NCBI RefSeq assembly: GCF_025685545.1 | Contig: NZ_JAGSYC010000022.1 | Span: 1-64,000 of the forward strand | Reading direction: 5' to 3' | Length of the DNA: 64,000 nucleotides | Origin: Granulicella paludicola | GTDB taxonomy: Bacteria > Acidobacteriota > Terriglobia > Terriglobales > Acidobacteriaceae | Shown here: piece after piece, positions 1 through 64,000 of the stretch | Layout: every line of letters starts with the position of its first letter | Numbering within the stretch: position 1 is the first letter of the stretch | Made by a program: the position numbers and the translations under genes | Notes under the pieces: generated by a model | The model's database searches: none | What the model was told of the DNA's origin: nothing | What the model saw: only the letters and a program-made list of their open reading frames with translations

Positions 1-106
1 CCGTCCATAGAGCCGTCCGCCTCATCCATACTGGCCGCCGTTCTCCATCGCGCGTCACCAGCAACGCCCAAACCCCTATGTTTATTGACGCCAGCGAGGT
101 ATAGCA

Positions 107-322
107 CTATGTCACTGCTTTCTGCCGGGCGATCTCCAGCACATTCCCAAAGCTGTAGTTGTGGAAACGGCTCATAGCCGTGAGGTAGTTAGTGAAGGCA
201 TCCGACTTTCCGGCATCCAACTGCTCAATCAAGAGCTTGATGTTGGCGGTGATGAGTTCCTGTTTGGTGATGGGCTTCTTGCTGTCGATGGCGGTGACGT
301 TGCTATTTGCGTTGCTGCTCAT
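107..322 (-). pseudogene. ArdC-like antirestriction protein, N-terminal fragment
   Basis: The 71-residue product ends in a segment typical of the ArdC N-terminal domain (SRFHNYSFGNVLEIARQ), after which a stop codon follows at once. Family members continue with a single-stranded-DNA-binding region and a metallopeptidase domain, which are missing here, so this is a truncated copy. The ATG at 322 is chosen because AAGGAGA lies just upstream on the minus strand. ArdC proteins protect incoming plasmid DNA from restriction and are common on conjugative elements. The remaining 106 bases to the window edge show no convincing continuation in any frame. Confidence 0.7.
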
Positions 323-477
323 GGCGTCTTCTCCTTGGTGTTTGGCTTTTGCACTTCCGCGTTGAAACGCGGCATGTACATGCCGAACGCCACCTGGCGA
401 AGGCGGGGGTAGCAAGCGTCAAGGGGAGCGGGTATCACCCACCCGCAGCAAAGCGGAGGGCGCGGCTTCATCGCGTG

Positions 478-496
478 ATTTTTGCGCAGCAAAAAT
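478..496. repeat. short AT-rich perfect palindrome
   Basis: Arms of ATTTTTGC and GCAAAAAT flank a three-base spacer. It lies between the ArdC fragment and the transposase. It could act as a terminator on either strand or be part of the insertion-sequence flank. Only the symmetry is seen; the function is a guess. Confidence 0.4.
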
Positions 497-547
497 TATG
501 GGGAAACCCCTTGACGCGCGCGTGGGGCAGGGCCCTGAGCGTACTTA

Positions 548-1868
548 GCACTTCCGTTACAAATCAGACCGGAGACATGGTTTACAGCGGAGCGCGACGG
601 TTACGAATCCTCAGCATTTGGGCACATACGACGATGTTGTATGCCCTGGAAAGAGCTTCGGATCATGGATCAACGCCTGCAGTTTTTGTCGAGTTATCAG
701 AAGGAAGAGATGTCGGTAGCGGACCTGTGCCGCGCCTATGGGATCTCGCGCCCCACAGCCTACCGCTGGATCAACCGTTACAACGAGGCAGGGCCGGAAG
801 GACTCGTGGATCGAAGCAGTCGGCCGCATAGTTGCTCGCACGCGACGCTCGAGCCCATTGAGAACACGATTCTTGTCCTTCGGGCGAAGCACCCTTCGTG
901 GGGCGCTCGTAAGTTGAAGGCAAGGCTGGAAATGCTACAGCCGGACGTGGTGTGGCCTGCGGCTAGTACTTTCGGCAACATCCTGAGCCGCGCGGGCCTG
1001 ACCAGTCCTCAAAAGAAGCGGAAGCGCACAACACCATGTTCAGAGCCGTTTTCTCTCGTCACCGGTCCGAATCAACTGTGGTGCATGGATTTCAAAGGGT
1101 ACTTCGCCACAGGCGACGGCAAGCGTTGCGATCCGTTCACCATCACTGACGCACACAGTCGTTATTTGATTCGTTGCCAGATCGTCTCGCGCATGGATTT
1201 GAGCCAAGTCCGGGCGATCTGCGAAGCAGCGATGCGGGAGTACGGGATGCCAGCGCGAATCAGAACAGACAACGGCGCACCGTTTGCGGGTACCGGGCTG
1301 CTAGGGCTGTCGAAGCTCTCGCTCGGATGGATGAAACTCGGAATCGTCCATGAGCGTATTCAAGCAGGTCGACCGCAACAAAACGGCCGCCACGAGCGGA
1401 TGCATCGCACGTTGAAAGAGGACACGACTAAACCACCCGCGGCATCCCTTCGAGCACAGCAGAGCCGCTTCGATAACTTCCGCTATGTGTTTAATCACGA
1501 GCGCCCGCATGAGGGCCTAAACAACCAGGTTCCCGCGAGTCTGTACGTCCCGAGCGCAATACGACTGCCGAGCAAGCTGCCGGAGTTCACGTACCCGAAG
1601 GGTCTGCAACTGCGACGAGTGAACAATAGCGGCGACATCAGCTGGCACAAGAAGAGAATCTTTATAAGCGAGGTATTTCGCTTCGAAGAGTTGGGAGTCG
1701 AGTTGATCACTCCAGGGTTCTATAGAGTCTTCTTTCGAGACATGGAGATAGGAGAACTGGATTCAGAAGAGCTTCGCTTCAGAGCTGCGCGAAGAGTGCT
1801 CTGAGCTGTCAGTGAGTGCATTGGCCTGTAGGCGACAACTGAGGCCCTTTGAGGGTGCACTTCTGACA
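548..1868 (+). mobile_element. IS481-family insertion sequence (ends uncertain)
   Basis: The element contains one complete IS481-type transposase. Left of the gene, at about 552-590, there are two imperfect copies of a motif that reads TGTAAACCATGTCTCCGGTC on the minus strand, a pattern I associate with ends of IS481 relatives; a similar array recurs at 13339-13384. The right end may be near 1868, where the sequence finishes CTTCTGACA, but I could not match clear terminal inverted repeats or a target duplication. Treat both boundaries as provisional. Confidence 0.45.
641..1804 (+). CDS. IS481-family transposase
   Basis: A 387-residue DDE transposase that catalyses cut-and-paste movement of its element. 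The start MPWKE is the characteristic opening of this family. An N-terminal helix-turn-helix region (about residues 20-60, SVADLCRAYGISRPTAYRWI) binds the ends. The rve integrase core follows, with the first catalytic Asp in LWCMDFKGYF (about 147), a second in RIRTDNGAPF, and a Glu in QNGRHERMHRTLK. Length and motifs are complete, so it may be active. It sits between fragments of ArdC and of AraC/ParB, consistent with insertion and rearrangement in this accessory zone. Confidence 0.93.
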   Translation: MPWKELRIMDQRLQFLSSYQKEEMSVADLCRAYGISRPTAYRWINRYNEAGPEGLVDRSSRPHSCSHATLEPIENTILVLRAKHPSWGARKLKARLEMLQPDVVWPAASTFGNILSRAGLTSPQKKRKRTTPCSEPFSLVTGPNQLWCMDFKGYFATGDGKRCDPFTITDAHSRYLIRCQIVSRMDLSQVRAICEAAMREYGMPARIRTDNGAPFAGTGLLGLSKLSLGWMKLGIVHERIQAGRPQQNGRHERMHRTLKEDTTKPPAASLRAQQSRFDNFRYVFNHERPHEGLNNQVPASLYVPSAIRLPSKLPEFTYPKGLQLRRVNNSGDISWHKKRIFISEVFRFEELGVELITPGFYRVFFRDMEIGELDSEELRFRAARRVL

Positions 1869-1884
1869 AGCCGACTTCTCCTGC

Positions 1885-2256
1885 TTATGCTGAAGACCGC
1901 AGGATTTGGACATCTCGTCCGGGCGGCTGGCCGAAGAAGCGCTTGTATTCCCGATTGAACTGGCTTGGACTTTCGTTCCCCACTTCAAATGCCGCACTCG
2001 CGACGTCCATCTTTTCTGTAAACATCTTCTGACGCGCAGCGTGCAGGCGTAGCTGCTTCTGAAACTGGAGCGGGCTCATGGCCGTGAGGCCTCGAAAGTG
2101 ATGATGGAGGGTCGATCGACCCATCCCAGTCATGGACGCGAGATCATGCACATTCAATGCTTTCGCAAAGTTGTCACGAAGCCAGGCGACTGCTTTGGCC
2201 GTCCTGTAATCCTGATCTGCGAGGGTGGCAACGGAACGCAGCCGAGCGCCCTGGGG
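1885..2256 (-). pseudogene. AraC-family regulator, C-terminal fragment
   Basis: Read on the minus strand, the frame stays open from about 2256 to the stop at 1885. It encodes the end of an AraC N-terminal domain (GARLRSVATLADQ) and both C-terminal helix-turn-helix units: AVAWLRDNF, then MTGMGRSTLHHHFRGLTAMS, then the second HTH ending FNREYKRFFGQPP. The first two thirds of a normal regulator of about 300 residues are missing. At about 2256 the sequence changes into a ParB fragment read on the other strand, so the gene is a recombination remnant. An internal TTG could start a short HTH-only protein, but there is no ribosome binding site. Confidence 0.75.
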
Positions 2257-2606
2257 TTCCCGCCAAGCAGGAAGCTTTGTGGGACTGGTGCTTCAAACAG
2301 AAAGATGCCGTGCTCCTAGATCTTTTGGCATTCTGCGTCTCGCGTTCCGTCGATGCGATCCAGCGCAACCATGAACGTCCTGAGAGCCAGCGCTTCGCGG
2401 AAGCCGAAAAACTGGCCAGCGCCATCGGCCTAAACATGAACGATTGGTTCAAGGCCACTGCCGAGAACTACTTCGGACGTGTCAGCAAGCCGCTGATTAT
2501 GGATGCGTTGAAGCAAGCCGCCATCGAGATCACGCCAGCGATGGAGAAGGCGAAAAAGAGCGAGCTTGCCACGATTGCCGAGCGCGAAGTTGGCAAGACG
2601 AAGTGA
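2256..2606 (+). pseudogene. ParB-like partition protein, C-terminal fragment
   Basis: The frame encodes only the C-terminal part of a plasmid-type ParB/Spo0J protein. Recognisable pieces are ALWDWCFKQKDAVLLDLLAF, then LNMNDWFKATAENYFGRVSK. The ParB/sulfiredoxin-fold nuclease-like domain and the central HTH are absent. The fragment begins exactly where the AraC remnant ends. Intact relatives occur on large plasmids and ICEs and help segregate them. No initiation site is evident, so it is probably not translated as a functional protein. Confidence 0.7.
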
Positions 2607-2766
2607 CTACCGGAACTGTCGCGGGGGCCAGCGCCATGAGTCCGATTGCCGAATCTCCAAACAAGGCAAGCCTCTTGCTGAAGAAGCGCGGCTATTGGTA
2701 TAGGCCCAACGCTCAGGGTTACACGAGTCATCTTTGGGACGCGGGCTGTTCACGAAGAAAGAAGCA

Positions 2767-2952
2767 ATGTCGCACAAGATTACTACTTACCGAGGACGGA
2801 ACCGGTACGAAAACAATGTCTATGCAGTTCCGCTGAAGAAAGTCATCGGTGGAATTGAGCGAGATTTACGTTGTGCTCTCGACGAGGCCAAGGCTCTTGA
2901 CGAAAAGTTGCTGATAGCGACAGGACATCCAATCAGAGACAATAAAGCATGA
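2767..2952 (+). CDS. small hypothetical protein
   Basis: The 61-residue product is rich in charged residues (for example GIERDLRCALDEAKALDEK) and has no membrane segment or known motif that I recognise. The ATG at 2767 is preferred over an upstream TTG at 2734. Its stop codon overlaps the ATG of the following DUF1643 gene (ATGA), suggesting translational coupling and a two-gene unit. The function is unknown. Confidence 0.5.
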   Translation: MSHKITTYRGRNRYENNVYAVPLKKVIGGIERDLRCALDEAKALDEKLLIATGHPIRDNKA

Positions 2953-3419
2953 GCGCGACCATCTCCAAGTGCGGTAAGTACCGCTACCGGCTTGAGCGAA
3001 CGATTGGACCCACCACGAAAACCTGCCTGTTCATCATGCTCAATCCCTCCACGGCCGACGCGACGCTCGACGACCTGACAATCAAGCGTTGCATGCGCTT
3101 TGCGAAAGACTGCGGATACGGCAGGATGATCGTCGGAAACCTGTTTGCTTTCCGCACCACGTACCCAACTGAACTCAAGGTTGCAGCTAAACCTGAAGGC
3201 CTCCACAACCTACGTCATCTGAAAGCTATGTGCGACGAAGCCGACATGGTGATTGCGGCATGGGGCGAGGACGGAAAACACTTCGGCCAGGACAAGAAGA
3301 TACTCGCGCAGCTCAAGGAGTGGGGTGTAGAGCTGCACGCATTGAAGCTGACCAAGGACGGCCATCCGCGCCATCCTAGCCGTCTAAGCGCAGCACTTAG
3401 GCCGCAACCTTGGGCATGA
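2949..3419 (+). CDS. DUF1643 domain-containing protein
   Basis: This 156-residue protein carries the hallmark DUF1643 pattern: CLFIMLNPSTAD near residue 30, then TIKRCMRFAKDCGYGRMIVG and NLFAFRTTYP. Family length is usually about 150-180 residues, so the gene is complete. The biochemical role of DUF1643 is not established; members occur on mobile elements and phages. It overlaps the preceding small gene by four bases. The assignment rests on motif recognition only. Confidence 0.8.
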   Translation: MSATISKCGKYRYRLERTIGPTTKTCLFIMLNPSTADATLDDLTIKRCMRFAKDCGYGRMIVGNLFAFRTTYPTELKVAAKPEGLHNLRHLKAMCDEADMVIAAWGEDGKHFGQDKKILAQLKEWGVELHALKLTKDGHPRHPSRLSAALRPQPWA

Positions 3420-3427
3420 AGACCGCG

Positions 3428-3826
3428 CTAGTCAGATGTAACGCCCAAGGTCTTTTCTATGCGCTTCAAGGATGCTTCATAAGCCGCATTCTCTTCAAAT
3501 GTCATATGCACATCCAGGCGATCGCCGTACTGCCTATACATCTGAACGAACTCGGAACCAAGACGCCGTCTTGCCGCATTAGGGGTTCCGCTTTTGCTAT
3601 AAAGCCGCTTGAGCGCAAGGCGCGCGAAAAGAATGAGTATAAAGAGATCCCCAATGTCGAATAATGTTGATAGAGGACGTGACGTGTGCGCCAATGACCA
3701 GTCGTCAAAGAACACGTGCCGCAGAACCTCTTGTGTGCTGACAATGGCGAAAATTATGGCGAGCTCGTGCAGCCGCCATGAGGGCTCAGAATCTTCATAT
3801 TCGATTCGGTTCGTGCGTTCTTTCAT
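3428..3826 (-). CDS. small membrane protein, unknown
   Basis: A 132-residue product with two predicted membrane stretches (about residues 20-40 and 56-74, the second FDIGDLFILILFARLALKRL), followed by a cytoplasmic-looking charged C-terminal half. No family is recognised. The start overlaps the stop of the upstream 143-residue gene by four bases on the same strand, so the two are almost certainly cotranscribed. Together with the gene at 4294-4887 they form a minus-strand trio of small membrane proteins. Confidence 0.6.
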   Translation of the reverse strand: MKERTNRIEYEDSEPSWRLHELAIIFAIVSTQEVLRHVFFDDWSLAHTSRPLSTLFDIGDLFILILFARLALKRLYSKSGTPNAARRRLGSEFVQMYRQYGDRLDVHMTFEENAAYEASLKRIEKTLGVTSD

Positions 3827-4254
3827 ACATCACTCCCGGAAAGAATGGCTTCTACTTGCTCAGTAAGCCGCAAAAAATCGGCGCCAGATCTGGGTTTAGG
3901 CGTAGTCATAATCAGAGCCGTTGCCCGTCGAATACGAGTTGTATCTTCAAGCTGCTTTTCGATAGTGTGCTGTTGCATCAGCATCAGGTTCTGAGGCTTT
4001 TTGAAGACGAGAATTGCGACCGTAACTGTGACGGCGACGATCACAACAGCCATCGAAAGGCAGAGCGTTATGACTGTCGCGTCGGAATGTTTGCCAACGA
4101 GTAGGGCTGTTCCAACGGTTCCTTCGTACACAGCGAGCGCGGCTCCGAAAAAGACCAGCGGATGGGTGAGCCGTGCCAGCCAAGAAATGTCCGAAGCCTT
4201 CTTCGCGGGTGCCTTTCCGTCGATCTGTTTGGTGTTCGGAGCCATACGGATCAT
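3823..4254 (-). CDS. small membrane protein, unknown
   Basis: A 143-residue product with two strong hydrophobic segments (HPLVFFGAALAVYEGTVGTA at about 31-50 and TLCLSMAVVIVAVTVTVAIL at about 64-83), followed by a charged helical tail of about 55 residues. That topology fits a short integral membrane protein with a cytoplasmic tail. An alternative start lies at the internal Met at 4245. It overlaps the next gene (3428-3826) by ATGA. No family assignment is possible by eye. Confidence 0.6.
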   Translation of the reverse strand: MIRMAPNTKQIDGKAPAKKASDISWLARLTHPLVFFGAALAVYEGTVGTALLVGKHSDATVITLCLSMAVVIVAVTVTVAILVFKKPQNLMLMQQHTIEKQLEDTTRIRRATALIMTTPKPRSGADFLRLTEQVEAILSGSDV

Positions 4255-4293
4255 TATGCAATAGCGCCATTGCTGGCGTGAACTAAAGACGGC

Positions 4294-4887
4294 TCACAAC
4301 GGCTCGATGGCTTGACCGACGAGCGCCAATACGGTGCCGATCACGTATAAGCTCAGATAAAACCAGAAAAAATGTGTAGCAGAATGGCCAGCATCTATCA
4401 GGCCGTTCACCTCGATGCCGCTCGCGTCCTCGACAACTTTGTTGTACTGGTCCATGAACGCATTAAAGCTTGGGAGATCGCTTACGTTACTCGCAATCGA
4501 CCGGAGCTTGCCGAGTGTTTCAGTGACGGACTTCTTGTCTTGAGGTGACGTGGCCATCATGCCGACGCGACCTTGGTAAAGCTGTTCCGCCGCGAGGTGC
4601 AGATAGTAGCCCGAATTCCCCCCTTGACCTTGGCTGGCGTAGTAGAGGTTTTCGTAACCGAGCGCCTTCATGTGCGTGCGGCTGCTCAGTTCGGCTGCCT
4701 GCGTGCGTTCCGTCTCCAGGGCGGATTCGTGGTTCTGATACATCTGGAAACCGAAGCCTAGCAGCACGAGAAGCGCACCCCAAAACTTTAGCCATTTAGC
4801 CTGTCTCTTGCGTGGCGGAACTAGCGGAGAGGGAGAGTGGCCTTGCGGCTGTTTGGCTGGATTCGTGTTCTTTTGCTTTCGTGTCAT
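4294..4887 (-). CDS. membrane protein, unknown
   Basis: The 197-residue product has a basic, proline-rich N terminus, a membrane segment at about residues 36-50 (FWGALLVLLGFGFQMY), a central polar domain of roughly 110 residues likely outside the membrane, and a second membrane segment near the C terminus (FFWFYLSLYVIGTVLALVGQ). It precedes the other two membrane genes on the minus strand after a gap of 39 bases. The shape suggests two helices bracketing a periplasmic or cytoplasmic domain. Function unknown. Confidence 0.65.
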   Translation of the reverse strand: MTRKQKNTNPAKQPQGHSPSPLVPPRKRQAKWLKFWGALLVLLGFGFQMYQNHESALETERTQAAELSSRTHMKALGYENLYYASQGQGGNSGYYLHLAAEQLYQGRVGMMATSPQDKKSVTETLGKLRSIASNVSDLPSFNAFMDQYNKVVEDASGIEVNGLIDAGHSATHFFWFYLSLYVIGTVLALVGQAIEPL

Positions 4888-5024
4888 TCCGCGCTCTATT
4901 CCTTGTCAAGAAGGAGTTCAAGAACAGGATAATCGTGTGGGATGATGACTTGCAGCCGTTTCGCCTAGATTGAAAGACACCTGAGCCAGACACACCGTAC
5001 AAGGGCATCGTTGATGCCCTTGGG

Positions 5025-5357
5025 ATGCTTGGTTGCGTTGATTGCGCTGATCGCATCGTCGCAACTTGCAATGAGCGAGTCCTTCCTCTCGGAGCGTGGC
5101 GCACCGCAAGCAGCGTCAGCAGAAAAGCTGGCGTACTAAAAGCTGTCAGGGATTACAACGATTTCGTCGAACACCCCAAAGGCCACGTTTACAACGCGCG
5201 ACCCAAGGAACGGAAGCTGGAGCTCTTCTATTTGTCCGCCCAAGCCGTGATCACTTCGCTCAAGGTTTACGAATTCGCTGATGACCGGAACGCGAACGGA
5301 GAGGTAAACGAGTGGAGACTTTGGTTAGATATTCGCCAGCAGCAACTGCATTGCTAA
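5025..5357 (+). CDS. possible small hypothetical protein
   Basis: An open frame of 110 codons whose second half looks protein-like (RPKERKLELFYLSAQAVITS). I see no clear ribosome binding site and the first third, rich in Cys and Arg, may not be coding. No family is recognised. It is followed by the inverted-repeat element at 5400-5556. It could be a remnant of a longer gene. Confidence 0.3.
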   Translation: MLGCVDCADRIVATCNERVLPLGAWRTASSVSRKAGVLKAVRDYNDFVEHPKGHVYNARPKERKLELFYLSAQAVITSLKVYEFADDRNANGEVNEWRLWLDIRQQQLHC

Positions 5358-5399
5358 CCAATAGTGATGAGGCGGCATTGGGATGCACAAAGGTGACTG

Positions 5400-5556
5400 C
5401 GCCCTCTGTGAAGCGCCATCTTCTTTACGCTTGGGTTTAGGTGTCCATCCGGCCTCCAAAACCAAAAACACGCAGAAGATCATTTCGCGAAAGCGAAGAT
5501 GATCTTGCGTCTTTTTTCCTAAAGGGCTCGCTAAAGATGGCGCATCACAGAGGGCA
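5400..5556. repeat. nested inverted-repeat element of about 157 bp
   Basis: The outer arms pair in two blocks: GCCCTCTGTGA at 5400 with TCACAGAGGGC at the right end, and GCGCCATCTT with AAGATGGCGC just inside, separated by a small bulge. The inner part contains a second hairpin (5471-5509) followed by a T tract. No target-site duplication is obvious. It could be a MITE-like non-autonomous element or a long structured RNA. Only the base complementarity is directly seen. Confidence 0.6.
5471..5518 (+). terminator. hairpin with T tract inside the inverted-repeat element
   Basis: AAGATCAT then TCGC pairs with GCGA then ATGATCTT around a GAAA loop, and the right arm is followed by CTTTTTTCC. This is the shape of a Rho-independent terminator on the plus strand. 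It would end transcription entering from the left. Confidence 0.6.
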
Positions 5557-5601
5557 AAACTTCGCTAGGGCTCTCGCTCATTGAACAGCGGAGAACGTCC
5601 A

Positions 5602-5793
5602 ATGCCAGCCGAAAAGCAAACCTTCTACTGCCCCCAAGGTCACAACGTCATCGACGCGACCGAGCCGCCAGAATGTGCATCGTGCGGCAGCTATATGACG
5701 CTCGACGACACGGGTTTCTACCAAGTCGTCCAGCGCAACGAGGACGAGGGGATAGCCGAAGCCGAGCACGCCATCACCAAGCCGAAGGCCTGA
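5602..5793 (+). CDS. small Cys-containing protein, zinc-ribbon-like
   Basis: The 63-residue product contains FYCPQGHNVIDATEPPECAS followed by CGS, giving one CPxGH and one CxxC, which could bind a zinc ion in a small ribbon. The start at 5602 is chosen over an upstream TTG because GGAG lies at a good distance before it. The next gene begins three bases after its stop, so the two are likely cotranscribed. I recognise no named family. Confidence 0.55.
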   Translation: MPAEKQTFYCPQGHNVIDATEPPECASCGSYMTLDDTGFYQVVQRNEDEGIAEAEHAITKPKA

Positions 5794-5796
5794 ACG

Positions 5797-6102
5797 ATGG
5801 CCTACGATCTTTACGGAAAAGCTCCCACATCCCCCGAAGGCGAACAGTTCCGCCGGGCTGTAGGCAGATGGTCGCCACTTGTTGAAGTCTGCTACGAAAT
5901 GGCCCCGTGGCAGACGAGACGCTGCCGGGACAGGTACGACCAAGAAGGCACCAGAGGCCTGAGCAAAAAGAACGCCATCAAGCTTGCCCTGCGTCTCAAA
6001 TACCAGTTGCTCATGGGGCGCGTTAGGCCGTTCATGGACAGGTTTTCAGGAGAGGCGAGCGGCTACCGTACCGATGAGTGCGTGCATCCCCATCCCGCCT
6101 GA
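5797..6102 (+). CDS. hypothetical protein
   Basis: A 101-residue basic protein, rich in Arg and Lys, with no hydrophobic segment (sample: KKNAIKLALRLKYQLLMGRV). It follows the small Cys protein by three bases and probably shares its transcript. No motif is recognised and the C terminus (CVHPHPA) looks atypical. It may be a small DNA- or RNA-associated protein, but that is only suggested by charge. Confidence 0.45.
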   Translation: MAYDLYGKAPTSPEGEQFRRAVGRWSPLVEVCYEMAPWQTRRCRDRYDQEGTRGLSKKNAIKLALRLKYQLLMGRVRPFMDRFSGEASGYRTDECVHPHPA

Positions 6103-6133
6103 AATCTGTTTCGGGTGTAAAGAACAAATATGT

Positions 6134-6561
6134 TCACGCGCGCGAAAGCTCAATTTTCTGTAAAGGCCGACTATTCTGTAGTCCCGTCATAATAGTCATT
6201 AGGGCATTGCGGTAGTCGTTATGCAGCTTTGTCCGGCTATGGCCGAAACGCTGTTCAATGCGCTTCCAGCGAACGCGATTGGCGCGCAGCCAAACGAGCT
6301 TCCGCTCGTAATCAGGATGGGGCGCAAGATGGTGAGCCAGAGAAGCGCCTCATCCATTTCCGTGATGTGGCGGGCCGAAGGAGGCCCCATGCGCACGGTT
6401 GCGTCATTGTAGCCGTAGGATTCGTGGAATTCGTTGATGGTCGCCGGCCAGTTGCTCTTGAAACCCTGAACGGTCACCTTTGGCAAGCGGCGCAGAGTAT
6501 ACGCGGCTTCCTCAAGACGATCCGCAATGGAGACCATGGTGAGCTTGTCGCTTGGCTTCAT
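6134..6561 (-). pseudogene. DUF6362 gene with a one-base frameshift
   Basis: The N-terminal 80 residues match DUF6362 style (SIADRLEEAAYTLRRLPKVT, MGPPSARHITEMDEALLWL). After LTILRP, at about 6318-6332, the expected continuation switches frame and reads DYERKLVWLRANRVRWKRIE, then QRFGHSRTKLHNDYRNAL, to a TGA at 6134. Adding one C to a CCCC run restores the whole protein of about 142 residues. DUF6362 genes sit in phage and ICE cassettes beside VRR-NUC and methylase genes, as is roughly the case here. The shift is either gene decay or a base-calling error. Confidence 0.75.
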
Positions 6562-6671
6562 CGCAACTCGCAGGAAGGGTTTACAGCTTTTACTACCGTT
6601 TTTTGGTCTTTACAAGCGCATTATGCGCCGCGGGCGCGTTGTGTCCTGTGCTCCTGTATGCTGCTGCCACG

Positions 6672-9086
6672 ATGATCCCGCAATCATGGAAGACCTCTGC
6701 GACTCCGACCCAACGATTCCAGACGTTCGTTACGCGTCTTCGCCCGCATCGCATCGCCGTTCTGACCAATATCGCGGAGGGAGACTGGCAGCGGAGCTGC
6801 CTGCGAATCATCGAGTTCCTTAGCCAGATTTGGGGAGGCGCGCACTCCCTTATTGTTCCGACCGATGGCGAGACAATCAGCGACACGTTTTGGGAGATGC
6901 TGTCTTCGTTCGATGCCGACATCATCTTCTACTACAAGAGAACCGGCTTCGACTTCAGCATCGAGAAGCCCGAGCGGGCCGAAGAGTATATGGCGGCGCG
7001 AATACGTGACATGATTTCACAGGGTTTCGATTCTGTACGCGCCGATGAAGAAGTGCGGAGAGACTTCCCGCGATGCACCCTAGACGATGGTTTCGAAATC
7101 TCCGAGACATTGACGAAGCAGATCCACCTTCGGCTTAGCCCGCTGCACATAGAGGATTACTTCCGGATCAATTACTTCAGCGCCAATGATGCGCCCAGCT
7201 ACCCGCTTACTGCGGTCGCTGATGTCATTCCCGCAATCGATAGCGGAACCGATCACGTGTTCGACGTCATAAACAATGCCCCCGACACCCTTTCCACGCC
7301 GCCGCCTCTGTGGCTGCTAGCCGAAGCCGGTATCGCGAACGCGACTTACCAGCGCGTGCTCGACGATAAAGGCGTCAAAACCGTTCCCAAGTTTCTGAAC
7401 ACCGATGGAGAAAGCGATCTAATCCGCTGGGGCATAAACCCGTCAGTGGCTTTCGGGCGCAATTCTCCGTTCGCTCTGTCATTGCTTGGACTGAGGAGCG
7501 TGCGGGCAACGCGATCTATGCGACACGAGGTGCCGTCCATCCTCATCGTTGGAGAAACGCTTGCGGATTTCTGTCTGTACTACGGGCTTTCACGGCTACA
7601 CGGTCGCGCGGTATGGGCTCCGGATTGGTTCATGCCAAGCCCAACTGCCTACCCGCAGCGTTTGCTATCCGTAGCTCGCAAGCTCTCGGATATGGGGAGG
7701 CACGAACACAGCAAGGGCATCGCGATCATGAGCGCTTCACTCCCGCGAGCAGACCTCGAAGCGCTAGTGCAGACCCTTACCCAGCCTGTGCAGCTCTCGC
7801 AATTCAGCGTGTCGGATGCGCTTGATCCTGTAACAGTACGAGCTTTGGTCGAACACCCAACGCTTTGGTACATCGCGAAAAACACGGAGCGCATGACGAC
7901 TCACATGCTCCTGAATGACCAGCTGCCAGGCACATTCGAATCGCCTGTCCCCTCGATTTTGAACGAAATAGATTCGCACAACCACCGGTGGCTCGTAGAG
8001 CTGATGTTCGACGGGCATCTTACGCCGCGGCACCCCGCGCTAGGAGGCAGTCTCGTTACCGGCCCGAATGTCGGCGAAGTACGCGCGGCAACGAACGGCG
8101 CCACCTATATGTGTCCGGGCGCGTTCGTCATGGGCTCAGACATCGAGCTGCAGATCCTCCGGCCCACCATAGCCGTTCCCGATGCCGAGCGCATCTTTCG
8201 GATCGCTCTTGCCAGCTGCGGATACGAATGCAAGGTTTCCGACAAAGGAGCTTATGCCCAGGCTACGGTCGAGAAGTTCGGCGGTCTGCGAGAACTCGCG
8301 CAGGCGTTCCGTCACGGCCATCTCTGGGCTCTCTTCCAGAAATTCCTAGATGAAAAGAAGCCGGGCGACGGCGTGCATGACGACGGTGTTTTCCTCCGAG
8401 ACAAACGTCGCTACCTAAACTTCGCTTGCTTCACGAAGATTTTGGGCGATGCGGCCTTCGCGGGCAGAATTATCGACGAGTACATCGCGAAGGGCATCCT
8501 GTACCGGGGCTTTGTCCTTCATTGTAAGCGTTGTGACGACACCTCATGGTTTTCCGTCGATGAGCTGAGTCAGCAGTTCACCTGCCGCCGTTGCGGAACG
8601 GCCCAGCAATACGAGCGGTCGAGCTGGCGTCACCCAGACGAGCCTTCGTGGTTCTATAAGCTCGACGAGATCGTGTATCAAACCGTGGTGCATGACGGAC
8701 ACGTCCCGATACTGGCCTTGGACACGATGCGCGCCAAATCGCGCGGCAGCTTCATATTCTCCCCGGAACTAGCGATTCGCAGCTTTGGCGCAAGCGAATG
8801 GGAGTTGGAGATCGACATCGCTTGCATCGCCAACGGCAAGATGTTCATCGGCGAAGCAAAGAGCAATGCCTCTCTCAAAACAGACACGAAATCGCCAAAG
8901 AAGATCGCCAACAAATACAGACATCTTGCGGAGGTCATAAGCGCCAGCGGCGTCATCTTCAGTACGAGCCAGCTTAGTTGGGACGCTACAAGCACACAAG
9001 CGATCGACGAGCAGTTCGCACCCTACCCGTACCTCACGGTTCGGCGCCTATGCGAAGCAGACCTGTACGCGCAGCCTCCGGCATAA
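6672..9086 (+). CDS. large protein with zinc ribbon and PD-(D/E)XK-like nuclease domain
   Basis: An 804-residue protein of no named family. N-terminal region: RIAVLTNIAEGDWQRSCLRI and a Rossmann-like flavour (IIFYY, SILIVGETLADF). Near residue 620 there is a zinc ribbon, CKRCDD with a matching CRRCG about 28 residues later. The C-terminal 130 residues contain ELEIDIACIANGKMFIGEAK, the spacing of a PD-(D/E)XK nuclease active site (D, then ExK). The ATG at 6672 is preferred because earlier codons overlap the DUF6362 gene antisense. A 130-residue gene follows after 50 bases. Size, nuclease-like C terminus and position on an ICE suggest a defence role; this is inference. Confidence 0.6.
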   Translation: MIPQSWKTSATPTQRFQTFVTRLRPHRIAVLTNIAEGDWQRSCLRIIEFLSQIWGGAHSLIVPTDGETISDTFWEMLSSFDADIIFYYKRTGFDFSIEKPERAEEYMAARIRDMISQGFDSVRADEEVRRDFPRCTLDDGFEISETLTKQIHLRLSPLHIEDYFRINYFSANDAPSYPLTAVADVIPAIDSGTDHVFDVINNAPDTLSTPPPLWLLAEAGIANATYQRVLDDKGVKTVPKFLNTDGESDLIRWGINPSVAFGRNSPFALSLLGLRSVRATRSMRHEVPSILIVGETLADFCLYYGLSRLHGRAVWAPDWFMPSPTAYPQRLLSVARKLSDMGRHEHSKGIAIMSASLPRADLEALVQTLTQPVQLSQFSVSDALDPVTVRALVEHPTLWYIAKNTERMTTHMLLNDQLPGTFESPVPSILNEIDSHNHRWLVELMFDGHLTPRHPALGGSLVTGPNVGEVRAATNGATYMCPGAFVMGSDIELQILRPTIAVPDAERIFRIALASCGYECKVSDKGAYAQATVEKFGGLRELAQAFRHGHLWALFQKFLDEKKPGDGVHDDGVFLRDKRRYLNFACFTKILGDAAFAGRIIDEYIAKGILYRGFVLHCKRCDDTSWFSVDELSQQFTCRRCGTAQQYERSSWRHPDEPSWFYKLDEIVYQTVVHDGHVPILALDTMRAKSRGSFIFSPELAIRSFGASEWELEIDIACIANGKMFIGEAKSNASLKTDTKSPKKIANKYRHLAEVISASGVIFSTSQLSWDATSTQAIDEQFAPYPYLTVRRLCEADLYAQPPA

Positions 9087-9136
9087 TGTTTGCGCAGTCC
9101 TGATAGGATTCGAGCGAAGCAACGTATCGAGGAATT

Positions 9137-9529
9137 ATGGCAAATGAACTCGCAATCACCGTCCCCGCTCTGCTTGGTCTTCTGGCCTACTTTCAGCATG
9201 ACCGTCATCACGATGAAGACCATGGTCTGAAGACGGATGAGAAGCGGAAAGATGCCTTGCAGGCCATGCAGCTCGCACTCGCGACGACGATCAAGTACCA
9301 AGAAGCGCAGCCCAACGGTGTTGATCGAGAGAAAGAGAACGAGCTGGCTGATCTTTGGCGGACGGCAGCGATCAAGTCGCAAACCTACATCGGCGAAGCA
9401 ACGCCTTGGAATCTTGAGAAGGCGACCTACTGGAGCAACCGGCTGAAAGAGCCTGATGAAAGCCTCCGAGAGAGGCAACTCGACATCGCATCGGTTCAGA
9501 AGCGGATTGACGACCTGATCCTTCAGTAG
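9137..9529 (+). CDS. small hypothetical protein downstream of the nuclease-like gene
   Basis: A 130-residue protein that begins with a short hydrophobic stretch (ITVPALLGLLAYF, residues 7-19) and continues as a charged, mostly helical protein. A good GAGGA site lies before the ATG. It is 50 bases downstream of the 804-residue gene on the same strand, so cotranscription is likely. The N-terminal hydrophobic segment might anchor it to the membrane. No family recognised. Confidence 0.6.
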   Translation: MANELAITVPALLGLLAYFQHDRHHDEDHGLKTDEKRKDALQAMQLALATTIKYQEAQPNGVDREKENELADLWRTAAIKSQTYIGEATPWNLEKATYWSNRLKEPDESLRERQLDIASVQKRIDDLILQ

Positions 9530-9987
9530 CAAAAAGGCATAGTTCCGCTTTCCGCGAGTCCTGCCTGCCTGTCGGCACGCACGCGGAGCTGAGGAGCTAT
9601 CTCTTGACTGCCTATCGCCAGGACTGCATTTTGTTATCGAGGAGCCTTACCCCGCTGCCCCGTTGACGTCCCAACGGCAGGTCTTCTGGCATGTGTCTGT
9701 CCTGTCTATCCTGAACCCCAATAGCGGCAATTCAGGCGGTCGGAAATCCTTTGCGGGCAAAGAACCGGGCAATCTTACCCCGTGGTATGCCGCAACGGGT
9801 CTCTACGGCGAGGAACACATCGATATTGCTTTTTGATTGGGGCCACGCTACAAAGAGCGCGCCTGTTTGCAGCAGGCAATACTGTTCGGGACTGCTCCTA
9901 CAGACCGAACGGTTTCTTGATAGAGCACCCCGTTGCTCCCGTCAAGGACGTAAACGTCAACGATAGGCGTGACCAGGGAGAGACCTG
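9530..9987. other. 458-bp region without a supported gene
   Basis: I examined both strands and found only short open frames without ribosome binding sites or recognisable domains. It separates two convergently placed accessory genes. Nothing further can be supported. Confidence 0.5.
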
Positions 9988-10341
9988 CTATTTCTGAATC
10001 AGGTAAGGCTTGATGGTTCGCTCGTTCTTGAACCGCCCGCTGATTCGGTAACCGTATTTTGGGATGATGTGTTCAGGCTGCAGGGCCTCGCGGGGTATCC
10101 GAGCAATCTGAACAGGCGCATCCCCGACCAAGTAAACGACGCATAGTTCATCGGCCACCAGTTGCAGGGTGTCCCGGTCAATCTCCGTCGCGTAGAGGTC
10201 GGGTATCTGGTAAAGCTTCGAACAGCCCTTCACTTCGACGCGCAGCGTGTGATCGTCTTTCTCCAGATAGAGGTCATACCCCATGTGGTTTCCACGCGCA
10301 TGCGAGACATTTGTGATGATGTATCTGAGCCGTTCGTACAT
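9988..10341 (-). CDS. short PD-(D/E)XK-like protein (EVKG motif)
   Basis: The 117-residue product contains GYDLYLEKDDHTLRVEVKGC, where an acidic residue is followed by ExK, as in small restriction-like and DUF3883-type nuclease domains. The rest is mixed alpha/beta (LQLVADELCVVYLVGD). The start is uncertain: the frame is open for at least 40 codons upstream of the ATG at 10341, so the protein may be longer or be the tail of a larger decayed gene. It may act on DNA, but only the motif supports that. Confidence 0.45.
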   Translation of the reverse strand: MYERLRYIITNVSHARGNHMGYDLYLEKDDHTLRVEVKGCSKLYQIPDLYATEIDRDTLQLVADELCVVYLVGDAPVQIARIPREALQPEHIIPKYGYRISGRFKNERTIKPYLIQK

Positions 10342-10429
10342 CTTTTCGGCTTCCGCAGGGCGCGGAGTTCGATTCGTTCTTCCATCTTTTAGCGCTCCCG
10401 CAAACAGCCTATCCGAAGCGACGCCGCGA

Positions 10430-10447
10430 AGCGTGCGCCCGCACGCT
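10430..10447. repeat. GC-rich perfect palindrome
   Basis: AGCGTGCG, a two-base centre, then CGCACGCT. It lies in the 280-base gap between the EVKG gene and the gene at 10623. It could be an operator or a protein-binding site; no function is assigned. Confidence 0.4.
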
Positions 10448-10622
10448 GACGCGAAGCGGCGGAGCGCTCACCTTCCTTGCGGTCTTATGACCACGCGCGC
10501 AAGCGCGCCTTCGGAAGCAGGTATATACTTATCAAGCAGGCACGGCTCGTCCGGTTTGCAACTTCGGCTACGGTCGAAGCAATTCCACGGCGTCTATCCA
10601 TGGCGCGCAGAGGTTACACCAC

Positions 10623-11162
10623 ATGGCTTTGCACATGAATAAGGGCACGTCTGTCCCCACGACGCCTGAACCGCAAGATCCCCTCGACAACCTATCCGAA
10701 ACGGCCAAAACCGTCAGTGCTGCAACTCGTAAGCTTTCCGAAGCGGTCGAGCAGCTGAACGAAGCCCTTAAGAAGCTCAACCTCGGCGTGGCTGCTTGGG
10801 TGGTGACGTGTCACGGCCCCGATATCCCCGGCATGGTCGAGGAAACCGAGGAAGTTGGCTACGCTAGGGTCAAAGGCAAATGGGGCGTCTGTCTCAGGCG
10901 AACGATCGAACACGCCGGACCCGATCCCGATGTGACCGAGTGGCACTTTTCCGAGGCACCCCGCGATATCCGCCAACGTGCTGCAGGGTCGCTGTCCAAG
11001 ATCGTTCCGGCCTTGCAGAAAGAAGCTGCAAAAACAGCGTCAGAACTTGATGCGCATGCCGATGACGCCTTAAAGCTAGCACAGAACATTCTTGCGGCCG
11101 CCACCAAGTCGAAAACACCCGTCTCGCTCAATCCGGCGACGTTTCAGCGGGAGGTGAAGTGA
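10623..11162 (+). CDS. hypothetical protein with coiled-coil N terminus
   Basis: A 179-residue protein. Residues 20-55 look like a coiled coil (SEAVEQLNEALKKLNLGVAA), followed by a compact mixed region (VKGKWGVCLRRTIEHAG) and a second helical stretch near the C terminus (LDAHADDALKLAQNILAAAT). GAGGTT precedes the start. Its stop overlaps the next small gene. No known family; the paired coiled coils suggest self-association. Confidence 0.55.
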   Translation: MALHMNKGTSVPTTPEPQDPLDNLSETAKTVSAATRKLSEAVEQLNEALKKLNLGVAAWVVTCHGPDIPGMVEETEEVGYARVKGKWGVCLRRTIEHAGPDPDVTEWHFSEAPRDIRQRAAGSLSKIVPALQKEAAKTASELDAHADDALKLAQNILAAATKSKTPVSLNPATFQREVK

Positions 11163-11377
11163 TGATTTCCATTTCACTATCGACCGCCCAAAGCATTCTT
11201 GCCTTCTCAGCGTTCTGTGTTGGAATAGGCGCTATTATCGTTGCGCTCTTTCGAATGAATATCGTTCGTGCAGCGGGCGTCTACAAGGGTGCTAGGCTTT
11301 CGCTTGAAGCGACGAATCAGGGTCGCAAGCCGAAGCGCCGCCGGCCTCCCAAGCCGCCTCAACTGCCGAAAGCGTAG
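11162..11377 (+). CDS. small single-pass membrane protein
   Basis: The 71-residue product has one membrane segment (ILAFSAFCVGIGAIIVALF, about residues 11-29) and a very basic proline-rich tail (KPKRRRPPKPPQLPK). The ATG at 11162 overlaps the preceding stop, with GGGAGGTG just upstream, so it is translationally coupled to the 179-residue gene. The 3' end overlaps the convergent VRR-NUC remnant by 19 bases. Function unknown. Confidence 0.5.
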   Translation: MISISLSTAQSILAFSAFCVGIGAIIVALFRMNIVRAAGVYKGARLSLEATNQGRKPKRRRPPKPPQLPKA

Positions 11378-11741
11378 GGTCTCATCGGAACGCCGTGCGT
11401 GCGTAGCGCGGCGTCAGCCTCGTCAAGCGTGTAGACGACTTCGCAAGGAAATCCCATTGCGGGTAGGTCGGCCATCATGTTGACTTTGACATCTGTGACT
11501 TTGTTCGCATCCGCTTTGCATTCTAGGAATAGCGTGCGTCCGCCCGTCCAGTGCAGCCGAGGGTCAGGATCGCCGACTTCCATGCCCATCCGCTTCAGCT
11601 TTGCGATATACGCGAAGACGTTCTTGCTGCCGCCGAGATAGGTGCCATTCAAAATGTGAAGACCCGCACGCCCGGACAGAACCTCCGGATGAAATCGACG
11701 ATGCAAGTTTGCAGCGATTCCTCTGGCTTGAGGCGTTTCAT
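11359..11741 (-). pseudogene. VRR-NUC domain gene with a one-base frameshift
   Basis: The start at 11741 overlaps the stop of the methylase gene (ATGA). The first 30 codons read MKRLKPEESLQTCIVDFIRR and then run into a stop after VFTF. In the next frame the family continues as NGTYLGGSKN, YIAKLKRMGMEVGDPDP and GRTLFLECKADANK, the last containing the VRR-NUC catalytic ExK. Adding one T to the TTTT run near 11648 restores a protein of about 127 residues. VRR-NUC proteins are Holliday-junction-type or nicking endonucleases found in phages and mobile elements. Confidence 0.75.
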
Positions 11742-12273
11742 CGGGAAGCGAGCATGGACGGCTCATCATCGAAGCCAGAAAAGACGAGTTGGGACGGGAG
11801 ATCAAGACCCCAGCAAACCGTGCTGTCGCGAACCACGCACTTGAGCCTTTGCCCGAGGGCGTCTCAAAATTCACGCGCTTCGCCATGAAGATGACCTGAA
11901 TGCCGCGCTCATGGAACAGCCTCTGTCGCTCCTTGCTATCGAACGTGGTGAGGGGCATCAACAGCGCGAATGGCTTGCCAAACTCGTAACAGCGAGCCAG
12001 AAACTTCTGCTTTACCGAGAACGGTGGGTTAGTGACGATTGCATTGAAGCGCCCGAGGTCGTAGCTCAGGAAGTCGTAGCCTTCGATGATGTCGGTACCG
12101 CTTGCTTGGAATCCGCGATCCCAGAAACCTTTCAGTAGATTGCCCTCGCCGCACGACGGCTCCCAAATTTCCCATTTCCGGTCGAGATATGGGATCAGCG
12201 GGTCGAGCGCCGACGCTGGCGTTTGGAACTTGTCAGGCGAACCAGCTCGCAGAGGCGGCTTACTCGATTTCAT
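11738..12273 (-). pseudogene. phage-type DNA methylase with a one-base frameshift
   Basis: Motif I appears as WEPSCGEGNLLKG and motif IV as TNPPF, followed by NFETPSGKGSSAWFATARF. At that point (about 11806) one T is missing from a TTT run; in the corrected frame the tail reads CWGLDLPSQLVFSGFDD and ends at a TGA (11738-11740) overlapping the VRR-NUC start. The restored protein has about 178 residues, normal for small adenine methylases of phages. Because of the two nearby shifts, the raw sequence falsely reads as a single 304-314-residue methylase/VRR-NUC fusion. Confidence 0.75.
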
Positions 12274-12548
12274 GGGCCGCGTGACAGTACGCGATACCGC
12301 CACATCCCGCGCCGCTCCGTTCCAGGTACACGCTCGCTCTGCATGCGGTAATACTGCGAAAGGTATTCGTCGCCATTGAAAGCACGTAGACGAGCGCTGA
12401 TCGAAGCTTCGGGATCACGCGTGAGATCCGCAATCTCGCGCAGGGAGCGCTACTGCCCATCCTGCATAGCCTCGAGCACACGGCGCTGTTGCTCGCCAAG
12501 ACGTTCGCAATCGAAAGCGGCATTATAGGTTTCGCCCTTCGCGTGAAT
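12270..12548 (-). pseudogene. small winged-helix/HTH gene interrupted by an amber codon
   Basis: One continuous frame encodes CERLGEQQRRVLEAMQDGQ, then TAG at 12450-12452, then RSLREIADLTRDPEASISAR and MWRYRVLSRGP. The pattern is a helix-turn-helix followed by a wing, and the TAG most likely replaces a Trp codon. The stop overlaps the methylase ATG, so the HTH, methylase and VRR-NUC genes once formed a tightly coupled operon. The start is uncertain; an ATT codon at 12548 is one possibility. Confidence 0.65.
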
Positions 12549-12577
12549 GTTCGGAAGCGGAGCGCGATACCCTTCTA

Positions 12578-12813
12578 ATGGCCATCGACGCTCTCTTTGT
12601 GCGCGAAGGAACGCATCTTGTCGCTGCTGACTACTCAGCGCAAAAGCCATTGCGACCATCAAGCTCAAGGAGACTGTCACGGCGACCATCCGGCGTCCGC
12701 GCAACCCCAAACACCACCGAAAGCTTTGGGCGCTGCTTACCGTCGTATTCGAGAACCAGACAGGCTTTGCGACGAAGGAAGACCAGAGGACAGGATTCAC
12801 TAAGTACCGCTAG
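12578..12813 (+). pseudogene. DUF1367-like fragment with a frameshift
   Basis: The first frame gives DALFVREGTHLVAADYSAQ, and after a one-base shift near 12645 the next frame gives TVTATIRRPRNPKHHRKLWA and LLTVVFENQTGFATKEDQ. This matches the N-terminal half of DUF1367, a phage protein of unknown function. The C-terminal half is missing. It partly overlaps, antisense, the upstream part of the HTH remnant. The gene is almost certainly dead. Confidence 0.6.
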
Positions 12814-12934
12814 TTGCTGTGAGACGCCTCATAAATTTGTATCCTGTAACGAAAGCGATGGTTACGGTCAACGTGATTGCTAAAGCTTGTAGCCAATGAT
12901 TGGATTCCTCCCCTCGTTCTGGAGGGAGAGGAAC

Positions 12935-13369
12935 ATGGTCACTGCGACAGGAACGAGTCCCGATGTGGAATGGACTCGAAGTGCCACCCTTCAGGCGATC
13001 CGCGAAGCGCTTGCAGCGCCATGGGACGCAATTGCAACTATGAAAGAAGTGGATTCACGCCAAATCGCCAATGCACTCAACGACAACAATCACAACGAAC
13101 ACTTCCTCGCGAGCACGGCCCATTGCGCTGGTCGATGTAGCTGTAAACTCTGCTTCCCGGGCGAGAAGCAGGCCATGGAAATGACAGAGTATGGAAAGCA
13201 TGGAAAGCCAAGAAACCGGCTTCCCACCCTTCCCACACTCTTTGGAAATCCCTTCAGGATTCCCACATTCCCACGGCCTCGACGACTGGATGTATGTCCT
13301 CATGCCCTTCTAGTCGATCCAGTGTTACCGCAAGGGGCTTGTAACGGATGTCTCAGGTCCACAGCGTAA
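12935..13369 (+). CDS. hypothetical protein with Cys-rich centre
   Basis: A 144-residue product; the start at 12935 is chosen because of the strong GGAGGGAGAGGAAC directly before it. The first 65 residues look structured (TLQAIREALAAPWDAIAT), then a Cys-rich stretch follows (HCAGRCSCKLCFPG). The Pro-rich second half (LPTLPTLFGNPFRIPTF) may be out of the original frame or non-native. No family recognised. It lies next to the decayed phage-type cassette and may share its fate. Confidence 0.4.
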   Translation: MVTATGTSPDVEWTRSATLQAIREALAAPWDAIATMKEVDSRQIANALNDNNHNEHFLASTAHCAGRCSCKLCFPGEKQAMEMTEYGKHGKPRNRLPTLPTLFGNPFRIPTFPRPRRLDVCPHALLVDPVLPQGACNGCLRSTA

Positions 13370-13384
13370 CGCATGTCCCGGTAC
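13339..13384. repeat. remnant resembling an IS481-family end
   Basis: TTGTAACGGATGTCTCAGGT is followed by a second unit, GTAACGCATGTCCCGGTAC. The same two-unit layout occurs, on the opposite strand, upstream of the IS481 transposase at about 552-590. No transposase lies here, so this looks like a solo end left by a lost element. It lies immediately downstream of the DISARM-like operon. Confidence 0.5.
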
Positions 13385-13605
13385 ACTCAGCCCCTAGCGA
13401 GGCTTGGTTTCCTTATGCGTGCGCGTTAGCGCACAGGAACTGTAGGGACGGCGTTGCGGGCAGGAACGGGCCCGCTAGAGGTAGGAGCAAAGACGCAGTA
13501 TGCGGCTGCGGCGCGGGAGGAGACGTCCTCCCGGCAAAAAGAAGTTTGTACTAGTAACTTTTTACGCGCATCTGAAGAGCTACGAAGCTGCAGGAGAACA
13601 CATGT

Positions 13606-14484
13606 CTACGGCTGCAACCGCTCGGAAATAGAAATGATAGTCTCGATCAATGTGGCAACTGGCCTAACACAAGGACCGGTCAAGGTTACACCGCATTCCA
13701 ACGAGATCTCGCGAGAGGCCAAGTTCATATTGGAAGAACCTATATAGGCTCGATCCCTATCCGACAGCACGACCTTTGCGTGAAACGTCTCTATCGCGAG
13801 ACTCTCCTTCGTTGGTCGTGGAATCGCATAACTGAATAGCTGAGAGTTGTTGCTACTAAAGTATGCCCTTCGTCGGGAGAGAAGAGTTCTGACCCTCTCT
13901 TCGGCAGCACGAACGATCAAGACACGCTGTACTGAACTCGCTGTGGTATCGAATAGACTAGCAATCCAGTCCAACCCAGGATCATCTACGAAGGGCGAAA
14001 CGACGACCAATCTCTTGGAAGCACGACTTGCAAGATCAACCAGGTTATCTTTCGTATCGTCAAGACCAGCCCATGCGAAACCCTGCCTCGGAAGGTGCTC
14101 CATCAACTTGGACGGCCGCGATGGAGGGCTGAGTGTGACATCGACTTGATTTGTGTCTTTATGAGAGTGTCGAGCGTACGCGTAACCTTCGAGAAACGCT
14201 GCCTTTTCTTCAGCCTCAACGGAACTCAATGTGAGTCGAAGACCCGAAGGCTCCTCCTTGACGATGTGGATTGAAGTGAATGCCTTTAAGATTCCTCGAA
14301 GTTGTTCTCCAAACAGATTCGCCTCTCGTGCGATGTCTTCAATGAGTTCGTGACTTTGTGTCGATGGTGACAACCTACTCCAAGCGTCCAGCAGCCTCGA
14401 AGCACCGATCGGATTGAAGGACAGAGCATCTGCGACCGCTGAATTAGGGATATTGGATCGCTGTGCGGTACGCAAAACATTCAT
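13606..14484 (-). CDS. drmC: DrmC-like phospholipase D protein (DISARM)
   Basis: The 292-residue product has one PLD active-site motif, FHAKVVLSDRDRAYIGSSNM at about residues 234-253 (HxK, D, then GSxN), and an upstream domain with a conserved DDPGLDW segment. Single-HKD PLD proteins of this size are DrmC, the third core DISARM component; its exact role in restriction is not settled. The ATG at 14484 is chosen because it overlaps the DrmB stop (ATGA). An upstream ATG at 14571 would extend into drmB. It is the last gene of the five-gene operon. Confidence 0.8.
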   Translation of the reverse strand: MNVLRTAQRSNIPNSAVADALSFNPIGASRLLDAWSRLSPSTQSHELIEDIAREANLFGEQLRGILKAFTSIHIVKEEPSGLRLTLSSVEAEEKAAFLEGYAYARHSHKDTNQVDVTLSPPSRPSKLMEHLPRQGFAWAGLDDTKDNLVDLASRASKRLVVVSPFVDDPGLDWIASLFDTTASSVQRVLIVRAAEERVRTLLSRRRAYFSSNNSQLFSYAIPRPTKESLAIETFHAKVVLSDRDRAYIGSSNMNLASREISLECGVTLTGPCVRPVATLIETIISISERLQP

Positions 14485-16604
14485 GTCCGTTGACTCCGGA
14501 AATAGCCTTGAATGGGTGACTTTACTGTGTCCCACCCAGGTGCTGAGCCTCCGCGCAGCGTAGAACGGCATAATAAGTTATTCCCCGCCAGACAAGAAAC
14601 TTCGGGCGACATGATGCAGGCTGGACAAGCCGCACCTCGTTGATCGCATAAACTCCCGCTGTCACACCGCAACTTTCTGTCCGATAAGAGCTCTTCGAGA
14701 ATTGTCGTTCCGTGATTTCGCCACATGGCCGATAGATTTCCCAAGTCTGGAGTCATGCCGCGTCGGTAGACAAGGAATGAGAGATCCGCAGGGAAAATGT
14801 ATTCACCGAGTGACCCTTGCTCAAGGCCAGAGTATTCAACAAGAGCCTGGGCGAAATGGTGAGCAAACGTATGTAGCAGGAGATAGATATAACTGGTGCG
14901 CGTCCTCGGGACACTCGATTCCGAGCTTCGTTCTTTGTAGTCCTCTAAGAACGGACCAAAATCTTGGTATTCGGTAAGATAGGCGCCTCCGACACGACCA
15001 GGTCCGCCTGTGAATGGTGAGGCGAGGCCGTTCGATTCAAGCCACGCCACGACCCGGGCTTCGTTCAAACGAACATAAAATGCCTCGTTTTTCTGCTCTA
15101 GGACGTAGATCGGCCTCTTGTTCCGGTCAACGGCCTCAAATGCCTTGAGGCGAACCGGCATGTCCAAGTCTTTCTCTTTGGTTACTGGCGTTGAACTGAC
15201 CCTGGTGTATCCAAAGCTGAACTCACAGATGTCCAGTCCGCGGAGAAGAACCACGTCGTCTACACCCAACTGACCGAAAGCCCGTGTGACAAAGGCCGAA
15301 TATTGCTGTCTTGCGGACGTATCATCTTCGTCAATGAAGCACGTTTCAGGATTCTTCACCGAGATCGCCGGCAGGGTGGGGTCGGTGCCTTCACGACTGA
15401 TACTCTCACTTACCAATGAGGCGTGCTCCACTGTTAAGCGAATAGGATTGTACCGGCGGGCCCAGGACTGACTGTTAAGTACTTGGCCTATAAGGATAGG
15501 AGAATCAACCCTCTGTTTTGCGATAAGGCCGGAAGATTGAAATTGATCATTCTTCTCAGCCAAAACTTTTTCGAGTGCGGCACGCCTATGTTCTTGGAGT
15601 CCGGGGATCGTCAAGATACCAAGCAATTGTTCATATTCATCTGCTTCATTTGCACGCCCATTCGCGCGTAACTGCCGCACAATCTCATCATGCGAAAGGG
15701 CGGTCCCTGGAAAGTCAAACGCAGTCATGATCTGAGCGACCAGATCCGCGCGGCGACTGGCAGTCAAGACACCCGTGGATTCAGAACTGTTGAAGATGAT
15801 GAAGGTCTCGCGTTGGGTGTAATGCACGGACGATGCACGGTAGGAGACCGGCAACATATTCCACTCACGCTTTTGATTTCCCAGTCCATCCACGTGTCCC
15901 TGCCATAGCAGTTCTAAAGTTTCGCGGTCTTCCCGGACTATCTCTTTGGCTGTAAGACACTTGGTGCACTGAAATGCCCAGTCACCAAAAAAGGATGAGC
16001 CATTCTTAAGAAGCCGGTATTCTTCGTTGTCACAGGCTTTGCATCTGGCTACCGAGTTAACACGCCGGTTGGCATCGACTAGGAACCTTGAAGGACTCAA
16101 CCCAGCATAATTACCAGACCAATGAGCGAAGACGACATCGAGTTGTCGGAAACGATGTGACTTGGATGATGATTTTGGACAGTCGACTCGTTTCGTCTCG
16201 AATTTCCAACGGCGTTCCAAATCTACGACGTCCTTGAACTCTGTCACAAGTCCGCATTCTGCACAGCTAAACACCAACGGGTCCGGCATGAAGCCGATGC
16301 GTGAGGGTTCTGTCAGTACGAATCTGTCTGAATCGACACGAGGCTCCATCTTGTAATCAAGAAAGACGTCCTCTAGACACTGCTGTGGAAGTACTGGTGG
16401 TTGCTGACGGCACGAACTCGCACGTTCGAACCAGTTCGAGACGAACTCATCTAGAATCTCGAACAGTTGGCGCGGAACTGCCGGAGACTTCACTGTGTAC
16501 GGAGCTGCTTTCGGGATAGAGACGCAGCATCCAAGGCCACCTTCATAAGTGAACAGCGAGCCGGGCGAATAAGACGTCGTGATTTGCGTTTTAGATCTGT
16601 TCAT
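14481..16604 (-). CDS. drmB: DrmB-like DUF1998 protein (DISARM)
   Basis: A 707-residue protein. The C-terminal quarter is a DUF1998 domain: LLLHTFAHHFAQALVEYSGL, then a Cys cluster (CDSGSLCDQ, CPACIMSPEVSC) ending NNLLCRSTLRGG. More zinc-binding pairs lie in the N-terminal half (CAECG, CKACDN, CTKC). DrmB works with the helicase DrmA; together they bind and are thought to process unmodified DNA, with DrmA-DrmB forming the DISARM core. It begins six bases after the drmA stop and overlaps drmC by four bases. Length fits the family. Confidence 0.85.
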   Translation of the reverse strand: MNRSKTQITTSYSPGSLFTYEGGLGCCVSIPKAAPYTVKSPAVPRQLFEILDEFVSNWFERASSCRQQPPVLPQQCLEDVFLDYKMEPRVDSDRFVLTEPSRIGFMPDPLVFSCAECGLVTEFKDVVDLERRWKFETKRVDCPKSSSKSHRFRQLDVVFAHWSGNYAGLSPSRFLVDANRRVNSVARCKACDNEEYRLLKNGSSFFGDWAFQCTKCLTAKEIVREDRETLELLWQGHVDGLGNQKREWNMLPVSYRASSVHYTQRETFIIFNSSESTGVLTASRRADLVAQIMTAFDFPGTALSHDEIVRQLRANGRANEADEYEQLLGILTIPGLQEHRRAALEKVLAEKNDQFQSSGLIAKQRVDSPILIGQVLNSQSWARRYNPIRLTVEHASLVSESISREGTDPTLPAISVKNPETCFIDEDDTSARQQYSAFVTRAFGQLGVDDVVLLRGLDICEFSFGYTRVSSTPVTKEKDLDMPVRLKAFEAVDRNKRPIYVLEQKNEAFYVRLNEARVVAWLESNGLASPFTGGPGRVGGAYLTEYQDFGPFLEDYKERSSESSVPRTRTSYIYLLLHTFAHHFAQALVEYSGLEQGSLGEYIFPADLSFLVYRRGMTPDLGNLSAMWRNHGTTILEELLSDRKLRCDSGSLCDQRGAACPACIMSPEVSCLAGNNLLCRSTLRGGSAPGWDTVKSPIQGYFRSQRT

Positions 16605-16610
16605 CGGTCT

Positions 16611-19600
16611 CTAATCCTCGTCGTCGTCCAATTCAGCTACTCGACCGTTCTGATTTCTCACGATTCTCAGCGCGGCTCGCAGTACTTTCTTCTCGTCATC
16701 AGTCTTTGATTTAGGACCGTATTCTCGGGACAACACGAATCTAGCAGCCTCGTCAATATCGCGAAGCGAGGTCATTGGCGGTCTAGCAAAACCTGGCATC
16801 TGCCAGTACTCGCTCAATCTCGTAGTTGTATACAAACGTCGAAACTCATCAATCAGTTGCTTAGCTTGATTCCTCATGCGGCTTTCGTAAAAGTCCGGAC
16901 GTTGCGATGAGCCAATCTTTGAAAATCCTCTTCCGTGCACACCGATCGCAGACACAGCGAAGTCCATGAAGTCGTTTACCGCCCTTGGATAGTCGTTCTG
17001 AGTGAGAAGACGATTGACATCATTTACTGTCTGGAAGGTGAGGGTGCGGTCTTTATCTGTATCCTTTGCGTTTACAAACAAGTACTGCTCAACCCACCCG
17101 CATAGCCATGCCTGGAACAGGCTTGCAAGGATGCGATCATGTGCTGCTGCCGCCCATCGTGTGATTGCTGGCGGAGCAATCATCCGCTCAAGGAATCGGT
17201 GGAAGATGTCGTGAGTCTCAACTATGTAGCGGTCACGTCGGGCATGAGGAGTAGGAATCAGCAGGCAAAATCCCACGTGAGACCTACCCACGCGTGACGA
17301 TGCTTGGATGAACTCTGCGATGTCCGTAGGCATACCAGCGAAGAACATTGCATTAAACTTGTCAACGTCTACGCCGTGCGAAATGGCCGAAGTAGCGACG
17401 ATGCTTCTCAGTGTTGCGTCCAAGTCTGGAAAATCATCTCCAGGTTGCTGCGATCCCTGCGCCGCACGCATGATCTGCTGAATCTCTGCAACGTCTACTC
17501 CTCCGGATATCAGTTCGGTCTGCAGTTGCAGGAGAGGCCTCGCGTAAGCGGTGTGCATCTTCACTACTTCATCCCGAAACGCATCGATGACCTGGTCGCC
17601 ACCCTTCTTGTTGGTGACGTATGTCAGTGAAATTCGCATGAGATCGAGAAGGGTTGCGAGGAGGTCCGTGCTGTGGTGTGCAATTTCGCGGATAGCTTCT
17701 TGCTGAAAATGCGCGAGGTTGCTTGGGCCTACGTTATCAATCAGGCGTTTTATTGCCGCGTCTCGATTCGTGCCGCTCTGGAGATCTGTCCACAACTCCG
17801 TGATGGCGAGGTGGTAAGCGGAAAGAACATTCACGGTCGTGACAGTATGCGTCCTTCCATTCGTCATCAGCGAGACGTAAAGCCGCATCCAGGGAGAAGC
17901 AAGCTCGGGCTTCATGGGACTGTTCCCACCAATACCGCGGCGTGACGCTTGCGTAGCCTCTGCCGGCCGGGAGTAAAAAGACTCATAGATAGAGGTGCCA
18001 GGATAAGGAAAGTGAGCGTGGCGTCGCTGGTAGAGCGCCCCGAACTGCTGCTGTGGAACGCTGACGGTCGCTGTGGCGGCGATGACTTTAGGAAGTCTTG
18101 GTTTGTTTTGCGCGAAAGGCTGACGAGCAACACGTGAGCCTAGAAGTTTGGATGTTCTATTGAAAAGTTCTTCCAACAGGGTCTCAAAGAGTCCTGCGAA
18201 CGTGCCCAAGCTTTCTTCGAGCAAGTGTGCCTCGTCTTGAATGATCAGGGATGGAAAAGGGTCAACAAAAAGCTCAGATCCACGCGAGAACGATGGGCAA
18301 ACTTCTTCGCATCCGCTCGGCGCCGCGCCGTCTCGAAGCTCTTCTCTTTTGGGGGAAACAATTCGAGGGGTTCCTTGTTCAACCCATTTGGCAAGGCCGA
18401 ACATGCCCATTACTCTGTTTATCGTGCTCGGGTGTTGGCCGATGAGCGCTAGCTTGTCGATTACGCCAAGGATTACCGATGGCGCATGACGATAGATATC
18501 CGAGTCTACGATCAGGAACGGCAGCGGCTGCCAAGAAGTCGTCTTGTTCCATTGACAATCGGGATTAAAGCAGACAATTGCGATCTCTTTTGCGGTGCGG
18601 TATTTTAACCGGCGCAGTCCGGTCATCCACCCGCAGCTCGGGCAATTTGCTACCTTGTTGAAGCTCTTATTGACTTCGTCATACTCTGTTGTGGCCGATG
18701 AGTCGGAACTGTACTTCCCCAAGACGGCATCTGGCACCGGATCAAGCTTGTCGTCATCTGCTCGGTTTGGCGTGTTTCCGTTTCCGACCCAAAAACCGAT
18801 TTCGAACGGTTGACCATCGAGATGTTCATGCCTTCGTATGTACTCTGCCTGGATGAGAATAGCTAATAGTCGTTGGGCCTGCTGTAGGGTGAGGAGTCGC
18901 AGGGGGTATCGCAACAGGGCGGTAACACCAAATTTCTTGCCTCTTAGGCGATCAAGAAAGAGATTGAAAATCAGGAGTCCGAAAAAAGCTTCAGATTTAC
19001 CTCCACCCGTTGGGAAGTAGAGCAGCGTCGCCGTTTCTTCATCGAACTCGAGATTGAACCATTCTGAATTAGCGAACTCGGGCATGCGTGATGCAAGTGT
19101 GGGGATGTGAGCAAGGATGAAAGCCAACTGAAAGAGGCGCCAAGATTCGATACCCTTCGCTTTTCCGGCGCTCTCAAACGTTCTGTTCAGTAGCAACCAC
19201 GCTCGATATGGGATAGCTTCACGACTACTAGGATTATCTTGAAATTTTGCGGCGGAGGTTTCTAGCAGCCGGATACCCAGATTGATCCTTTCGACTTCCC
19301 GCTCGTACTTCGTGAGGTCATCATGGAAACGGCGTCGCTCCCGGTCCGCACTCTCTGCGTCGTCCGTCCCTTCAGCAGGATCTAGGGTCGTCTGCTGCTC
19401 TTGAATCCACGACTGATATGCGGTGGTCAGTGCATGGAGCGAGGCCGGATCGAAGCCGCTCTGACCGAGCTCTGCAAAATTTGTGGGAAGTCCAGGGACT
19501 GCGGTGGGAACGATCCGGGGTTGGACGTATCTGGGCATCCATGTCGTGTGAAGGCTCAGAGTGTCGTGGTCAGAGTCTGTGGCGGAAGATACTCCACAGT

Positions 19601-20855
19601 TAACACCAATGGCGGCATAGGAGAGAAAGTTCCGGAATCTGTAGGACGGTTCGACGCGATCAAGTTTAAGCGGCCTGTGAATTCGTGTAGGTAGTGAAAC
19701 AGCGATTGATACTTGATGAATGGCGTGCTCATATCGATCACTCTGCCTGCTAGGAGCGTCAGTAGCATTATTCTCAAGGAGGATTCGTACGTTCTTTCTC
19801 CCAGCATCTCTGAGGTCTGCGGCGATCTCGACGTAGAGGCGAACATCGGTGAGATTGGGGAGAATGTCACTGAGGACAACCGGAGTCTTGCGGAGGTTAA
19901 TAAGAAAAAGATTCCAATCTCCTTGCGATCGAAAATTACTCGGCAAGATCTTCGCAGGCCTGTAGCCCCAGTCTGCACCATACGGTGTTGCAAGCCATTG
20001 TGAGACGGCGTGGGCGACCGTCTTCGGCAAAGCCATGGACCAGATATCAGCCGCTCTTTGAGCACTCTCATTCGATAACGTCTCGATGACGCAAGGCTCT
20101 AACGGGATGTCGATTCTCTGCCACTTTTCCGGAACGTCTACTGACTGCGCCGAGGCGTCCGTGTCGAATGTGTATGAGCCGCGATTGGCTTCTAGTCTCT
20201 CGGGGCCGTCGGCATTAGCTGAATCTTCCGATGTCGTAGGGTTTTCGGCGGACGAGAGTTGGCTGTCCTGTCCTTGTGGTGTTCGATCTGGATTTTCCGT
20301 CAAAATCTCGTTGGGTGCAACACGAACTCCCTGCAGAGCCAGTAAAGCGCGATAGATTTCTTGTTTAAGAGTCCGGAGGTTTCTGCGGTCCGACTCCTTT
20401 TTCAATTTGTCCTCATCGCGTGCTATCTGAATGCGAGCTCGCGTCTCGGTCGTTACGGCAAGTTCGACGGATTTCTTAAGATTCGGTCTAGGGTAGATGC
20501 CATTAGCTTCCGTATGCAGTTCAACCCAAGACGGCAGGGCGCGAATGTAGATTGCGAAGCGAGGAGCAATCGTTATCTTTTCGGAAGCAGTGCTTGAAAT
20601 CTGGAAATCCAAGCCGTGCGTGCTCAGATGAATGTCGGATGTCTCATCCTCCCCTGAGCTCTCGAATCGGGGCAGAAGAAACCCTGAAACAAACTTCATG
20701 GAGGGCTTAGCGCCGAAGACGACTTCTCCATCAACTCCGGTGCCACTAACACGCTGCCATGTGAGGTTCAGAAGCGCGTCAGTAATACCCTCTTTGGCAT
20801 CGGTAAGGCGTTTCTGGAGAGCGTCAGGCTGCTTTTGTAGGTCTGCTATTTTCAT
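16611..20855 (-). CDS. drmA: DrmA-like helicase (DISARM)
   Basis: A 1414-residue superfamily 2 helicase. Walker A is FPTGGGKSEA near residue 615, the DEAH box is IIQDEAHLLEES near 872, motif III-like ATATVS follows, and the C-terminal helicase lobe has VATSAISHGVDVDKFNAMFF and IQASSRVGRS near 1187. A zinc-binding segment (CPSCGW, then CFNPDC) sits between the lobes. Large size, DEAH motif and the DUF1998 partner immediately downstream identify DrmA. ATP-driven DNA translocation is its expected role. It overlaps the preceding 872-residue gene by ATGA. All key motifs appear intact. Confidence 0.87.
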   Translation of the reverse strand: MKIADLQKQPDALQKRLTDAKEGITDALLNLTWQRVSGTGVDGEVVFGAKPSMKFVSGFLLPRFESSGEDETSDIHLSTHGLDFQISSTASEKITIAPRFAIYIRALPSWVELHTEANGIYPRPNLKKSVELAVTTETRARIQIARDEDKLKKESDRRNLRTLKQEIYRALLALQGVRVAPNEILTENPDRTPQGQDSQLSSAENPTTSEDSANADGPERLEANRGSYTFDTDASAQSVDVPEKWQRIDIPLEPCVIETLSNESAQRAADIWSMALPKTVAHAVSQWLATPYGADWGYRPAKILPSNFRSQGDWNLFLINLRKTPVVLSDILPNLTDVRLYVEIAADLRDAGRKNVRILLENNATDAPSRQSDRYEHAIHQVSIAVSLPTRIHRPLKLDRVEPSYRFRNFLSYAAIGVNCGVSSATDSDHDTLSLHTTWMPRYVQPRIVPTAVPGLPTNFAELGQSGFDPASLHALTTAYQSWIQEQQTTLDPAEGTDDAESADRERRRFHDDLTKYEREVERINLGIRLLETSAAKFQDNPSSREAIPYRAWLLLNRTFESAGKAKGIESWRLFQLAFILAHIPTLASRMPEFANSEWFNLEFDEETATLLYFPTGGGKSEAFFGLLIFNLFLDRLRGKKFGVTALLRYPLRLLTLQQAQRLLAILIQAEYIRRHEHLDGQPFEIGFWVGNGNTPNRADDDKLDPVPDAVLGKYSSDSSATTEYDEVNKSFNKVANCPSCGWMTGLRRLKYRTAKEIAIVCFNPDCQWNKTTSWQPLPFLIVDSDIYRHAPSVILGVIDKLALIGQHPSTINRVMGMFGLAKWVEQGTPRIVSPKREELRDGAAPSGCEEVCPSFSRGSELFVDPFPSLIIQDEAHLLEESLGTFAGLFETLLEELFNRTSKLLGSRVARQPFAQNKPRLPKVIAATATVSVPQQQFGALYQRRHAHFPYPGTSIYESFYSRPAEATQASRRGIGGNSPMKPELASPWMRLYVSLMTNGRTHTVTTVNVLSAYHLAITELWTDLQSGTNRDAAIKRLIDNVGPSNLAHFQQEAIREIAHHSTDLLATLLDLMRISLTYVTNKKGGDQVIDAFRDEVVKMHTAYARPLLQLQTELISGGVDVAEIQQIMRAAQGSQQPGDDFPDLDATLRSIVATSAISHGVDVDKFNAMFFAGMPTDIAEFIQASSRVGRSHVGFCLLIPTPHARRDRYIVETHDIFHRFLERMIAPPAITRWAAAAHDRILASLFQAWLCGWVEQYLFVNAKDTDKDRTLTFQTVNDVNRLLTQNDYPRAVNDFMDFAVSAIGVHGRGFSKIGSSQRPDFYESRMRNQAKQLIDEFRRLYTTTRLSEYWQMPGFARPPMTSLRDIDEAARFVLSREYGPKSKTDDEKKVLRAALRIVRNQNGRVAELDDDED

Positions 20856-23470
20856 CCGATAGCCTCATTAGATATAACCGTTTCGACGTATTCTTCCGCT
20901 GTCTGTGCAACCCTCCACAAGTCAACGGCTGAGATTTGAGGTAAGCGCGACGCAACGGATTCCGGGTCGATTAAGGTTGTCATCAAGAGTTGGTGTATGA
21001 AGTTGCCACTCTTGATTCGTGCTGACCGGGTGCCGAAGACTCCGTCTTCCCATAACAAATTGGCTAAGAAGTCTGAAACATTCAACGCGCGCATGAGGAG
21101 ATCATAGTGTTCTTTCTTGCCGGGGGCGTGTGGGCGCACTTGGTCCCTTGGCAGAGCGAGCAACTTTTCGACCTCTATCCAACGGCGTAGAGTCGCAAGT
21201 GACGGAAGGTCAGCATTGGGATCGAGATCGAGTATCCGGTCGCGCAAGGCGACGGCCTTATCGTTTAGATCACTTCCCGAGAGATTAGCGGCTGCCTTGG
21301 AAACCGTCTTGTGATACTCCGCAAGAAAATCTGTAGCATGAGCGGAGAGTTTCAGAATCTCCTTAACGTTTTCGACAAGCTCCGGTAGAAAAAGACAGAT
21401 CTCGTCGCCTACCCGAATATTTCGCGCTGGGAGTTTGTGCCACGGATGTGAGATGTCGCCTTCGAACACCGGAATCTCCGAACCGTCGAAAACCCTGATG
21501 ATAATTCCGCTGGACAGTGTGATTGCGCGAGTTTGTCCTGTTCCAGAGTTCTCATAACGATCAGTGAAATCCGACATCCCACGACGAACAGGACGGACTT
21601 CATTCCTGAGATCGTCGATATCGCTGAGATGAGTCGAAACGCCGTTCATGAGTGCCGATTCAATCGGGAGGAGAACCTGGGCAAACGGATGCGGCTTTGC
21701 GAGTTCAAGAGCAATCTTGAGCTCTCTGCAAAGCTGTTCCGCACTTGCATGATTGCTGATGATGGAAATTACGGTTACGGGTTCAGACTCTCCGAGAACT
21801 CTAAGAAGTATCCCTAGATAAGGCTCGAAGAAGATCAGGCGAGAGTATCCGTCGGGCTTGTTCCTCGGCAAAGCATCTTTCGTTGAGAATAAAGTGATGC
21901 GTTCGGGGCTCATTCTCACATCGAACAGAAAAGGGTCATTCTTGATTCGCCATAGCGCAAAGTCACGGGATAGCGCATTGGGCATGGCTATGTGCAGTCT
22001 CTCGCTTTTCGAAATGGCGCGCCGCAAACAGTTGTCGAAACGCCCCCTAGCTGGGTGTGATTTTTCAAGCGCGGCGATGATCGCATCAAAAGTCTTGGCG
22101 AACTGCTTGATCTGGTCTTGGAAGGCGCCCCCAGCTCCGTGGTCAATGGCATGCAGCAGTCGCGCCCGCGCCGCGACGTGGTCATACTTCGCTCCAATTC
22201 GTTCGAGACGTGCGCCTTCATATAGTGAATGCAGGAACTGAGACAGTGAGCGGGGCTCCCCAGGCAACGCGAGTAGTCTCCGTAAGACATTGCATGTATT
22301 TGCAACAGCATCAACGAGTTCTCCCTCTCCGGCCAGAATCAGTTGACGCCTGAGACGCAGCCCTTCCTCGATGGCTCTGAGACCATCTGTGCCAAATACC
22401 TGTGCGTCGACTTTTGGTACGAACGAAGGAAGAGGGATGGTGGGTGTTAGATCATCGCGCTGAAAGTTAAAAATGACCTTGAAATCGGACGGGGGTCTCC
22501 GAGTGCTGTAAGCCTCAGCTCGCAAGGAATCGTAGTCGTTTAGAAGTTGATAGCGGAGCTCTTGGATGACATACAGGTCGTCGCTAACGGCTAACACTGG
22601 AGGTGCATCCTCAACGTAGACGTTGATCAGATCATTCAGCAGTGTGTTTACTTGCTCCTTCCATCCGAGTTGGAGACTTCTCTTGCGCTTATCCGTCAGA
22701 TCCAGCAGAAGTACATCCGGGTGTCGCTTGCCTCGACGTGGAAACAAGTCCGAATCTCGTAGTTGCTTCTCAGTCCCATTGTCAGAACCAATTCCAATCA
22801 GAAGAAAGGGCGTCGTTGCGATGTCAACTGCCTCGATACTTTGTTTGGACCGATTAATCCAGGTGTACCGTCGAAGGCGTTCGAGGAATTTCTTGTCGTA
22901 GGTCTTGCTGCCGTCGGAGGGAATAAGCGCGTGCGGAAAAAGCTCATAGAGCGTTGGGTGCTGCAGCGCCTCATCGGCTAGGATTGCGGCCTTGAGAGTC
23001 GCACTTCGCTTGTTATGTTGAAAGACAGAATGCAAGCTCTGCAGCGCTAGCACAAATCGTGACCACGGTTGACGCTCACGCACGTTGATCTTTGCCAAAG
23101 GGCCTTGAATGCTGACGCAAAGCGATTCCCGATCTACGAGCACATCTTTCAGCGGAGAAAAACTATTTCTCGTGGCTGGAAATAGAAGACTGGTGAGGCC
23201 TTCGTCGGAACATCGTGGCAGCCTTTGTAGGCAGGCATAGGCATGAAGGGTGGCAAGACTGGAGAGACGTTCGGGAGCGATGTACAGGGCGACGCTCTTA
23301 CGCTCTGCGACGACGGCGTTCAATACTTCGAGCGCTTCCGAAGTATTGGTATTGATGCCGCAAGTGTTTCCTGGATCAGTATCGCGGCGCAGCGCACAAG
23401 TTTCTAACGGCTCCACAGCCGGGAGGGAGGAGTAGGAGCGCGCAGCCGTTTTGCTATCGAACGCAGTCAT
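20852..23470 (-). CDS. 872-residue DISARM-operon protein, possibly DrmE-like
   Basis: I see no Walker, methylase or nuclease motif. A beta-strand-rich region near residues 650-700 (ITLSSGIIIRVFDGSEIPVF, then RVGDEICLFLP) is followed by an all-helical C-terminal part containing LPSLATLRRWIEVEKLLALP. That arrangement is reminiscent of DrmE, the unknown-function protein of class 2 DISARM, but the match is by impression only. It lacks SNF2 motifs, so it is not DrmD. It is coupled by 4-base overlaps to the methylase upstream and to drmA downstream, which strongly implies a subunit or regulator of the same system. Confidence 0.6.
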   Translation of the reverse strand: MTAFDSKTAARSYSSLPAVEPLETCALRRDTDPGNTCGINTNTSEALEVLNAVVAERKSVALYIAPERLSSLATLHAYACLQRLPRCSDEGLTSLLFPATRNSFSPLKDVLVDRESLCVSIQGPLAKINVRERQPWSRFVLALQSLHSVFQHNKRSATLKAAILADEALQHPTLYELFPHALIPSDGSKTYDKKFLERLRRYTWINRSKQSIEAVDIATTPFLLIGIGSDNGTEKQLRDSDLFPRRGKRHPDVLLLDLTDKRKRSLQLGWKEQVNTLLNDLINVYVEDAPPVLAVSDDLYVIQELRYQLLNDYDSLRAEAYSTRRPPSDFKVIFNFQRDDLTPTIPLPSFVPKVDAQVFGTDGLRAIEEGLRLRRQLILAGEGELVDAVANTCNVLRRLLALPGEPRSLSQFLHSLYEGARLERIGAKYDHVAARARLLHAIDHGAGGAFQDQIKQFAKTFDAIIAALEKSHPARGRFDNCLRRAISKSERLHIAMPNALSRDFALWRIKNDPFLFDVRMSPERITLFSTKDALPRNKPDGYSRLIFFEPYLGILLRVLGESEPVTVISIISNHASAEQLCRELKIALELAKPHPFAQVLLPIESALMNGVSTHLSDIDDLRNEVRPVRRGMSDFTDRYENSGTGQTRAITLSSGIIIRVFDGSEIPVFEGDISHPWHKLPARNIRVGDEICLFLPELVENVKEILKLSAHATDFLAEYHKTVSKAAANLSGSDLNDKAVALRDRILDLDPNADLPSLATLRRWIEVEKLLALPRDQVRPHAPGKKEHYDLLMRALNVSDFLANLLWEDGVFGTRSARIKSGNFIHQLLMTTLIDPESVASRLPQISAVDLWRVAQTAEEYVETVISNEAIG

Positions 23471-25242
23471 CGCTCTTCTCCAGCCACTGGGGAAATTGGC
23501 GGAACGGTTGCTGCTTTCATCGTGAGTGCATAAGCCGTATCTGCTGCCCGATCGTCGTCTTTACTCCCAGCGAACGCAACTTTGACCTGTGAGTGCGACG
23601 GCAGAGGCAGAACTTTCAAGGCGCTTACCGAAACGCTGACCGTACCGCTGATCCGACGAAAGCGGGAGTCAACCGCTTCGGTGTTCAAAAGACGACAGAG
23701 CACCGTGAGGCTTATCTTTTGGGCAGTATCTGGGCGGGGTAAAACAAGCAAAGTGTGATTCTCGGAGACAAAGCCCTTTCCCCCAGGAACAGACGATTGG
23801 CGCACGACCGCAGCGATAAGCCGCCTTCTTTGGCGACTGTTGCTGGTTCGCTGCATGATGATGGCATCCGTTGTAACTACGGCGGGGCTGTCCTGCCCTA
23901 TTGCCGCGAAGCCAATCTTTTGCTTCTTGTCCGCATTGCCATCGACAAGAGGCTTGCAGGCTGCATTGGCTTTGATGTTGTGGGCCCAATAGAGAGGGAC
24001 TTCGCTACGTCTTGCACAGCTTCCGACGCGGTAGCGGTCTTGCTCCCTATTCCAAACAAAATAACCAGTTTTGACAACGTAGCCGTAGTCCTCCAATGAC
24101 TCGCAGGCAGAATCAAAGAAGGATTCTTGGTGCAAGGCATTCGGTAACGCCCAAATCCGCTCGGACGGCTCAGTAGGAACGTCAAGGTTGCCTAAAAGTT
24201 TCGCGGGTTCGCAGAGCTTAAGCAGTGAGCTGGTAGGAACGTGCGCTGGTCTCTTCGTCCCGTGTTTTCTCAGTGTGAGCACGCAAACGTCACAAAGAAC
24301 ATCCATGAAGAGTTCGCTGCGCTGTTCGATGGGGTCAAGGCTAATTATTGAACTTTCGCTGAGAAGGAACTTTCTAAGCGCGGAAAAATATGGCCCTCCG
24401 AGAAACGACATAGGAACGATAAGGCAGACCAGTCCTCCAGGCACAGCCCATCTGAGTGCTTGGCGCGCAAAGAGCGCGTATTGATTGACATGACCATCTG
24501 TGATGACCTCTTTGAACTCGTCCAGCAATGTGGCAGGTGCGCGAAATACTCTTCCGTATGGTGGGTTAACAATGACTGCGTCGAACACCGGTTTCGCGCG
24601 AAGCGCCAGGGTGTCTCGCTGTTTGATCGCTGGCTTAAGGCGCTTGCTCGTTCTAGCTGTCTCATTCTTGAGAACGTCTCGCAGAAGAAGTTTCGATAAG
24701 GCCGCTAAATCCGGTTCAATCTCGATACCGGCAATTGTCTTGTTGACAGCACCGACGATTTGACGAGCATTTGCGCCCGCATCCTTCTTCAGTCTAGAAA
24801 TGCTAGCGGCCAATGGAACGAGAAAAGCTGCTCCACCGGAGGCCGGGTCGAGGATTCGGTGCTGCCCCAGAACGATGCCGTTATCGGTAAGCACTTTGAG
24901 GGCATGCTTAGCCAGATGCGGTGGTGTGAAATAGGCAGAAAGCTTTCTTCTCCGATCGGTAGGCATGAGGAGTGCATAAAGGCTGGCAAGCCAATAGTGG
25001 CGCTCCTCGCTGGGCAGCGTATCAAAGAATTGACCAAGGCCTCGATCATGCGAGGTTCCATTTATGAGATCTTTGCAAATCTGGAGAGGAAGGACTCCAG
25101 ATTTCTTGGCGCTAGCTGCTAAGCGCCTTAGCGTCGGAACACGACTCGCTGTAGCGTCGCTCAACACCGCCTCGGTAGTGGTAACTCCAGATCGCACACA
25201 ACCTCTTCCGAGCGCTGATCGCTCGCACGTGCAGACGAGCAT
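23467..25242 (-). CDS. N6-adenine DNA methylase of the DISARM-like operon
   Basis: The 591-residue product has the class gamma layout: a motif X-like LSAYFTPPHLAKHAL at about 101, motif I LDPASGGAAFLVPLA at about 131, and motif IV VNPPYG at about 225. A target-recognition region with TGYFVWNREQDRYRVG follows, as in Eco57I-type enzymes. It would mark host DNA so the DrmAB machinery spares it. DISARM DrmMI enzymes are also adenine methylases but are often considerably longer. It is the first gene of the operon; the start at 25242 is the first in frame and could be a little downstream. Confidence 0.82.
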   Translation of the reverse strand: MLVCTCERSALGRGCVRSGVTTTEAVLSDATASRVPTLRRLAASAKKSGVLPLQICKDLINGTSHDRGLGQFFDTLPSEERHYWLASLYALLMPTDRRRKLSAYFTPPHLAKHALKVLTDNGIVLGQHRILDPASGGAAFLVPLAASISRLKKDAGANARQIVGAVNKTIAGIEIEPDLAALSKLLLRDVLKNETARTSKRLKPAIKQRDTLALRAKPVFDAVIVNPPYGRVFRAPATLLDEFKEVITDGHVNQYALFARQALRWAVPGGLVCLIVPMSFLGGPYFSALRKFLLSESSIISLDPIEQRSELFMDVLCDVCVLTLRKHGTKRPAHVPTSSLLKLCEPAKLLGNLDVPTEPSERIWALPNALHQESFFDSACESLEDYGYVVKTGYFVWNREQDRYRVGSCARRSEVPLYWAHNIKANAACKPLVDGNADKKQKIGFAAIGQDSPAVVTTDAIIMQRTSNSRQRRRLIAAVVRQSSVPGGKGFVSENHTLLVLPRPDTAQKISLTVLCRLLNTEAVDSRFRRISGTVSVSVSALKVLPLPSHSQVKVAFAGSKDDDRAADTAYALTMKAATVPPISPVAGEER

Positions 25243-25431
25243 GTTCGGAAGATGGCTGGATCCGTTCGCTCACTCTCGACTAGTTTACCGAGGCTAAAGC
25301 ACCATAGGCGGTTTGCGCCAGCAAATGTGGTCGATGGTTTATACGTGCAACATTTTCAAATACATAATCTGCGACCCTTCAAGTCCTATGAGCGTCAGGG
25401 CTCAGATCCGTGGACAGTCAATGGGCGAGCC

Positions 25432-25453
25432 GCACCACAACATCTTGTGGTGT
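25432..25453. promoter_or_regulatory. inverted repeat upstream of the Y-family polymerase gene
   Basis: ACCACAA, a CATC spacer, then TTGTGGT form a perfect 7-bp inverted repeat at 25434-25451, with partly matching flanks. It lies 60-80 bases before the polymerase start and about 190 bases before the methylase start on the other strand, in the divergent intergenic region. That position suits an operator, possibly for damage or silencing control. No regulator is known. Confidence 0.45.
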
Positions 25454-25511
25454 GGCGGGAGTAGGGCCGTGTGAATTTATGTTCGCTTTATATTCGCCTA
25501 AACTCTTCATC

Positions 25512-26159
25512 ATGGCAGGCACCGTGAATTGGCTGATCGTGGATCTCAACTCCTACTTCGCTTCGGTGGAGCAAGAGCTGGTGCCGGAACTGCGCGGCCA
25601 GGCGATTGTCATTGTGCCAATCGAAACGGACAACGCGTGCTGCATCGCTGCCAGCTATCAGGCAAAGGCGTATGGCATCAAGACCGGCTTCAACCTCCCC
25701 GATGCCAAGATCGCGTGTCCTCATCTCTTTGTTGTACAAGCCCGCCCACGATTGTATGTCGAGTATCACCACAAGATCATTGAAGCGATTGAGCGGTGCG
25801 TCCCCGTGCAGTCGGTGATGAGTTGCGATGAGTTTGCCTGTCAGCTCATCGGCAAGGAACGCAATCTGGTGCGGGCTACGGAGATTGCATACGCCATCAA
25901 GCGAGAGATACGCACGGTAGGCACAACTCTTCGGTGCTCCATCGGACTTGCACCAAATCGGCTTCTGGCGAAGATCGCCGGAGATATGCAGAAGCCGGAC
26001 GGTCTGATGATCTTCGAGCAGCGCACCCGCATACCATTCGGGCCGCCCCCGCCGTTGGAAGAGTTTGACGATCCAGCCGACAACGAGCGTGCTATCCGTG
26101 CCAGGGTACGCAGAGCCGAAGGACGTCGCGAGCAGTACCGGAAACCTAAGAGGGCGTGA
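25512..26159 (+). CDS. truncated Y-family DNA polymerase (DinB-like)
   Basis: The first 160 residues are a Y-family palm: WLIVDLNSYFASVEQEL with the first catalytic Asp, CCIAASYQAKAYGIKTG, then MSCDEFACQL with the second acidic pair, and RCSIGLAPNRLLAKIAGDMQ. After KPDGLMIF the thumb and little-finger domains are missing and an unrelated basic tail follows (RAIRARVRRAEGRREQYR). Normal length is 350-420 residues; this has 215. Catalytic acids are kept, but DNA binding should be impaired. Start at 25512 fits the family N terminus. It may be a deletion product or a specialised mobile-element variant. Confidence 0.75.
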   Translation: MAGTVNWLIVDLNSYFASVEQELVPELRGQAIVIVPIETDNACCIAASYQAKAYGIKTGFNLPDAKIACPHLFVVQARPRLYVEYHHKIIEAIERCVPVQSVMSCDEFACQLIGKERNLVRATEIAYAIKREIRTVGTTLRCSIGLAPNRLLAKIAGDMQKPDGLMIFEQRTRIPFGPPPPLEEFDDPADNERAIRARVRRAEGRREQYRKPKRA

Positions 26160-26196
26160 CCATCATGAGCCGTGTCTACATGAAATTCGAGCGTGT

Positions 26197-26418
26197 GTGG
26201 GCATATGGCGCGTCAGTTTCACGCCACTGGGTAGCAGCGATCGGCTACGGGATCTGACCTTTTCAGACGGTCGAAAGACTCAAGAACTCGCCGGGCGGGC
26301 GGGAGCGTTGCGGGACCTCGCGTCGAAACAAGGGCTCGAAGTTGCGTTGCGGAATGGCCTTCGCGGAATTGAGCTGAAGCTCACGCCAGAGCAGTTTGAG
26401 CGGCTAAAGACCCGGTAA
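26197..26418 (+). CDS. small hypothetical protein
   Basis: The 73-residue product begins at a GTG and reads as a compact alpha/beta protein (WRVSFTPLGSSDRLRDLTFS, then IELKLTPEQFERLKTR). It lies 37 bases after the truncated polymerase and could be cotranscribed. An ATG at 26165 in another frame gives only 30 codons. No family is recognised by eye; the start is uncertain. Confidence 0.45.
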   Translation: MGIWRVSFTPLGSSDRLRDLTFSDGRKTQELAGRAGALRDLASKQGLEVALRNGLRGIELKLTPEQFERLKTR

Positions 26419-26447
26419 AGGGTCATCATTTCTGGAAAGGCACTACG

Positions 26448-29219
26448 CTATAACGCAAGCCCAAGACCATTGCTTGCGACGGTCGTCTGATTCTTTTCGA
26501 GTGTAAGAATGAGCGCGGGTTTGAGGGCGCTCCCAACTTCAACAGCGGACGCTTTGCTCACATCTCGGCTAAGGGATTCGGCGAGTGTGGTCGCATTATT
26601 CGTAAAGATTTGAGCGTCGAACGAAGCCCGTGAAACCGAAACATACGCAAAACGGCTGTTGATGAGTTCTGGGTGAACTTGCGTATCCATGTTCACGAGG
26701 ACCCGCTCCGATGTAAGCCCCTGAGAGCTATGGGAGGTAACGGCATACCCATGGTCGAAATGTCTCATCTCGTGTGGATCGAAGGTGATCGTTTTCTTGA
26801 CGCCGTCCATGCTCACCGTGATGCGTCCGTCGTCCCCAAACCGCAGAATGGTGCCGAGATCGCGGTTCGCAACACCAAGCTCGCGATTCGGTGCGGTCAG
26901 TTGTATCCGGTCTCCGATAGCAAAATCACGTTCGATTTCTCGGTAGGCAGAGATTCCACGTAGCCGCGCAGGATCGTAGGTGGCGAGTTCGCCGTCGGGC
27001 TTCCGAACCGTTACGAGATTGTCTTTGGGAACTGTTGCCACAACCTGCGCGTAACTGCCAGCCTCGATGCCGTTCTCTCTACTCCCTCGGGTGTAATGAA
27101 GAACATCGCCGGGTTCGTACCGTGCTGCCCAAGCCCGATCCGCACCCGTCATGTCCGAGCGTGGAGTGAGCACGCGGATCGAGCGATCTTCCTTATCCAG
27201 CAATCCAACCTCCTGCAACTCACGACGAACCTCTTGATTCAAGGCTCGTCGCGAGGCGTTGTCCGGCGACACGATGATGGTGTTCTCAGGATGGGCGGCA
27301 TAGGACTTCGCGATGGCCGAGATTCGTTGTTCTGCCTCGGCGATTTCGGTGACGCGCCCCTGCTGTTGCAGCATCCGAACGCCCACCTCAGTTTCGTTTT
27401 TCGAGAGATGTTCGACTGCCTTCAGAAGCTCGGGGTCTTGTTGACGAACGATGTGGTCTAGTAGAGCACTCCGCATTCCTGATTCTTGCAGCTGCTCGAA
27501 CGGTTTTCCGGCATCCACGCCTTGGTGCTGCCGGACGTCGCCGATCAGAAGAACCTTGTCGTCGGTGCCGATTTTTCTCAGAAAATCGCGCATCTGCTCC
27601 GTCGAAGCGAGCGACGATTCATCGACCATATAAAGATGCTTTTGCGAAGGGTCATTCGTATTTCGAGGCCGGGCGATGAAGCCCTGTAAAGTGTCGGCGG
27701 TTATGCCTGCTTCTCTAAGCTGGTGCGCCGCGCGGGAGGTAGGCGCAAAACCCTCCACAGAGTACCCATTCTGTTCTGCGCCCTGACGTATAACGGCCAG
27801 GGTGCTGGTCTTCCCGCTACCCGCGCTTCCCTGCAAACCCTGGACTTGATCGCGGGAGGTGAGTATCTGTTCGATCGCTTTCCGCTGGGTGTCATTCAAT
27901 CGCTGGTGAGCATCCGTGAGAGGAATCGCATCCTGAATCGACATGAGCTGGGGCGCTTGTCCTTGACCCTCCCGAACGGAGCGGAGAATCTCTTTCTCCG
28001 CCTGAATGGTTCCTTCCGTTGTGAAGTGCCGGCCTGTCGAATGCTTGCTCCCATTCACTTCGCGGAACTCGCCAGAGGCAACGCGGGTTTCGAAATTGGC
28101 GCGAACTTCCGGGTAGGTCATTTCACCCATGCCGCGACGCATGGCGTCTACGAAGATAGCTCGCTCGTCTAGCACTGCCTCACGCTCGAAGCCTTTGTCA
28201 CGGGCGAAGGTCAGCGCTGAGCTAGCCTGCTGGGTTCGTTGTTCAAGTGAACTTTGATGGGCTTTACTTTTCCGTCTTGATTGCGCTTCCGCGACGACGG
28301 TTTCCGCCTGGTTCCCATATTCGGCGGCGATCTGGCGATGTGCCGCAACGACCTCAGCAGGTGACAGTATCTGCTTTCCATCGCGTGTGTTGTGTGCCGC
28401 AATCTGAGCGGCTTCCGGGCCTGAATAGCCGCTGCGTGCGACGGCCTCCACGATCTGCTGCCGCCGCGGGCTGGAGGCATCAAGATACTCCTGTGAATAG
28501 CCTTTTATGTCGGGCGCGCCGCTCCGCCCTGGCTCGATCTCATACCCCAGCGAACGGAGTTGATAGGTCAGATGGGATTGGTAGACGGCAGTTGCGAACT
28601 GCTGGGTTTCGAACAGACTGCGCGGTTGCAGCGCGCGCATGGTTCCATCCTCGCGCTCTGTCATATTGAAGATCACCGAATGGGTGTGAAGCTGCGGCGC
28701 GGCATATCCGTCGACCGGGCGAGCGGTGTCATGCTCAAAAGTGGCGGCAACGAATCGCCCGGTGGATTCGGGGGCATGGTTGCCGCCGATGCGGGCCTGC
28801 GTATAGTGCTCCAGTTCGCTAAGAGCGAAGGCAACGGCCCTACGGTGTGCCTCGCGAACCTCGTCATCGCCGCCCACGAGAGCTGTCAGAGAAACAGATT
28901 TCGGCGCAGAGAAGGTAGCGTCCCAACCGGCACGATGCTCGACGGGCGTAACGGTCCGCCCGTCGTCCGTCTTGTATTCATGGGCGACACGATGCTGCAC
29001 GAGCTGTTCGCCGGTCGCAGGATGTTGGCCTTCGGCCAAGCGGGAAAACTCCAAGGCACCCACCCCGCCAGAGAGGCCAAACTCCTCGGCTAGCTTGCCA
29101 CGCCATTCCCCTTGGATGGTGTCTCCCTGCTTCCAATAATTCTGCTCTGCGGCGGTGAACTCTTTGGCGTGATAAGTCTGAGCCTGAGTAGAAGAAAGCG
29201 GTTTAGATATCGTCAGCAT
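26448..29219 (-). CDS. MOB-F conjugative relaxase (TrwC/TraI type)
   Basis: A 923-residue relaxase-helicase. The N-terminal TrwC domain has a candidate catalytic Tyr near residue 17, a second Tyr near 28, and the metal-binding HUH-type motif APQLHTHSVIFNMT at about 174. The C-terminal SF1 helicase has Walker A GLQGSAGSGKTSTL at about 466 and a DExx-like MVDESSLAS. It nicks oriT, stays covalently bound to the strand and unwinds the element for transfer. It is the last gene of a set with the coupling protein (nine bases upstream) and a small relaxosome protein. Length is typical. Confidence 0.93.
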   Translation of the reverse strand: MLTISKPLSSTQAQTYHAKEFTAAEQNYWKQGDTIQGEWRGKLAEEFGLSGGVGALEFSRLAEGQHPATGEQLVQHRVAHEYKTDDGRTVTPVEHRAGWDATFSAPKSVSLTALVGGDDEVREAHRRAVAFALSELEHYTQARIGGNHAPESTGRFVAATFEHDTARPVDGYAAPQLHTHSVIFNMTEREDGTMRALQPRSLFETQQFATAVYQSHLTYQLRSLGYEIEPGRSGAPDIKGYSQEYLDASSPRRQQIVEAVARSGYSGPEAAQIAAHNTRDGKQILSPAEVVAAHRQIAAEYGNQAETVVAEAQSRRKSKAHQSSLEQRTQQASSALTFARDKGFEREAVLDERAIFVDAMRRGMGEMTYPEVRANFETRVASGEFREVNGSKHSTGRHFTTEGTIQAEKEILRSVREGQGQAPQLMSIQDAIPLTDAHQRLNDTQRKAIEQILTSRDQVQGLQGSAGSGKTSTLAVIRQGAEQNGYSVEGFAPTSRAAHQLREAGITADTLQGFIARPRNTNDPSQKHLYMVDESSLASTEQMRDFLRKIGTDDKVLLIGDVRQHQGVDAGKPFEQLQESGMRSALLDHIVRQQDPELLKAVEHLSKNETEVGVRMLQQQGRVTEIAEAEQRISAIAKSYAAHPENTIIVSPDNASRRALNQEVRRELQEVGLLDKEDRSIRVLTPRSDMTGADRAWAARYEPGDVLHYTRGSRENGIEAGSYAQVVATVPKDNLVTVRKPDGELATYDPARLRGISAYREIERDFAIGDRIQLTAPNRELGVANRDLGTILRFGDDGRITVSMDGVKKTITFDPHEMRHFDHGYAVTSHSSQGLTSERVLVNMDTQVHPELINSRFAYVSVSRASFDAQIFTNNATTLAESLSRDVSKASAVEVGSALKPALILTLEKNQTTVASNGLGLAL

Positions 29220-29228
29220 GGCGTCCTC

Positions 29229-31223
29229 TTATCCGCGTGTGATGAGGTTCTGAACATCGTCATCGGGAGTCAACGTAAACTCCGGCTCGATCTCCTCGAC
29301 CTCGGAGATTCCGTCAGAGGTTCTGGGCGAGGACGGTTCCGGCTCTTGCTTCAATTCAACCGGAACAGGATCGACACTGCCTGTCCGTTTGGGCTGGTAC
29401 GGCAACTTGTCGTCGGGGCGCTCGCGAGCCTCGAATCCATTCGCCACGACGGGCATGTCGAAGTACGGAAAGGAGAAGCGCGTGACATAGTTCTGGTACT
29501 TCATGAAGGCGTGCAGGTCTGCAAGGCCGGAGATTTCAGACTCCAAGACAAGCGGTTCCACCTGACGGTCAAGTTGGAAGTTCCGTCCTGCGCGGGTGCC
29601 ATCGAAGTGTGTCTCGCGCAGTCGCTCTACCTCTACTTTGCCGATGAATTCGCTCACCCACTGACCGGCCTTGGGCTCCTTCGTTGTGAGCCAAACACTG
29701 GTTGCTGGTTGGGACAGCATGACCTCCGCCATGTGGCCGTACAGGTATTCGAGCTGAGCCTTTCCTTGGAAGCCCAGCACCACAGGATTGCGGCTCTTTC
29801 GGGCTTCTGTGATGGCCGTGTGAAGCTGGGGCAACTTCTGCAGGCTCGCCAACTCGTCGATGACAAACCACACACGGCGCTGTGCCTCTTTGGGCTCGTT
29901 CAGGAGACGCAATACCAGCCAATCAATCCATAAGCTCTGAAGGGGACGAAGAGCTTCTCGCTCTGCTGGAAGAGACGTGAGAAATATCCATCCCTGCCGC
30001 TTCTCGGCCCACTCGGTGGCCGTCCACGATCCATTTCCTTCGCTCGACTTTGGCAAGAGGCGCAGGCTATCTGCGACCAGACCGAGAGACGCCAGCACAC
30101 CTGCTCTTTGTTGATGTGCGCGAGAGTCAATGAGGTGGGCGTGCTCGGTTCCTTTGAGCCTGCGGTCGATCTCCTCCGGGTTTGACATCCAGTCGATCAA
30201 CTCCTCCGGCGTCGGGCCGTAGGCCATGAGGAAGGCAAAAATCTTCTGCGGCGATTCGATGAAGAACTCGCCCTTTTTGTCCTGCGGTGGCTGGAATAAG
30301 GAAGCCGCAAGAGCCTTTGCTTCAGACCGGCTACGCAGTTCGTCAGCTGGCCCCCAATAGGGGCAGCGCTTGTCGAGCGGATTCAAAATGACATCGCCAC
30401 GCGAAGGGTTATAGAAGCGCTTTACGAACTCACGGGCGGGGTCATACACGATGGCTGCATCGCCCCGACTTTGGACTTGGCGGAGCACCTGAAACATCAG
30501 CGCGGACTTGCCAGCGCCGGTGTCCCCGATGATCTGCATATGCTGTGCCTCGGCACGCATGGGGATGCGGAGCATAGGCGTCATATCGTTCGTCTTGAAA
30601 CCGACTCCATCACCCTTCACAGTCTTGTTGAACTGCTGCGGCGTTAGCATCTCTGGGCCCTTGAGGCGGCGCCCATACTTCAACTGTTTCTGTCGCTGAA
30701 CATCCTTGAAACATGCGATCGGCAATAGGACCAGGAACAGAACTCCGCCGCCAAGAACGGGGGGCTCGAAGAATGCGAAGAGCGTCATCCCTTCGAAGAC
30801 GACACCCTTCAGATAAAGGCTGAACCGGGCATCCACGTAGCTCCTTGCGGGTGCCCGAAACAGGAGCGAACAGCTGCGATCGCGAGCGTCTGCGGACAGA
30901 GCGAGCGGTATGAGCTGGCCGCCCGAGTCCTCAGTCTTGCCGAGAACTACGTCATCGTTCATGGCGGGGCGCGGAGTGCTTCGCGCGCCACCCACGAAGA
31001 GCAGACGATAGGTGCTTTTGTGGCTCTTCATGACAGAGCCGAAAGCTGAGGACCGCTCGTAGGCGGATAGGCAATACCGTTGCAAGGGCGTCGCCAGATG
31101 GATGCGAACACAGACAGCGATGAAGGTCAGAAATGCGACACCAAAGGCTACTGCATATGTGAAGATCGGCATGTGGCGCGGCCAAATGACGGTCTCTTTT
31201 CGACCCCAAACAGTCTTTGCCAT
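29229..31223 (-). CDS. type IV coupling protein (TraD/VirD4 type)
   Basis: A 664-residue membrane ATPase. Two N-terminal hydrophobic segments (FTYAVAFGVAFLTFIAVCVR at about 21-40, VLFLVLLPIACF near 160) anchor it; Walker A is GDTGAGKSALMFQV near 236 and Walker B WFVIDELASL near 457. It links the relaxase-DNA complex to the secretion channel and pumps DNA. Immediate adjacency to the MOB-F relaxase matches TrwB/TraD pairs. It starts two bases after the stop of the small upstream gene, so all three form one operon. Confidence 0.9.
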   Translation of the reverse strand: MAKTVWGRKETVIWPRHMPIFTYAVAFGVAFLTFIAVCVRIHLATPLQRYCLSAYERSSAFGSVMKSHKSTYRLLFVGGARSTPRPAMNDDVVLGKTEDSGGQLIPLALSADARDRSCSLLFRAPARSYVDARFSLYLKGVVFEGMTLFAFFEPPVLGGGVLFLVLLPIACFKDVQRQKQLKYGRRLKGPEMLTPQQFNKTVKGDGVGFKTNDMTPMLRIPMRAEAQHMQIIGDTGAGKSALMFQVLRQVQSRGDAAIVYDPAREFVKRFYNPSRGDVILNPLDKRCPYWGPADELRSRSEAKALAASLFQPPQDKKGEFFIESPQKIFAFLMAYGPTPEELIDWMSNPEEIDRRLKGTEHAHLIDSRAHQQRAGVLASLGLVADSLRLLPKSSEGNGSWTATEWAEKRQGWIFLTSLPAEREALRPLQSLWIDWLVLRLLNEPKEAQRRVWFVIDELASLQKLPQLHTAITEARKSRNPVVLGFQGKAQLEYLYGHMAEVMLSQPATSVWLTTKEPKAGQWVSEFIGKVEVERLRETHFDGTRAGRNFQLDRQVEPLVLESEISGLADLHAFMKYQNYVTRFSFPYFDMPVVANGFEARERPDDKLPYQPKRTGSVDPVPVELKQEPEPSSPRTSDGISEVEEIEPEFTLTPDDDVQNLITRG

Positions 31224-31225
31224 AA

Positions 31226-31600
31226 TTACCTCCTCCTTTCTGCGATGAGCTTGGTAGCAAGGTCGTACTTGGTCGCCCCAATCTCATTCACCAACTTGTC
31301 GAACGCCTCGGCGGTCATTCGTTGTCCGGTTCCGAGTGAACGAAGAACGTTGACTAGGAGAAGCCGTACCCCGACGATCTCTGACAGAGCAATTAGCTCT
31401 GTATCGTTCGCTCCGCTACGGAGGCTGCGGAGAGTAAGGTCGCGAAGCCACTCCCCGGTTGTCTTGCCATCGGCAGCCGACGCGTTCTCGACCGTCCGAT
31501 ATTCCGTCTCCGTGAGCTTGGTGCTGAGCGTCTGATTACGACTCTCGCGACCCCGGAGCGAACCCCTTTTCACTGGCCGTTCGGTATCTAAAGTAGGCAT
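31226..31600 (-). CDS. MobC-like relaxosome accessory protein
   Basis: The 124-residue product has an N-terminal beta strand and helices of ribbon-helix-helix character (TLSTKLTETEYRTVENASAA) and a leucine-rich second half. Proteins of this shape bind near oriT and assist the relaxase. It opens the coupling-protein/relaxase operon and is preceded by three 18-bp inverted repeats that it may bind, also for autorepression. Assignment rests on shape and position rather than a firm family match. Confidence 0.6.
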   Translation of the reverse strand: MPTLDTERPVKRGSLRGRESRNQTLSTKLTETEYRTVENASAADGKTTGEWLRDLTLRSLRSGANDTELIALSEIVGVRLLLVNVLRSLGTGQRMTAEAFDKLVNEIGATKYDLATKLIAERRR

Positions 31601-31629
31601 CGTTCTTGCTCTCCATCTCCGAAAGCTCA

Positions 31630-31715
31630 GGGAGCTAATAGGCTCCCGGCATTCTGTTATGTTCTGGTGTTTCAGTGGGAACCCATTAGCTCCCGCAGGG
31701 AGCTAAACAGCTCCC
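31630..31715. promoter_or_regulatory. three 18-bp inverted repeats, candidate oriT or operator array
   Basis: Copies at 31630-31647 (GGGAGCTAATAGGCTCCC), 31677-31694 (GGGAACCCATTAGCTCCC) and 31698-31715 (GGGAGCTAAACAGCTCCC). The first and third are near-perfect palindromes; the middle one is degenerate. Centres are 47 and 21 bases apart. The array begins 30 bases before the MobC-like gene start on the minus strand. Position next to relaxosome genes suggests binding sites of the accessory protein, in or beside oriT. Confidence 0.7.
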
Positions 31716-31789
31716 TATCAGGGGTGGAGTGTCAATCTTCTTCCGGTGCGCAGCACCGTGACTGCTTTGGCTCTGATTCATACGGAGGC

Positions 31790-32116
31790 TCATACCTTCG
31801 AACCTGCCGCAACAGCACTGCTGGGTGCCACCGATGATGTCTCCGTAGCGGGCTTCTTTGCGGCTACTTCCCCTCCCTCAATCGCTGGCGCTTTGCGGAT
31901 ACGAAGCGTGGATGAAACCTTTCGCGCTTCGGGCGACTTCAGGAACTCCTGGAAGTCGCGGTCTTTGGTGAATACATACGCAAGCGCCTGCTCGACGACA
32001 TCGTCGGCGGAAGCACGGATGAAAGAGGCATATTGATCCACCTGCGTCGCGGTGGTTTCAGTGAGTCGAATGGAAGCGCTGATCTGTCGTGTTTGTATTA
32101 CTTCCAGTAATGGCAT
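31790..32116 (-). CDS. small ribbon-helix-helix-like protein
   Basis: A 108-residue product starting MPLLEVIQTRQISASIRLTE, an RHH-like strand and helix, followed by a helical centre (ASADDVVEQALAYVFTKDRD) and a low-complexity Ala/Ser-rich tail. AAGGAG just before the ATG at 32116 decides the start over one ten codons upstream. It follows the primase gene by 22 bases. Likely a DNA-binding partner in plasmid-type replication or transfer control; that is inferred from the fold pattern and place. Confidence 0.55.
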   Translation of the reverse strand: MPLLEVIQTRQISASIRLTETTATQVDQYASFIRASADDVVEQALAYVFTKDRDFQEFLKSPEARKVSSTLRIRKAPAIEGGEVAAKKPATETSSVAPSSAVAAGSKV

Positions 32117-32138
32117 TGGGGTTCTCCTTCGGGGATGG

Positions 32139-33089
32139 TTATGCAATCTTTCGGCGACCCAGCATGCGCAGTGCTGTGTCGGTTATCTCTCGCGCACGCG
32201 AAGCACAAGTTCTGGCAGGTATCTCTAGCTCGCGGCGAAACTGAAGCATGGTCACGATATCCTCGCTGGGGATGCCTCCGATGACCCAGAGCTTGGCGGA
32301 AGCGACGTCGACCGTGCGCTGCGCGTAATAGAGAGGATTGGGCTTATCGGAGCGGCGGGAAGCGAGATCGCGCGTAAGCTGCATCGCCTCCGCACCGTTC
32401 TTCAATTGGCCACACACCCAGGCCCAATCGTTCTCCGATGAGCTTCCCTTCGATGGGGCCCGTCGAACCGAGATCGAGGCCGGTGTGCGTTCGGCGATAG
32501 GTTCCACCTCTGCGAGACGGAAGTCCGCAGATGTCCAGACCTTAGAACTCGGATACTGGGCGGACACAACATGCTGCGGCGTGTACTTGCAGTTCACGAA
32601 GCCAGGGATGCGCAGAACCCGGTTGCAGTCCGTGCAAGCCGGATCGCCACCAAACGCCACGGAGAGCTGTTTGAGGGTCGATTCCTGCGTCTCGAAGTCG
32701 AACCCATCGACACACCAAAGCACCTGATACTTGTTGGGCGATGTGGAGAGAACGACATTCGGCGTCGGCACCGAATCGGAATCCAGAAGCTCGCCGAGAC
32801 GAGCTTCCCCATCCGCGTCGATGTCCAGATAGAGATGCCGCACGCAGGCAATGCTTTCCTTCGTCCGCTTCCGGCTTCCAGGCCGAAGCGGATTCGCACC
32901 GACATAGATGTTCATGCCATCGGCATTCTGGTGTGACAGCCACGCGAGATATCGGTAGGTAAGCACTGTCTCCAAACTGACGATCCTCTGTGTCACCTTG
33001 GTTGGCGCTTCACGCCGCTGAAGGACTGCGATCGTCTCTTGAGGGTGGAAGCTACGGGTTAGGAACTCGCGAGCGACTTCGAAGTTCAT
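32139..33089 (-). CDS. RepB-like DNA primase
   Basis: A 316-residue protein resembling the RepB-type primase domain: CVRHLYLDIDADGEARL carries the metal-binding acidic pair near residue 90, and YQVLWCVDGFDF and CNRVLRIPGFVNCKYTP follow as in family members. A C-terminal helical region (after about 215) may bind DNA. Such primases start complementary-strand synthesis on mobile elements after single-strand transfer. It sits between SSB and small DNA-binding genes, a sensible processing cluster. Confidence 0.75.
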   Translation of the reverse strand: MNFEVAREFLTRSFHPQETIAVLQRREAPTKVTQRIVSLETVLTYRYLAWLSHQNADGMNIYVGANPLRPGSRKRTKESIACVRHLYLDIDADGEARLGELLDSDSVPTPNVVLSTSPNKYQVLWCVDGFDFETQESTLKQLSVAFGGDPACTDCNRVLRIPGFVNCKYTPQHVVSAQYPSSKVWTSADFRLAEVEPIAERTPASISVRRAPSKGSSSENDWAWVCGQLKNGAEAMQLTRDLASRRSDKPNPLYYAQRTVDVASAKLWVIGGIPSEDIVTMLQFRRELEIPARTCASRAREITDTALRMLGRRKIA

Positions 33090-33156
33090 TGCGAAACCTC
33101 AACGGTGTGGAAGCCCGGCGTGAGCCGAGCTTCCGGTGAAGGGGTAAGGAAACGGC

Positions 33157-33552
33157 CTAGAAGGCCGCTTCCTCCTGCTGGGCAGCGTCCTGCTCTTGCT
33201 CTTCGGGCGTCGCCTTGGCGGCGCGATCCAGCTTCAGAATCGAGCCCACCCGGATCTCCCAGATGGTCCTCTCATCCGGCTGCTTCTTGCCGACCTTGGC
33301 GGGTAGGTACTTGCGGCTGCGCAACTCGCCTTCAATCCGGATATGAGCGCCCTTCTTGAGCGTGCCTGCGAACTCGCCGAGCTTGCCGAAGGCCACGCAA
33401 CGGTGCCACTCGGTGTGCGAGATGTACTTACCGTCCTTCTTATAGGAGCTCTGGGTTGCGACCGAGAGTGTGGTGAGGCTGCGGTCGTTGTTGGTGCGAA
33501 CCTCTGCGTCGTTGCCGAGGAAGCCGATGAGGGTGACTTTGTTCTGGTACAT
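33157..33552 (-). CDS. ssb: single-stranded DNA-binding protein
   Basis: The 131-residue product begins MYQNKVTLIGFLGNDAEVRT and contains the OB-fold core (TEWHRCVAFGKLGEFAGTL, then KGAHIRIEGELRSRKY). The C terminus ends in acidic residues then EEAAF, similar to but not identical with the DDIPF tail that recruits partners. The start at 33552 is set by the homologous N terminus; the longer open frame upstream has no matching sequence. It would coat transferred single strands. It lies 67 bases upstream of the primase. Confidence 0.92.
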   Translation of the reverse strand: MYQNKVTLIGFLGNDAEVRTNNDRSLTTLSVATQSSYKKDGKYISHTEWHRCVAFGKLGEFAGTLKKGAHIRIEGELRSRKYLPAKVGKKQPDERTIWEIRVGSILKLDRAAKATPEEQEQDAAQQEEAAF

Positions 33553-34040
33553 GGTGGTGATCTCCGTTTCGTTGATTTGCCCGTATCCTGCTCGGGTCAC
33601 ACCTGGCGAAGCCCAGCGAGAGGGCCCGGCTCCCAAGTGCCAAGCTCTGCATTTGCGGAGGGTCCGTCGTAGACGGAAACCGTAACCCGGAGGGCGACGC
33701 AGTCGAAGCAGAAGAGCGCCGAGCCGCAGGGCGCCGGATAGGCCCCGAAGCGTGATCCCGAGTAGAGGACGGGGAACGGGACGGCAGTCTCCCCGATGCA
33801 CCACTAGCACCCATCCCTTCCTGGCGGCAAAGGTTCCACCAATCCGCAGCCTCATCGCAAACCACAACCGCTCCGTGGAAGGACGGTTTTGAGCAAGCTC
33901 CGTTGCGTCCTCGACTGATCGCGTTCAGCACGCCGGGCGTTTTCAGAGACGAGTTGGGTCGTGCAGCTGCATGAGCCGCTTGAAGGAGCATGGGATTGAT
34001 CTCAGATTCGGGTTCGTTTCTAAAGCTTGATTGCTGCTAC
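33553..34040. other. 488-bp GC-rich gap between trbB and ssb
   Basis: No open frame here has a ribosome binding site or recognisable domain, though long stop-free frames arise from high GC. Several short complementary stretches occur (for example around 33658-33690). It probably holds the promoter and leader for ssb and the primase, and could encode a structured RNA. Nothing firmer can be said. Confidence 0.4.
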
Positions 34041-35009
34041 TCAGGCCGCCGGAGCCCGGTAGATATCCTCCGTCAGGAAGCTTTGGTCGGCGTGGGCGTA
34101 TCCCTTCACCTTCACCAGCTCACGTACCCTGCGTCGGCCTGTTTGGTCGCGCTCGCAATAGAGCACGAAGTCGATGGCTTCCGCCGTCTCCGATCGCACG
34201 AAGGCGTGATTCAGATTGGCTCGCGCACTCAATGCAAGATCGGAGAGTCGATTGAGGGCGTCCCATGCGGACTTTGCGTGGATGGTGGAAAGTGTCCCAC
34301 CATGGCCTGTATTCATCGCCTGCAGCAGGTCATAGCCACATTCATCCCGAATCTCACCCATGATGATCCGGTCCGGACGATGACGAAGAGCTGCCGCTAA
34401 TAGCTCACTCGGCGTGATGGCAACCTGCCCTGGTATCTCAGCCACGGCTTCCCAGCGAACGGCATTCGGATGCGAGATCTTGAGCTCTGCCGGTTGCTCG
34501 ATGATGATGAGCCGTTCGTTCTGCGGTATGTGGTCGAGCAAGCTTTTCAAAAGCGTCGTCTTCCCTGACCCGGTTCCGCCGCTGATGATGCCGTTCTTCT
34601 TCTCATTGATGAAGCCGATGACGGTATCCCTAACTTCGACCGGCAAGCTGCCCGATGCGATGAGTTCGTCTGAGCTGTACCAGCGATTGAATTTACGGAT
34701 GGTGAGCGTAGGCCCGTTGATGGACGAGGGTGAGCCGACGACGGCGACGCGGGAGCCGTCGGGCAGGCGGGTATTGAGTATCGGATTCTGGCTGGTCAGG
34801 TCTTGCCCCAGCAGACGGGCGACGCGCTCAATCGCTGCCTGCAAGCGATCGTTAGAGTATGGCTGCGAGAGCTTGATTTCTTGCACGACACCACCACGGT
34901 CGGCGAAGACACCTGTCGTCCCATTGATCATCAAATCCGCAATCGAAGGATCGAGCAGAAGTTCGCGCAGTTCCTCCGGGAAGAACGGCAGGATCAGATC
35001 GTAGCTCAT
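34041..35009 (-). CDS. trbB: VirB11/TrbB-type secretion ATPase
   Basis: A 322-residue traffic ATPase. Walker A is GGTGSGKTTLLKSL near residue 143, the Asp box is LIIIEQPAEL, and the His box and Walker B region reads IIMGEIRDECGYDLLQAMNT then GHGGTLSTIHAKSA. It forms a hexamer at the inner face of the type IV channel and powers pilus assembly or DNA transfer. It is the last gene of the trb operon, overlapping trbF by four bases. Length is typical. Confidence 0.92.
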   Translation of the reverse strand: MSYDLILPFFPEELRELLLDPSIADLMINGTTGVFADRGGVVQEIKLSQPYSNDRLQAAIERVARLLGQDLTSQNPILNTRLPDGSRVAVVGSPSSINGPTLTIRKFNRWYSSDELIASGSLPVEVRDTVIGFINEKKNGIISGGTGSGKTTLLKSLLDHIPQNERLIIIEQPAELKISHPNAVRWEAVAEIPGQVAITPSELLAAALRHRPDRIIMGEIRDECGYDLLQAMNTGHGGTLSTIHAKSAWDALNRLSDLALSARANLNHAFVRSETAEAIDFVLYCERDQTGRRRVRELVKVKGYAHADQSFLTEDIYRAPAA

Positions 35010-35803
35010 CGCGTCGCTCCAGCATTTAGAGTTCCCTGCGACGCATCGGCTTCACCCGGCGCGATGGGATCGACGGAGAGCCGGTTCTCATGGAACTCCG
35101 TGATCGTCAGGCCTAGGGGATTGATGGTCTCGAACTTGGGGAAGATCCTTGCCTCTTCGTTCACTTGCTTCGGATCGAGGTAGTAGGTAACGCTGACCAT
35201 CCAATGTTCTGTTCGTGGTTCGTGAGAGTTGCGCGGAGAATAGAGCTTGTCGATGACCACAAGGGCGGTTCCGCGTGACAACACGGCCCCCTGCACCGTC
35301 TCCTGGGACATGGAGGTGATGGTCACATTCTTGACCTCCACATCGCTCTGCTCGATCTCACCCGAGACGACCTGCGAGACAAGGTGATTCTGATTGTCTT
35401 GGGTCATGAGTTGAGACGCCATCGCCTGTGAGAGGAAGTAATAGTTCAGCGGATACTTCTTCGCGATTACCTCGCGGCTGATGGTGTACCGGTAATTTGC
35501 CCAGTCCGTCAGGTACGTGCGGACCTCGCCTTCGCGAGGGCTATAGTTCAAATCGCTGTAAGCGATGGCTTGCGCACGCCCCATCTCGTCGATGCGGATG
35601 TAGCGATTGGCGATGGGACGATGCGCCAACGCGAAGATCAATCCCATGGATCCAAGGAGCAAGACCGTCTCTACACCGATCACGAAACGGCTCAGTCTCC
35701 GCTCGGCATAGTGCGACGCATAGACCTCGTTTCCTATCTGATCAGCGAGAAGGGATTGACGAGGCGTCAACGGCAATTCAGTTGGCAATGTGTGAGATGA
35801 CAT
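35006..35803 (-). CDS. trbF: VirB8/TrbF-type inner membrane protein
   Basis: A 265-residue protein with one membrane segment near residues 40-60 (FVIGVETVLLLGSMGLIFAL) and a periplasmic VirB8-like domain. Recognisable segments are RTYLTDWANYRYTISREVIA and EHWMVSVTYYLDP. It nucleates the secretion complex. The ATG at 35803 is used; an earlier one at 35842 would extend further into the upstream small gene, which it already overlaps by 26 bases. The stop overlaps trbB by four bases. Confidence 0.85.
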   Translation of the reverse strand: MSSHTLPTELPLTPRQSLLADQIGNEVYASHYAERRLSRFVIGVETVLLLGSMGLIFALAHRPIANRYIRIDEMGRAQAIAYSDLNYSPREGEVRTYLTDWANYRYTISREVIAKKYPLNYYFLSQAMASQLMTQDNQNHLVSQVVSGEIEQSDVEVKNVTITSMSQETVQGAVLSRGTALVVIDKLYSPRNSHEPRTEHWMVSVTYYLDPKQVNEEARIFPKFETINPLGLTITEFHENRLSVDPIAPGEADASQGTLNAGATR

Positions 35804-35963
35804 GATGGTCACGACTCCTCTCATTGAGCGCGTTGAAGACAATCGCTGCGTAGATCAAGCCAACGATGAAGCAGCCGAGAAAGACGATAAGTAGTATCAA
35901 GCGAATTGGTCGGGTAAGACCCAATCGTCTGAGGGCTAATGCATGAATGTGATATCTGAACAT
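35778..35963 (-). CDS. small single-pass membrane protein in the trb operon
   Basis: The 61-residue product has a membrane helix (LILLIVFLGCFIVGLIYAAI, about residues 22-41) and a basic N terminus. It lies between trbL and trbF with almost no spacing, so it is cotranscribed and probably an accessory of the channel. It resembles no specific family I can name. Its 3' end overlaps trbF. Confidence 0.55.
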   Translation of the reverse strand: MFRYHIHALALRRLGLTRPIRLILLIVFLGCFIVGLIYAAIVFNALNERSRDHHVISHIAN

Positions 35964-35966
35964 GGT

Positions 35967-36887
35967 CTACGCAGCTCCAGAGGCGATTGCTGTAGAAATC
36001 AGATTGCTGACAGCGCTCCCTACACTCCCAGCCATCCCTGCGGCTCCCCCAAAGATCGCCTGCGTCATGCTGGGAATGAAGAGCATATTGATGATGAACG
36101 CGATGAAGACCATCGTGCAGGGGATGAGATTGGCGAGCCACATCTCCATCGAGTAATTGCTGTTGAAGGTCTGCTGGATGAAGCCGTTCAGGAAGCCGGC
36201 CCACACGAAGATGAAGGCGGCAGCCACGGCACGAATCATCGCGAAGCTGATGAGCACGTCCAGGAAGTGGAAAAACTTGGCTCGGAAGGTCCTCGTCATC
36301 AGGAGCGGCACGAAAACCGGACCGAACAGAGCGGTCACACCGTACAGGATGAAGGAGCTGCAGTTGATCAGAAAGAGGATCGCGGACGCCAGCCCTAGCA
36401 GTCCCTGCACAAAGAAATAACACAGGATTTGCGTCGGTGCCATCATCGACGGCATAGCTGTCTGATCTCCCGCAGTCTTGATCAGTTGAAGCAAAGTGTT
36501 CAGGGAACTCTGATCGAACGCTGCAACCATCGCCTGCGCTATATAGGAGAAGAGATGGTTCATTCCGAAGCTCGCACCGGGGAACGGATTGACCCAGTAA
36601 CTTTCCAGCAGACAGCAGATGATGAGCTGCATCAGGAACTTCACCAGATCCCCCGCCTGTACCGGGTGATGGTGCAGGCGGAAGGTCATCGAACTGGTGC
36701 TCCAGTTGACGACCATGCTGATCAGCATGAAGAGCGAGATGCAGCTCAACTCCGTCATGCCGAGCTGGGTGAGGGCACCGCCATTCTGCGTCGTGAGATT
36801 GGTGAGATTGTTGGTGAACTGGTAGAGCCAATCGACGCCGGAGCTCGCGGTAGGAAGCGACTGCGCTAGAAGCAGAATGGGATTCAT
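35967..36887 (-). CDS. trbL: VirB6/TrbL-type polytopic channel protein
   Basis: A 306-residue protein with at least five membrane segments, including ISLFMLISMVVNW, MQLIICCLLESYW, QGLLGLASAILFLINCSSFI and MIRAVAAAFIFVWAGFL, and a Gly/Ala-rich C terminus. This topology and its position between trbJ and trbF identify the VirB6/TrbL component that forms part of the inner membrane pore. GAGGG before the ATG at 36887 supports that start. A long open frame on another register of the same strand is a shadow of this gene. Confidence 0.85.
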   Translation of the reverse strand: MNPILLLAQSLPTASSGVDWLYQFTNNLTNLTTQNGGALTQLGMTELSCISLFMLISMVVNWSTSSMTFRLHHHPVQAGDLVKFLMQLIICCLLESYWVNPFPGASFGMNHLFSYIAQAMVAAFDQSSLNTLLQLIKTAGDQTAMPSMMAPTQILCYFFVQGLLGLASAILFLINCSSFILYGVTALFGPVFVPLLMTRTFRAKFFHFLDVLISFAMIRAVAAAFIFVWAGFLNGFIQQTFNSNYSMEMWLANLIPCTMVFIAFIINMLFIPSMTQAIFGGAAGMAGSVGSAVSNLISTAIASGAA

Positions 36888-36916
36888 CTCAGTGCCCTCT
36901 CTTTGGAAATATGGAA

Positions 36917-37705
36917 CTACGGCAGATACGTCTGCCACGTGCTGTCTTCGTTCGCAGCACTGACATCGTTCACGGAACGCTGCTGGTAGATCAGCGCGGT
37001 CGAGTTGAGATCCTGCGCTGCCGCATTCCGCTGCTGCATATTGGCGACCGTCATCTGCGAAGCAAGACAGACTTGCATCTGTCCCTGCGATTGTGTCTCA
37101 GACAGCTTCTGCGCTTCTGCCGCGTTCAGCAGGTTCAGCTGCTGGACCTCGCTGTTGGTGGCAGAGGTCACGTCGAACTGCTGCTGCAGGAGCGCGTTGT
37201 TCGCCGTGGTATTCGTCGTCCGCGTCGCGCGGTACTGTCCCACCGCCGTGAGGCAGTCAGGAGAGATCGAATCAGACATCTCGACCATGGCAAGCTGTGA
37301 AAGCTGGGGGCTGTTCCCGACCGTCTGCCCCTGTAAGTACAGGCTCGTATTGCTGCTCACCGGGACGGTGGCTGTCTTCCAGGCGGTTGTGGAAGTCGTA
37401 GGCGAGTTCGTGTTGAGCGCCAGGGTCATGTTCACGGTCTCGCCGAACATATTGGCGACGTTTGCGTTCTTCAAAGTATTGAGCGTGGTTTGCCACTGCT
37501 GCTTCACCGAGAAGTGGACGATGTTGTTCTCGATGAGCTTGAACTGATTGAGAGCGGTGGTCGCCTGAGAGACGAGGCTGGCATAGCTGGTGGGATCGAA
37601 GACGATGTCACCTACGCCAAAGAGCGCAAAACTAGGCGTGGCGGTAAGAAGAAGCAGCGCGCCTCCCACAAGCCAAGCACAACGGGATTTGAAGTTCACC
37701 TTCAT
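36917..37705 (-). CDS. trbJ: TrbJ/VirB5-like secreted transfer protein
   Basis: The 262-residue product has a signal peptide (CAWLVGGALLLLTATPSFA, about residues 9-27) followed by FGVGDIVFDPTSYASLV, the opening typical of TrbJ. The rest is helical and Gln/Asn/Thr-rich, fitting a minor pilus or entry-exclusion-linked protein in the periplasm. It lies 27 bases downstream of trbI. Family-level confidence is good; the exact role on this element is inferred. Confidence 0.82.
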   Translation of the reverse strand: MKVNFKSRCAWLVGGALLLLTATPSFALFGVGDIVFDPTSYASLVSQATTALNQFKLIENNIVHFSVKQQWQTTLNTLKNANVANMFGETVNMTLALNTNSPTTSTTAWKTATVPVSSNTSLYLQGQTVGNSPQLSQLAMVEMSDSISPDCLTAVGQYRATRTTNTTANNALLQQQFDVTSATNSEVQQLNLLNAAEAQKLSETQSQGQMQVCLASQMTVANMQQRNAAAQDLNSTALIYQQRSVNDVSAANEDSTWQTYLP

Positions 37706-37732
37706 GGAACCTCCAGAAAGAACAACGGGTGA

Positions 37733-39064
37733 TTACAGCGTGGGATCGACGCGATGTTCCGCGTAGGACGGGATGTAGATGTCGGTGCCGATGTATACGC
37801 GGGAGCGCGAGCCCTCTTTGAGCGTGATCACCGGCAGGCGGTTGAGGAAGTGGTTCAATACCTGCTCGCCTTCCTCGGCGGACTGTTCCGAGATGCCGTT
37901 CCGGATCTCCATGGAAGGGCTTAGTACGCTGCCGTTATTGCCTATCTGCGCAAGGCCTCCGAGCCCACCGACCGCAGCAGCAGCAGCAAACGCCTGCAGG
38001 TAACCGTGATCGACCTTGGTGGCGACGCCGGTCGTGCCGAGTGGATCGAGACCTACATACTTGTCGAGCTGCAACGAGAACCCATCAGGACAGATGGCGC
38101 GGTGGAAGGTGACGAACATCTTCCGCTGCTGCGCGTTCCCGACACTCTGAACAGTTCCAATCAATCGAGTCCCCTGAGGCATCAGGAGCTGTTGGTGATC
38201 GTGCGAATAATAGTCGGTCGTCAGCATGATGAGGATGGGTCCGCTGAGGCCGCCATCAATGTGGTTCGTGACGACACCCTCAAGCACCGTTCCTTCGAAG
38301 ACTCGGTAGAGGCGGCCGTCGTAGGTGTCGAAGTCGTAGCCCGCCATAGGGTTCGACTTGGCTCCGTCTTTTGTTATCGTCGAGACGATCGCTGAGGTGG
38401 GTTTCTTGTCTTCAGCTGCTGGAGAGGAAGCGGATGAAACAGTTTCCCCAGACTCCTTTTCTGTCATCGCTTCATATCGTCCCAGAGCAAAAGCGGGGCT
38501 TTGCCCAGAAGGAGTCGGGACCGAAGAGGACACATTGGTATGCGCGAAGTCGATCGCCACCGTGTCACTGTTGAGAGCCTCCTGGTGGAGCTTCTCGACC
38601 TCCAACGCTTTCTGCTTGGCTTCTGCCTGCGCCTGCGAGGCACCCGAGGTTTGCTTCGGTGCATTCGGGCTTTCGCCATAGATCGCTGCCCGCTGCGCGG
38701 GCGTCATAGGAGGTGCGTTTTCCGCTTCAGGTCCAGGCACCGCCTCAGCAGTCTGCAACTGCTGCATCTCAGCAGCAATCTCCTGTTGCCGCTCTTTGTC
38801 CTCTGCATCCTTGCGAGCCTGGAGTTGCTGCTGTCTCTCAAAGCTTGAGACCTGCTGTGGGTTGGCAGATGTCGGACGCATCGAAAGAGTGCTCGCCGGG
38901 GCCTGCTTCTTCTTTCCGGACAGTAGGCTCGATACATTCGCGATCCCTATGACGGCGACGATCGCGATCAAGGCGATAACGAAGGGAGTGCTTTTCTTGA
39001 CCGGACCGACAGCCTGTGGCTGCTGCGGAACGGTCGCCTCTTGCTGCTGGGTAGGCTCAAGCAT
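37733..39064 (-). CDS. trbI: VirB10/TrbI-type channel protein
   Basis: A 443-residue protein with an N-terminal membrane segment (FVIALIAIVAVIGIANVSSL, about 28-47), a Gln/Pro/Glu-rich periplasmic linker (about 50-230) and the conserved beta-barrel C-terminal domain (MPQGTRLIGTVQSV, HRAICPDGFSLQLDKYVGLD, VYIGTDIYIPSY). It spans both membranes and gates the channel. It lies three bases from trbG in the expected B9-B10 order. Confidence 0.92.
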   Translation of the reverse strand: MLEPTQQQEATVPQQPQAVGPVKKSTPFVIALIAIVAVIGIANVSSLLSGKKKQAPASTLSMRPTSANPQQVSSFERQQQLQARKDAEDKERQQEIAAEMQQLQTAEAVPGPEAENAPPMTPAQRAAIYGESPNAPKQTSGASQAQAEAKQKALEVEKLHQEALNSDTVAIDFAHTNVSSSVPTPSGQSPAFALGRYEAMTEKESGETVSSASSPAAEDKKPTSAIVSTITKDGAKSNPMAGYDFDTYDGRLYRVFEGTVLEGVVTNHIDGGLSGPILIMLTTDYYSHDHQQLLMPQGTRLIGTVQSVGNAQQRKMFVTFHRAICPDGFSLQLDKYVGLDPLGTTGVATKVDHGYLQAFAAAAAVGGLGGLAQIGNNGSVLSPSMEIRNGISEQSAEEGEQVLNHFLNRLPVITLKEGSRSRVYIGTDIYIPSYAEHRVDPTL

Positions 39065-39066
39065 GG

Positions 39067-39906
39067 CTACTTCCCTCCTCCGGTGCGATGGAACTCGACC
39101 TTCTTCTTGCCGATGGCGAGGTATCCGTTCTCGAGCTCCTTCGGCACCGTGTACAGGCCATTGTTGTAATCGAAGTTGATGAGTGATCCTTTGCCGTCCT
39201 TCATCTCATACAACGCCGGTGTCTCTTCGAACTGGCCTCGCAGATACGTGAATTTGTCGTCATGCCAAATCTGCTGCAGACCGAGTTCCTTACCCTTTTT
39301 AGCGTCCCAAGTGAAGTCGAAGTGCAGGCTGCCGGGATACTGGCTCCGGTACTGCTCAGCCTTGGCATCTTCGGATTTGCGCTCCGCGGCAGCGGCGGCC
39401 CTCGCGGTGACAACCTCCTGCTTCGCCTTATCGAGTTCCGCAACGGGGACAAACACCGGCATCTCGGTGAGCTTGTCCTTGGCCACCTTGTCGCCCGGCA
39501 CGAGGAAGACCTTCGAATCGAAGTGCGGGTCGGCGTCACCCGAGATCTCCTGCAGCTGCAAGGTGTACTCGTTACCGTGGTCGGAGACGATGTGAAGATC
39601 GGTCGTGGCATTCGCCAGCTTGGGCTTCACGCTGATAAATCGGCTGGCGACGTGGCCGCCGTCGAAGACCCAGTCCACGGTGTCGCCGCCGAAGACGGTC
39701 GCGACCTTCTCCTCTTCGGGAAGCAGAATCAGGGTCGACTGCAGCAGACCTGCGCGGATCACTGGCGGCGTTGCCGCCTCGGTCAACGTGACGGAGCGGG
39801 GAGCGTTCGGCAATAGATGATGGGTTTGTGGCTCGGCATGGCCGACGACGGCACTGGCGAGGAGGATGAATCCATGGACGAAGGAGACGATGATGGGTGG
39901 CTTCAC
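39067..39906 (-). CDS. trbG: VirB9/TrbG-type outer membrane complex protein
   Basis: A 279-residue secreted protein: signal peptide FVHGFILLASAVVGHAEPQ, then a CagX/VirB9 N-terminal domain (GDTVDWVFDGGHVASRFISV, LHIVSDHGNEYTLQLQE) and a C-terminal domain (LHFDFTWDAKKG, ALYEMKDGKGSLINFDYNNG). It forms the periplasmic and outer membrane core with VirB10. No separate VirB7 lipoprotein is seen nearby. Order and spacing fit the trb operon. Confidence 0.9.
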   Translation of the reverse strand: MKPPIIVSFVHGFILLASAVVGHAEPQTHHLLPNAPRSVTLTEAATPPVIRAGLLQSTLILLPEEEKVATVFGGDTVDWVFDGGHVASRFISVKPKLANATTDLHIVSDHGNEYTLQLQEISGDADPHFDSKVFLVPGDKVAKDKLTEMPVFVPVAELDKAKQEVVTARAAAAAERKSEDAKAEQYRSQYPGSLHFDFTWDAKKGKELGLQQIWHDDKFTYLRGQFEETPALYEMKDGKGSLINFDYNNGLYTVPKELENGYLAIGKKKVEFHRTGGGK

Positions 39907-39940
39907 AGTGTGATCCTTTCAGTTCAGGTAACAGCAAACG

Positions 39941-42310
39941 TTAGAGAGCCTCGCCCTGGGCAAAACGCGCAATGCCCTCGGAGAGGCCATACTTCTCGAT
40001 CAGCTTCGAGCGCCGCACGCGGTCCTTCGGCTTGGTGGAGAAAGCCGCGTAGCTGCGCGGATCGAGGTTGAGCGTGACAACCTTGGTCAGACCATCGCGA
40101 CGCATGTACAGGCCTTCACGATCCTGCAGGCTCTCGAACAGGGCGATCTGCTGCTCGTTCATCTTGAAAAGCTCGGCATAACGTTTGCGATTGAAGGTCG
40201 CGTCTTTCAGGAAGAGGAAGGACGTGCAGGAGTTCACAATGCTGTCGGCGTTTTCACCGAGGTCGTCCGCAGACTGGCCGATCATGGTGACGCCGCCCAG
40301 GTTCTTACGGACCGTCTTGATCGATGCCAGCGCACCATCGAGCAACTGCTTGTTCTTCATCGAAGAGAAGATCTCTTCGATCAGGATGTGCTTAGGCACA
40401 CCGAGATTGGCAGGGTTGTATAGAACATCGTTGACGCGTCGCAGCAGCCAGACCATCAGTGGCTCGATCAGATCGGCATACTGCTCGTTGTTCACTCCCT
40501 GAAAGTCGAAGCACTGGATCCGTGACAGCGAGAGGCTATCCTCGACATTGTCGAAGACCGCGTTGTAGATGCCCTTGCCCACCCACTTCGACAGATAACG
40601 GTCAAGCTTCTTCGGCAGGAAGAGATTCGAGAGACGCCGGTTCTCTCGGTCGAGCAGGTACATATCCTGCACGGCCTTATGAATCACATCGTCGTCTTCG
40701 GGCTCAAGCTCCGCGCCGCCATTCGCAAGCAGCAGTTTCACGAAGGAATACAAAAACTTGATGTTGCTCTCCGTAGGCTCCAGCGCAAACGGATTTACTC
40801 GTGGTCCATCCTTGCCGACTCGATCGACACGACCGCCGTAGAGCTCGACGACGCTCTCGTAGCTGCCGCCGATGTCGAAGATGCAGGTGAACCCGCCGTA
40901 CTTCCGTTCGAGCGCAATGATCTGATTGCCATGCACCGATTTTCCGGTTCCCGTTGGCCCGATGATCAGCATGACGCGTACGCCATCTACATATGCATCC
41001 TGAAAGAACGGGGTCCGCGTGCGCGTCTCGAAGATGTTCAGGTACTCGGCGTTCAAGTCGTCAGACCATGGATGGCCTGTGTGCGGCGCAAACACGGAGG
41101 AGAGGCGCGCATGGTGGTCTTCCGCAAGCCACAGCGGAAAGACATTGAACTTGTTGTTGCCGGGGAACATCGCGTAGAACGCCGATAGATTCCCCAAGGT
41201 CTCTTCCGTGACCTGAGCCCGAGCATCGACGAAGATGCGGTGCACCATCGGAACAACGTCGCGAAGTTGTTCCTGACTGCGAGCTGCCAATAACAACCGC
41301 AGCGAGTATTCCCCCTGTGCCTTCTTATCGAGCGAGCGGATGACGTCGCTTAGGTCATCGACGTTGCTGCTGGCTGCCCTGGCTCCGGCTCCCGTCTCGA
41401 GCGAAGCGGTGTCACGCCCGCTCATGACACGCGCCAGCACGCCCACTTTGAAGAACGAGATGAACTTTTCCTGAGCGTCGATCTCGCCGCGCGCGGCAGC
41501 CGTCGACTTCACGCGCCAGGTAGAGCACAGAACGTTGTCGCAATCGACATTCATCAGCCCGGTGAAGAGGCAGGGCCTCGAGGCTTCGGGTGTCGTCTTG
41601 AGCGAGAACATTTGGACATGGCGTCTACCAACACGCACATGGTCGCTGCGCCACTCGACGGGATTCTTGACGATCTGGCGGTCGACGCCCGTGTCGCCAC
41701 GCAGCTCATCTTCGCCTGCCCAATCCTCCAAGTTGAAGAGATAGCTAAAGAACTGGAAGACCTCGTTCTTGTCCAGAAGCTTTAGACCAATCGAGCTACC
41801 CAGATGCCCTTCGAGGAGGCTGGCGGTCTTTTCGAGCTCACTTAGTAGCTTCGAGGTCTCGAACGCATTGTCCGCCGGCTTCCTGCTGAAGGCACTTGCC
41901 TGGGATGGTTCGACCGTCAAGCACCAGTGGAGATCGATGCGGCGGAACGCGGCATTCTCCTTCAGAAAGGCGAGGCGATCAGTGACAAAGGACTCCGTTA
42001 CCTCGTTGCCGTAATGCTTCTCTCGGGGAAGCTCCACTCCGGATCGAACGCGTGTGTACTGGTAAAGGCACGATCCTTCCGGTAAGCCGCGCAGAGCTCC
42101 TTCGATCGAGCGGACACGCGTTTCAAGCTCGAGGTCAGTAATCCCTTCCTCGTCGATACCGGTCAGTGTGAACAAGCATCCATAGCCGCCGCCCTTCATC
42201 GCGAAGTGGTTCGGGCCGACGAAGCGGGAGATCGGCACGATACTGCAGGCGGCTCCCGCCTTCGCAAACCACGGTACGGATTGGAGATGCTTAGTCTTTG
42301 CGCGGGTCAT
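39941..42310 (-). CDS. trbE: VirB4/TrbE-type ATPase
   Basis: A 789-residue ATPase, the largest channel component. Walker A is LIIGPTGTGKSVHGNQI near residue 450 and the Walker B area includes HILIEEIFSSMKN; VTMIGQSADDLGENADSIVN follows, as in family members. It drives substrate transfer and pilus biogenesis at the inner membrane. The start overlaps trbD by 20 bases, so translation is coupled. Length matches TrbE/VirB4. Confidence 0.93.
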   Translation of the reverse strand: MTRAKTKHLQSVPWFAKAGAACSIVPISRFVGPNHFAMKGGGYGCLFTLTGIDEEGITDLELETRVRSIEGALRGLPEGSCLYQYTRVRSGVELPREKHYGNEVTESFVTDRLAFLKENAAFRRIDLHWCLTVEPSQASAFSRKPADNAFETSKLLSELEKTASLLEGHLGSSIGLKLLDKNEVFQFFSYLFNLEDWAGEDELRGDTGVDRQIVKNPVEWRSDHVRVGRRHVQMFSLKTTPEASRPCLFTGLMNVDCDNVLCSTWRVKSTAAARGEIDAQEKFISFFKVGVLARVMSGRDTASLETGAGARAASSNVDDLSDVIRSLDKKAQGEYSLRLLLAARSQEQLRDVVPMVHRIFVDARAQVTEETLGNLSAFYAMFPGNNKFNVFPLWLAEDHHARLSSVFAPHTGHPWSDDLNAEYLNIFETRTRTPFFQDAYVDGVRVMLIIGPTGTGKSVHGNQIIALERKYGGFTCIFDIGGSYESVVELYGGRVDRVGKDGPRVNPFALEPTESNIKFLYSFVKLLLANGGAELEPEDDDVIHKAVQDMYLLDRENRRLSNLFLPKKLDRYLSKWVGKGIYNAVFDNVEDSLSLSRIQCFDFQGVNNEQYADLIEPLMVWLLRRVNDVLYNPANLGVPKHILIEEIFSSMKNKQLLDGALASIKTVRKNLGGVTMIGQSADDLGENADSIVNSCTSFLFLKDATFNRKRYAELFKMNEQQIALFESLQDREGLYMRRDGLTKVVTLNLDPRSYAAFSTKPKDRVRRSKLIEKYGLSEGIARFAQGEAL

Positions 42311-42554
42311 AGTAGCTCTTCTGTGTGAGGCTCAGGCCCCAGAGTTGAAACATCTTCGGGTGTTTGCGGACGATGAGCCAGCAGGCTCCGGCCATCGTCG
42401 GGAAGCTGATGATGGCCAGCAAGCGGAAGCCGACGAGGAACACCGTTACCGTGACGAATATGATCGCCATCCAGGCTGTGAGGTCCAGGCCAAGCTTGGC
42501 CCTTGGTCGATTCAGCGCATTATTGATTGGTAAGGGTGTTCCTCTCCGGTTCAT
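42291..42554 (-). CDS. trbD: VirB3/TrbD-type protein
   Basis: The 87-residue product has two adjacent membrane segments (WMAIIFVTVTVFLVGFRLLA, then IISFPTMAGACWLI) and a conserved polar tail ending SYYDPRKD. VirB3/TrbD works with VirB4 in pilus assembly. Position directly before trbE and 12 bases after trbC supports the call. Confidence 0.82.
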   Translation of the reverse strand: MNRRGTPLPINNALNRPRAKLGLDLTAWMAIIFVTVTVFLVGFRLLAIISFPTMAGACWLIVRKHPKMFQLWGLSLTQKSYYDPRKD

Positions 42555-42566
42555 GACCCCTCACCT

Positions 42567-42917
42567 CTACATCGACTGCCCGGTGAGAGAGTCAATCCAG
42601 CCAGCACCCCATCCCAGAACTCCGGCGCCGAAGAGCGCGCCAAAAAGTCCAGGAATGGCGTCCTGAAACCGTCCGCTCATCATGCGGATTCCCGCGAAAA
42701 TGAGCCCGCCGAAGCAGATGACAGCGCCGGCGTATATGGCAAATGTCTTGAATGTGCCCATTAAAGTCTGGGCACCCGAGAAGTCCATCGTTCCCTGCGC
42801 GTGCGCCACGGCGGAGAAGGCCAGCATTACGAGGATGGGTCTCATAGCCCGTAGGCATGGAAGAATCTGTTTTGGCTGAAGACAAGAACGAAGCTTGTAC
42901 TGGCGACTGCGAATCAT
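42567..42917 (-). CDS. trbC: TrbC/VirB2-type pilin
   Basis: A 116-residue pilin precursor. A long signal region ends in LVMLAFSAVAHAQG, then two hydrophobic helices follow (FAIYAGAVICFGGLIFAGIR, IPGLFGALFGAGVLGWGAG), the VirB2/TrbC pattern. The start at 42917 is favoured by a strong GGAGGTG seven bases upstream; an internal Met at 42845 gives a standard short signal peptide. It is the first gene of the trb operon and lies downstream of the palindromic operator-like region at 42980-43029. Confidence 0.85.
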   Translation of the reverse strand: MIRSRQYKLRSCLQPKQILPCLRAMRPILVMLAFSAVAHAQGTMDFSGAQTLMGTFKTFAIYAGAVICFGGLIFAGIRMMSGRFQDAIPGLFGALFGAGVLGWGAGWIDSLTGQSM

Positions 42918-42979
42918 TTTGGCACCTCCATCGACTGTGGTCAGCCGAGATATGCCGTGATCATGAAACGGATCTGATT

Positions 42980-43029
42980 CGATGTCTAATACTTCCTACG
43001 TATCGGCTGATAACTCGGAATTATCAGCC
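42980..43029. promoter_or_regulatory. operator-like region upstream of the trb operon
   Basis: Positions 43005-43029 form a perfect 9-bp inverted repeat, GGCTGATAA and TTATCAGCC, around a seven-base spacer. Positions 42980-43014, read on the minus strand, match 44242-44276 on the plus strand at nearly every base (shared core TAGGAAGTATT with TTATCAGC upstream). It sits 63-112 bases before trbC. A LysR-type gene lies between the two copies, so it is a likely binder. Confidence 0.7.
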
Positions 43030-43059
43030 TCACCTAATCCGTTATAGATTCAGTGACTT

Positions 43060-44070
43060 TCAGTTCAATAGCCGAAGTTGAACGGGCTTCTCATCTTCTG
43101 GTTGAGGCTGCCGGCTCTTGTGAGATGGCGCGGTCAAAGAAGCGTTCGATAGGGCATTCTGACTCATTTTCAACAAGCCCTCCCCAAATTGCCGTTTGAA
43201 CTTCCGCGCAAGAACGGGCACTGTCTTTGGATGGCGTTGCTTGTGATAGATCAAAGCGGTGTCTAAAGTCCAGTCAACACCCATGATGGGACGGGTGGTC
43301 AGTTGTCCCTCCAGGACTGTTCCTTCGCGCACCAATGCCACTCCAAAACCTTCTCGAACTAGGGCCTGCATTTCTGAAGGGTGCGAGGCTCGGGAATATT
43401 CGCGTACTTCAACACCGGCTGAACCCAGCATCTCGATCAGACGTTTGTGGGCATCCGGGTGTCTATGTGGACTGTAAAAGACACGAAGATGATCCTGCAG
43501 ATCGGAGACATGTAAAGCGCTTCTGGCGGCGAGAGGACTATCCATTCTGCAGCACACCACAAGCCGCTCTCGGCGAATCACCTCAATGTGCAAGTCAGGA
43601 TGTTTTAGAGGAAGTGTGATGAGCGCGACATCCACTTGCCCGGTGCAGATTTCCTCAGCGAACTGCGGCACGTCGCCGTGTGTTGGTTGAACTGGAGCCG
43701 AAGGTAGAAGTTCCTGATGCAACGAGCACAGCGCCCGGAATAAATTTGGATCTACGAGGGAGCTACAGCCACAGCGAATCGCGGTGATTTCTCCACGGGA
43801 GATAGAACGAATTGCATCAATCGCCTCGTCACGCGCTTCGAGTAAATGCTTTGCAATGACAGCGAATGCGACTCCAGTATCCGTCACCCGTATATGGTTA
43901 CCGCTCGTCCTGCGAAACAAACGGACTTCTGCATTCTCCTGGAACTGCCTTGCCTGCACGGTGAGGTTAGGTTGTGTTGTGTGCAACTCGTCTGCTGCAG
44001 CACGAAGCCCCTTCTTTTCCAGAATCATGAGTAGGTAGCGGAAATGTCGAAACTCTGCCCAGTCGTACAT
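43060..44070 (-). CDS. LysR-family transcriptional regulator
   Basis: A 336-residue regulator. The N-terminal winged HTH reads FRYLLMILEKKGLRAAADEL then HTTQPNLTVQARQFQENAEV, and a LysR substrate domain follows (ITAIRCGCSSLVDPNLFRAL, DVALITLPLKHPDLHIEVIR). The ATG at 44070, with AAAGGG upstream, starts at the usual distance from the HTH; a longer frame to 44178 adds an unlikely leader. It lies between the trb operon and the excision/integration genes, and near-identical operator-like sequences occur on both sides, suggesting it controls both. The inducer is unknown. Confidence 0.88.
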   Translation of the reverse strand: MYDWAEFRHFRYLLMILEKKGLRAAADELHTTQPNLTVQARQFQENAEVRLFRRTSGNHIRVTDTGVAFAVIAKHLLEARDEAIDAIRSISRGEITAIRCGCSSLVDPNLFRALCSLHQELLPSAPVQPTHGDVPQFAEEICTGQVDVALITLPLKHPDLHIEVIRRERLVVCCRMDSPLAARSALHVSDLQDHLRVFYSPHRHPDAHKRLIEMLGSAGVEVREYSRASHPSEMQALVREGFGVALVREGTVLEGQLTTRPIMGVDWTLDTALIYHKQRHPKTVPVLARKFKRQFGEGLLKMSQNALSNASLTAPSHKSRQPQPEDEKPVQLRLLN

Positions 44071-44230
44071 ACCACGCCCTTTCAAAACGAAGAGTTCGTT
44101 GGATGTTACGAAATGCTCCTTTCTAGATCTTGGCAATGGATGTAGGCGATAGCAATGGTTTGCAGCAAAAGTGGCCAAATTTAAGCCGAGCCGCGAATTC
44201 GTCGCTGGTCAGGCAATATCCCGGCACCCC

Positions 44231-44276
44231 GATAAATGAAAGTTATCAGCTGATAGATAGGAAGTATTGGACACCG
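44231..44276 (+). promoter_or_regulatory. operator-like region upstream of the excisionase/integrase genes
   Basis: Contains the perfect 12-bp palindrome TATCAGCTGATA (44244-44255), the half-site pair GATAA and TTATC (44231-44247), and the core TAGGAAGTATT. The whole 44242-44276 stretch matches the minus strand of 42980-43014. It lies about 125 bases before the excisionase-like gene and 160 bases before the divergent LysR gene. No promoter boxes can be assigned with certainty. Confidence 0.65.
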
Positions 44277-44401
44277 GCGAGCGGACAGGAGAGCCTTCGA
44301 CGAGGGCATCTCCTTTGTGCCTAGCTCGTGCACGCTCACACTCTTGAAACCCCACCGACCGGGTATGAATATCCAATCACTTCCGAAGCCAAGGAGCTCA
44401 A

Positions 44402-44782
44402 ATGACTCGAACAGCTGCCGTCTCCGCCGTCCATCCCTCCACCGCCTTTGATCGCCCTAAGCCTCCAACCTCCGTGACATCCAACTTCGTTGCTCGAAGC
44501 ACACCTGCTGATGGAGCTGCTGTTCTTCCGATATTTCGAGGAACAAACGTCGAGAAGAGGGAGAATGCGGACTTCGAGATATTAGAATCGAGTGAGTTGG
44601 CATTGCGGCTGAAGGTCAAAGAATCCTGGGTAGTCGAACAGAGCAAACGATCACGGACGGCGGACCCGATCCCGGTTTTTCGGCTAGGGAAACATCGTCG
44701 ATATCGTTGGGGCTCTCCCGAGATGAATGACTGGCTGGCTCGTCGTGCTGGCGGCACAACAACACGCAAGGTCTGGTCCTGA
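44402..44782 (+). CDS. excisionase-like HTH protein
   Basis: A 126-residue product whose last 70 residues form a MerR/excisionase-type HTH (SSELALRLKVKESWVVEQSK, then IPVFRLGKHRRYRW and MNDWLARRAG). The first 55 residues are low complexity. Small proteins of this kind bend DNA at att sites or regulate the integrase. It precedes the integrase by 25 bases on the same strand. Whether it acts as excisionase or as regulator cannot be told from sequence. Confidence 0.7.
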   Translation: MTRTAAVSAVHPSTAFDRPKPPTSVTSNFVARSTPADGAAVLPIFRGTNVEKRENADFEILESSELALRLKVKESWVVEQSKRSRTADPIPVFRLGKHRRYRWGSPEMNDWLARRAGGTTTRKVWS

Positions 44783-44807
44783 CAAATTCCCGCAAAGGAG
44801 AGTTTTG

Positions 44808-46073
44808 ATGGCCCAGCAAGGAAGTTTGTACCAAGATCATGGATGCTGGTATGTCCGCTATTGGGAGGTCGTCCAGAAAGAAGACGGCACGACCGAGCGG
44901 AAGCACCCGGCGCATCGTTTAGCCAGCGTGAAGGAGTATCCGAAGAAGTCGGATGTCCTTCCGCTCAAGAACCAATTCATGGATCGTCTCAACAGGATCG
45001 GGTTTACACCCGGCAGCGGAGTTTCACTCGTGGATTTCGTAGAAAAGACGTTTCTGCCAGGGTGCGAGAGAAGGCTCACCGGATCGAGCACCCGGTGCTA
45101 TCGGCAGACATGGACTTGTTATCTGAAGCCCTACGTAGCGGATGTCCGCATCCGGGATGTTCGCCCCGTGCATCTGCAACAGCTTCTGCATGCTGTTGAG
45201 CAAGAGCGCGGAACGAGCCTCGCACACGGAACATACAAGACCATGAAGGTCACTCTCAGCGCGATCTTCACCGAGGCCCGCAACCTCGGCTTGTATGACG
45301 GAACGAATCCAGTGACCGGCGTCAGGATACCGAAGGGTCGTAAGCACGGACGGAGACGTCTTGCTTACAGCCTCGACGAGATCCTGCAGCACCTTGAGTT
45401 GTTTTCAAAGGATCCCATCGTGGTTCCCCAGCGTCTGCCAAGAAGGCGCACGTCCAGCCAGCTTCGTCGTAAACGAATCGCTGGTGGACTTGCACCGGAG
45501 ACGGAGAATCTTCATATACCGAAGATCACCGCAGCTGTCGTGCGCGCCATCATCGGCGTGACCGCGTTTGCGGGGCTTCGCAAGGGGGAGATTCGGGGAC
45601 TGTGGTGGGACGATGACCGCATCGACTTGCTCGCGATCTGTCGCAGTGTTTGGAACTCGACGATCAAGAACACGAAGACCGAAGAGGACGTGGACGATCC
45701 GGGGTTGGTTCCCGTGATTCGTCCGTTGCGTCTGCTTCTCGATGCGATCAAGCCGGAGCATGCAGCAGGATTTATCTTTATCAGTTCTGTGAATGGAGCG
45801 ATCGATCTTGATAACCTTGCCAGTCGCGTCGTGAAGCCGATCTTTGAAGCGAATGGCATGGAGTGGAAGGGATGGCAGGCGTACCGTCGCGGACTTGCGA
45901 CCAACCTCAAGGAGCTGGGCGTCGAAGACACGACGATCCAGTGCATCCTGAGGCACGAGAACGTGAGTACGACCCAGCGCTTCTATATCAAGACTGCGCC
46001 GCGCGTGGCGCAGGAGGCGATGCGTATTTTGGAGGAGAAGATCGCATGTACAGCAGTTGTACAGCAGCGGTAG
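44808..46073 (+). CDS. int: tyrosine recombinase (ICE integrase)
   Basis: A 421-residue site-specific recombinase. An SAM-like N-terminal DNA-binding domain (about 70-170) precedes the catalytic domain with the first Arg in FAGLRKGEIRGLWW, the second Arg in WQAYRRGLATNLKELG, and the nucleophile Tyr in LRHENVSTTQRFYIKTAP. The first His of the usual HxxR box is Gln here. AAAGGAG precedes the ATG at 44808. It ends 30 bases from the tRNA-Thr 3' end, the standard place for an ICE integrase, so it most likely recombines that tRNA with the element's att site. Confidence 0.93.
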   Translation: MAQQGSLYQDHGCWYVRYWEVVQKEDGTTERKHPAHRLASVKEYPKKSDVLPLKNQFMDRLNRIGFTPGSGVSLVDFVEKTFLPGCERRLTGSSTRCYRQTWTCYLKPYVADVRIRDVRPVHLQQLLHAVEQERGTSLAHGTYKTMKVTLSAIFTEARNLGLYDGTNPVTGVRIPKGRKHGRRRLAYSLDEILQHLELFSKDPIVVPQRLPRRRTSSQLRRKRIAGGLAPETENLHIPKITAAVVRAIIGVTAFAGLRKGEIRGLWWDDDRIDLLAICRSVWNSTIKNTKTEEDVDDPGLVPVIRPLRLLLDAIKPEHAAGFIFISSVNGAIDLDNLASRVVKPIFEANGMEWKGWQAYRRGLATNLKELGVEDTTIQCILRHENVSTTQRFYIKTAPRVAQEAMRILEEKIACTAVVQQR

Positions 46074-46102
46074 GTTAGCGGAGCGCTAAACCATTGATTT
46101 AA

Positions 46103-46105
<3 letters not shown>
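46072..46105. repeat. paired hairpins at the ICE/tRNA junction (candidate att region)
   Basis: GGTTAGCG pairs with CGCTAAACC (one-base bulge), and immediately after it CCATT pairs with AATGG. The second hairpin overlaps the encoded CCA end of the tRNA-Thr gene. It lies between the integrase stop and the tRNA, where the att core and integrase arm sites are expected. The other att copy is not in the window, so the core cannot be delimited. Confidence 0.5.
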
Positions 46106-46178
<73 letters not shown>

Positions 46179-46288
46179 CTGATTCGGTCTCGAGGAGCAC
46201 ACGCCAACCCTTCGGTTCGCCTGTAGAACGCACTCAATGACCGCAACTTCTCCATTCTATCTGCAATCTCTCCAGATGCAAAATCCCC

Positions 46289-47767
46289 TCACTGCATCGG
46301 CACAAACTTGCCAGCACAAGGGTCTGCCGACGGATAGGGCGTCATCTCCGCTCCCGTCACGTGCAGCTTCTCGCCCGACAGCGGAAAGTTCACCGCGTGC
46401 GCCGTGATGTCCGCAAAGTCCAGATGTACCTGCTCCGGCTTGATCCCTCGCACGAACACCCTATCCAGCGTCACCTCCGTGCGATGCTCCTCATTCAGCC
46501 CCGCAATCAGCACATCCCCCGGCGTCTCGCTGAAGATGTTCCGCAGCGTGATCTTCTTGTAGTCAGGAATCTTATCGCCTTCGTACTTCGGATCCTCAAA
46601 AGGCTCCACCGTCTGGTTCGTGTAGTACGGCGAGATCGCAATCGGTATCGGCACATTCCGCATGCAAATGTTCTCGTACATCAGGTCATGCACCGGTCCG
46701 CCGCGCTTCACATTGCTCTTGATCCGTATCCCCGACGTCGTATGGTCTTCCGTCAGTCCATCCACCAGCAGGTAGCTCTGACCCAGCACCGTCTCCGATC
46801 CAATCGACATCCCATGCCCCGTATAGAAGTGGTTATCGATCACACTCATATGCGTCACGCCCTGCTTGATCGCGATATTGTCATCGCCGTTATCGATCCA
46901 GCTATGCGTCACCGTGATGTTCTCGCTCGTCCCCGGATCGATTCCATCTGTATTGCGCGCATCATTTGGAGTTCCCAGCAGCGCCTTATTCACCGGCGTT
47001 TGCAGATGCACACCCCACGCCGTAAATCCATTCGTCTGGTTCACACTCACATGGAAGTTCCCCGAGTTATTCAGATGAATCCCATACAGCACCAGCCCGT
47101 CCGCATGGCTCGCCACAATCAGCCGCGGCGTGTAATACAGGTCGTCCTTCGGCTGCGCCCTTCGAGCCATCTCCCACCAGCTGTAATCCTTGCCCAGGAT
47201 CTTCGCGTATCCGCGCCCATCGAGCGTCCCCTCGCCCATCAGACCAACATTCTTCGCTCCATTAATGTTGATCAGCGATCGGCAACCACCCTTCCGCGCC
47301 GGAGCATTCGCCGCCAGCTGCACCGGAAAACTCGTCGGCCTCGGCATCGACGTCCCACACAATCCAGGCGCATCCGCCGCCGTCCCTGGCAGATGGATCT
47401 CCCACACCTTCGGATCGCGCGAGCCGAACACCGTCACTCCCTTATCGATCAGCAACGTCACGCCTTCCCGCATATCCAGCGGCCCGCTGAGATACGCATT
47501 GCCACCGCGCCCCGTCAGCTCCACAGCCTTCCCCGCCCCGCACGCATCCATCGCCTTCTGGATGCGCTCCGTATCCAGCTTGCCCTCATCTTCCTCACGC
47601 AGCTTCCCGCCATTCGCATCCGGCGCAGCCACCAGCTTCGCTTCCAGCTTCACGCACACCGGCGGAATCTTCGGCTCCGTCACAGTCCGCGTATCCTGCG
47701 CGCCCATCGCTCCTACGGCAGACATCAACCCACCAACCACCATCACGCAACGCCATTGAACGGACAT
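46289..47767 (-). CDS. GH28 family polygalacturonase-like hydrolase
   Basis: A 492-residue secreted glycoside hydrolase likely acting on pectin-type polymers. A hydrophobic leader (VMVVGGLMSAVGAMGAQ) precedes a right-handed beta-helix. GH28 catalytic motifs are RNTDGIDPGTSEN (Asp), WIDNGDDNIAIK (Asp pair) and FYTGHGMSIGSETV (His), with SGIRIKSNVKRGG near the C-terminal side. GGAGG just before the ATG at 47767 sets the start. It is a single transcription unit next to the tRNA and is the first chromosomal gene outside the ICE. Confidence 0.92.
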   Translation of the reverse strand: MSVQWRCVMVVGGLMSAVGAMGAQDTRTVTEPKIPPVCVKLEAKLVAAPDANGGKLREEDEGKLDTERIQKAMDACGAGKAVELTGRGGNAYLSGPLDMREGVTLLIDKGVTVFGSRDPKVWEIHLPGTAADAPGLCGTSMPRPTSFPVQLAANAPARKGGCRSLININGAKNVGLMGEGTLDGRGYAKILGKDYSWWEMARRAQPKDDLYYTPRLIVASHADGLVLYGIHLNNSGNFHVSVNQTNGFTAWGVHLQTPVNKALLGTPNDARNTDGIDPGTSENITVTHSWIDNGDDNIAIKQGVTHMSVIDNHFYTGHGMSIGSETVLGQSYLLVDGLTEDHTTSGIRIKSNVKRGGPVHDLMYENICMRNVPIPIAISPYYTNQTVEPFEDPKYEGDKIPDYKKITLRNIFSETPGDVLIAGLNEEHRTEVTLDRVFVRGIKPEQVHLDFADITAHAVNFPLSGEKLHVTGAEMTPYPSADPCAGKFVPMQ

Positions 47768-48084
47768 ACAGCCTCCATAAACCTGCCAGACAGGAAACAC
47801 TAGCACAACGCACTAACAACTTGCTCCCCGGGTCACGACTACCGTACCCCAAGGCTTCAACCTTGGGTCTCACCGCTTCAACAGGGACAGTGGTTTAGCC
47901 CAAAGATCTACTCCCCCTCAACCGACACCACTCCTGGCTCTCGCACTCCTGGCTCTTGGCTGAACCAGCCCCTGGCCAGCTGCGCACTCTCCAGTAACCC
48001 CGAACGCCAGCGTTCTCTGCCGTTCCACTTCTCACCTAACGCTTTTCACTTGCCTCTACCCATTTCGTCCCGACTTTTCCACAA

Positions 48085-48166
48085 ACAAAAAGGGCCGCCC
48101 GGCAACAGGGCGACCCTCTTCCTATGGGAGGCAGTTCCAACGGAGGCAAAGCCATCGGAACTCTCT
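48085..48166 (-). ncRNA. candidate small RNA with CCUCC loops
   Basis: On the minus strand a transcript of about 80 nt would contain a hairpin closed by AGTTCC/GGAACT (48132-48163) whose loop carries GCCTCC, a second GCCTCCC single strand, and a terminator hairpin. CCUCC is complementary to ribosome binding sites, a common seed of regulatory sRNAs. A TTGACA box lies 30-35 bases upstream. No protein is encoded here. The region has not been matched to a known RNA family. Confidence 0.5.
48087..48117 (-). terminator. Rho-independent terminator of the candidate sRNA
   Basis: Minus strand AGGGTCGCCC, loop TGTTGCC, GGGCGGCCCT, then TTTTTG. The stem is strong with one mismatch, and the U tract is in the correct position. 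Confidence 0.75.
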
Positions 48167-48172
48167 GGACAC

Positions 48173-48201
48173 AGACTATGTTCGGCTACCCACGCTGTCA
48201 A
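48173..48201 (-). promoter_or_regulatory. sigma-70-like promoter of the candidate sRNA
   Basis: Minus strand TTGACA (48196-48201), 17 bases, then TAGTCT (48173-48178); CATAGT two bases earlier is an alternative -10 with a 15-base spacer. Transcription would start near 48166. The -35 box is perfect, the -10 weak. Confidence 0.5.
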
Positions 48202-48364
48202 GAATGTTTTACCGAAAATATCAAGCCATGAAGTATCAACAACTTACATCAAAAATGCCGAGTTCCTTCGGTTTTTGACCAGCTTTCTTCCGAAACCTGA
48301 ATCGAACCCTAGAACCCGCTCATCTAACCCCGCCAAACCACCTCAACCGTCTCGAAACAGCCAC

Positions 48365-49486
48365 TTAGCTGCCCTCGATGGATCCATCGGCACGGAACCG
48401 CGGAGCTGCATTCTGCGGATCGAGATGCAGACTCAAAAACTCTGCCTCCGTCGCCGCATCCTTACCCCGCATCACCCGGATCAACGCCCGTCCACCACCC
48501 AGGAACAGCCCCAGCAGCACCGCCGCCAGTCCCATCACTCCGGTGAATACCAGAATGTTCGTCAGCAGGCTGTAAGTCTTCTTCACTTCTACCTGAAACA
48601 CCGGCGGCATGTCCTTATCGAAGCTCAGCATCTGCTTCAAATGGATGTTCTCGATCATCCGCTGCGCTTCGTCGGCGGAAAACGTCCCCTCCGCCAGCAG
48701 CACCAGCTCACCCTCGCGGCGCACCTTGCCCTCCTTGCCAGCCGACATCTCCTTCACAGCCTTGGCATAGCTCCCCGCAATTGTCGGCGTGGGATACAGC
48801 AGGATCGTCAGCGTCTCCTTGCCCCGTTTGTCGTCATACTGCGCCGTCACGGCCTCGGCAGACTTCTCCCAGCCCAACTGCTGGGCAGGCAGCACGCCGC
48901 CCTCCGCAGCGTAACTGGACGCTCCCAGGGCGTATCGCAGGCTACCGGCGACCAGCCCTTTCTCCGGAACCAGCGTCGGCAGCAGCGCAGCCATACCTTT
49001 TGTCCCGATCGCCTTCGGCAAACCCGCAGCCAGCGGCTTCAAAGAAGCTGTATCGGTCGTCCCGTTCACCAGCACCAGCGTAGTGCCCTCGATAAACAGC
49101 ACCACACCATCCCCCACAGCGTCCTGCGAGCCCAGGTCCTTCCCCGGCTTCATACCCGGCTTCGCCAGCACCGTGAACGCGCTGTAGGCCCCTGTGCGGT
49201 CGCCAAACTGGATCGCCTCGACGTGGATCTTCCTGCCGCCACTCTCGTAGTCAGCCACCGCCGACCGCTGCGGAGAACACTCCGTCAGCGCCGCCTTGTT
49301 CGCATTGGCCAGAGAAAAATCAGGCACAGCTCCCGGCCCGGCAGCCGTCTTCCAGGCACCAAAGCTCGCAGGCAGCAGTGGAGCGTCAGGCTCCGTGATC
49401 GCCACGCTCGCCTGCCCAAAGGCGCTCATCCCAGCCGCCAACATACCCACAACCACGCCACCGCAGAAGAACCGAGACAATCTCAT
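48365..49486 (-). CDS. DUF6599-type secreted/membrane protein
   Basis: A 373-residue protein with a signal peptide (FCGGVVVGMLAAGMSAFGQA), a periplasmic domain (FGAWKTAAGPGAVPDFSLAN, SYAAEGGVLPAQQLGWEKSA) and a C-terminal membrane segment (ILVFTGVMGLAAVLLGLFLG) followed by a short cytoplasmic tail. I associate this layout with DUF6599 proteins common in Acidobacteria. The function is unknown. Its transcript would run toward the sRNA region. Confidence 0.75.
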   Translation of the reverse strand: MRLSRFFCGGVVVGMLAAGMSAFGQASVAITEPDAPLLPASFGAWKTAAGPGAVPDFSLANANKAALTECSPQRSAVADYESGGRKIHVEAIQFGDRTGAYSAFTVLAKPGMKPGKDLGSQDAVGDGVVLFIEGTTLVLVNGTTDTASLKPLAAGLPKAIGTKGMAALLPTLVPEKGLVAGSLRYALGASSYAAEGGVLPAQQLGWEKSAEAVTAQYDDKRGKETLTILLYPTPTIAGSYAKAVKEMSAGKEGKVRREGELVLLAEGTFSADEAQRMIENIHLKQMLSFDKDMPPVFQVEVKKTYSLLTNILVFTGVMGLAAVLLGLFLGGGRALIRVMRGKDAATEAEFLSLHLDPQNAAPRFRADGSIEGS

Positions 49487-49680
49487 ACAGAACTCAGACT
49501 ACAGGAACACCCATTTTGTTCCCGCCCCCGCCACATATCTGCAACCAGAGCAAAATTCTCCACCCAACAAAACATCCCCCGCTTTTCTTGCAACCTGACG
49601 ACTGCTTCATTTCTTTGCCATCCCAAAGGGAATCTGCTTCCGCTGTTGCCCTTGCCCTTGCCCTCGCCCTTTCGTTTGTC

Positions 49681-49703
49681 ATTCCGCAGCGAAGCGGAGG
49701 AAT
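49681..49703. repeat. REP-like palindromic repeat
   Basis: ATTCCGC and GCGG then AGGAAT form an imperfect palindrome around AGCGAA, inside a 516-base gap that holds no gene. Sequences of this type are scattered between genes in related genomes, to my knowledge. A G-rich run (G6-A-G6) lies at about 49985-49998 near the amidase stop. The rest of the gap shows nothing else. Confidence 0.45.
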
Positions 49704-50002
49704 CTGCATTTGTCCTTGGCTCTTTCGTCTGCCTTTTCGTCGAATAGCAGCACTCCATCCGCGCCGCGCCAAAAGCTGTCAAGCGCCGAACGACGCAACC
49801 TACTCATTCAAAAGCAAATAGAGATGCATGTTTGCTTCATTCAAAACGCTATAATTAAGTAAAGGGGCAAAAAGGAATTGCCCACCCCATCCTGCGGTCT
49901 TGCAGACCTAAAGTCCTTCCCTTCAAGGCTTTACGCATCCAAGCCCGCCATAAACCCAAAAGAATCAAGACTATGCTGAAAACAAGGGGGGAGGGGGGTA
50001 GA

Positions 50003-52345
50003 TTACCGCGCCGCCCGCTCCGTGACCCCAACCTTGCCCTTCACTGGCTGAGCATCGTGGTTGATCGCGCTCTCGTACTTCGCCACACCTTTGTAAAGGC
50101 TCTCAGCGACACGCTCGCGATACTCAGGCGTCTGCAACTGCTCCGCATCATCCGGATTCGTCACAAAACTGATCTCCGCCAAAATCGAAGGCATGTTCGC
50201 TCCAATCAGCACCACAAACGGAGCCTTCTTCACGCCGCGATCCTTCAAACCATCGTTGCCCTTCCGTAAACCGCCATACAGCGACTGATCTACATCCGCG
50301 GCCAGCTCATGGCTCTCGTCGATCTTGTCCTTCAACGCGATCTTCTTCACCAGGTCGCTCAGTTGATGCACGCTCTGCGTCGAAACCGCGTTCTCGCGGC
50401 TTGCAACATTCATCGCCTCCGGATCGCTCGTAAAGTTCAGGTAATACACCTCGACGCCGCGCGCCGAGCTGTCCTGCGAGCTGTTCGCATGCACCGAAAT
50501 GAACAGATCCGCCTGCGCCTTATTCGCAATCGCCGTCCGCGTCTCCAGCGGGATAAACGTGTCGTCCGCGCGGGTATAAACGATCTCCGCGCCCAGGCGA
50601 TCATGCAGCAGCTTACCCAGTCGCAGCGCCACATCGAGCACCACGTCCTTTTCCTGGATCCCGCCAGCGCCGAGCGTGCCCGAATCGTGTCCGCCGTGGC
50701 CTGCATCGATCACAATGCGCCCAATCTTCAGTCCCAGCGCGCGCATCAGCGTTGTCTCACTCGCGCCCGAACTCTCCGTAATCGGCGCAGCCGCCTCGAC
50801 AGGGCCAGCCTTCACCGGTTTCGTACCATCGGTCGTAGCACCAACATTCGCCGCTGCCATCATCCGAGGGCTGCGATAGTGATCGCCCGTCTGCGCCGCA
50901 ATGCCAGATGAAACAGGCAGCGATGTCGGTTTCCTCGTCGCAGCCACTCGCCCCGTCTGCTCGCTCACGGCAGCCACATCGTCACCGTTGCTTGCCAAAC
51001 TTTTTGTCACCGTATTCGGCACAGGCTTCGCCGTCGTCGGTCGCGTCGGAATCACCACACGCGGCTGAGGAACAGTCGCCTTAGTCGTCGCCGTGCGCGC
51101 AGGCAGACCGAAGCTCGCGCTTCCATCTGTCACAGGCATCGGAGGCAGACTCGAAACCTCGACTCCGTTCCGCGCACCGGGAGCATTGTTCGAAACCATC
51201 GTCGGCACACTAGAAGCCGCAGGCACCCGCTCGATCGGCGCAGGATTCGCGCTCACCATCGTCGGAATAGAACTTTCTTCTACTCCCTGTTCCCTATTCC
51301 CTGCTCCCTGCTTCCCGTGGATATCAATAATCAGACGTTCCGGGTTCGGTAGCAGGAACGCCGAATACGTCCCGACCTCGTGAACGTCGAGCACCACGCG
51401 CGTGCTTCCGTTCGGAAGCTGTGCCGCTCGAATGTTATTCAGCAAACCGCCATCGGTCACAGCGAAGCTCTTACCCTGCAACTCAGCCGCCAGTTTCACA
51501 TCGTGCAGATCGAAGAAGATGCGGTCCGGACCCTGTACGCGCACAGCCTGGTAGGCAACATCCTGCTCGTCGGTACCCAGATCGATGGCCACACGCGTAT
51601 ATGAGCCAGTCGACCAGTGACGAATTGCCGTGACAGTTGCCACGGCATTCGAAGGCGGCGGCAAAGGCCTCGTGGGCACTACAACATCTTTCACCGGCAC
51701 GACGGTCGGCTGCACCATTCTCGGCGCAGCTTCGGCCTCGACAGGCCGACTCTCCGATCGATTCGCTCCGCGCTTCGGCACCACCATCACCACCGCGCTC
51801 TCGCGTGCAGCCTTCGCTGCCGAGCTCCGCGGATAATCCCGCAGCAGCACGGCCCGCACAGTCCGAGCCTCGGTCGAGTCTTCAGCATCGTTCAAAAGTT
51901 CCAGCGCCTGCCCCAGCGCGCGCGGTGAGCCGCTCGGATTTGGATACGCTTTCGCCAGAAATTCATATTGCCGCGCCGCATCGTGCAGACTCTTACGGTC
52001 CTCGAGCTCATGACCCTCTTCGGCCAGCAGCTGCGCCACTTGCTCCACGGCGCGCCCGGCATGAACCTCCGCCGGATCATCGTGATAGATCGTCCGGAAC
52101 TTGTCCATCACCCGCGCAAATTCGATCTGCGTGTGCCTGCTCTTCGGCTGCGCCTCAAACAACGTTCTGGCCCGCAGGGCTTCATCCCACGCACTTACAG
52201 GAGCAGCATGCGCCCGCCGCGCCACATTGCCCGTCTCCAACCCGAACGCAGTCGCAGCGGTTCCACTCGTCACCAGCCCTAACCCCAGCGCCGCTCCCGC
52301 TACCCAACGTTCACGAACCCGACTTCTCTGACTCTGCATACGCAT
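50003..52345 (-). CDS. N-acetylmuramoyl-L-alanine amidase with AMIN domain
   Basis: A 780-residue cell-wall hydrolase. After an N-terminal hydrophobic leader and a TPR-like helical region (about 30-190), an AMIN domain follows (YTRVAIDLGTDEQDVAYQAV, NGSTRVVLDVHEVGTYSAFL), then a Pro/Thr-rich linker of about 180 residues, then Amidase_3: VIDAGHGGHDSGTLG with the first zinc His, a conserved Glu in QEKDVVLDVAL, and DLFISVHANSS with another His. It cleaves the stem peptide from glycan during division. The C-terminal catalytic motifs are intact; the linker is unusually long. Confidence 0.92.
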   Translation of the reverse strand: MRMQSQRSRVRERWVAGAALGLGLVTSGTAATAFGLETGNVARRAHAAPVSAWDEALRARTLFEAQPKSRHTQIEFARVMDKFRTIYHDDPAEVHAGRAVEQVAQLLAEEGHELEDRKSLHDAARQYEFLAKAYPNPSGSPRALGQALELLNDAEDSTEARTVRAVLLRDYPRSSAAKAARESAVVMVVPKRGANRSESRPVEAEAAPRMVQPTVVPVKDVVVPTRPLPPPSNAVATVTAIRHWSTGSYTRVAIDLGTDEQDVAYQAVRVQGPDRIFFDLHDVKLAAELQGKSFAVTDGGLLNNIRAAQLPNGSTRVVLDVHEVGTYSAFLLPNPERLIIDIHGKQGAGNREQGVEESSIPTMVSANPAPIERVPAASSVPTMVSNNAPGARNGVEVSSLPPMPVTDGSASFGLPARTATTKATVPQPRVVIPTRPTTAKPVPNTVTKSLASNGDDVAAVSEQTGRVAATRKPTSLPVSSGIAAQTGDHYRSPRMMAAANVGATTDGTKPVKAGPVEAAAPITESSGASETTLMRALGLKIGRIVIDAGHGGHDSGTLGAGGIQEKDVVLDVALRLGKLLHDRLGAEIVYTRADDTFIPLETRTAIANKAQADLFISVHANSSQDSSARGVEVYYLNFTSDPEAMNVASRENAVSTQSVHQLSDLVKKIALKDKIDESHELAADVDQSLYGGLRKGNDGLKDRGVKKAPFVVLIGANMPSILAEISFVTNPDDAEQLQTPEYRERVAESLYKGVAKYESAINHDAQPVKGKVGVTERAAR

Positions 52346-52521
52346 ATCCCATCTTCAGTCTAGGTTTGTTCGATGCCCGTTTGCCCTTCAAACCTACGGC
52401 AGGTAACTCATCCGATAACCCACAGGTTCCTCTCTCGCAAAAGACTCGTTCTGGCCCTCTTGCTGTCGTCCTCTCCTCTACCCGCTCGAAATCAAATCCG
52501 CTATCCTCATTTTTAGCGCCC

Positions 52522-53103
52522 ATGCTCGATCTTCCCCAGATCCTTCGACTCCACGACGCGGCCAACGAACACGGCCACGACGCCCTGCTGGCGCCCGCGC
52601 ATCCGAACTCGCCGCTCGAAGAACTCATCCTCGCCCAGCACCAGGCCAACTTCGATCTGTGGCACGAGGAGGACAAGGCACGCGATCCTGACGTCTCAGA
52701 CGCGACCATCGTCACCTTGAAACGCTCCATCGACCGCCTGAATCAGCGCCGCAACGATCTCGTGGAACAGATCGACCTCGCGCTGCTCGAAGCCGTACCG
52801 CAAAACGACCTCGCTCCGCTGCACTCGGAAACTCCCGGTCTCATCATCGACCGGCTCTCAATTTTGTCTCTCAAGCTCTTCCATACCGAAGAACAGTTGC
52901 ACCGCGGCACACCCGAGCACCGCGCCGCCAACCAGCTTCGCCTCCTCCAGTTGAGCGAACAGCGCGCCGATCTGGCAGCCTGCCTTTTCCACCTTTGGGT
53001 GGAGATTGGTGCCGGACAGCGGCGGTTCAAGCTCTACCGCCAGCTGAAAATGTACAACGATCCGGCCCTCAATCCCGTCCTATACGGCAAGACACCCGCT
53101 TGA
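52522..53103 (+). CDS. DUF4254 domain-containing protein
   Basis: A 193-residue helical protein matching DUF4254 features: LEELILAQHQANFDLWHEED near the N terminus, NDLVEQIDLALLEAV, and PGLIIDRLSILSLKLFHTEE. Length is typical (about 190-200). The start at 52522 follows from the family N terminus; a much longer open frame upstream is antisense to the amidase gene and is not real. Members are often near LPS or cell-envelope genes, but no activity is established. Confidence 0.82.
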   Translation: MLDLPQILRLHDAANEHGHDALLAPAHPNSPLEELILAQHQANFDLWHEEDKARDPDVSDATIVTLKRSIDRLNQRRNDLVEQIDLALLEAVPQNDLAPLHSETPGLIIDRLSILSLKLFHTEEQLHRGTPEHRAANQLRLLQLSEQRADLAACLFHLWVEIGAGQRRFKLYRQLKMYNDPALNPVLYGKTPA

Positions 53104-53246
53104 ACGGAAGCCAACTCCCCTATACAGTTGACCCATCGCCACATACACTCGTATAAAACCGAGACGAGTTTATTTATCCGTTTGCTGTTCTACACTCTCC
53201 GCCAGGTCCTACAGCGCTCCACCAAGCCAAGCAACGACGAGAAAAT

Positions 53247-53855
53247 ATGGCAACGAAGTCCGCTACAAACAATACCGTGAAGACGACCATTCAGACCGCA
53301 GCCAGCGGCAAGTCCTCCCCGGCACCTAAAAAAACTCCACGCACCCTCGCCGGCGACCTACGCCCGGTCGACGACGCGACCCGCAAGTCGCTGCTGTCTC
53401 ACTATGAGGCCGCGATCAAACTCGTCCATGCGAACAAGTTCGATAAGGCTCACGAAGCCTTCACGAAGTTGCTCCCTGACGCGCCGGCCGACATCGCTCC
53501 CAGCATTCGCATGTACGTCAATACCTGCGAAGCCGAGATCGCCAAAGGAGCTGCGAAGTTCTCCAACACCGAAGAGCGTTACGATTACGCCATCTCGTTG
53601 TTGAATCAAGGTCACTACGAGGACGCGCGCGAGCACTTCGAAGAGATCCTGAAGCAGAACAGGAACGCCGACTACGCCTTCTATGGCATGGCGCTGCTGG
53701 CGGCCATGACCTGCGACTCGCCGCGCTGCATTGAGCACCTCGCCGAGGCAATCCGCCTGAACTCCCAGAATCGCCTGCAGGCGCGCAATGACTCTGACTT
53801 CGAGTCCGTGGCCGACGATCCGAGCTTCACCGAGCTCCTTTATCCCGAGTCCTAG
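53247..53855 (+). CDS. TPR-repeat protein
   Basis: A 202-residue protein with a low-complexity Lys/Thr/Pro-rich N terminus and three to four helical repeats of TPR type (AIKLVHANKFDKAHEAFTKL, ISLLNQGHYEDAREHFEEIL, YAFYGMALLAAMTCDSPRCI). It probably mediates protein-protein contacts. It stands alone, 143 bases after the DUF4254 gene and 81 bases before yvcK. Confidence 0.8.
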   Translation: MATKSATNNTVKTTIQTAASGKSSPAPKKTPRTLAGDLRPVDDATRKSLLSHYEAAIKLVHANKFDKAHEAFTKLLPDAPADIAPSIRMYVNTCEAEIAKGAAKFSNTEERYDYAISLLNQGHYEDAREHFEEILKQNRNADYAFYGMALLAAMTCDSPRCIEHLAEAIRLNSQNRLQARNDSDFESVADDPSFTELLYPES

Positions 53856-53936
53856 CGATCGGCTCCGCTGCAATATTCATCGCAGCGCTTCCTTCCTTCC
53901 GTGCATCCAAAGCCTGAAGAAAGGCTGAAAGAACGC

Positions 53937-54956
53937 ATGTCTGATTCCCGCCAACTTCGCGTCGTCGCCATCGGCGGCGGGACTGGACTGTCCACCCTGT
54001 TGCGCGGACTGAAGCGCTATACCGCTTCACCCGCAGGAACGACGCCAGCCGGCGATCCGGCATGTCCCGACCTACCCTGCCTCATCCGCGACCTCTCCGC
54101 CATCGTCACCGTCACCGACGACGGTGGCTCCTCCGGTCGCCTGCGTGAAGACCTGAACATGCTGCCCCCCGGCGACGTGCGCAACTGCATGGTTGCGTTA
54201 TCGGAAGACGAGCACCTCCTTAGCCGCCTCTTTCAGCATCGCTTCAAGCATGGCGACTTGAACGGTCACAGCTTCGGCAACCTTTTCCTCGCTGCGTTGA
54301 CGGAGATCTCCGGCGACTTCGCGCAGGCAGTCCAGACCTCGTCGCAGATTCTCGCAACACGCGGCCGCATCTATCCGTCAACGACGGAAAATGCCACGAT
54401 CTCCGCCCGCATGGACGACGGCTCACTTGTCGAGGGTGAGACCAACATCACGGCCAGCAAACAGACCATCCGCGAACTGATGCTGACTCCGCATGACGCC
54501 GCGCCGCTGCCGGAGACCCTTGATGCCATCGCCGCCGCCGACCTGATCACGCTCGGCCCCGGATCGCTGTATACCTCGCTGATTACCAACCTGCTGGTGC
54601 GGGGAATTCCCGAAGCTATCGCCGCGTCGCAGGCCACGCGCGTCTACATCTGCAACCTGATGACGCAGGCGAACGAGTCGCTCGGATTGAGCGCAGCGCA
54701 ACACATCGAGAAGATCCTCGACCACGCCGGAGAACAAATCTTCGACTACGCGCTCATCAATACCGCCCCCATCGGCGGTGCCACGTTGGAGCAGTATGCT
54801 CGAGAAGGCCAGACGCCTATCACCGCTGACCTTGAACGTATCCGCAAGCTGGGCATCGAGCCTATCACTGGCAACTTTCTGCACGAGGGCGACGTGCTGC
54901 GCCACAACTATGACCGCGTAGCAGAGACGGTGCTGAATCTGGCTCTCAAGCGTTAG
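53937..54956 (+). CDS. yvcK: YvcK-family gluconeogenesis/cell-shape factor
   Basis: A 339-residue protein with the nucleotide-binding signature VAIGGGTGLSTLLRGLK at the N terminus, IVTVTDDGGSSGRLREDLN, GDVRNCMVALSEDEHLLSRL and ITLGPGSLYTSLITNLLVRG. This is the YvcK/CofD-like fold that binds UDP-sugars and affects central carbon and envelope metabolism. The ATG at 53937 is used; a GTG at 53901 would add twelve unsupported residues. Its end overlaps the convergent P450 gene by 11 bases. Confidence 0.92.
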   Translation: MSDSRQLRVVAIGGGTGLSTLLRGLKRYTASPAGTTPAGDPACPDLPCLIRDLSAIVTVTDDGGSSGRLREDLNMLPPGDVRNCMVALSEDEHLLSRLFQHRFKHGDLNGHSFGNLFLAALTEISGDFAQAVQTSSQILATRGRIYPSTTENATISARMDDGSLVEGETNITASKQTIRELMLTPHDAAPLPETLDAIAAADLITLGPGSLYTSLITNLLVRGIPEAIAASQATRVYICNLMTQANESLGLSAAQHIEKILDHAGEQIFDYALINTAPIGGATLEQYAREGQTPITADLERIRKLGIEPITGNFLHEGDVLRHNYDRVAETVLNLALKR

Positions 54957-56319
54957 CTCCGTACGCTGTACTGCTTTCCATGGTCGGGATGTGACGAACT
55001 TCTGCGCACCGAACTCGCACCTTCACTCCAACAGGCCGGTTCGTGAAGACGGCATTCCTCTCCATCACAATCCCAGCGAGACTTTGCTGCTCGACATCGA
55101 ACCGCCGAAAGAATGCGACTAGAAGCAAGATCGCCTCCACGCGCGCCAAGGCGTGCCCCGGACAGCGCTGCGGACCGAATCCAAAGGGAAGGTAGTGCTG
55201 CGTCTGCTCCAGGGTCAAGGGCCGCAGAAAGCGCTCTGGCCTGAACGCTCGTGGATCGCCCCAGATGCTCCTGCGCATATGTCCGAGCAGCGGCAGATAG
55301 CGGATAGCTGTCCCCTTCAGCACGTGCACGGGGCATCGCGAAGACGGTTGTCTGCCCTCAAGCTGGTACTCGGTTTCCGTCTCACGCAACATCGTAGGCA
55401 CGACGGTGTGCCGCCGCAGGGCCTCGCGAAATACGGCATGAATATACGGATATTGCTCTGTCAGCGCGCCTGCGCCGCTCGGACCTCTGGCCTCGTCCAC
55501 CACTCGCTCGCGTATCTCAGGACTGCCTGCAATCTCTGCGATCGCTGTCGTCAACGCAGAGGCAGTCGTTTCGATACCGGCAACGAACAGCATGAAGTAC
55601 TCCGAAGCTATCCGGCAAAGCGCCTCCTTTTGTCCCAGAGCGGCGTACCGCGCGCTCATCTGTTCAAACAGCGCGGAACGCCGACCCGACAGTTCCATCT
55701 CCGCCACGCGTTCGTCCAGCCACGCAAACATCTCGCGCGTCGCGCTACGCTGACTACGGTGCAGAAAGATCGGCTGTCGCGCTCCTAATCGCATCGCTCC
55801 AAAGAGATACGCCGTCTGCCGGTTCATCCGCGCCGAAATCGTGGCAGGGCGCACCTCGGTCGCCGCGGTCAGAGTTCTTTCGACCCACTCGGCCTCGGCT
55901 AACGGCAGCGTCTCACCGAACATCAGGTGACCGAGCGCACTGGTAGCTACGGCCCGCATCAACGGCTCAATCTCCACCGCGAGCACACCCTCGCCTACCC
56001 GCCGCGCCACCCGCTCGAACGCCACCTTAGCTACGTCCAGGATGACTTCCGCATATTCACCCTCAACAAGCCGCGGTTGCAACGCGAGATCAACCACTGC
56101 GCGCGTGCGGCGCCATTCCTCACCGTCGGCCACGATCATCACCTTATGCCGCATCGCCACGCTAAGAAAACGCACCAGCGGTCGATACCGCACCGGCTGA
56201 TAGCGCGCAAATAGTCGCTTGAGAAAGTCGAGGGAGTGAACGTCGAGTTCGTTTCCGCCGACTCCGACCTTCAACGTAAACTCGCCGAGCCGTCCGAGTC
56301 CTGTAGATTTGCTCTCCAT
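54946..56319 (-). CDS. cytochrome P450
   Basis: A 457-residue haem monooxygenase. The I-helix motif is MLFVAGIETTASALT, the K-helix ExxR is VFREALRRH, and the haem-ligand loop is LPFGFGPQRCPGHALARVEA with the Cys thiolate. It lacks a membrane anchor. The substrate cannot be told from sequence and no ferredoxin gene is adjacent. It is transcribed toward yvcK and overlaps it slightly at the 3' end. Confidence 0.93.
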   Translation of the reverse strand: MESKSTGLGRLGEFTLKVGVGGNELDVHSLDFLKRLFARYQPVRYRPLVRFLSVAMRHKVMIVADGEEWRRTRAVVDLALQPRLVEGEYAEVILDVAKVAFERVARRVGEGVLAVEIEPLMRAVATSALGHLMFGETLPLAEAEWVERTLTAATEVRPATISARMNRQTAYLFGAMRLGARQPIFLHRSQRSATREMFAWLDERVAEMELSGRRSALFEQMSARYAALGQKEALCRIASEYFMLFVAGIETTASALTTAIAEIAGSPEIRERVVDEARGPSGAGALTEQYPYIHAVFREALRRHTVVPTMLRETETEYQLEGRQPSSRCPVHVLKGTAIRYLPLLGHMRRSIWGDPRAFRPERFLRPLTLEQTQHYLPFGFGPQRCPGHALARVEAILLLVAFFRRFDVEQQSLAGIVMERNAVFTNRPVGVKVRVRCAEVRHIPTMESSTAYGANA

Positions 56320-56411
56320 GAGCGCTACTACAGCACAATCGCTGGCCCGATGTATTTAAAATCGCCTCAATCCCAGCTCAATTTCACAAAAGAGCGACCG
56401 ATTGATCCGGT

Positions 56412-57704
56412 CTACGCGGTGATTGCCACAAGTTTGGGCTGTTCGTCCGCCACAGTGCGCTTCAGCTGGCCGCATGCCGCGTAGATGTCCCGGCCACGCG
56501 GTCTGCGGATGTAGGTCGCAATTCCGCCCTGGATCAGCATCTTCTGGAAGACGGCAACGTCCTCCGCGGTCGGCTGATGGTAGTCGATCCCCGGACCAGG
56601 GTTCCAGACGATCAGGTTGACCTTGGCGCGCAGCCCCGCAAGCAGAGCGAGCACCTCGCGAGCGTGCGCCGGCTGGTCATTCACGCCGCCGAGCAGAACA
56701 TACTCAAATGTCACCCACTCACGCGTGCGCAGCGGAATCTTCAATACTGCATCGAGCAGCTGGGCGATGTTCCACTTGCGCGTGATGGGCATGATCTGCT
56801 CGCGCACCCCGTCGTTCGAAGCGTTCAGCGAGAGCGCGAGCTTCGGCCGCAGCGCCTCCTGCGCGAAGCGCTCGATGCCCGGCAGAATCCCGCTGGTCGA
56901 CACCGTCATACGTGACTCGGGGATGCCGATGCCTTCGACAAGCCGCCGCACGCTGTCCATGAAGTTGTCGTAGTTCAGGAACGGCTCGCCCATCCCCATG
57001 AAGACGAGGTTGATGCGGTCCTTGCCGATCTGGATCTTGTGGCGGTTGAGCACCGCCGCGACCTGCCCGGCGATCTCGCCTGCCGTGAGATTGCGCTTGA
57101 TGCCCAGCTTTGCCGTCAGGCAGAACTGGCAGTTGACCGCGCAACCTACCTGGCTCGAAATGCAGATCGTCGCGCGCCGAAACCCCGTCGCCGCCAGCGT
57201 GCCGAAGTTAGCGCGGTCGCGACCCTCGCCGCGCCGAGACCAATAACCACCATCGCTACTCGTGCCATCCACGGTCTTTCCATTGTCGCCCTGAGCAGAG
57301 CGAAGGACCTGCTTCACCGTTCCGGCGACAGCTTCCTCCGCCGTCTCGATCTCGCCCTTTTCTTCTTCCGCCGCCTCGGACCCATCGCCGCGCTCACCGC
57401 CATCGCCATCCGGCATCCAGACAGTCTCGACGGTCTCACCATCGGCCATGCGCATCAAATAACGCTCGGTGCCATCGACGGAGACTGCCGTCTGCACCAT
57501 CTCAGGCAGGCCAATCGTCCATCCATCAGCCTTCAGCTCGTCGCGCAGCGCCGCCGAGAGCGTAGTCATCTCGTCGATCGTAGCCACGCGCTGTTTGTAG
57601 AGGGCTTCGAAAACCTGGCGCGCACGATACGGCTTCTGCCCAAAGCCCTCCATCAACTCGGTCAGTTCATTGAGGCTATTCCCGAAGAGTGCACGCGATT
57701 CCAT
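56412..57704 (-). CDS. rlmN: 23S rRNA/tRNA adenine-C2 methyltransferase RlmN with insertion
   Basis: A 430-residue radical SAM enzyme that methylates A2503 of 23S rRNA and some tRNAs. The iron-sulfur motif is CAVNCQFC, followed by INLVFMGMGEPFLNYDNFMD and LALSLNASNDGVREQIMPIT; a conserved Cys lies near the end (YAACGQLKRT). Compared with usual lengths of 340-380, about 70 extra residues sit between METVWMPD-like and RATICISSQVGC, low in complexity and acidic. The insertion includes VLRSAQGDN, the translation of a common intergenic repeat. Catalytic residues are retained. Confidence 0.92.
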   Translation of the reverse strand: MESRALFGNSLNELTELMEGFGQKPYRARQVFEALYKQRVATIDEMTTLSAALRDELKADGWTIGLPEMVQTAVSVDGTERYLMRMADGETVETVWMPDGDGGERGDGSEAAEEEKGEIETAEEAVAGTVKQVLRSAQGDNGKTVDGTSSDGGYWSRRGEGRDRANFGTLAATGFRRATICISSQVGCAVNCQFCLTAKLGIKRNLTAGEIAGQVAAVLNRHKIQIGKDRINLVFMGMGEPFLNYDNFMDSVRRLVEGIGIPESRMTVSTSGILPGIERFAQEALRPKLALSLNASNDGVREQIMPITRKWNIAQLLDAVLKIPLRTREWVTFEYVLLGGVNDQPAHAREVLALLAGLRAKVNLIVWNPGPGIDYHQPTAEDVAVFQKMLIQGGIATYIRRPRGRDIYAACGQLKRTVADEQPKLVAITA

Positions 57705-57833
57705 CTATTCAGCATATCTTGTCCTCGAAACTGCTTCATCCTTTGAAAACGGTGTCTCCCTGCTGAAAGTGCTTTCGCAACCACTCGACCCAGTCGAGCC
57801 TGCTCCCTGCATCACAACCTGTAAGGAGTTCTT

Positions 57834-58307
57834 ATGAGCCAGGCAGCAAACATTGCGACACAGAAGAAGATGGGCGAGATCATCAACAGCCACCACTTTG
57901 AGCAGTTGCATGAGGTATTCGCCCCGAACGTGAAGGACCACGACCCGGCCGACGATCAGGGTCCCGGACCTGAAGGCTTCATGCATTGGTTTACCCAGTT
58001 CCACTCTGCCTTTCCTGACTTCAAGATCGCCATCGAACATATGGTTGCAGACGAGGACAACGTAGCCTTCGCCTACACCATCACCGGCACGCAGGATGGC
58101 CCATTCAACGACATTCCCGCGACTGGAAAGAAAATCAAAGTTCGCGGTATGCAGATCTCCAAGTTCAATTCCGATGCAAAAATCTCCGAGCGTTGGGGTG
58201 CTTCGCACGAGGTCGGGATTTTGCAACAGATCGGTGCCATGAAGAAGGTGCCACACCTAGACGAACCACCTGTACTCACCGCACCGGCTTCATCAAATAA
58301 AATTTAG
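57834..58307 (+). CDS. SnoaL-like ester cyclase-type protein
   Basis: A 157-residue alpha+beta barrel protein of the SnoaL/ester cyclase type: VFAPNVKDHDPADDQGPGPE, MHWFTQFHSAFPDFKIAIEH, VAFAYTITGTQDGPFNDIPA. AAGGAG precedes the start. The family includes polyketide cyclases and many proteins of unknown substrate. It is a single gene closed by a terminator at 58324-58353. Confidence 0.82.
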   Translation: MSQAANIATQKKMGEIINSHHFEQLHEVFAPNVKDHDPADDQGPGPEGFMHWFTQFHSAFPDFKIAIEHMVADEDNVAFAYTITGTQDGPFNDIPATGKKIKVRGMQISKFNSDAKISERWGASHEVGILQQIGAMKKVPHLDEPPVLTAPASSNKI

Positions 58308-58323
58308 TGGCTGGATGAATAAC

Positions 58324-58353
58324 GGCCTCCGTCGGTTCGTGCCGACGGAGGCC
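58324..58353. terminator. strong hairpin after the SnoaL-like gene
   Basis: GGCCTCCGTCGG and CCGACGGAGGCC form a perfect 12-bp stem around TTCGTG. The following tract (TTCGTCATTT) is only partly T-rich. It likely ends the SnoaL-like transcript. Confidence 0.7.
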
Positions 58354-58394
58354 TTCGTCATTTCTGCAAACCGAAACACCTCCTACAATTGGCT

Positions 58395-58826
58395 ATGGCT
58401 CGACCCCCAGCATTTCCCTCCACCGACCCCGCACTCAAGTCAATCCTCGCCGAACTGAGCGCTCAGGAGCCGATCTTTCACCGCCCGTCCTTCGCCTCTA
58501 CAATCGATGACTTCGACCGCATGATGGCGTCGGATTATTGGGAAGTCGGTGCCTCGGGCCGCCGCTGCAACCGCGCTTTCATCCTGCAGATGCTCGCCGA
58601 CAACCCGCCCATCGACGCCGAAACCGCCCGCTGGCGAGCCTCCGGCTTTGCGGTGCGCCAGCTCGGCGCTGATACCTATTTGCTTACCTATTCTCTCCGC
58701 CAGGCTGACCGCCTCACCCGCCGGTCGACGCTATGGGAGAAGACTCCCGCAGGCTGGACGATTCTCTATCACCAGGGGACCGTAGTTTCGGCGAATGAGG
58801 ATGATGTCTCCCCGCCCAAGGCATGA
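58395..58826 (+). CDS. DUF4440-like NTF2-fold protein
   Basis: A 143-residue protein with the DUF4440 layout: early LAELSAQEPIFHRPSFASTI, MMASDYWEVGASGRRCNRAF, and the C-terminal WTILYHQGTVV strand pair. The ATG at 58395 is preferred to a TTG two codons upstream. It ends 12 bases before the M16 protease gene. Members are small enzymes or binding proteins of unknown substrate. Confidence 0.78.
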   Translation: MARPPAFPSTDPALKSILAELSAQEPIFHRPSFASTIDDFDRMMASDYWEVGASGRRCNRAFILQMLADNPPIDAETARWRASGFAVRQLGADTYLLTYSLRQADRLTRRSTLWEKTPAGWTILYHQGTVVSANEDDVSPPKA

Positions 58827-58838
58827 AACAATAGGAAG

Positions 58839-60158
58839 ATGTCCGTAACCCTGGCGGAAAACGCCACCACTACTACGACCTCCCACCTCCGCGACATCCG
58901 CACCACCACCCTGCCGAACGGCCTGCTCGTTCTCACGGAGCGCATGAGCCACCTGCGCTCCGTCTCCATGGGCGTCTGGATCAACTCCGGCTCCCGCGAC
59001 GAAGCTCCCGAGGTCAACGGCATCTCGCACTTCATCGAACACATGGTGTTCAAGGGCACGACCACGCGCTCGGCCCAGCAGTTCGCCCGGGAGGTCGACG
59101 CCATCGGCGGCAACCTCGACGCCTTCACCGGCAAAGAGACCATCTGCTTCAACATCAAGGTCCTCGACGAAAACGTTCCCGCCGCGCTCGAGCTGCTGAC
59201 TGACCTTGTCCTGCATCCCACCTTCGCTCCCGATGACATTGCCAAGGAGCAGGGTGTCATCCTCGAAGAGATCAAGATGGACGAGGACAACCCCGACTAC
59301 CTCGTACACGAGCTCTTCACCCAGAACTTCTGGCCGAACGACGCCCTCGGTCGCCCCATCCTCGGCACTGCGAAGACCGTCAGCAGCTTCAACCAGGCGA
59401 TCGTGCTCGAAGAGTACGCCCGCCGCTTTACACCCGCAAACATGGTCTTCTCCGCCGCCGGAAACCTCGATCACGACGCCTTCGTGGAGCAGGTAGCCGC
59501 GGCGTTCACCTCGCTGTCCGCAACCAGCGCTAACAAGCTTGAACGCTCCGCCGCTCCGACTGCGCAGCCGCACCTCACTCTCAAGAACAAGAAGTCGTTG
59601 GAACAGGTACAGTTCTGCCTGGCTGTCCCGGCCCTGCCCGTCGCTGATTCCGACCGCTACACCGCCTATCTGCTCAACAGCATCCTCGGCGGCGGCATGA
59701 GCTCCCGCCTGTTCCAGGCCATCCGCGAAGAGCGCGGTCTGGCCTACAGCATCTACTCGGAACTCAATCCCTTTCGCGACACCGGCACGCTGGCCGTCTA
59801 TGCGGGCTGCTCGGCGGAGAACACAAAGCAGGTGCTCGCGCTGACGCTGGCCGAGTTCGCGCGCATGAAGCAGGAGCCCGTGTCCACCGAGGAACTGGAC
59901 CGCGCCCGCAACCAGATCAAGGGCAACATGGTGCTGGGCCTCGAAAGCTCGTCCAGCCGCATGTCGTCACTGGCCCGCCAGCAGATGTACTGGGGTAAGT
60001 TCTTTTCCCTCGACGAGATCACCGCCGAGATCGACCGCGTCACGGTAGAAGACCTTCAGCGCCTTGCGAACGACCTGCTCAAGGCCGATCAGCTCACCCT
60101 GACTCTGCTTGGCAACCTCGGTCCGCTAAAACTGACCCGCGACGACCTAACCTGCTAG
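58839..60158 (+). CDS. M16 family zinc metallopeptidase
   Basis: A 439-residue peptidase with the inverted zinc motif HxxEH (GISHFIEHMVFKGTTTRSA, about residues 62-80) and the distal zinc Glu in VILEEIKMDEDNPDYL. The second, non-catalytic M16 domain follows (SILGGGMSSRLFQAIREERG, AYSIYSELN). This size fits the processing-peptidase-like bacterial M16B group. It lies directly after the DUF4440 gene and may share its transcript. Confidence 0.93.
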   Translation: MSVTLAENATTTTTSHLRDIRTTTLPNGLLVLTERMSHLRSVSMGVWINSGSRDEAPEVNGISHFIEHMVFKGTTTRSAQQFAREVDAIGGNLDAFTGKETICFNIKVLDENVPAALELLTDLVLHPTFAPDDIAKEQGVILEEIKMDEDNPDYLVHELFTQNFWPNDALGRPILGTAKTVSSFNQAIVLEEYARRFTPANMVFSAAGNLDHDAFVEQVAAAFTSLSATSANKLERSAAPTAQPHLTLKNKKSLEQVQFCLAVPALPVADSDRYTAYLLNSILGGGMSSRLFQAIREERGLAYSIYSELNPFRDTGTLAVYAGCSAENTKQVLALTLAEFARMKQEPVSTEELDRARNQIKGNMVLGLESSSSRMSSLARQQMYWGKFFSLDEITAEIDRVTVEDLQRLANDLLKADQLTLTLLGNLGPLKLTRDDLTC

Positions 60159-60212
60159 ACCCACGAACCGTCTATACTCTGTATCGGCACAGCATTCCTC
60201 CAGAGGCACCCT

Positions 60213-60719
60213 ATGAACACCCAGAAACCTACTCGCAACGAATCCGGCTTTACCCTCGTCGAACTGCTGATCGTTATGTCGGTCATCCTGATCCTGATGG
60301 TGCTGGCAATTCCGAAGATGCAGTCGGTCATCCGCAAGGCAAACGAAACCTCGGCGATCAGCTCGCTCCGCATGTTGAACCAGATGGAAGGCCAGTACGC
60401 CTCCGAGTATCCTCAGCATGGCTTTGCCTGCACTCTGCCTGCGCTCGGCGGCAAGGTAGGCGCGGCGCCGCCCTCGGCAGAGTCAGCCCAGCTCATCAAC
60501 GACGATCTTGCTGCTGGCTCCAAGTCTGGCTACACCTTCTCGATCACTGGCTGCGCCAAAACGACGATCAACAACGTCGACCAGTACAACAGCTATCAGA
60601 TCAATGCAGTTCCCAACTCTGTCGGACACTCCGGCGACCGTGGTTTCTGCACCGATGAAAACGCCCAGATCCATTACGATCCCAAGGGCGGCACCAACTG
60701 CACCGAGCTGCTCCAGTAA
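60213..60719 (+). CDS. type IV pilin-like (prepilin) protein
   Basis: A 168-residue prepilin. The cleavage motif SGFTLVELL (Gly then Phe, with Glu at +5) is followed by the hydrophobic helix LIVMSVILILMVLAIPKMQS. The globular domain contains four Cys residues. Prepilin peptidase would cut after the Gly. No pilus-assembly genes are nearby, so it is either a minor pilin or a type II secretion-type pseudopilin. A terminator follows at 60765-60790. Confidence 0.9.
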   Translation: MNTQKPTRNESGFTLVELLIVMSVILILMVLAIPKMQSVIRKANETSAISSLRMLNQMEGQYASEYPQHGFACTLPALGGKVGAAPPSAESAQLINDDLAAGSKSGYTFSITGCAKTTINNVDQYNSYQINAVPNSVGHSGDRGFCTDENAQIHYDPKGGTNCTELLQ

Positions 60720-60764
60720 GAGAGACGCCGACACCCCCGCTTCTCCCAGGAAGCACACACAGAC

Positions 60765-60790
60765 AAAGGCCGCCCTCATCGGCGGCCTTT
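60765..60790 (+). terminator. Rho-independent terminator after the prepilin gene
   Basis: AAAGGCCGCC and GGCGGCCTTT form a perfect 10-bp stem around CTCATC, ending in TTTGTC. Being symmetric, it could also act on the other strand. Confidence 0.75.
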
Positions 60791-60832
60791 GTCATCCCAC
60801 AGTCGCATCAAACCGTCCGGAACTGCCCCGTC

Positions 60833-61492
60833 ATGAAAATTCTGCTCGCTCTTGCCCTCGCCACCTCTGCCCTCCCCTCACTCGGCCAGCAAACCACTGC
60901 TGCCTCCCTCGCAAAAAAGGTCGACGACCACTACAACCACCTTCAATCTCTGGAGGCCCATTACGCCGAGCGCTACCAGGGCATGGGGCTTGACCGCACC
61001 GAAACCGGCACCTTGACGCTGCGCAAGCCGGGCCGCATGCGCTGGGCTTACGACGCGCCAGCCGGCAAGGTCTTCCTGCTCAATGGCAAAGACGCCATCG
61101 CGTACACCCCGGGAGACGCGCAGGCAACGCGCTTCCCTGAAAAACAGCTCGACGATCTACGCTCCCCGCTTCGCTTCCTGCTCGGCCACACGGAACTCGC
61201 CAAGGAGCTCGATCAACTCTCGCTCACTCCTGTCAGCGATAACTCGCAGCCGGGCGGCCCACTCTACACCTTGTCCGGCACCCCCAAAGGCATGACACAA
61301 AGACTGAAGACTCTGTCCCTCACAGTCGATGCCACTGGACAGATTCGCTCCATGCGCATCGAAGAGATCGACGGCGCACAGACCACCTTCACCTTCACCG
61401 CGATCCACGAAAACATCCCCACCACCGACGCCGAGTTCAACTTCTCTGCTCCTCGCGGCGTCGGTATTGTGGATGGAACAAACCCGCTCTAA
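60833..61492 (+). CDS. LolA-like outer membrane lipoprotein carrier
   Basis: A 219-residue periplasmic protein with a signal peptide (KILLALALATSALPSLGQQ) and LolA-type segments: LEAHYAERYQGMGLDRTETG, LRKPGRMRWAYDAPAGKVFL and FTFTAIHENIPTTDAEFNFS. LolA shuttles lipoproteins from LolCDE to LolB. Length (about 200 mature) is normal. Its stop overlaps that of the convergent gene by four bases. Confidence 0.85.
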   Translation: MKILLALALATSALPSLGQQTTAASLAKKVDDHYNHLQSLEAHYAERYQGMGLDRTETGTLTLRKPGRMRWAYDAPAGKVFLLNGKDAIAYTPGDAQATRFPEKQLDDLRSPLRFLLGHTELAKELDQLSLTPVSDNSQPGGPLYTLSGTPKGMTQRLKTLSLTVDATGQIRSMRIEEIDGAQTTFTFTAIHENIPTTDAEFNFSAPRGVGIVDGTNPL

Positions 61493-62016
61493 ACGGTGAT
61501 GTGACCTGCCTCACCGACCGGCACCTTGCCACCCGTCGCCGCTGCTGCGGCATACTTCACGAGCATCACGATCTTTCCGCTTGTCGCCTCCCAGTAGTCA
61601 CCTTCGACGACGTCGACCTTTACCACAGCAATATCCGGGTCGTCTTCCCCCTTCGGGAACCATGCCTTGTAAAGCGGATTCCACAGCTCCTTGATCTTCG
61701 TGCGATCGCTCGAGATGTTCGCCCGGCCCTTCAGCGCGAGATACTCGGAATCCTTAGGTTCGGCGAAGGTCAGCGTCACATGCTGGTCCGCTTCTACTTC
61801 TTCGATTTTCTCTGAACTCTTTTTCGTCAGAAACCACAGCGTTCCATCGAACGGCGTGTCCTGCACGGCCATGGGCCGCGAACTCATTGACCCGTCCTTC
61901 GCCACCGTCGTCATCATGGCAATATGAATATCGCCAATCATTTCGCCGATCTTCTTCGTGCCTTCGGCTCCTGACAGCTCTTTGTATTCACTATCGTGAT
62001 CGTTTTTCTCGCTCAT
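61489..62016 (-). CDS. pyridoxamine 5'-phosphate oxidase-like (general stress) protein
   Basis: The 175-residue product matches the GS26-type flavin-reductase fold: IHIAMMTTVAKDGSMSSRPM, DGTLWFLTKKSSEKIEEVEA, HVTLTFAEPKDSEYLALKG and LWNPLYKAWFPKGEDDPDIA. Such proteins bind FMN or FAD and are linked to stress. GGAGG before the ATG at 62016 sets the start over one twelve codons upstream. Confidence 0.88.
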   Translation of the reverse strand: MSEKNDHDSEYKELSGAEGTKKIGEMIGDIHIAMMTTVAKDGSMSSRPMAVQDTPFDGTLWFLTKKSSEKIEEVEADQHVTLTFAEPKDSEYLALKGRANISSDRTKIKELWNPLYKAWFPKGEDDPDIAVVKVDVVEGDYWEATSGKIVMLVKYAAAAATGGKVPVGEAGHITV

Positions 62017-62253
62017 AATCAAACCTCCGGGCGGTAGGATGCTCGGCGCCATGGCCTGGTAGTCCTCAAGGTGGTCCCTCGGAGCAATCCATTTTCATCG
62101 GGCAATTCCCGGCGTGCGAAGAGATCGACGGAGTAGCCGATGTACTCTTGGCTCATAAATGCCCACAAAAGGACATCGCGACAGGACTCAAGAACTTCAA
62201 CGTTCTTAAAATGAGTACTTCCCCCTCAAACGGTCAAAGTGTACCGTAGGAAG

Positions 62254-64000
62254 ATGCGCTCTGCAGACACACTTGCGTCCTTGCTTCTGGCAGCGGTCCT
62301 TGTCGCTCCAGCGATTGCCCAGACCCCGTTGCATCTGATCCCCATGCCCCGCGAAGTCAAGGCAGGCGCAGGGATTTCACTTACCCGCGGCATCAGGATC
62401 GAGTGCGCGACCCCTTGTGATCCCGAAGACGCCTTTGCCGTAGCCGACCTTAAGTCCATCCTCGGCGCACGCCGCGTCCTCGTCACCGACGCAGCAGCAG
62501 CACCGCATATCTTCGTTACGCGCCTCGGCACCAGCATCGGCAAACAGATCTACCGCGAGGCCTCCGGCACCAGCGCCACCGCCTTCCCCACAGAAATGCA
62601 CGCCGAAGGCTACGCCATCTCGCCCGACCCTAACGGCGGGCAGGATGCAGGGATCGCGCTCACTGCCGAAACCTCCGCAGGCATCTTCTACGCGCTGCAG
62701 ACCGCCGCTCAGCTCATCGAAGGCGACGGCACCGCCGCCACTCTGCGCATAGCCACCATCCGCGACTGGCCTGCCATGAAGACACGCGGCCTCCACGACG
62801 ATCTATCCCGCGGGCCCATCGACACACTCGACTTCCAGAAAAAGCTCGTCCGCACTCTCGCGGCCTACAAAGACAACCTCTACTCTCCCTACTTCGAAAC
62901 GACCCAGCAGTACGCCTCTAACCCGCTCGCCGGCACACCCGGCTACAGCCTCTCCGCCGACGATGCCCGGCAACTCGTCGCCTATGCCCGCCAGTACCAT
63001 GTCACCGTCGTCCCCGAGCAGGAGGCCTTCGGACATCTTCGCCACATGCTCTTGTGGGAGCAGTACTCCGACTTGGCTGAAACTCCTCACGGCGCTGTCC
63101 TCTCCCCCGGCCAGCCCGGCTCCATTCCACTTATTCGTAGCATGTTCACAGACCTTGCCGCGCTCTATCCGTCGCCCTATCTGCACATCGGTGGCGACGA
63201 AACCACCGATCTCGGCATCGGTCGCACCAAGCCCGACGTAGACGCTCGCGGTCTCGCCACCGTCTACCTGGATTTCCTGCAGCAGATCGTCACCTCGCTG
63301 CAGCCGCTGCACCGCAAAATCCTATTCTGGGGCGATGTCGCCCAGGATGCGCCCTCACAGCTGAAGGCGATGCCCGCATCCTTCAAGAACCAGACCATCG
63401 CCATAGCCTGGGGCTACTCTCCCGATCCCAAGGGTGGTTTCCCAAAGATCATCCGTCCCTACACCGATGCCGGTATTGAGGCGTGGGTCGCGCCCTCCAT
63501 CAACAACTACCGCCAGGTATGGCCCAACCAGCAGTACGCGCTCGACGACATTCAGCAGTTCACCCGCGACGGCCAGCATCTCGGCGCTACCGGCCAGCTC
63601 AACACCCTCTGGGATGACGACGGCGAGTCTCTCGCCAACATGAACTGGTATGGCATTCTCTTCGGCTGCGCTGCCGCCTGGCAGTCCGGCGAATCCTCCA
63701 TCGCCCAGTTCCAGCGGAGCTATGGCCCCGTCTTCCACGGCGACAGCACCGGCCTCATCGATCAGGCACAAAACGAGCTCACTGCTGCCATGTCGCTGCT
63801 CGAAGCGAACAAGGTCGTCTCCCACACCGAAGGCACCGACACACTCTTTTGGATCGATCCCTGGAGCAAGGATGGTCAGGTCTTCGCAGCGAAGATGCGG
63901 CCCATCAACTCCCAGCTCCGCCTGCACGCAGAGCACGCCATCAACCTTGTCGCGCAGGCCCGCAATACCAACCCTGGACTTCGCGAACCCGAAGCCCTCG
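62254..64000 (+). CDS. GH20 beta-N-acetylhexosaminidase, 3' end beyond the window
   Basis: At least 582 residues: a signal peptide (TLASLLLAAVLVAPAIAQ), a GH20b N-terminal domain (LIPMPREVKAGAGISLTRGI, ALTAETSAGIFYALQTAAQL), then the catalytic barrel (MKTRGLHDDLSRGPIDTLDF, PEQEAFGHLRHMLLW). The catalytic Asp-Glu pair is in LHIGGDETTD near residue 313. It would release terminal GlcNAc or GalNAc. The stop lies past 64000, so length and C terminus are unknown. Confidence 0.9.
   Translation, partial: MRSADTLASLLLAAVLVAPAIAQTPLHLIPMPREVKAGAGISLTRGIRIECATPCDPEDAFAVADLKSILGARRVLVTDAAAAPHIFVTRLGTSIGKQIYREASGTSATAFPTEMHAEGYAISPDPNGGQDAGIALTAETSAGIFYALQTAAQLIEGDGTAATLRIATIRDWPAMKTRGLHDDLSRGPIDTLDFQKKLVRTLAAYKDNLYSPYFETTQQYASNPLAGTPGYSLSADDARQLVAYARQYHVTVVPEQEAFGHLRHMLLWEQYSDLAETPHGAVLSPGQPGSIPLIRSMFTDLAALYPSPYLHIGGDETTDLGIGRTKPDVDARGLATVYLDFLQQIVTSLQPLHRKILFWGDVAQDAPSQLKAMPASFKNQTIAIAWGYSPDPKGGFPKIIRPYTDAGIEAWVAPSINNYRQVWPNQQYALDDIQQFTRDGQHLGATGQLNTLWDDDGESLANMNWYGILFGCAAAWQSGESSIAQFQRSYGPVFHGDSTGLIDQAQNELTAAMSLLEANKVVSHTEGTDTLFWIDPWSKDGQVFAAKMRPINSQLRLHAEHAINLVAQARNTNPGLREPEAL

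What the first reader, a model, noticed from the sequence alone, without database searches (positions are those of the whole stretch)
13606..25242. Five-gene DISARM-like operon with a hybrid composition
All five genes lie on one strand; three of the four junctions are 4-base ATGA overlaps and the drmA-drmB gap is only six bases, a very tight operon. DrmA helicase (Walker A, DEAH, SSRVGRS), DrmB (DUF1998 Cys cluster) and DrmC (single HKD) are recognisable. Known class 1 DISARM adds an SNF2 helicase (DrmD) and an adenine methylase; class 2 adds DrmE and a cytosine methylase. Here an adenine methylase (NPPY) is combined with an 872-residue protein that has no SNF2 motifs. That pairing fits neither class and could be a distinct subtype carried by a transferable element.
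Basis: partly seen in the sequence, partly recalled or inferred. Interest (0 to 1): 0.85.

Follow-up and report, generated by a model that had tools for sequence, protein, structure and literature searches.

The report
Third lineage of DISARM phage defence
Five tightly packed genes on a self-transferring DNA element form a DISARM-type antiviral system that recurs in many other bacteria, and its one unknown protein looks like a very distant DrmE with the shape of a helicase that has lost its motor, so it is probably a distinct branch of a known defence family.

Summary
In detail: five minus-strand genes (13606-25242), three ATGA junctions, one 6-base gap. DrmA, DrmB, DrmC and an adenine-type methylase are recognisable; the first three score below NCBIfam's curated cut-offs.

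"Fits neither class" is partly right. The 872-residue protein matches no model, but a profile of 57 relatives matches four archaeal DrmE-type proteins (hhalign 98.3%, E 1.6e-14, 420 columns; controls at most 0.7%). I read it as a very divergent DrmE: a class 2-like system with an adenine instead of a cytosine methylase.

It is conserved. Among 85 loci chosen by DrmA similarity, the DrmE-like gene is in 79 (in the other six drmA lies at a contig edge) and the methylase in 78. On a DrmA tree the window and 22 relatives form one clade (support 100) beside DrmE-position systems, apart from class 1.

The DrmE-like protein is predicted to have a two-RecA SF2-helicase-like core without a Walker A motif. 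The operon is cargo of a conjugative element at tRNA-Thr. Five text searches found no paper naming this gene set. Phage defence is inferred, not shown.

The parts
23467..25242 (-). N6-adenine-type DNA methyltransferase, 591 aa (true start uncertain), NPPY at residues 226-229, C-terminal half a putative target-recognition region
   Evidence: Pfam Eco57I 6.6e-13 and N6_Mtase 2.1e-11; PADLOC MTase_II PDLC03338 5.3e-107; M.TaqI about 1e-5; NPP in 76 of 76 rows
20852..23470 (-). DrmE-like protein, 872 aa: predicted SF2-helicase-like core (about residues 25-595) without Walker A, then an intein(Hint)-like beta module with a helical insertion (about 634-872)
   Evidence: hhalign to DrmE-type proteins 98.3%, E 1.6e-14; AlphaFold2 pLDDT 87.9; fold matches; motif columns; ATGA overlaps on both sides
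16611..20855 (-). DrmA helicase, 1414 aa
   Evidence: NCBIfam DrmAS 5.6e-116; PADLOC DrmA 1.2e-93; the one PDB sequence match is DrmA 7s9v (profile E 2.4e-78); motifs conserved
14481..16604 (-). DrmB, 707 aa, with conserved cysteine pairs and a C-terminal Cys cluster
   Evidence: NCBIfam DrmB_fam 1.9e-11; PADLOC DrmB 3.8e-13; Cys columns
13606..14484 (-). DrmC, PLD-family protein with one HKD motif, 292 aa from the ATGA start
   Evidence: NCBIfam DISARM_DrmC_I 2.1e-12; PADLOC DrmC 6.1e-10; PLDc_2 3.4e-6; junction
44727..46073 (+). Tyrosine integrase of the carrier element, next to tRNA-Thr(CGT) at 46103-46178
   Evidence: Pfam Phage_integrase 7.2e-8; tRNA
46101..46147 (.). Putative att site: 47 bp of the tRNA-Thr 3' end, repeated exactly on contig C12:21418-21464, where no tRNA gene was found
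26448..42310 (-). Conjugation genes of the carrier: TrwC relaxase 26448-29219, TrwB/TraD-type coupling protein 29229-31223, RepB-type primase 32139-33089, VirB11-type 34041-35009, TrbI/VirB10 37733-39064, CagX/VirB9 39067-39906, VirB4-type 39941-42310
   Evidence: Pfam matches

Best explanation
This is a DISARM-type system of a distinct lineage: adenine methylase - DrmE-like - DrmA - DrmB - DrmC, carried as cargo by an integrative and conjugative element at tRNA-Thr. Shown by sequence: gene content, conserved catalytic motifs, the remote DrmE relationship, the single DrmA clade and the conjugative carrier. Inferred: the methylase marks host DNA at an adenine site; DrmA+DrmB load on incoming unmodified DNA (as reported for Serratia DrmAB), translocate and block it; the DrmE-like protein, an SF2-like core without a P-loop, does not hydrolyse ATP but binds DNA and/or DrmAB and helps decide what is attacked; DrmC is an optional nuclease.
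For: Model matches for DrmA, DrmB, DrmC and methylase. Conserved gene set: E in 79 of 85 loci, and in the six without E the drmA match begins 3-337 bases from a contig edge; methylase in 78 of 85; C in 63 of 85. Catalytic residues conserved. E-family profile to four archaeal DrmE-type proteins: 98.3%, E 1.6e-14, 420 columns, against 0.0-0.7% for four other families of the operon, reversed and column-shuffled profiles and 0.2% against two DrmD. DrmA tree: 23 rows of this lineage are one clade (SH-aLRT 100), inside a 34-row clade (100) with ten E-position rows and one other; class 1 separate (89). SF2-like fold of the E protein, with P in 51 of 51 and W in 50 of 51 rows where a P-loop would start. 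Carrier: relaxase, type IV secretion genes, integrase, 47-bp repeat.
Against: No phage or methylation experiment on this lineage in anything I saw. NCBIfam's DrmE model finds none of 14 members scanned (P0002, three, ten). The DrmE profile has only four sequences, chosen by NCBI label or model match. Six other E-position proteins gave weak hhalign values: Hymenobacter 35.4%, Rubrobacter 20.5%, Halobaculum 10.8%, Haloplanus 8.2%, Allocoleopsis 3.4%, Streptomyces 0.2%. The confident DrmE alignment covers columns 417-868, not the part where the P-loop would be. The DrmA tree is a quick search with long branches; the E-position rows are not one clade (Hymenobacter falls outside, Roseomonas, which has no such gene annotated before drmA, falls inside). 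DrmC was not found in 11 loci with room for it. The window's own protein has A65 where 50 of 51 rows have W. The survey took the 80 loci most like the window's DrmA, so the counts describe that neighbourhood.
Confidence: 0.75

Rival explanations
1. It is simply class 2 DISARM with fast-evolving proteins and a replaced methylase; no separate subtype is warranted.
For: DrmE relationship and DrmA placement beside E-position systems. Methylases vary in other E-position loci: cytosine type in Allocoleopsis, Halobacterium and Halorhabdus, a match to adenine-methylase models in Rubrobacter, an untyped one in Streptomyces, both a cytosine and a TaqI-like one in Halarchaeum. The Halarchaeum TaqI-like enzyme matches this methylase family over 305 columns at 97.3%.
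Against: The lineage's DrmA is one clade (support 100) on a long stem (1.4 changes per column), with the same methylase family in 78 of 85 loci whatever the gene order. The methylase does not match two cytosine enzymes of E-position loci (2.0% and 0.3%). NCBIfam's DrmE model does not find its E protein.
Confidence: 0.3
2. The 872-residue protein is a decayed DrmD (SNF2 helicase), so the system is a derived class 1.
For: The predicted core is a two-RecA SF2 fold, and SNF2 proteins (DDM1, ISWI, Snf2h, Chd1) are among the matches, level with RIG-I, Hef and XPF (Z about 10-11). Adenine methylation is class 1 chemistry.
Against: hhalign 0.2% to two DrmD against 98.3% to DrmE; but DrmA against DrmD also gave only 0.5%, so the negative is weak. 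The E gene stands directly before drmA, as in E-position systems; class 1 order is DrmD-methylase-drmA. DrmA lies outside class 1 on the tree. The methylase is not the large class 1 type.
Confidence: 0.04
3. The operon mainly guards against rival plasmids or conjugative elements, or serves its own carrier, rather than against phage, by the same DrmAB biochemistry.
For: It is cargo of a conjugative element here; of the seven plasmid loci of this lineage that were fetched, four are on plasmids typed conjugative. Passages of PMC9142583 cite DISARM protection against conjugation, and passages of PMC12458937 describe related systems on mobile elements.
Against: At least one related locus (L076) is in a record titled chromosome. 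Nothing in the sequence separates the two targets, and they are not exclusive.
Confidence: 0.12

Closest known systems
DISARM class 2 (DrmE, DrmMII; Ofir et al. 2018, definition recalled, paper not held)
   Same: DrmA, DrmB, DrmC; a DrmE-related protein directly before drmA; one methylase
   Different: DrmE not found by NCBIfam's model; adenine TaqI/Eco57I-like methylase instead of a cytosine one; own DrmA clade
DISARM class 1 (DrmD SNF2 helicase, DrmMI); DrmAB structure 7s9v
   Same: DrmA (profile E 2.4e-78 to 7s9v) and DrmB (0.1); adenine methylation expected
   Different: no DrmD; methylase less than half the size and matching only in the core; other gene order; DrmA outside the class 1 clade
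ARMADA (Bell et al. 2025 preprint, PMC12458937; abstract, introduction and passages seen)
   Same: YprA-type helicase together with an adenine-type methylase
   Different: ARMADA has a BrxHII/RapA-like helicase and a PglX-like methylase; the passages say that only DISARM consistently encodes the helicase and the DUF1998 part in separate genes, as here
SF2 helicases such as Hef, XPF, FANCM, RIG-I (fold of the DrmE-like protein only)
   Same: two RecA-like domains; XPF is, from recall, also a helicase-like domain without working ATPase motifs
   Different: about 7-10% identity; no nuclease domain; extra intein-like C-terminal module; likeness of fold, not shown homology

Membership tests
DISARM (core) | DrmA helicase with intact SF2 motifs | tested here: met
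   E 5.6e-116, though below NCBIfam's cut-off; motifs conserved in 85-86 rows
DISARM (core) | DrmB encoded separately next to drmA | tested here: met
   DrmB_fam 1.9e-11, below cut-off; a B-family ORF found in 80 of 85 loci
DISARM (core) | DrmC, PLD-type protein | tested here: met
   window: DISARM_DrmC_I 2.1e-12, below cut-off; 63 of 85 loci, a few weakly (L067 27 bits, L095 78 bits); not found in 11 loci with room
DISARM (core) | restriction of phages | not testable with these tools
   needs phage assays
DISARM class 1 | DrmD SNF2 helicase in the operon | tested here: not met
   no model match among the five proteins; hhalign 0.2% to two DrmD, a weak test
DISARM class 1 | large PglX-like DrmMI methylase | tested here: not met
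   591 aa; only 65-81 core columns match class 1 enzymes of 1308-1400 aa
DISARM class 2 | DrmE | tested here: met
   only as a remote relative: hhalign 98.3% over 420 columns to four archaeal DrmE-type proteins; not by NCBIfam's DrmE model in 14 of 14 scanned
DISARM class 2 | DrmMII cytosine methylase | tested here: not met
   the methylase is N6-adenine type (NPPY); 2.0% and 0.3% to two cytosine enzymes of E-position loci; no cytosine methylase among the five operon proteins
[quoted passage not shown]
   no such helicase among the five proteins; definition from passages of PMC12458937
Active SF2 helicase (the DrmE-like protein) | Walker A (P-loop) after the first core strand | tested here: not met
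   columns 58-76 show P66 in 51 of 51 and W65 in 50 of 51 rows; a P-loop-like string occurs in 5 of 51 rows, only elsewhere (own numbering 245-736); the place is inferred from strand order, not from superposition
SF2 fold (the DrmE-like protein) | two RecA-like domains | tested here: inconclusive
   Foldseek E 7.6e-7 but TM about 0.2; Z 11.2, rmsd 7.6-9.4 A over 344-383 residues; a predicted model, not a solved structure

The most novel reading that the evidence does not exclude
A third DISARM class in which an SF2 'pseudo-helicase' without a motor, with an intein-like C-terminal module, is the specificity or licensing subunit of DrmAB and works with an adenine mark; if the same holds for DrmE proteins at large, DrmE is a helicase relative that lost its motor.
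Probability: 0.42. Interest if true: 0.7.

Novelty: new variant of a known kind. Interest (0 to 1): 0.55.

Why it matters
Current models miss much of this system: its DrmA, DrmB and DrmC score below NCBIfam's cut-offs and its DrmE is invisible to NCBIfam's DrmE model. All 80 loci kept from one collection search carry a DrmA 38-61% identical to the window's (227 further related stretches were not examined), so a branch of DISARM may be lying among helicases and hypothetical proteins. The predicted motor-less SF2 core gives a concrete, testable idea of what a DrmE-type protein does.

Tried and rejected
DrmD/SNF2 origin of the 872-aa protein: no profile support; kept as a weak rival because the fold is SF2-like. 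Shield's ShdA in DISARM-like operons (PMC10270631, passages) as its identity: it has no Pfam match at all, so no RmuC match. Searches with the 872-aa protein found nothing in genome contigs, viral contigs or phages, so the survey used drmA; the DrmA search of viral contigs found nothing. In 399 genomes of the window's class only its own genome has a profile match; one weak hit of the single protein, G362 (E 1.7e-4, one stop inside), was not seen with the profile. NCBIfam's DrmE model in 297 genomes of the phylum: one hit, below the cut-off. tblastn with two E-position proteins (L016, L012) found only themselves in plasmids. A splicing role for the intein-like module was not pursued: Z at most 7.3, catalytic residues not checked. 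Rfam found only the tRNA. Five text searches found no paper naming this gene set; the original DISARM paper (PMC5739279) is not held, so the class 1 and class 2 definitions are partly recalled. Rows dropped: L036 and L053 as duplicates of L006 and L004; Afipia OM4 (H14) not fetched because its match coordinates equal those of OM5; the 5 of 79 E proteins of 860 aa or less were left out of the alignments; alignment A3 holds the window's protein plus 56 of the 74 long ones.
Full report
Observation. The junctions read directly show ATGA overlaps at 23470, 20855 and 14484 and a six-base gap between the drmA stop and the drmB start. The ORF list starts DrmC at 14571; the ATG at 14484 overlaps the drmB stop and is the likelier start. 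DrmA, DrmB and DrmC match PADLOC and NCBIfam DISARM models; in NCBIfam all three are well below the curated cut-offs. The methylase is an Eco57I/N6_Mtase protein with weak likeness to M.TaqI. The 872-aa protein matches nothing in the three libraries.

Is it conserved? tblastn in plasmids gave six records with a relative of the 872-aa protein (20-91% covered, 22-31% identity), and all six also hold a DrmA 39-42% identical to the window's at the neighbouring coordinates. Seven plasmid loci were fetched. A DrmA alignment found 307 related stretches in genome contigs, of which the best 80 were kept (38-61% identity). After removing two duplicates and adding the seven plasmid loci, 85 loci were scanned with iterated profiles. 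Presence: methylase+E+A+B+C 59; methylase+E+A+B 16; methylase+E+A 2; A+B+C 2; methylase+A+B+C 1; E+A+B 1; E+A+B+C 1; A alone 3. So E is in 79 of 85. In the other six (L027, L054, L070, L093, L096, L097) the DrmA match begins 3-337 bases from a contig edge, so the place of E is not visible. Methylase position: first in 63, after the core on the same strand in 11, inverted behind it in 4. A gene kept in company in all these positions is probably a working part. DrmC was not found in 17 loci that have E, A and B; five of these have under 1.7 kb left after drmB and one (L003) has a broken drmB, which leaves 11 informative ones; no HKD+GSxN string lay in the next 2.5 kb. A few of the 63 DrmC calls are weak. 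DrmC as dispensable agrees with passages of PMC9142583.

What is the 872-aa protein? NCBIfam's DrmE model finds none of 14 members scanned. In archaeal DISARM loci the gene before drmA is annotated DrmE family (L100, L101; L104 has it further upstream) or matches that model (L012). The profile of 57 relatives against these four gave probability 98.3%, E 1.6e-14 over 420 columns (profile columns 417-868); the four singly gave 40.5, 60.2, 83.1 and 96.0%. Controls: DrmA, DrmB, methylase and DrmC families against either profile, a reversed profile on either side and five column shuffles gave 0.0-0.7%. Six other E-position proteins gave 0.2-35.4%, so the relation to the E position of DISARM at large is not shown. 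Two DrmD gave 0.2%, but DrmA against DrmD also gave only 0.5%, so that negative is weak. I read the protein as a very divergent DrmE.

Fold. AlphaFold2 with 51 rows: pLDDT 87.9, pTM 0.69. Foldseek's best PDB matches are MDA5 and RIG-I (E 7.6e-7; FANCM 2.3e-5), with TM-scores of about 0.2. The second aligner puts Hef, DDM1, XPF and RIG-I at Z 11.2 (rmsd 7.6-9.4 A over 344-383 residues), spanning about residues 25-595. This is a statement about core fold only. After the first core strand, where a P-loop would begin, P66 is in 51 of 51 and W65 in 50 of 51 rows (the window has A); a P-loop-like string occurs in 5 of 51 rows, only elsewhere. Two later core strands end in D-[LA]-T and [TS]DD-like residues rather than DEAH and SAT; in Polaromonas L008 the latter place reads DEPH. 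These places are inferred from strand order. The protein is therefore probably motor-less. Of ten E-position proteins of other systems, nine also lack a P-loop-like string; Rubrobacter has one at residue 549. The last 283 residues, folded alone (pLDDT 89.9), have inteins or Hedgehog in the 13 highest rows (Z 5.1-7.3; Foldseek E 0.066 or worse), and an intein is also the best sequence match of the profile in the PDB (E 0.16). All of these are weak: a lead, not a result.

Class. On a DrmA tree of 43 rows (1102 columns, quick search) the window and 22 relatives form one clade with support 100, spanning Pseudomonadota, Acidobacteriota, Thermodesulfobacteriota and Ignavibacteriota. It lies in a 34-row clade (100) with ten E-position systems and one Roseomonas system; six class 1 DrmA are separate (89). 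Long branches and a stray row (Hymenobacter) limit this. The methylase family matches class 1 enzymes over 65-81 core columns only, but a TaqI-like enzyme of a Halarchaeum DISARM-like locus over 305 columns (97.3%); that locus also has a cytosine methylase. The methylase core and its C-terminal half diverge in step (median identity 33% and 32%, correlation 0.91 over 2925 pairs), which speaks against frequent swapping of the recognition part.

Carrier. The window's left 46 kb is a conjugative element: integrase beside tRNA-Thr, TrwC relaxase, coupling protein, primase and VirB4/9/10/11-type genes, with a sharp change of GC skew at the tRNA. A 47-bp exact repeat of the tRNA end lies on contig C12 (21418-21464), where no tRNA gene was found. 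It fits the other att site; the element would then span at least C23:1-46147 and C12:1-21464, but the joint is not seen.

How it works. Passages of PMC9142583 report that Serratia DrmAB binds ssDNA and 5'-overhang DNA and that its ATPase is lower on methylated DNA (tested with 5-methylcytosine). I infer the same here with an adenine mark, with E as a non-hydrolysing scaffold or recogniser and DrmC as an optional nuclease. None of this is shown for this lineage.

Literature. Five text searches found no paper naming this gene set; the single hit of the class 3 search was unrelated. Bell et al. (PMC12458937; outline with abstract, introduction and passages seen) write in a figure legend that the DISARM-like clade holds many uncharacterised DISARM-like classes, so this lineage may lie in their tree without a name. 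Supplements could not be read.

Noticed in passing
window 1-46147 and contig C12:1-21464 of the same genome: Integrative conjugative element at tRNA-Thr(CGT) with a 47-bp exact att-like repeat on another contig.
   Followed up: partly
window 20855-21580 (about residues 631-872 of the DrmE-like protein): Intein/Hedgehog (Hint)-like beta module closed by the last strand, with a helical part inserted; the 13 highest structural rows are Hint modules, but Z is at most 7.3.
   Followed up: partly
window 25410-26159, + strand: ImpB/MucB/SamB-type Y-family polymerase gene or fragment beside the operon on the other strand.
   Followed up: no
window 6552-9086, + strand: 844-aa ORF (TTG start) with no Pfam or PADLOC match.
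   Followed up: no
window 11359-12303, - strand: 314-aa protein with weak matches to orphan and type II methyltransferases (E 1e-4 to 1e-3), just beyond drmC.
   Followed up: no
L010, L015, L115 (plasmid loci): Further DrmA/DrmB-like pairs with other partners: sigma factor and cytosine methylase (L010), UvrD-type helicase with a DEAD/DEAH helicase (L015), UvrD-type helicase with NERD-helicase and a DarT-like gene (L115).
   Followed up: no
L003 (Sinorhizobium americanum plasmid) 13280-19087: drmB of this lineage is interrupted by IS66-type genes, so the system looks decayed there.
   Followed up: no
window 641-1804, + strand: IS481-type transposase (HTH plus integrase core) near the left end of the contig.
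   Followed up: no
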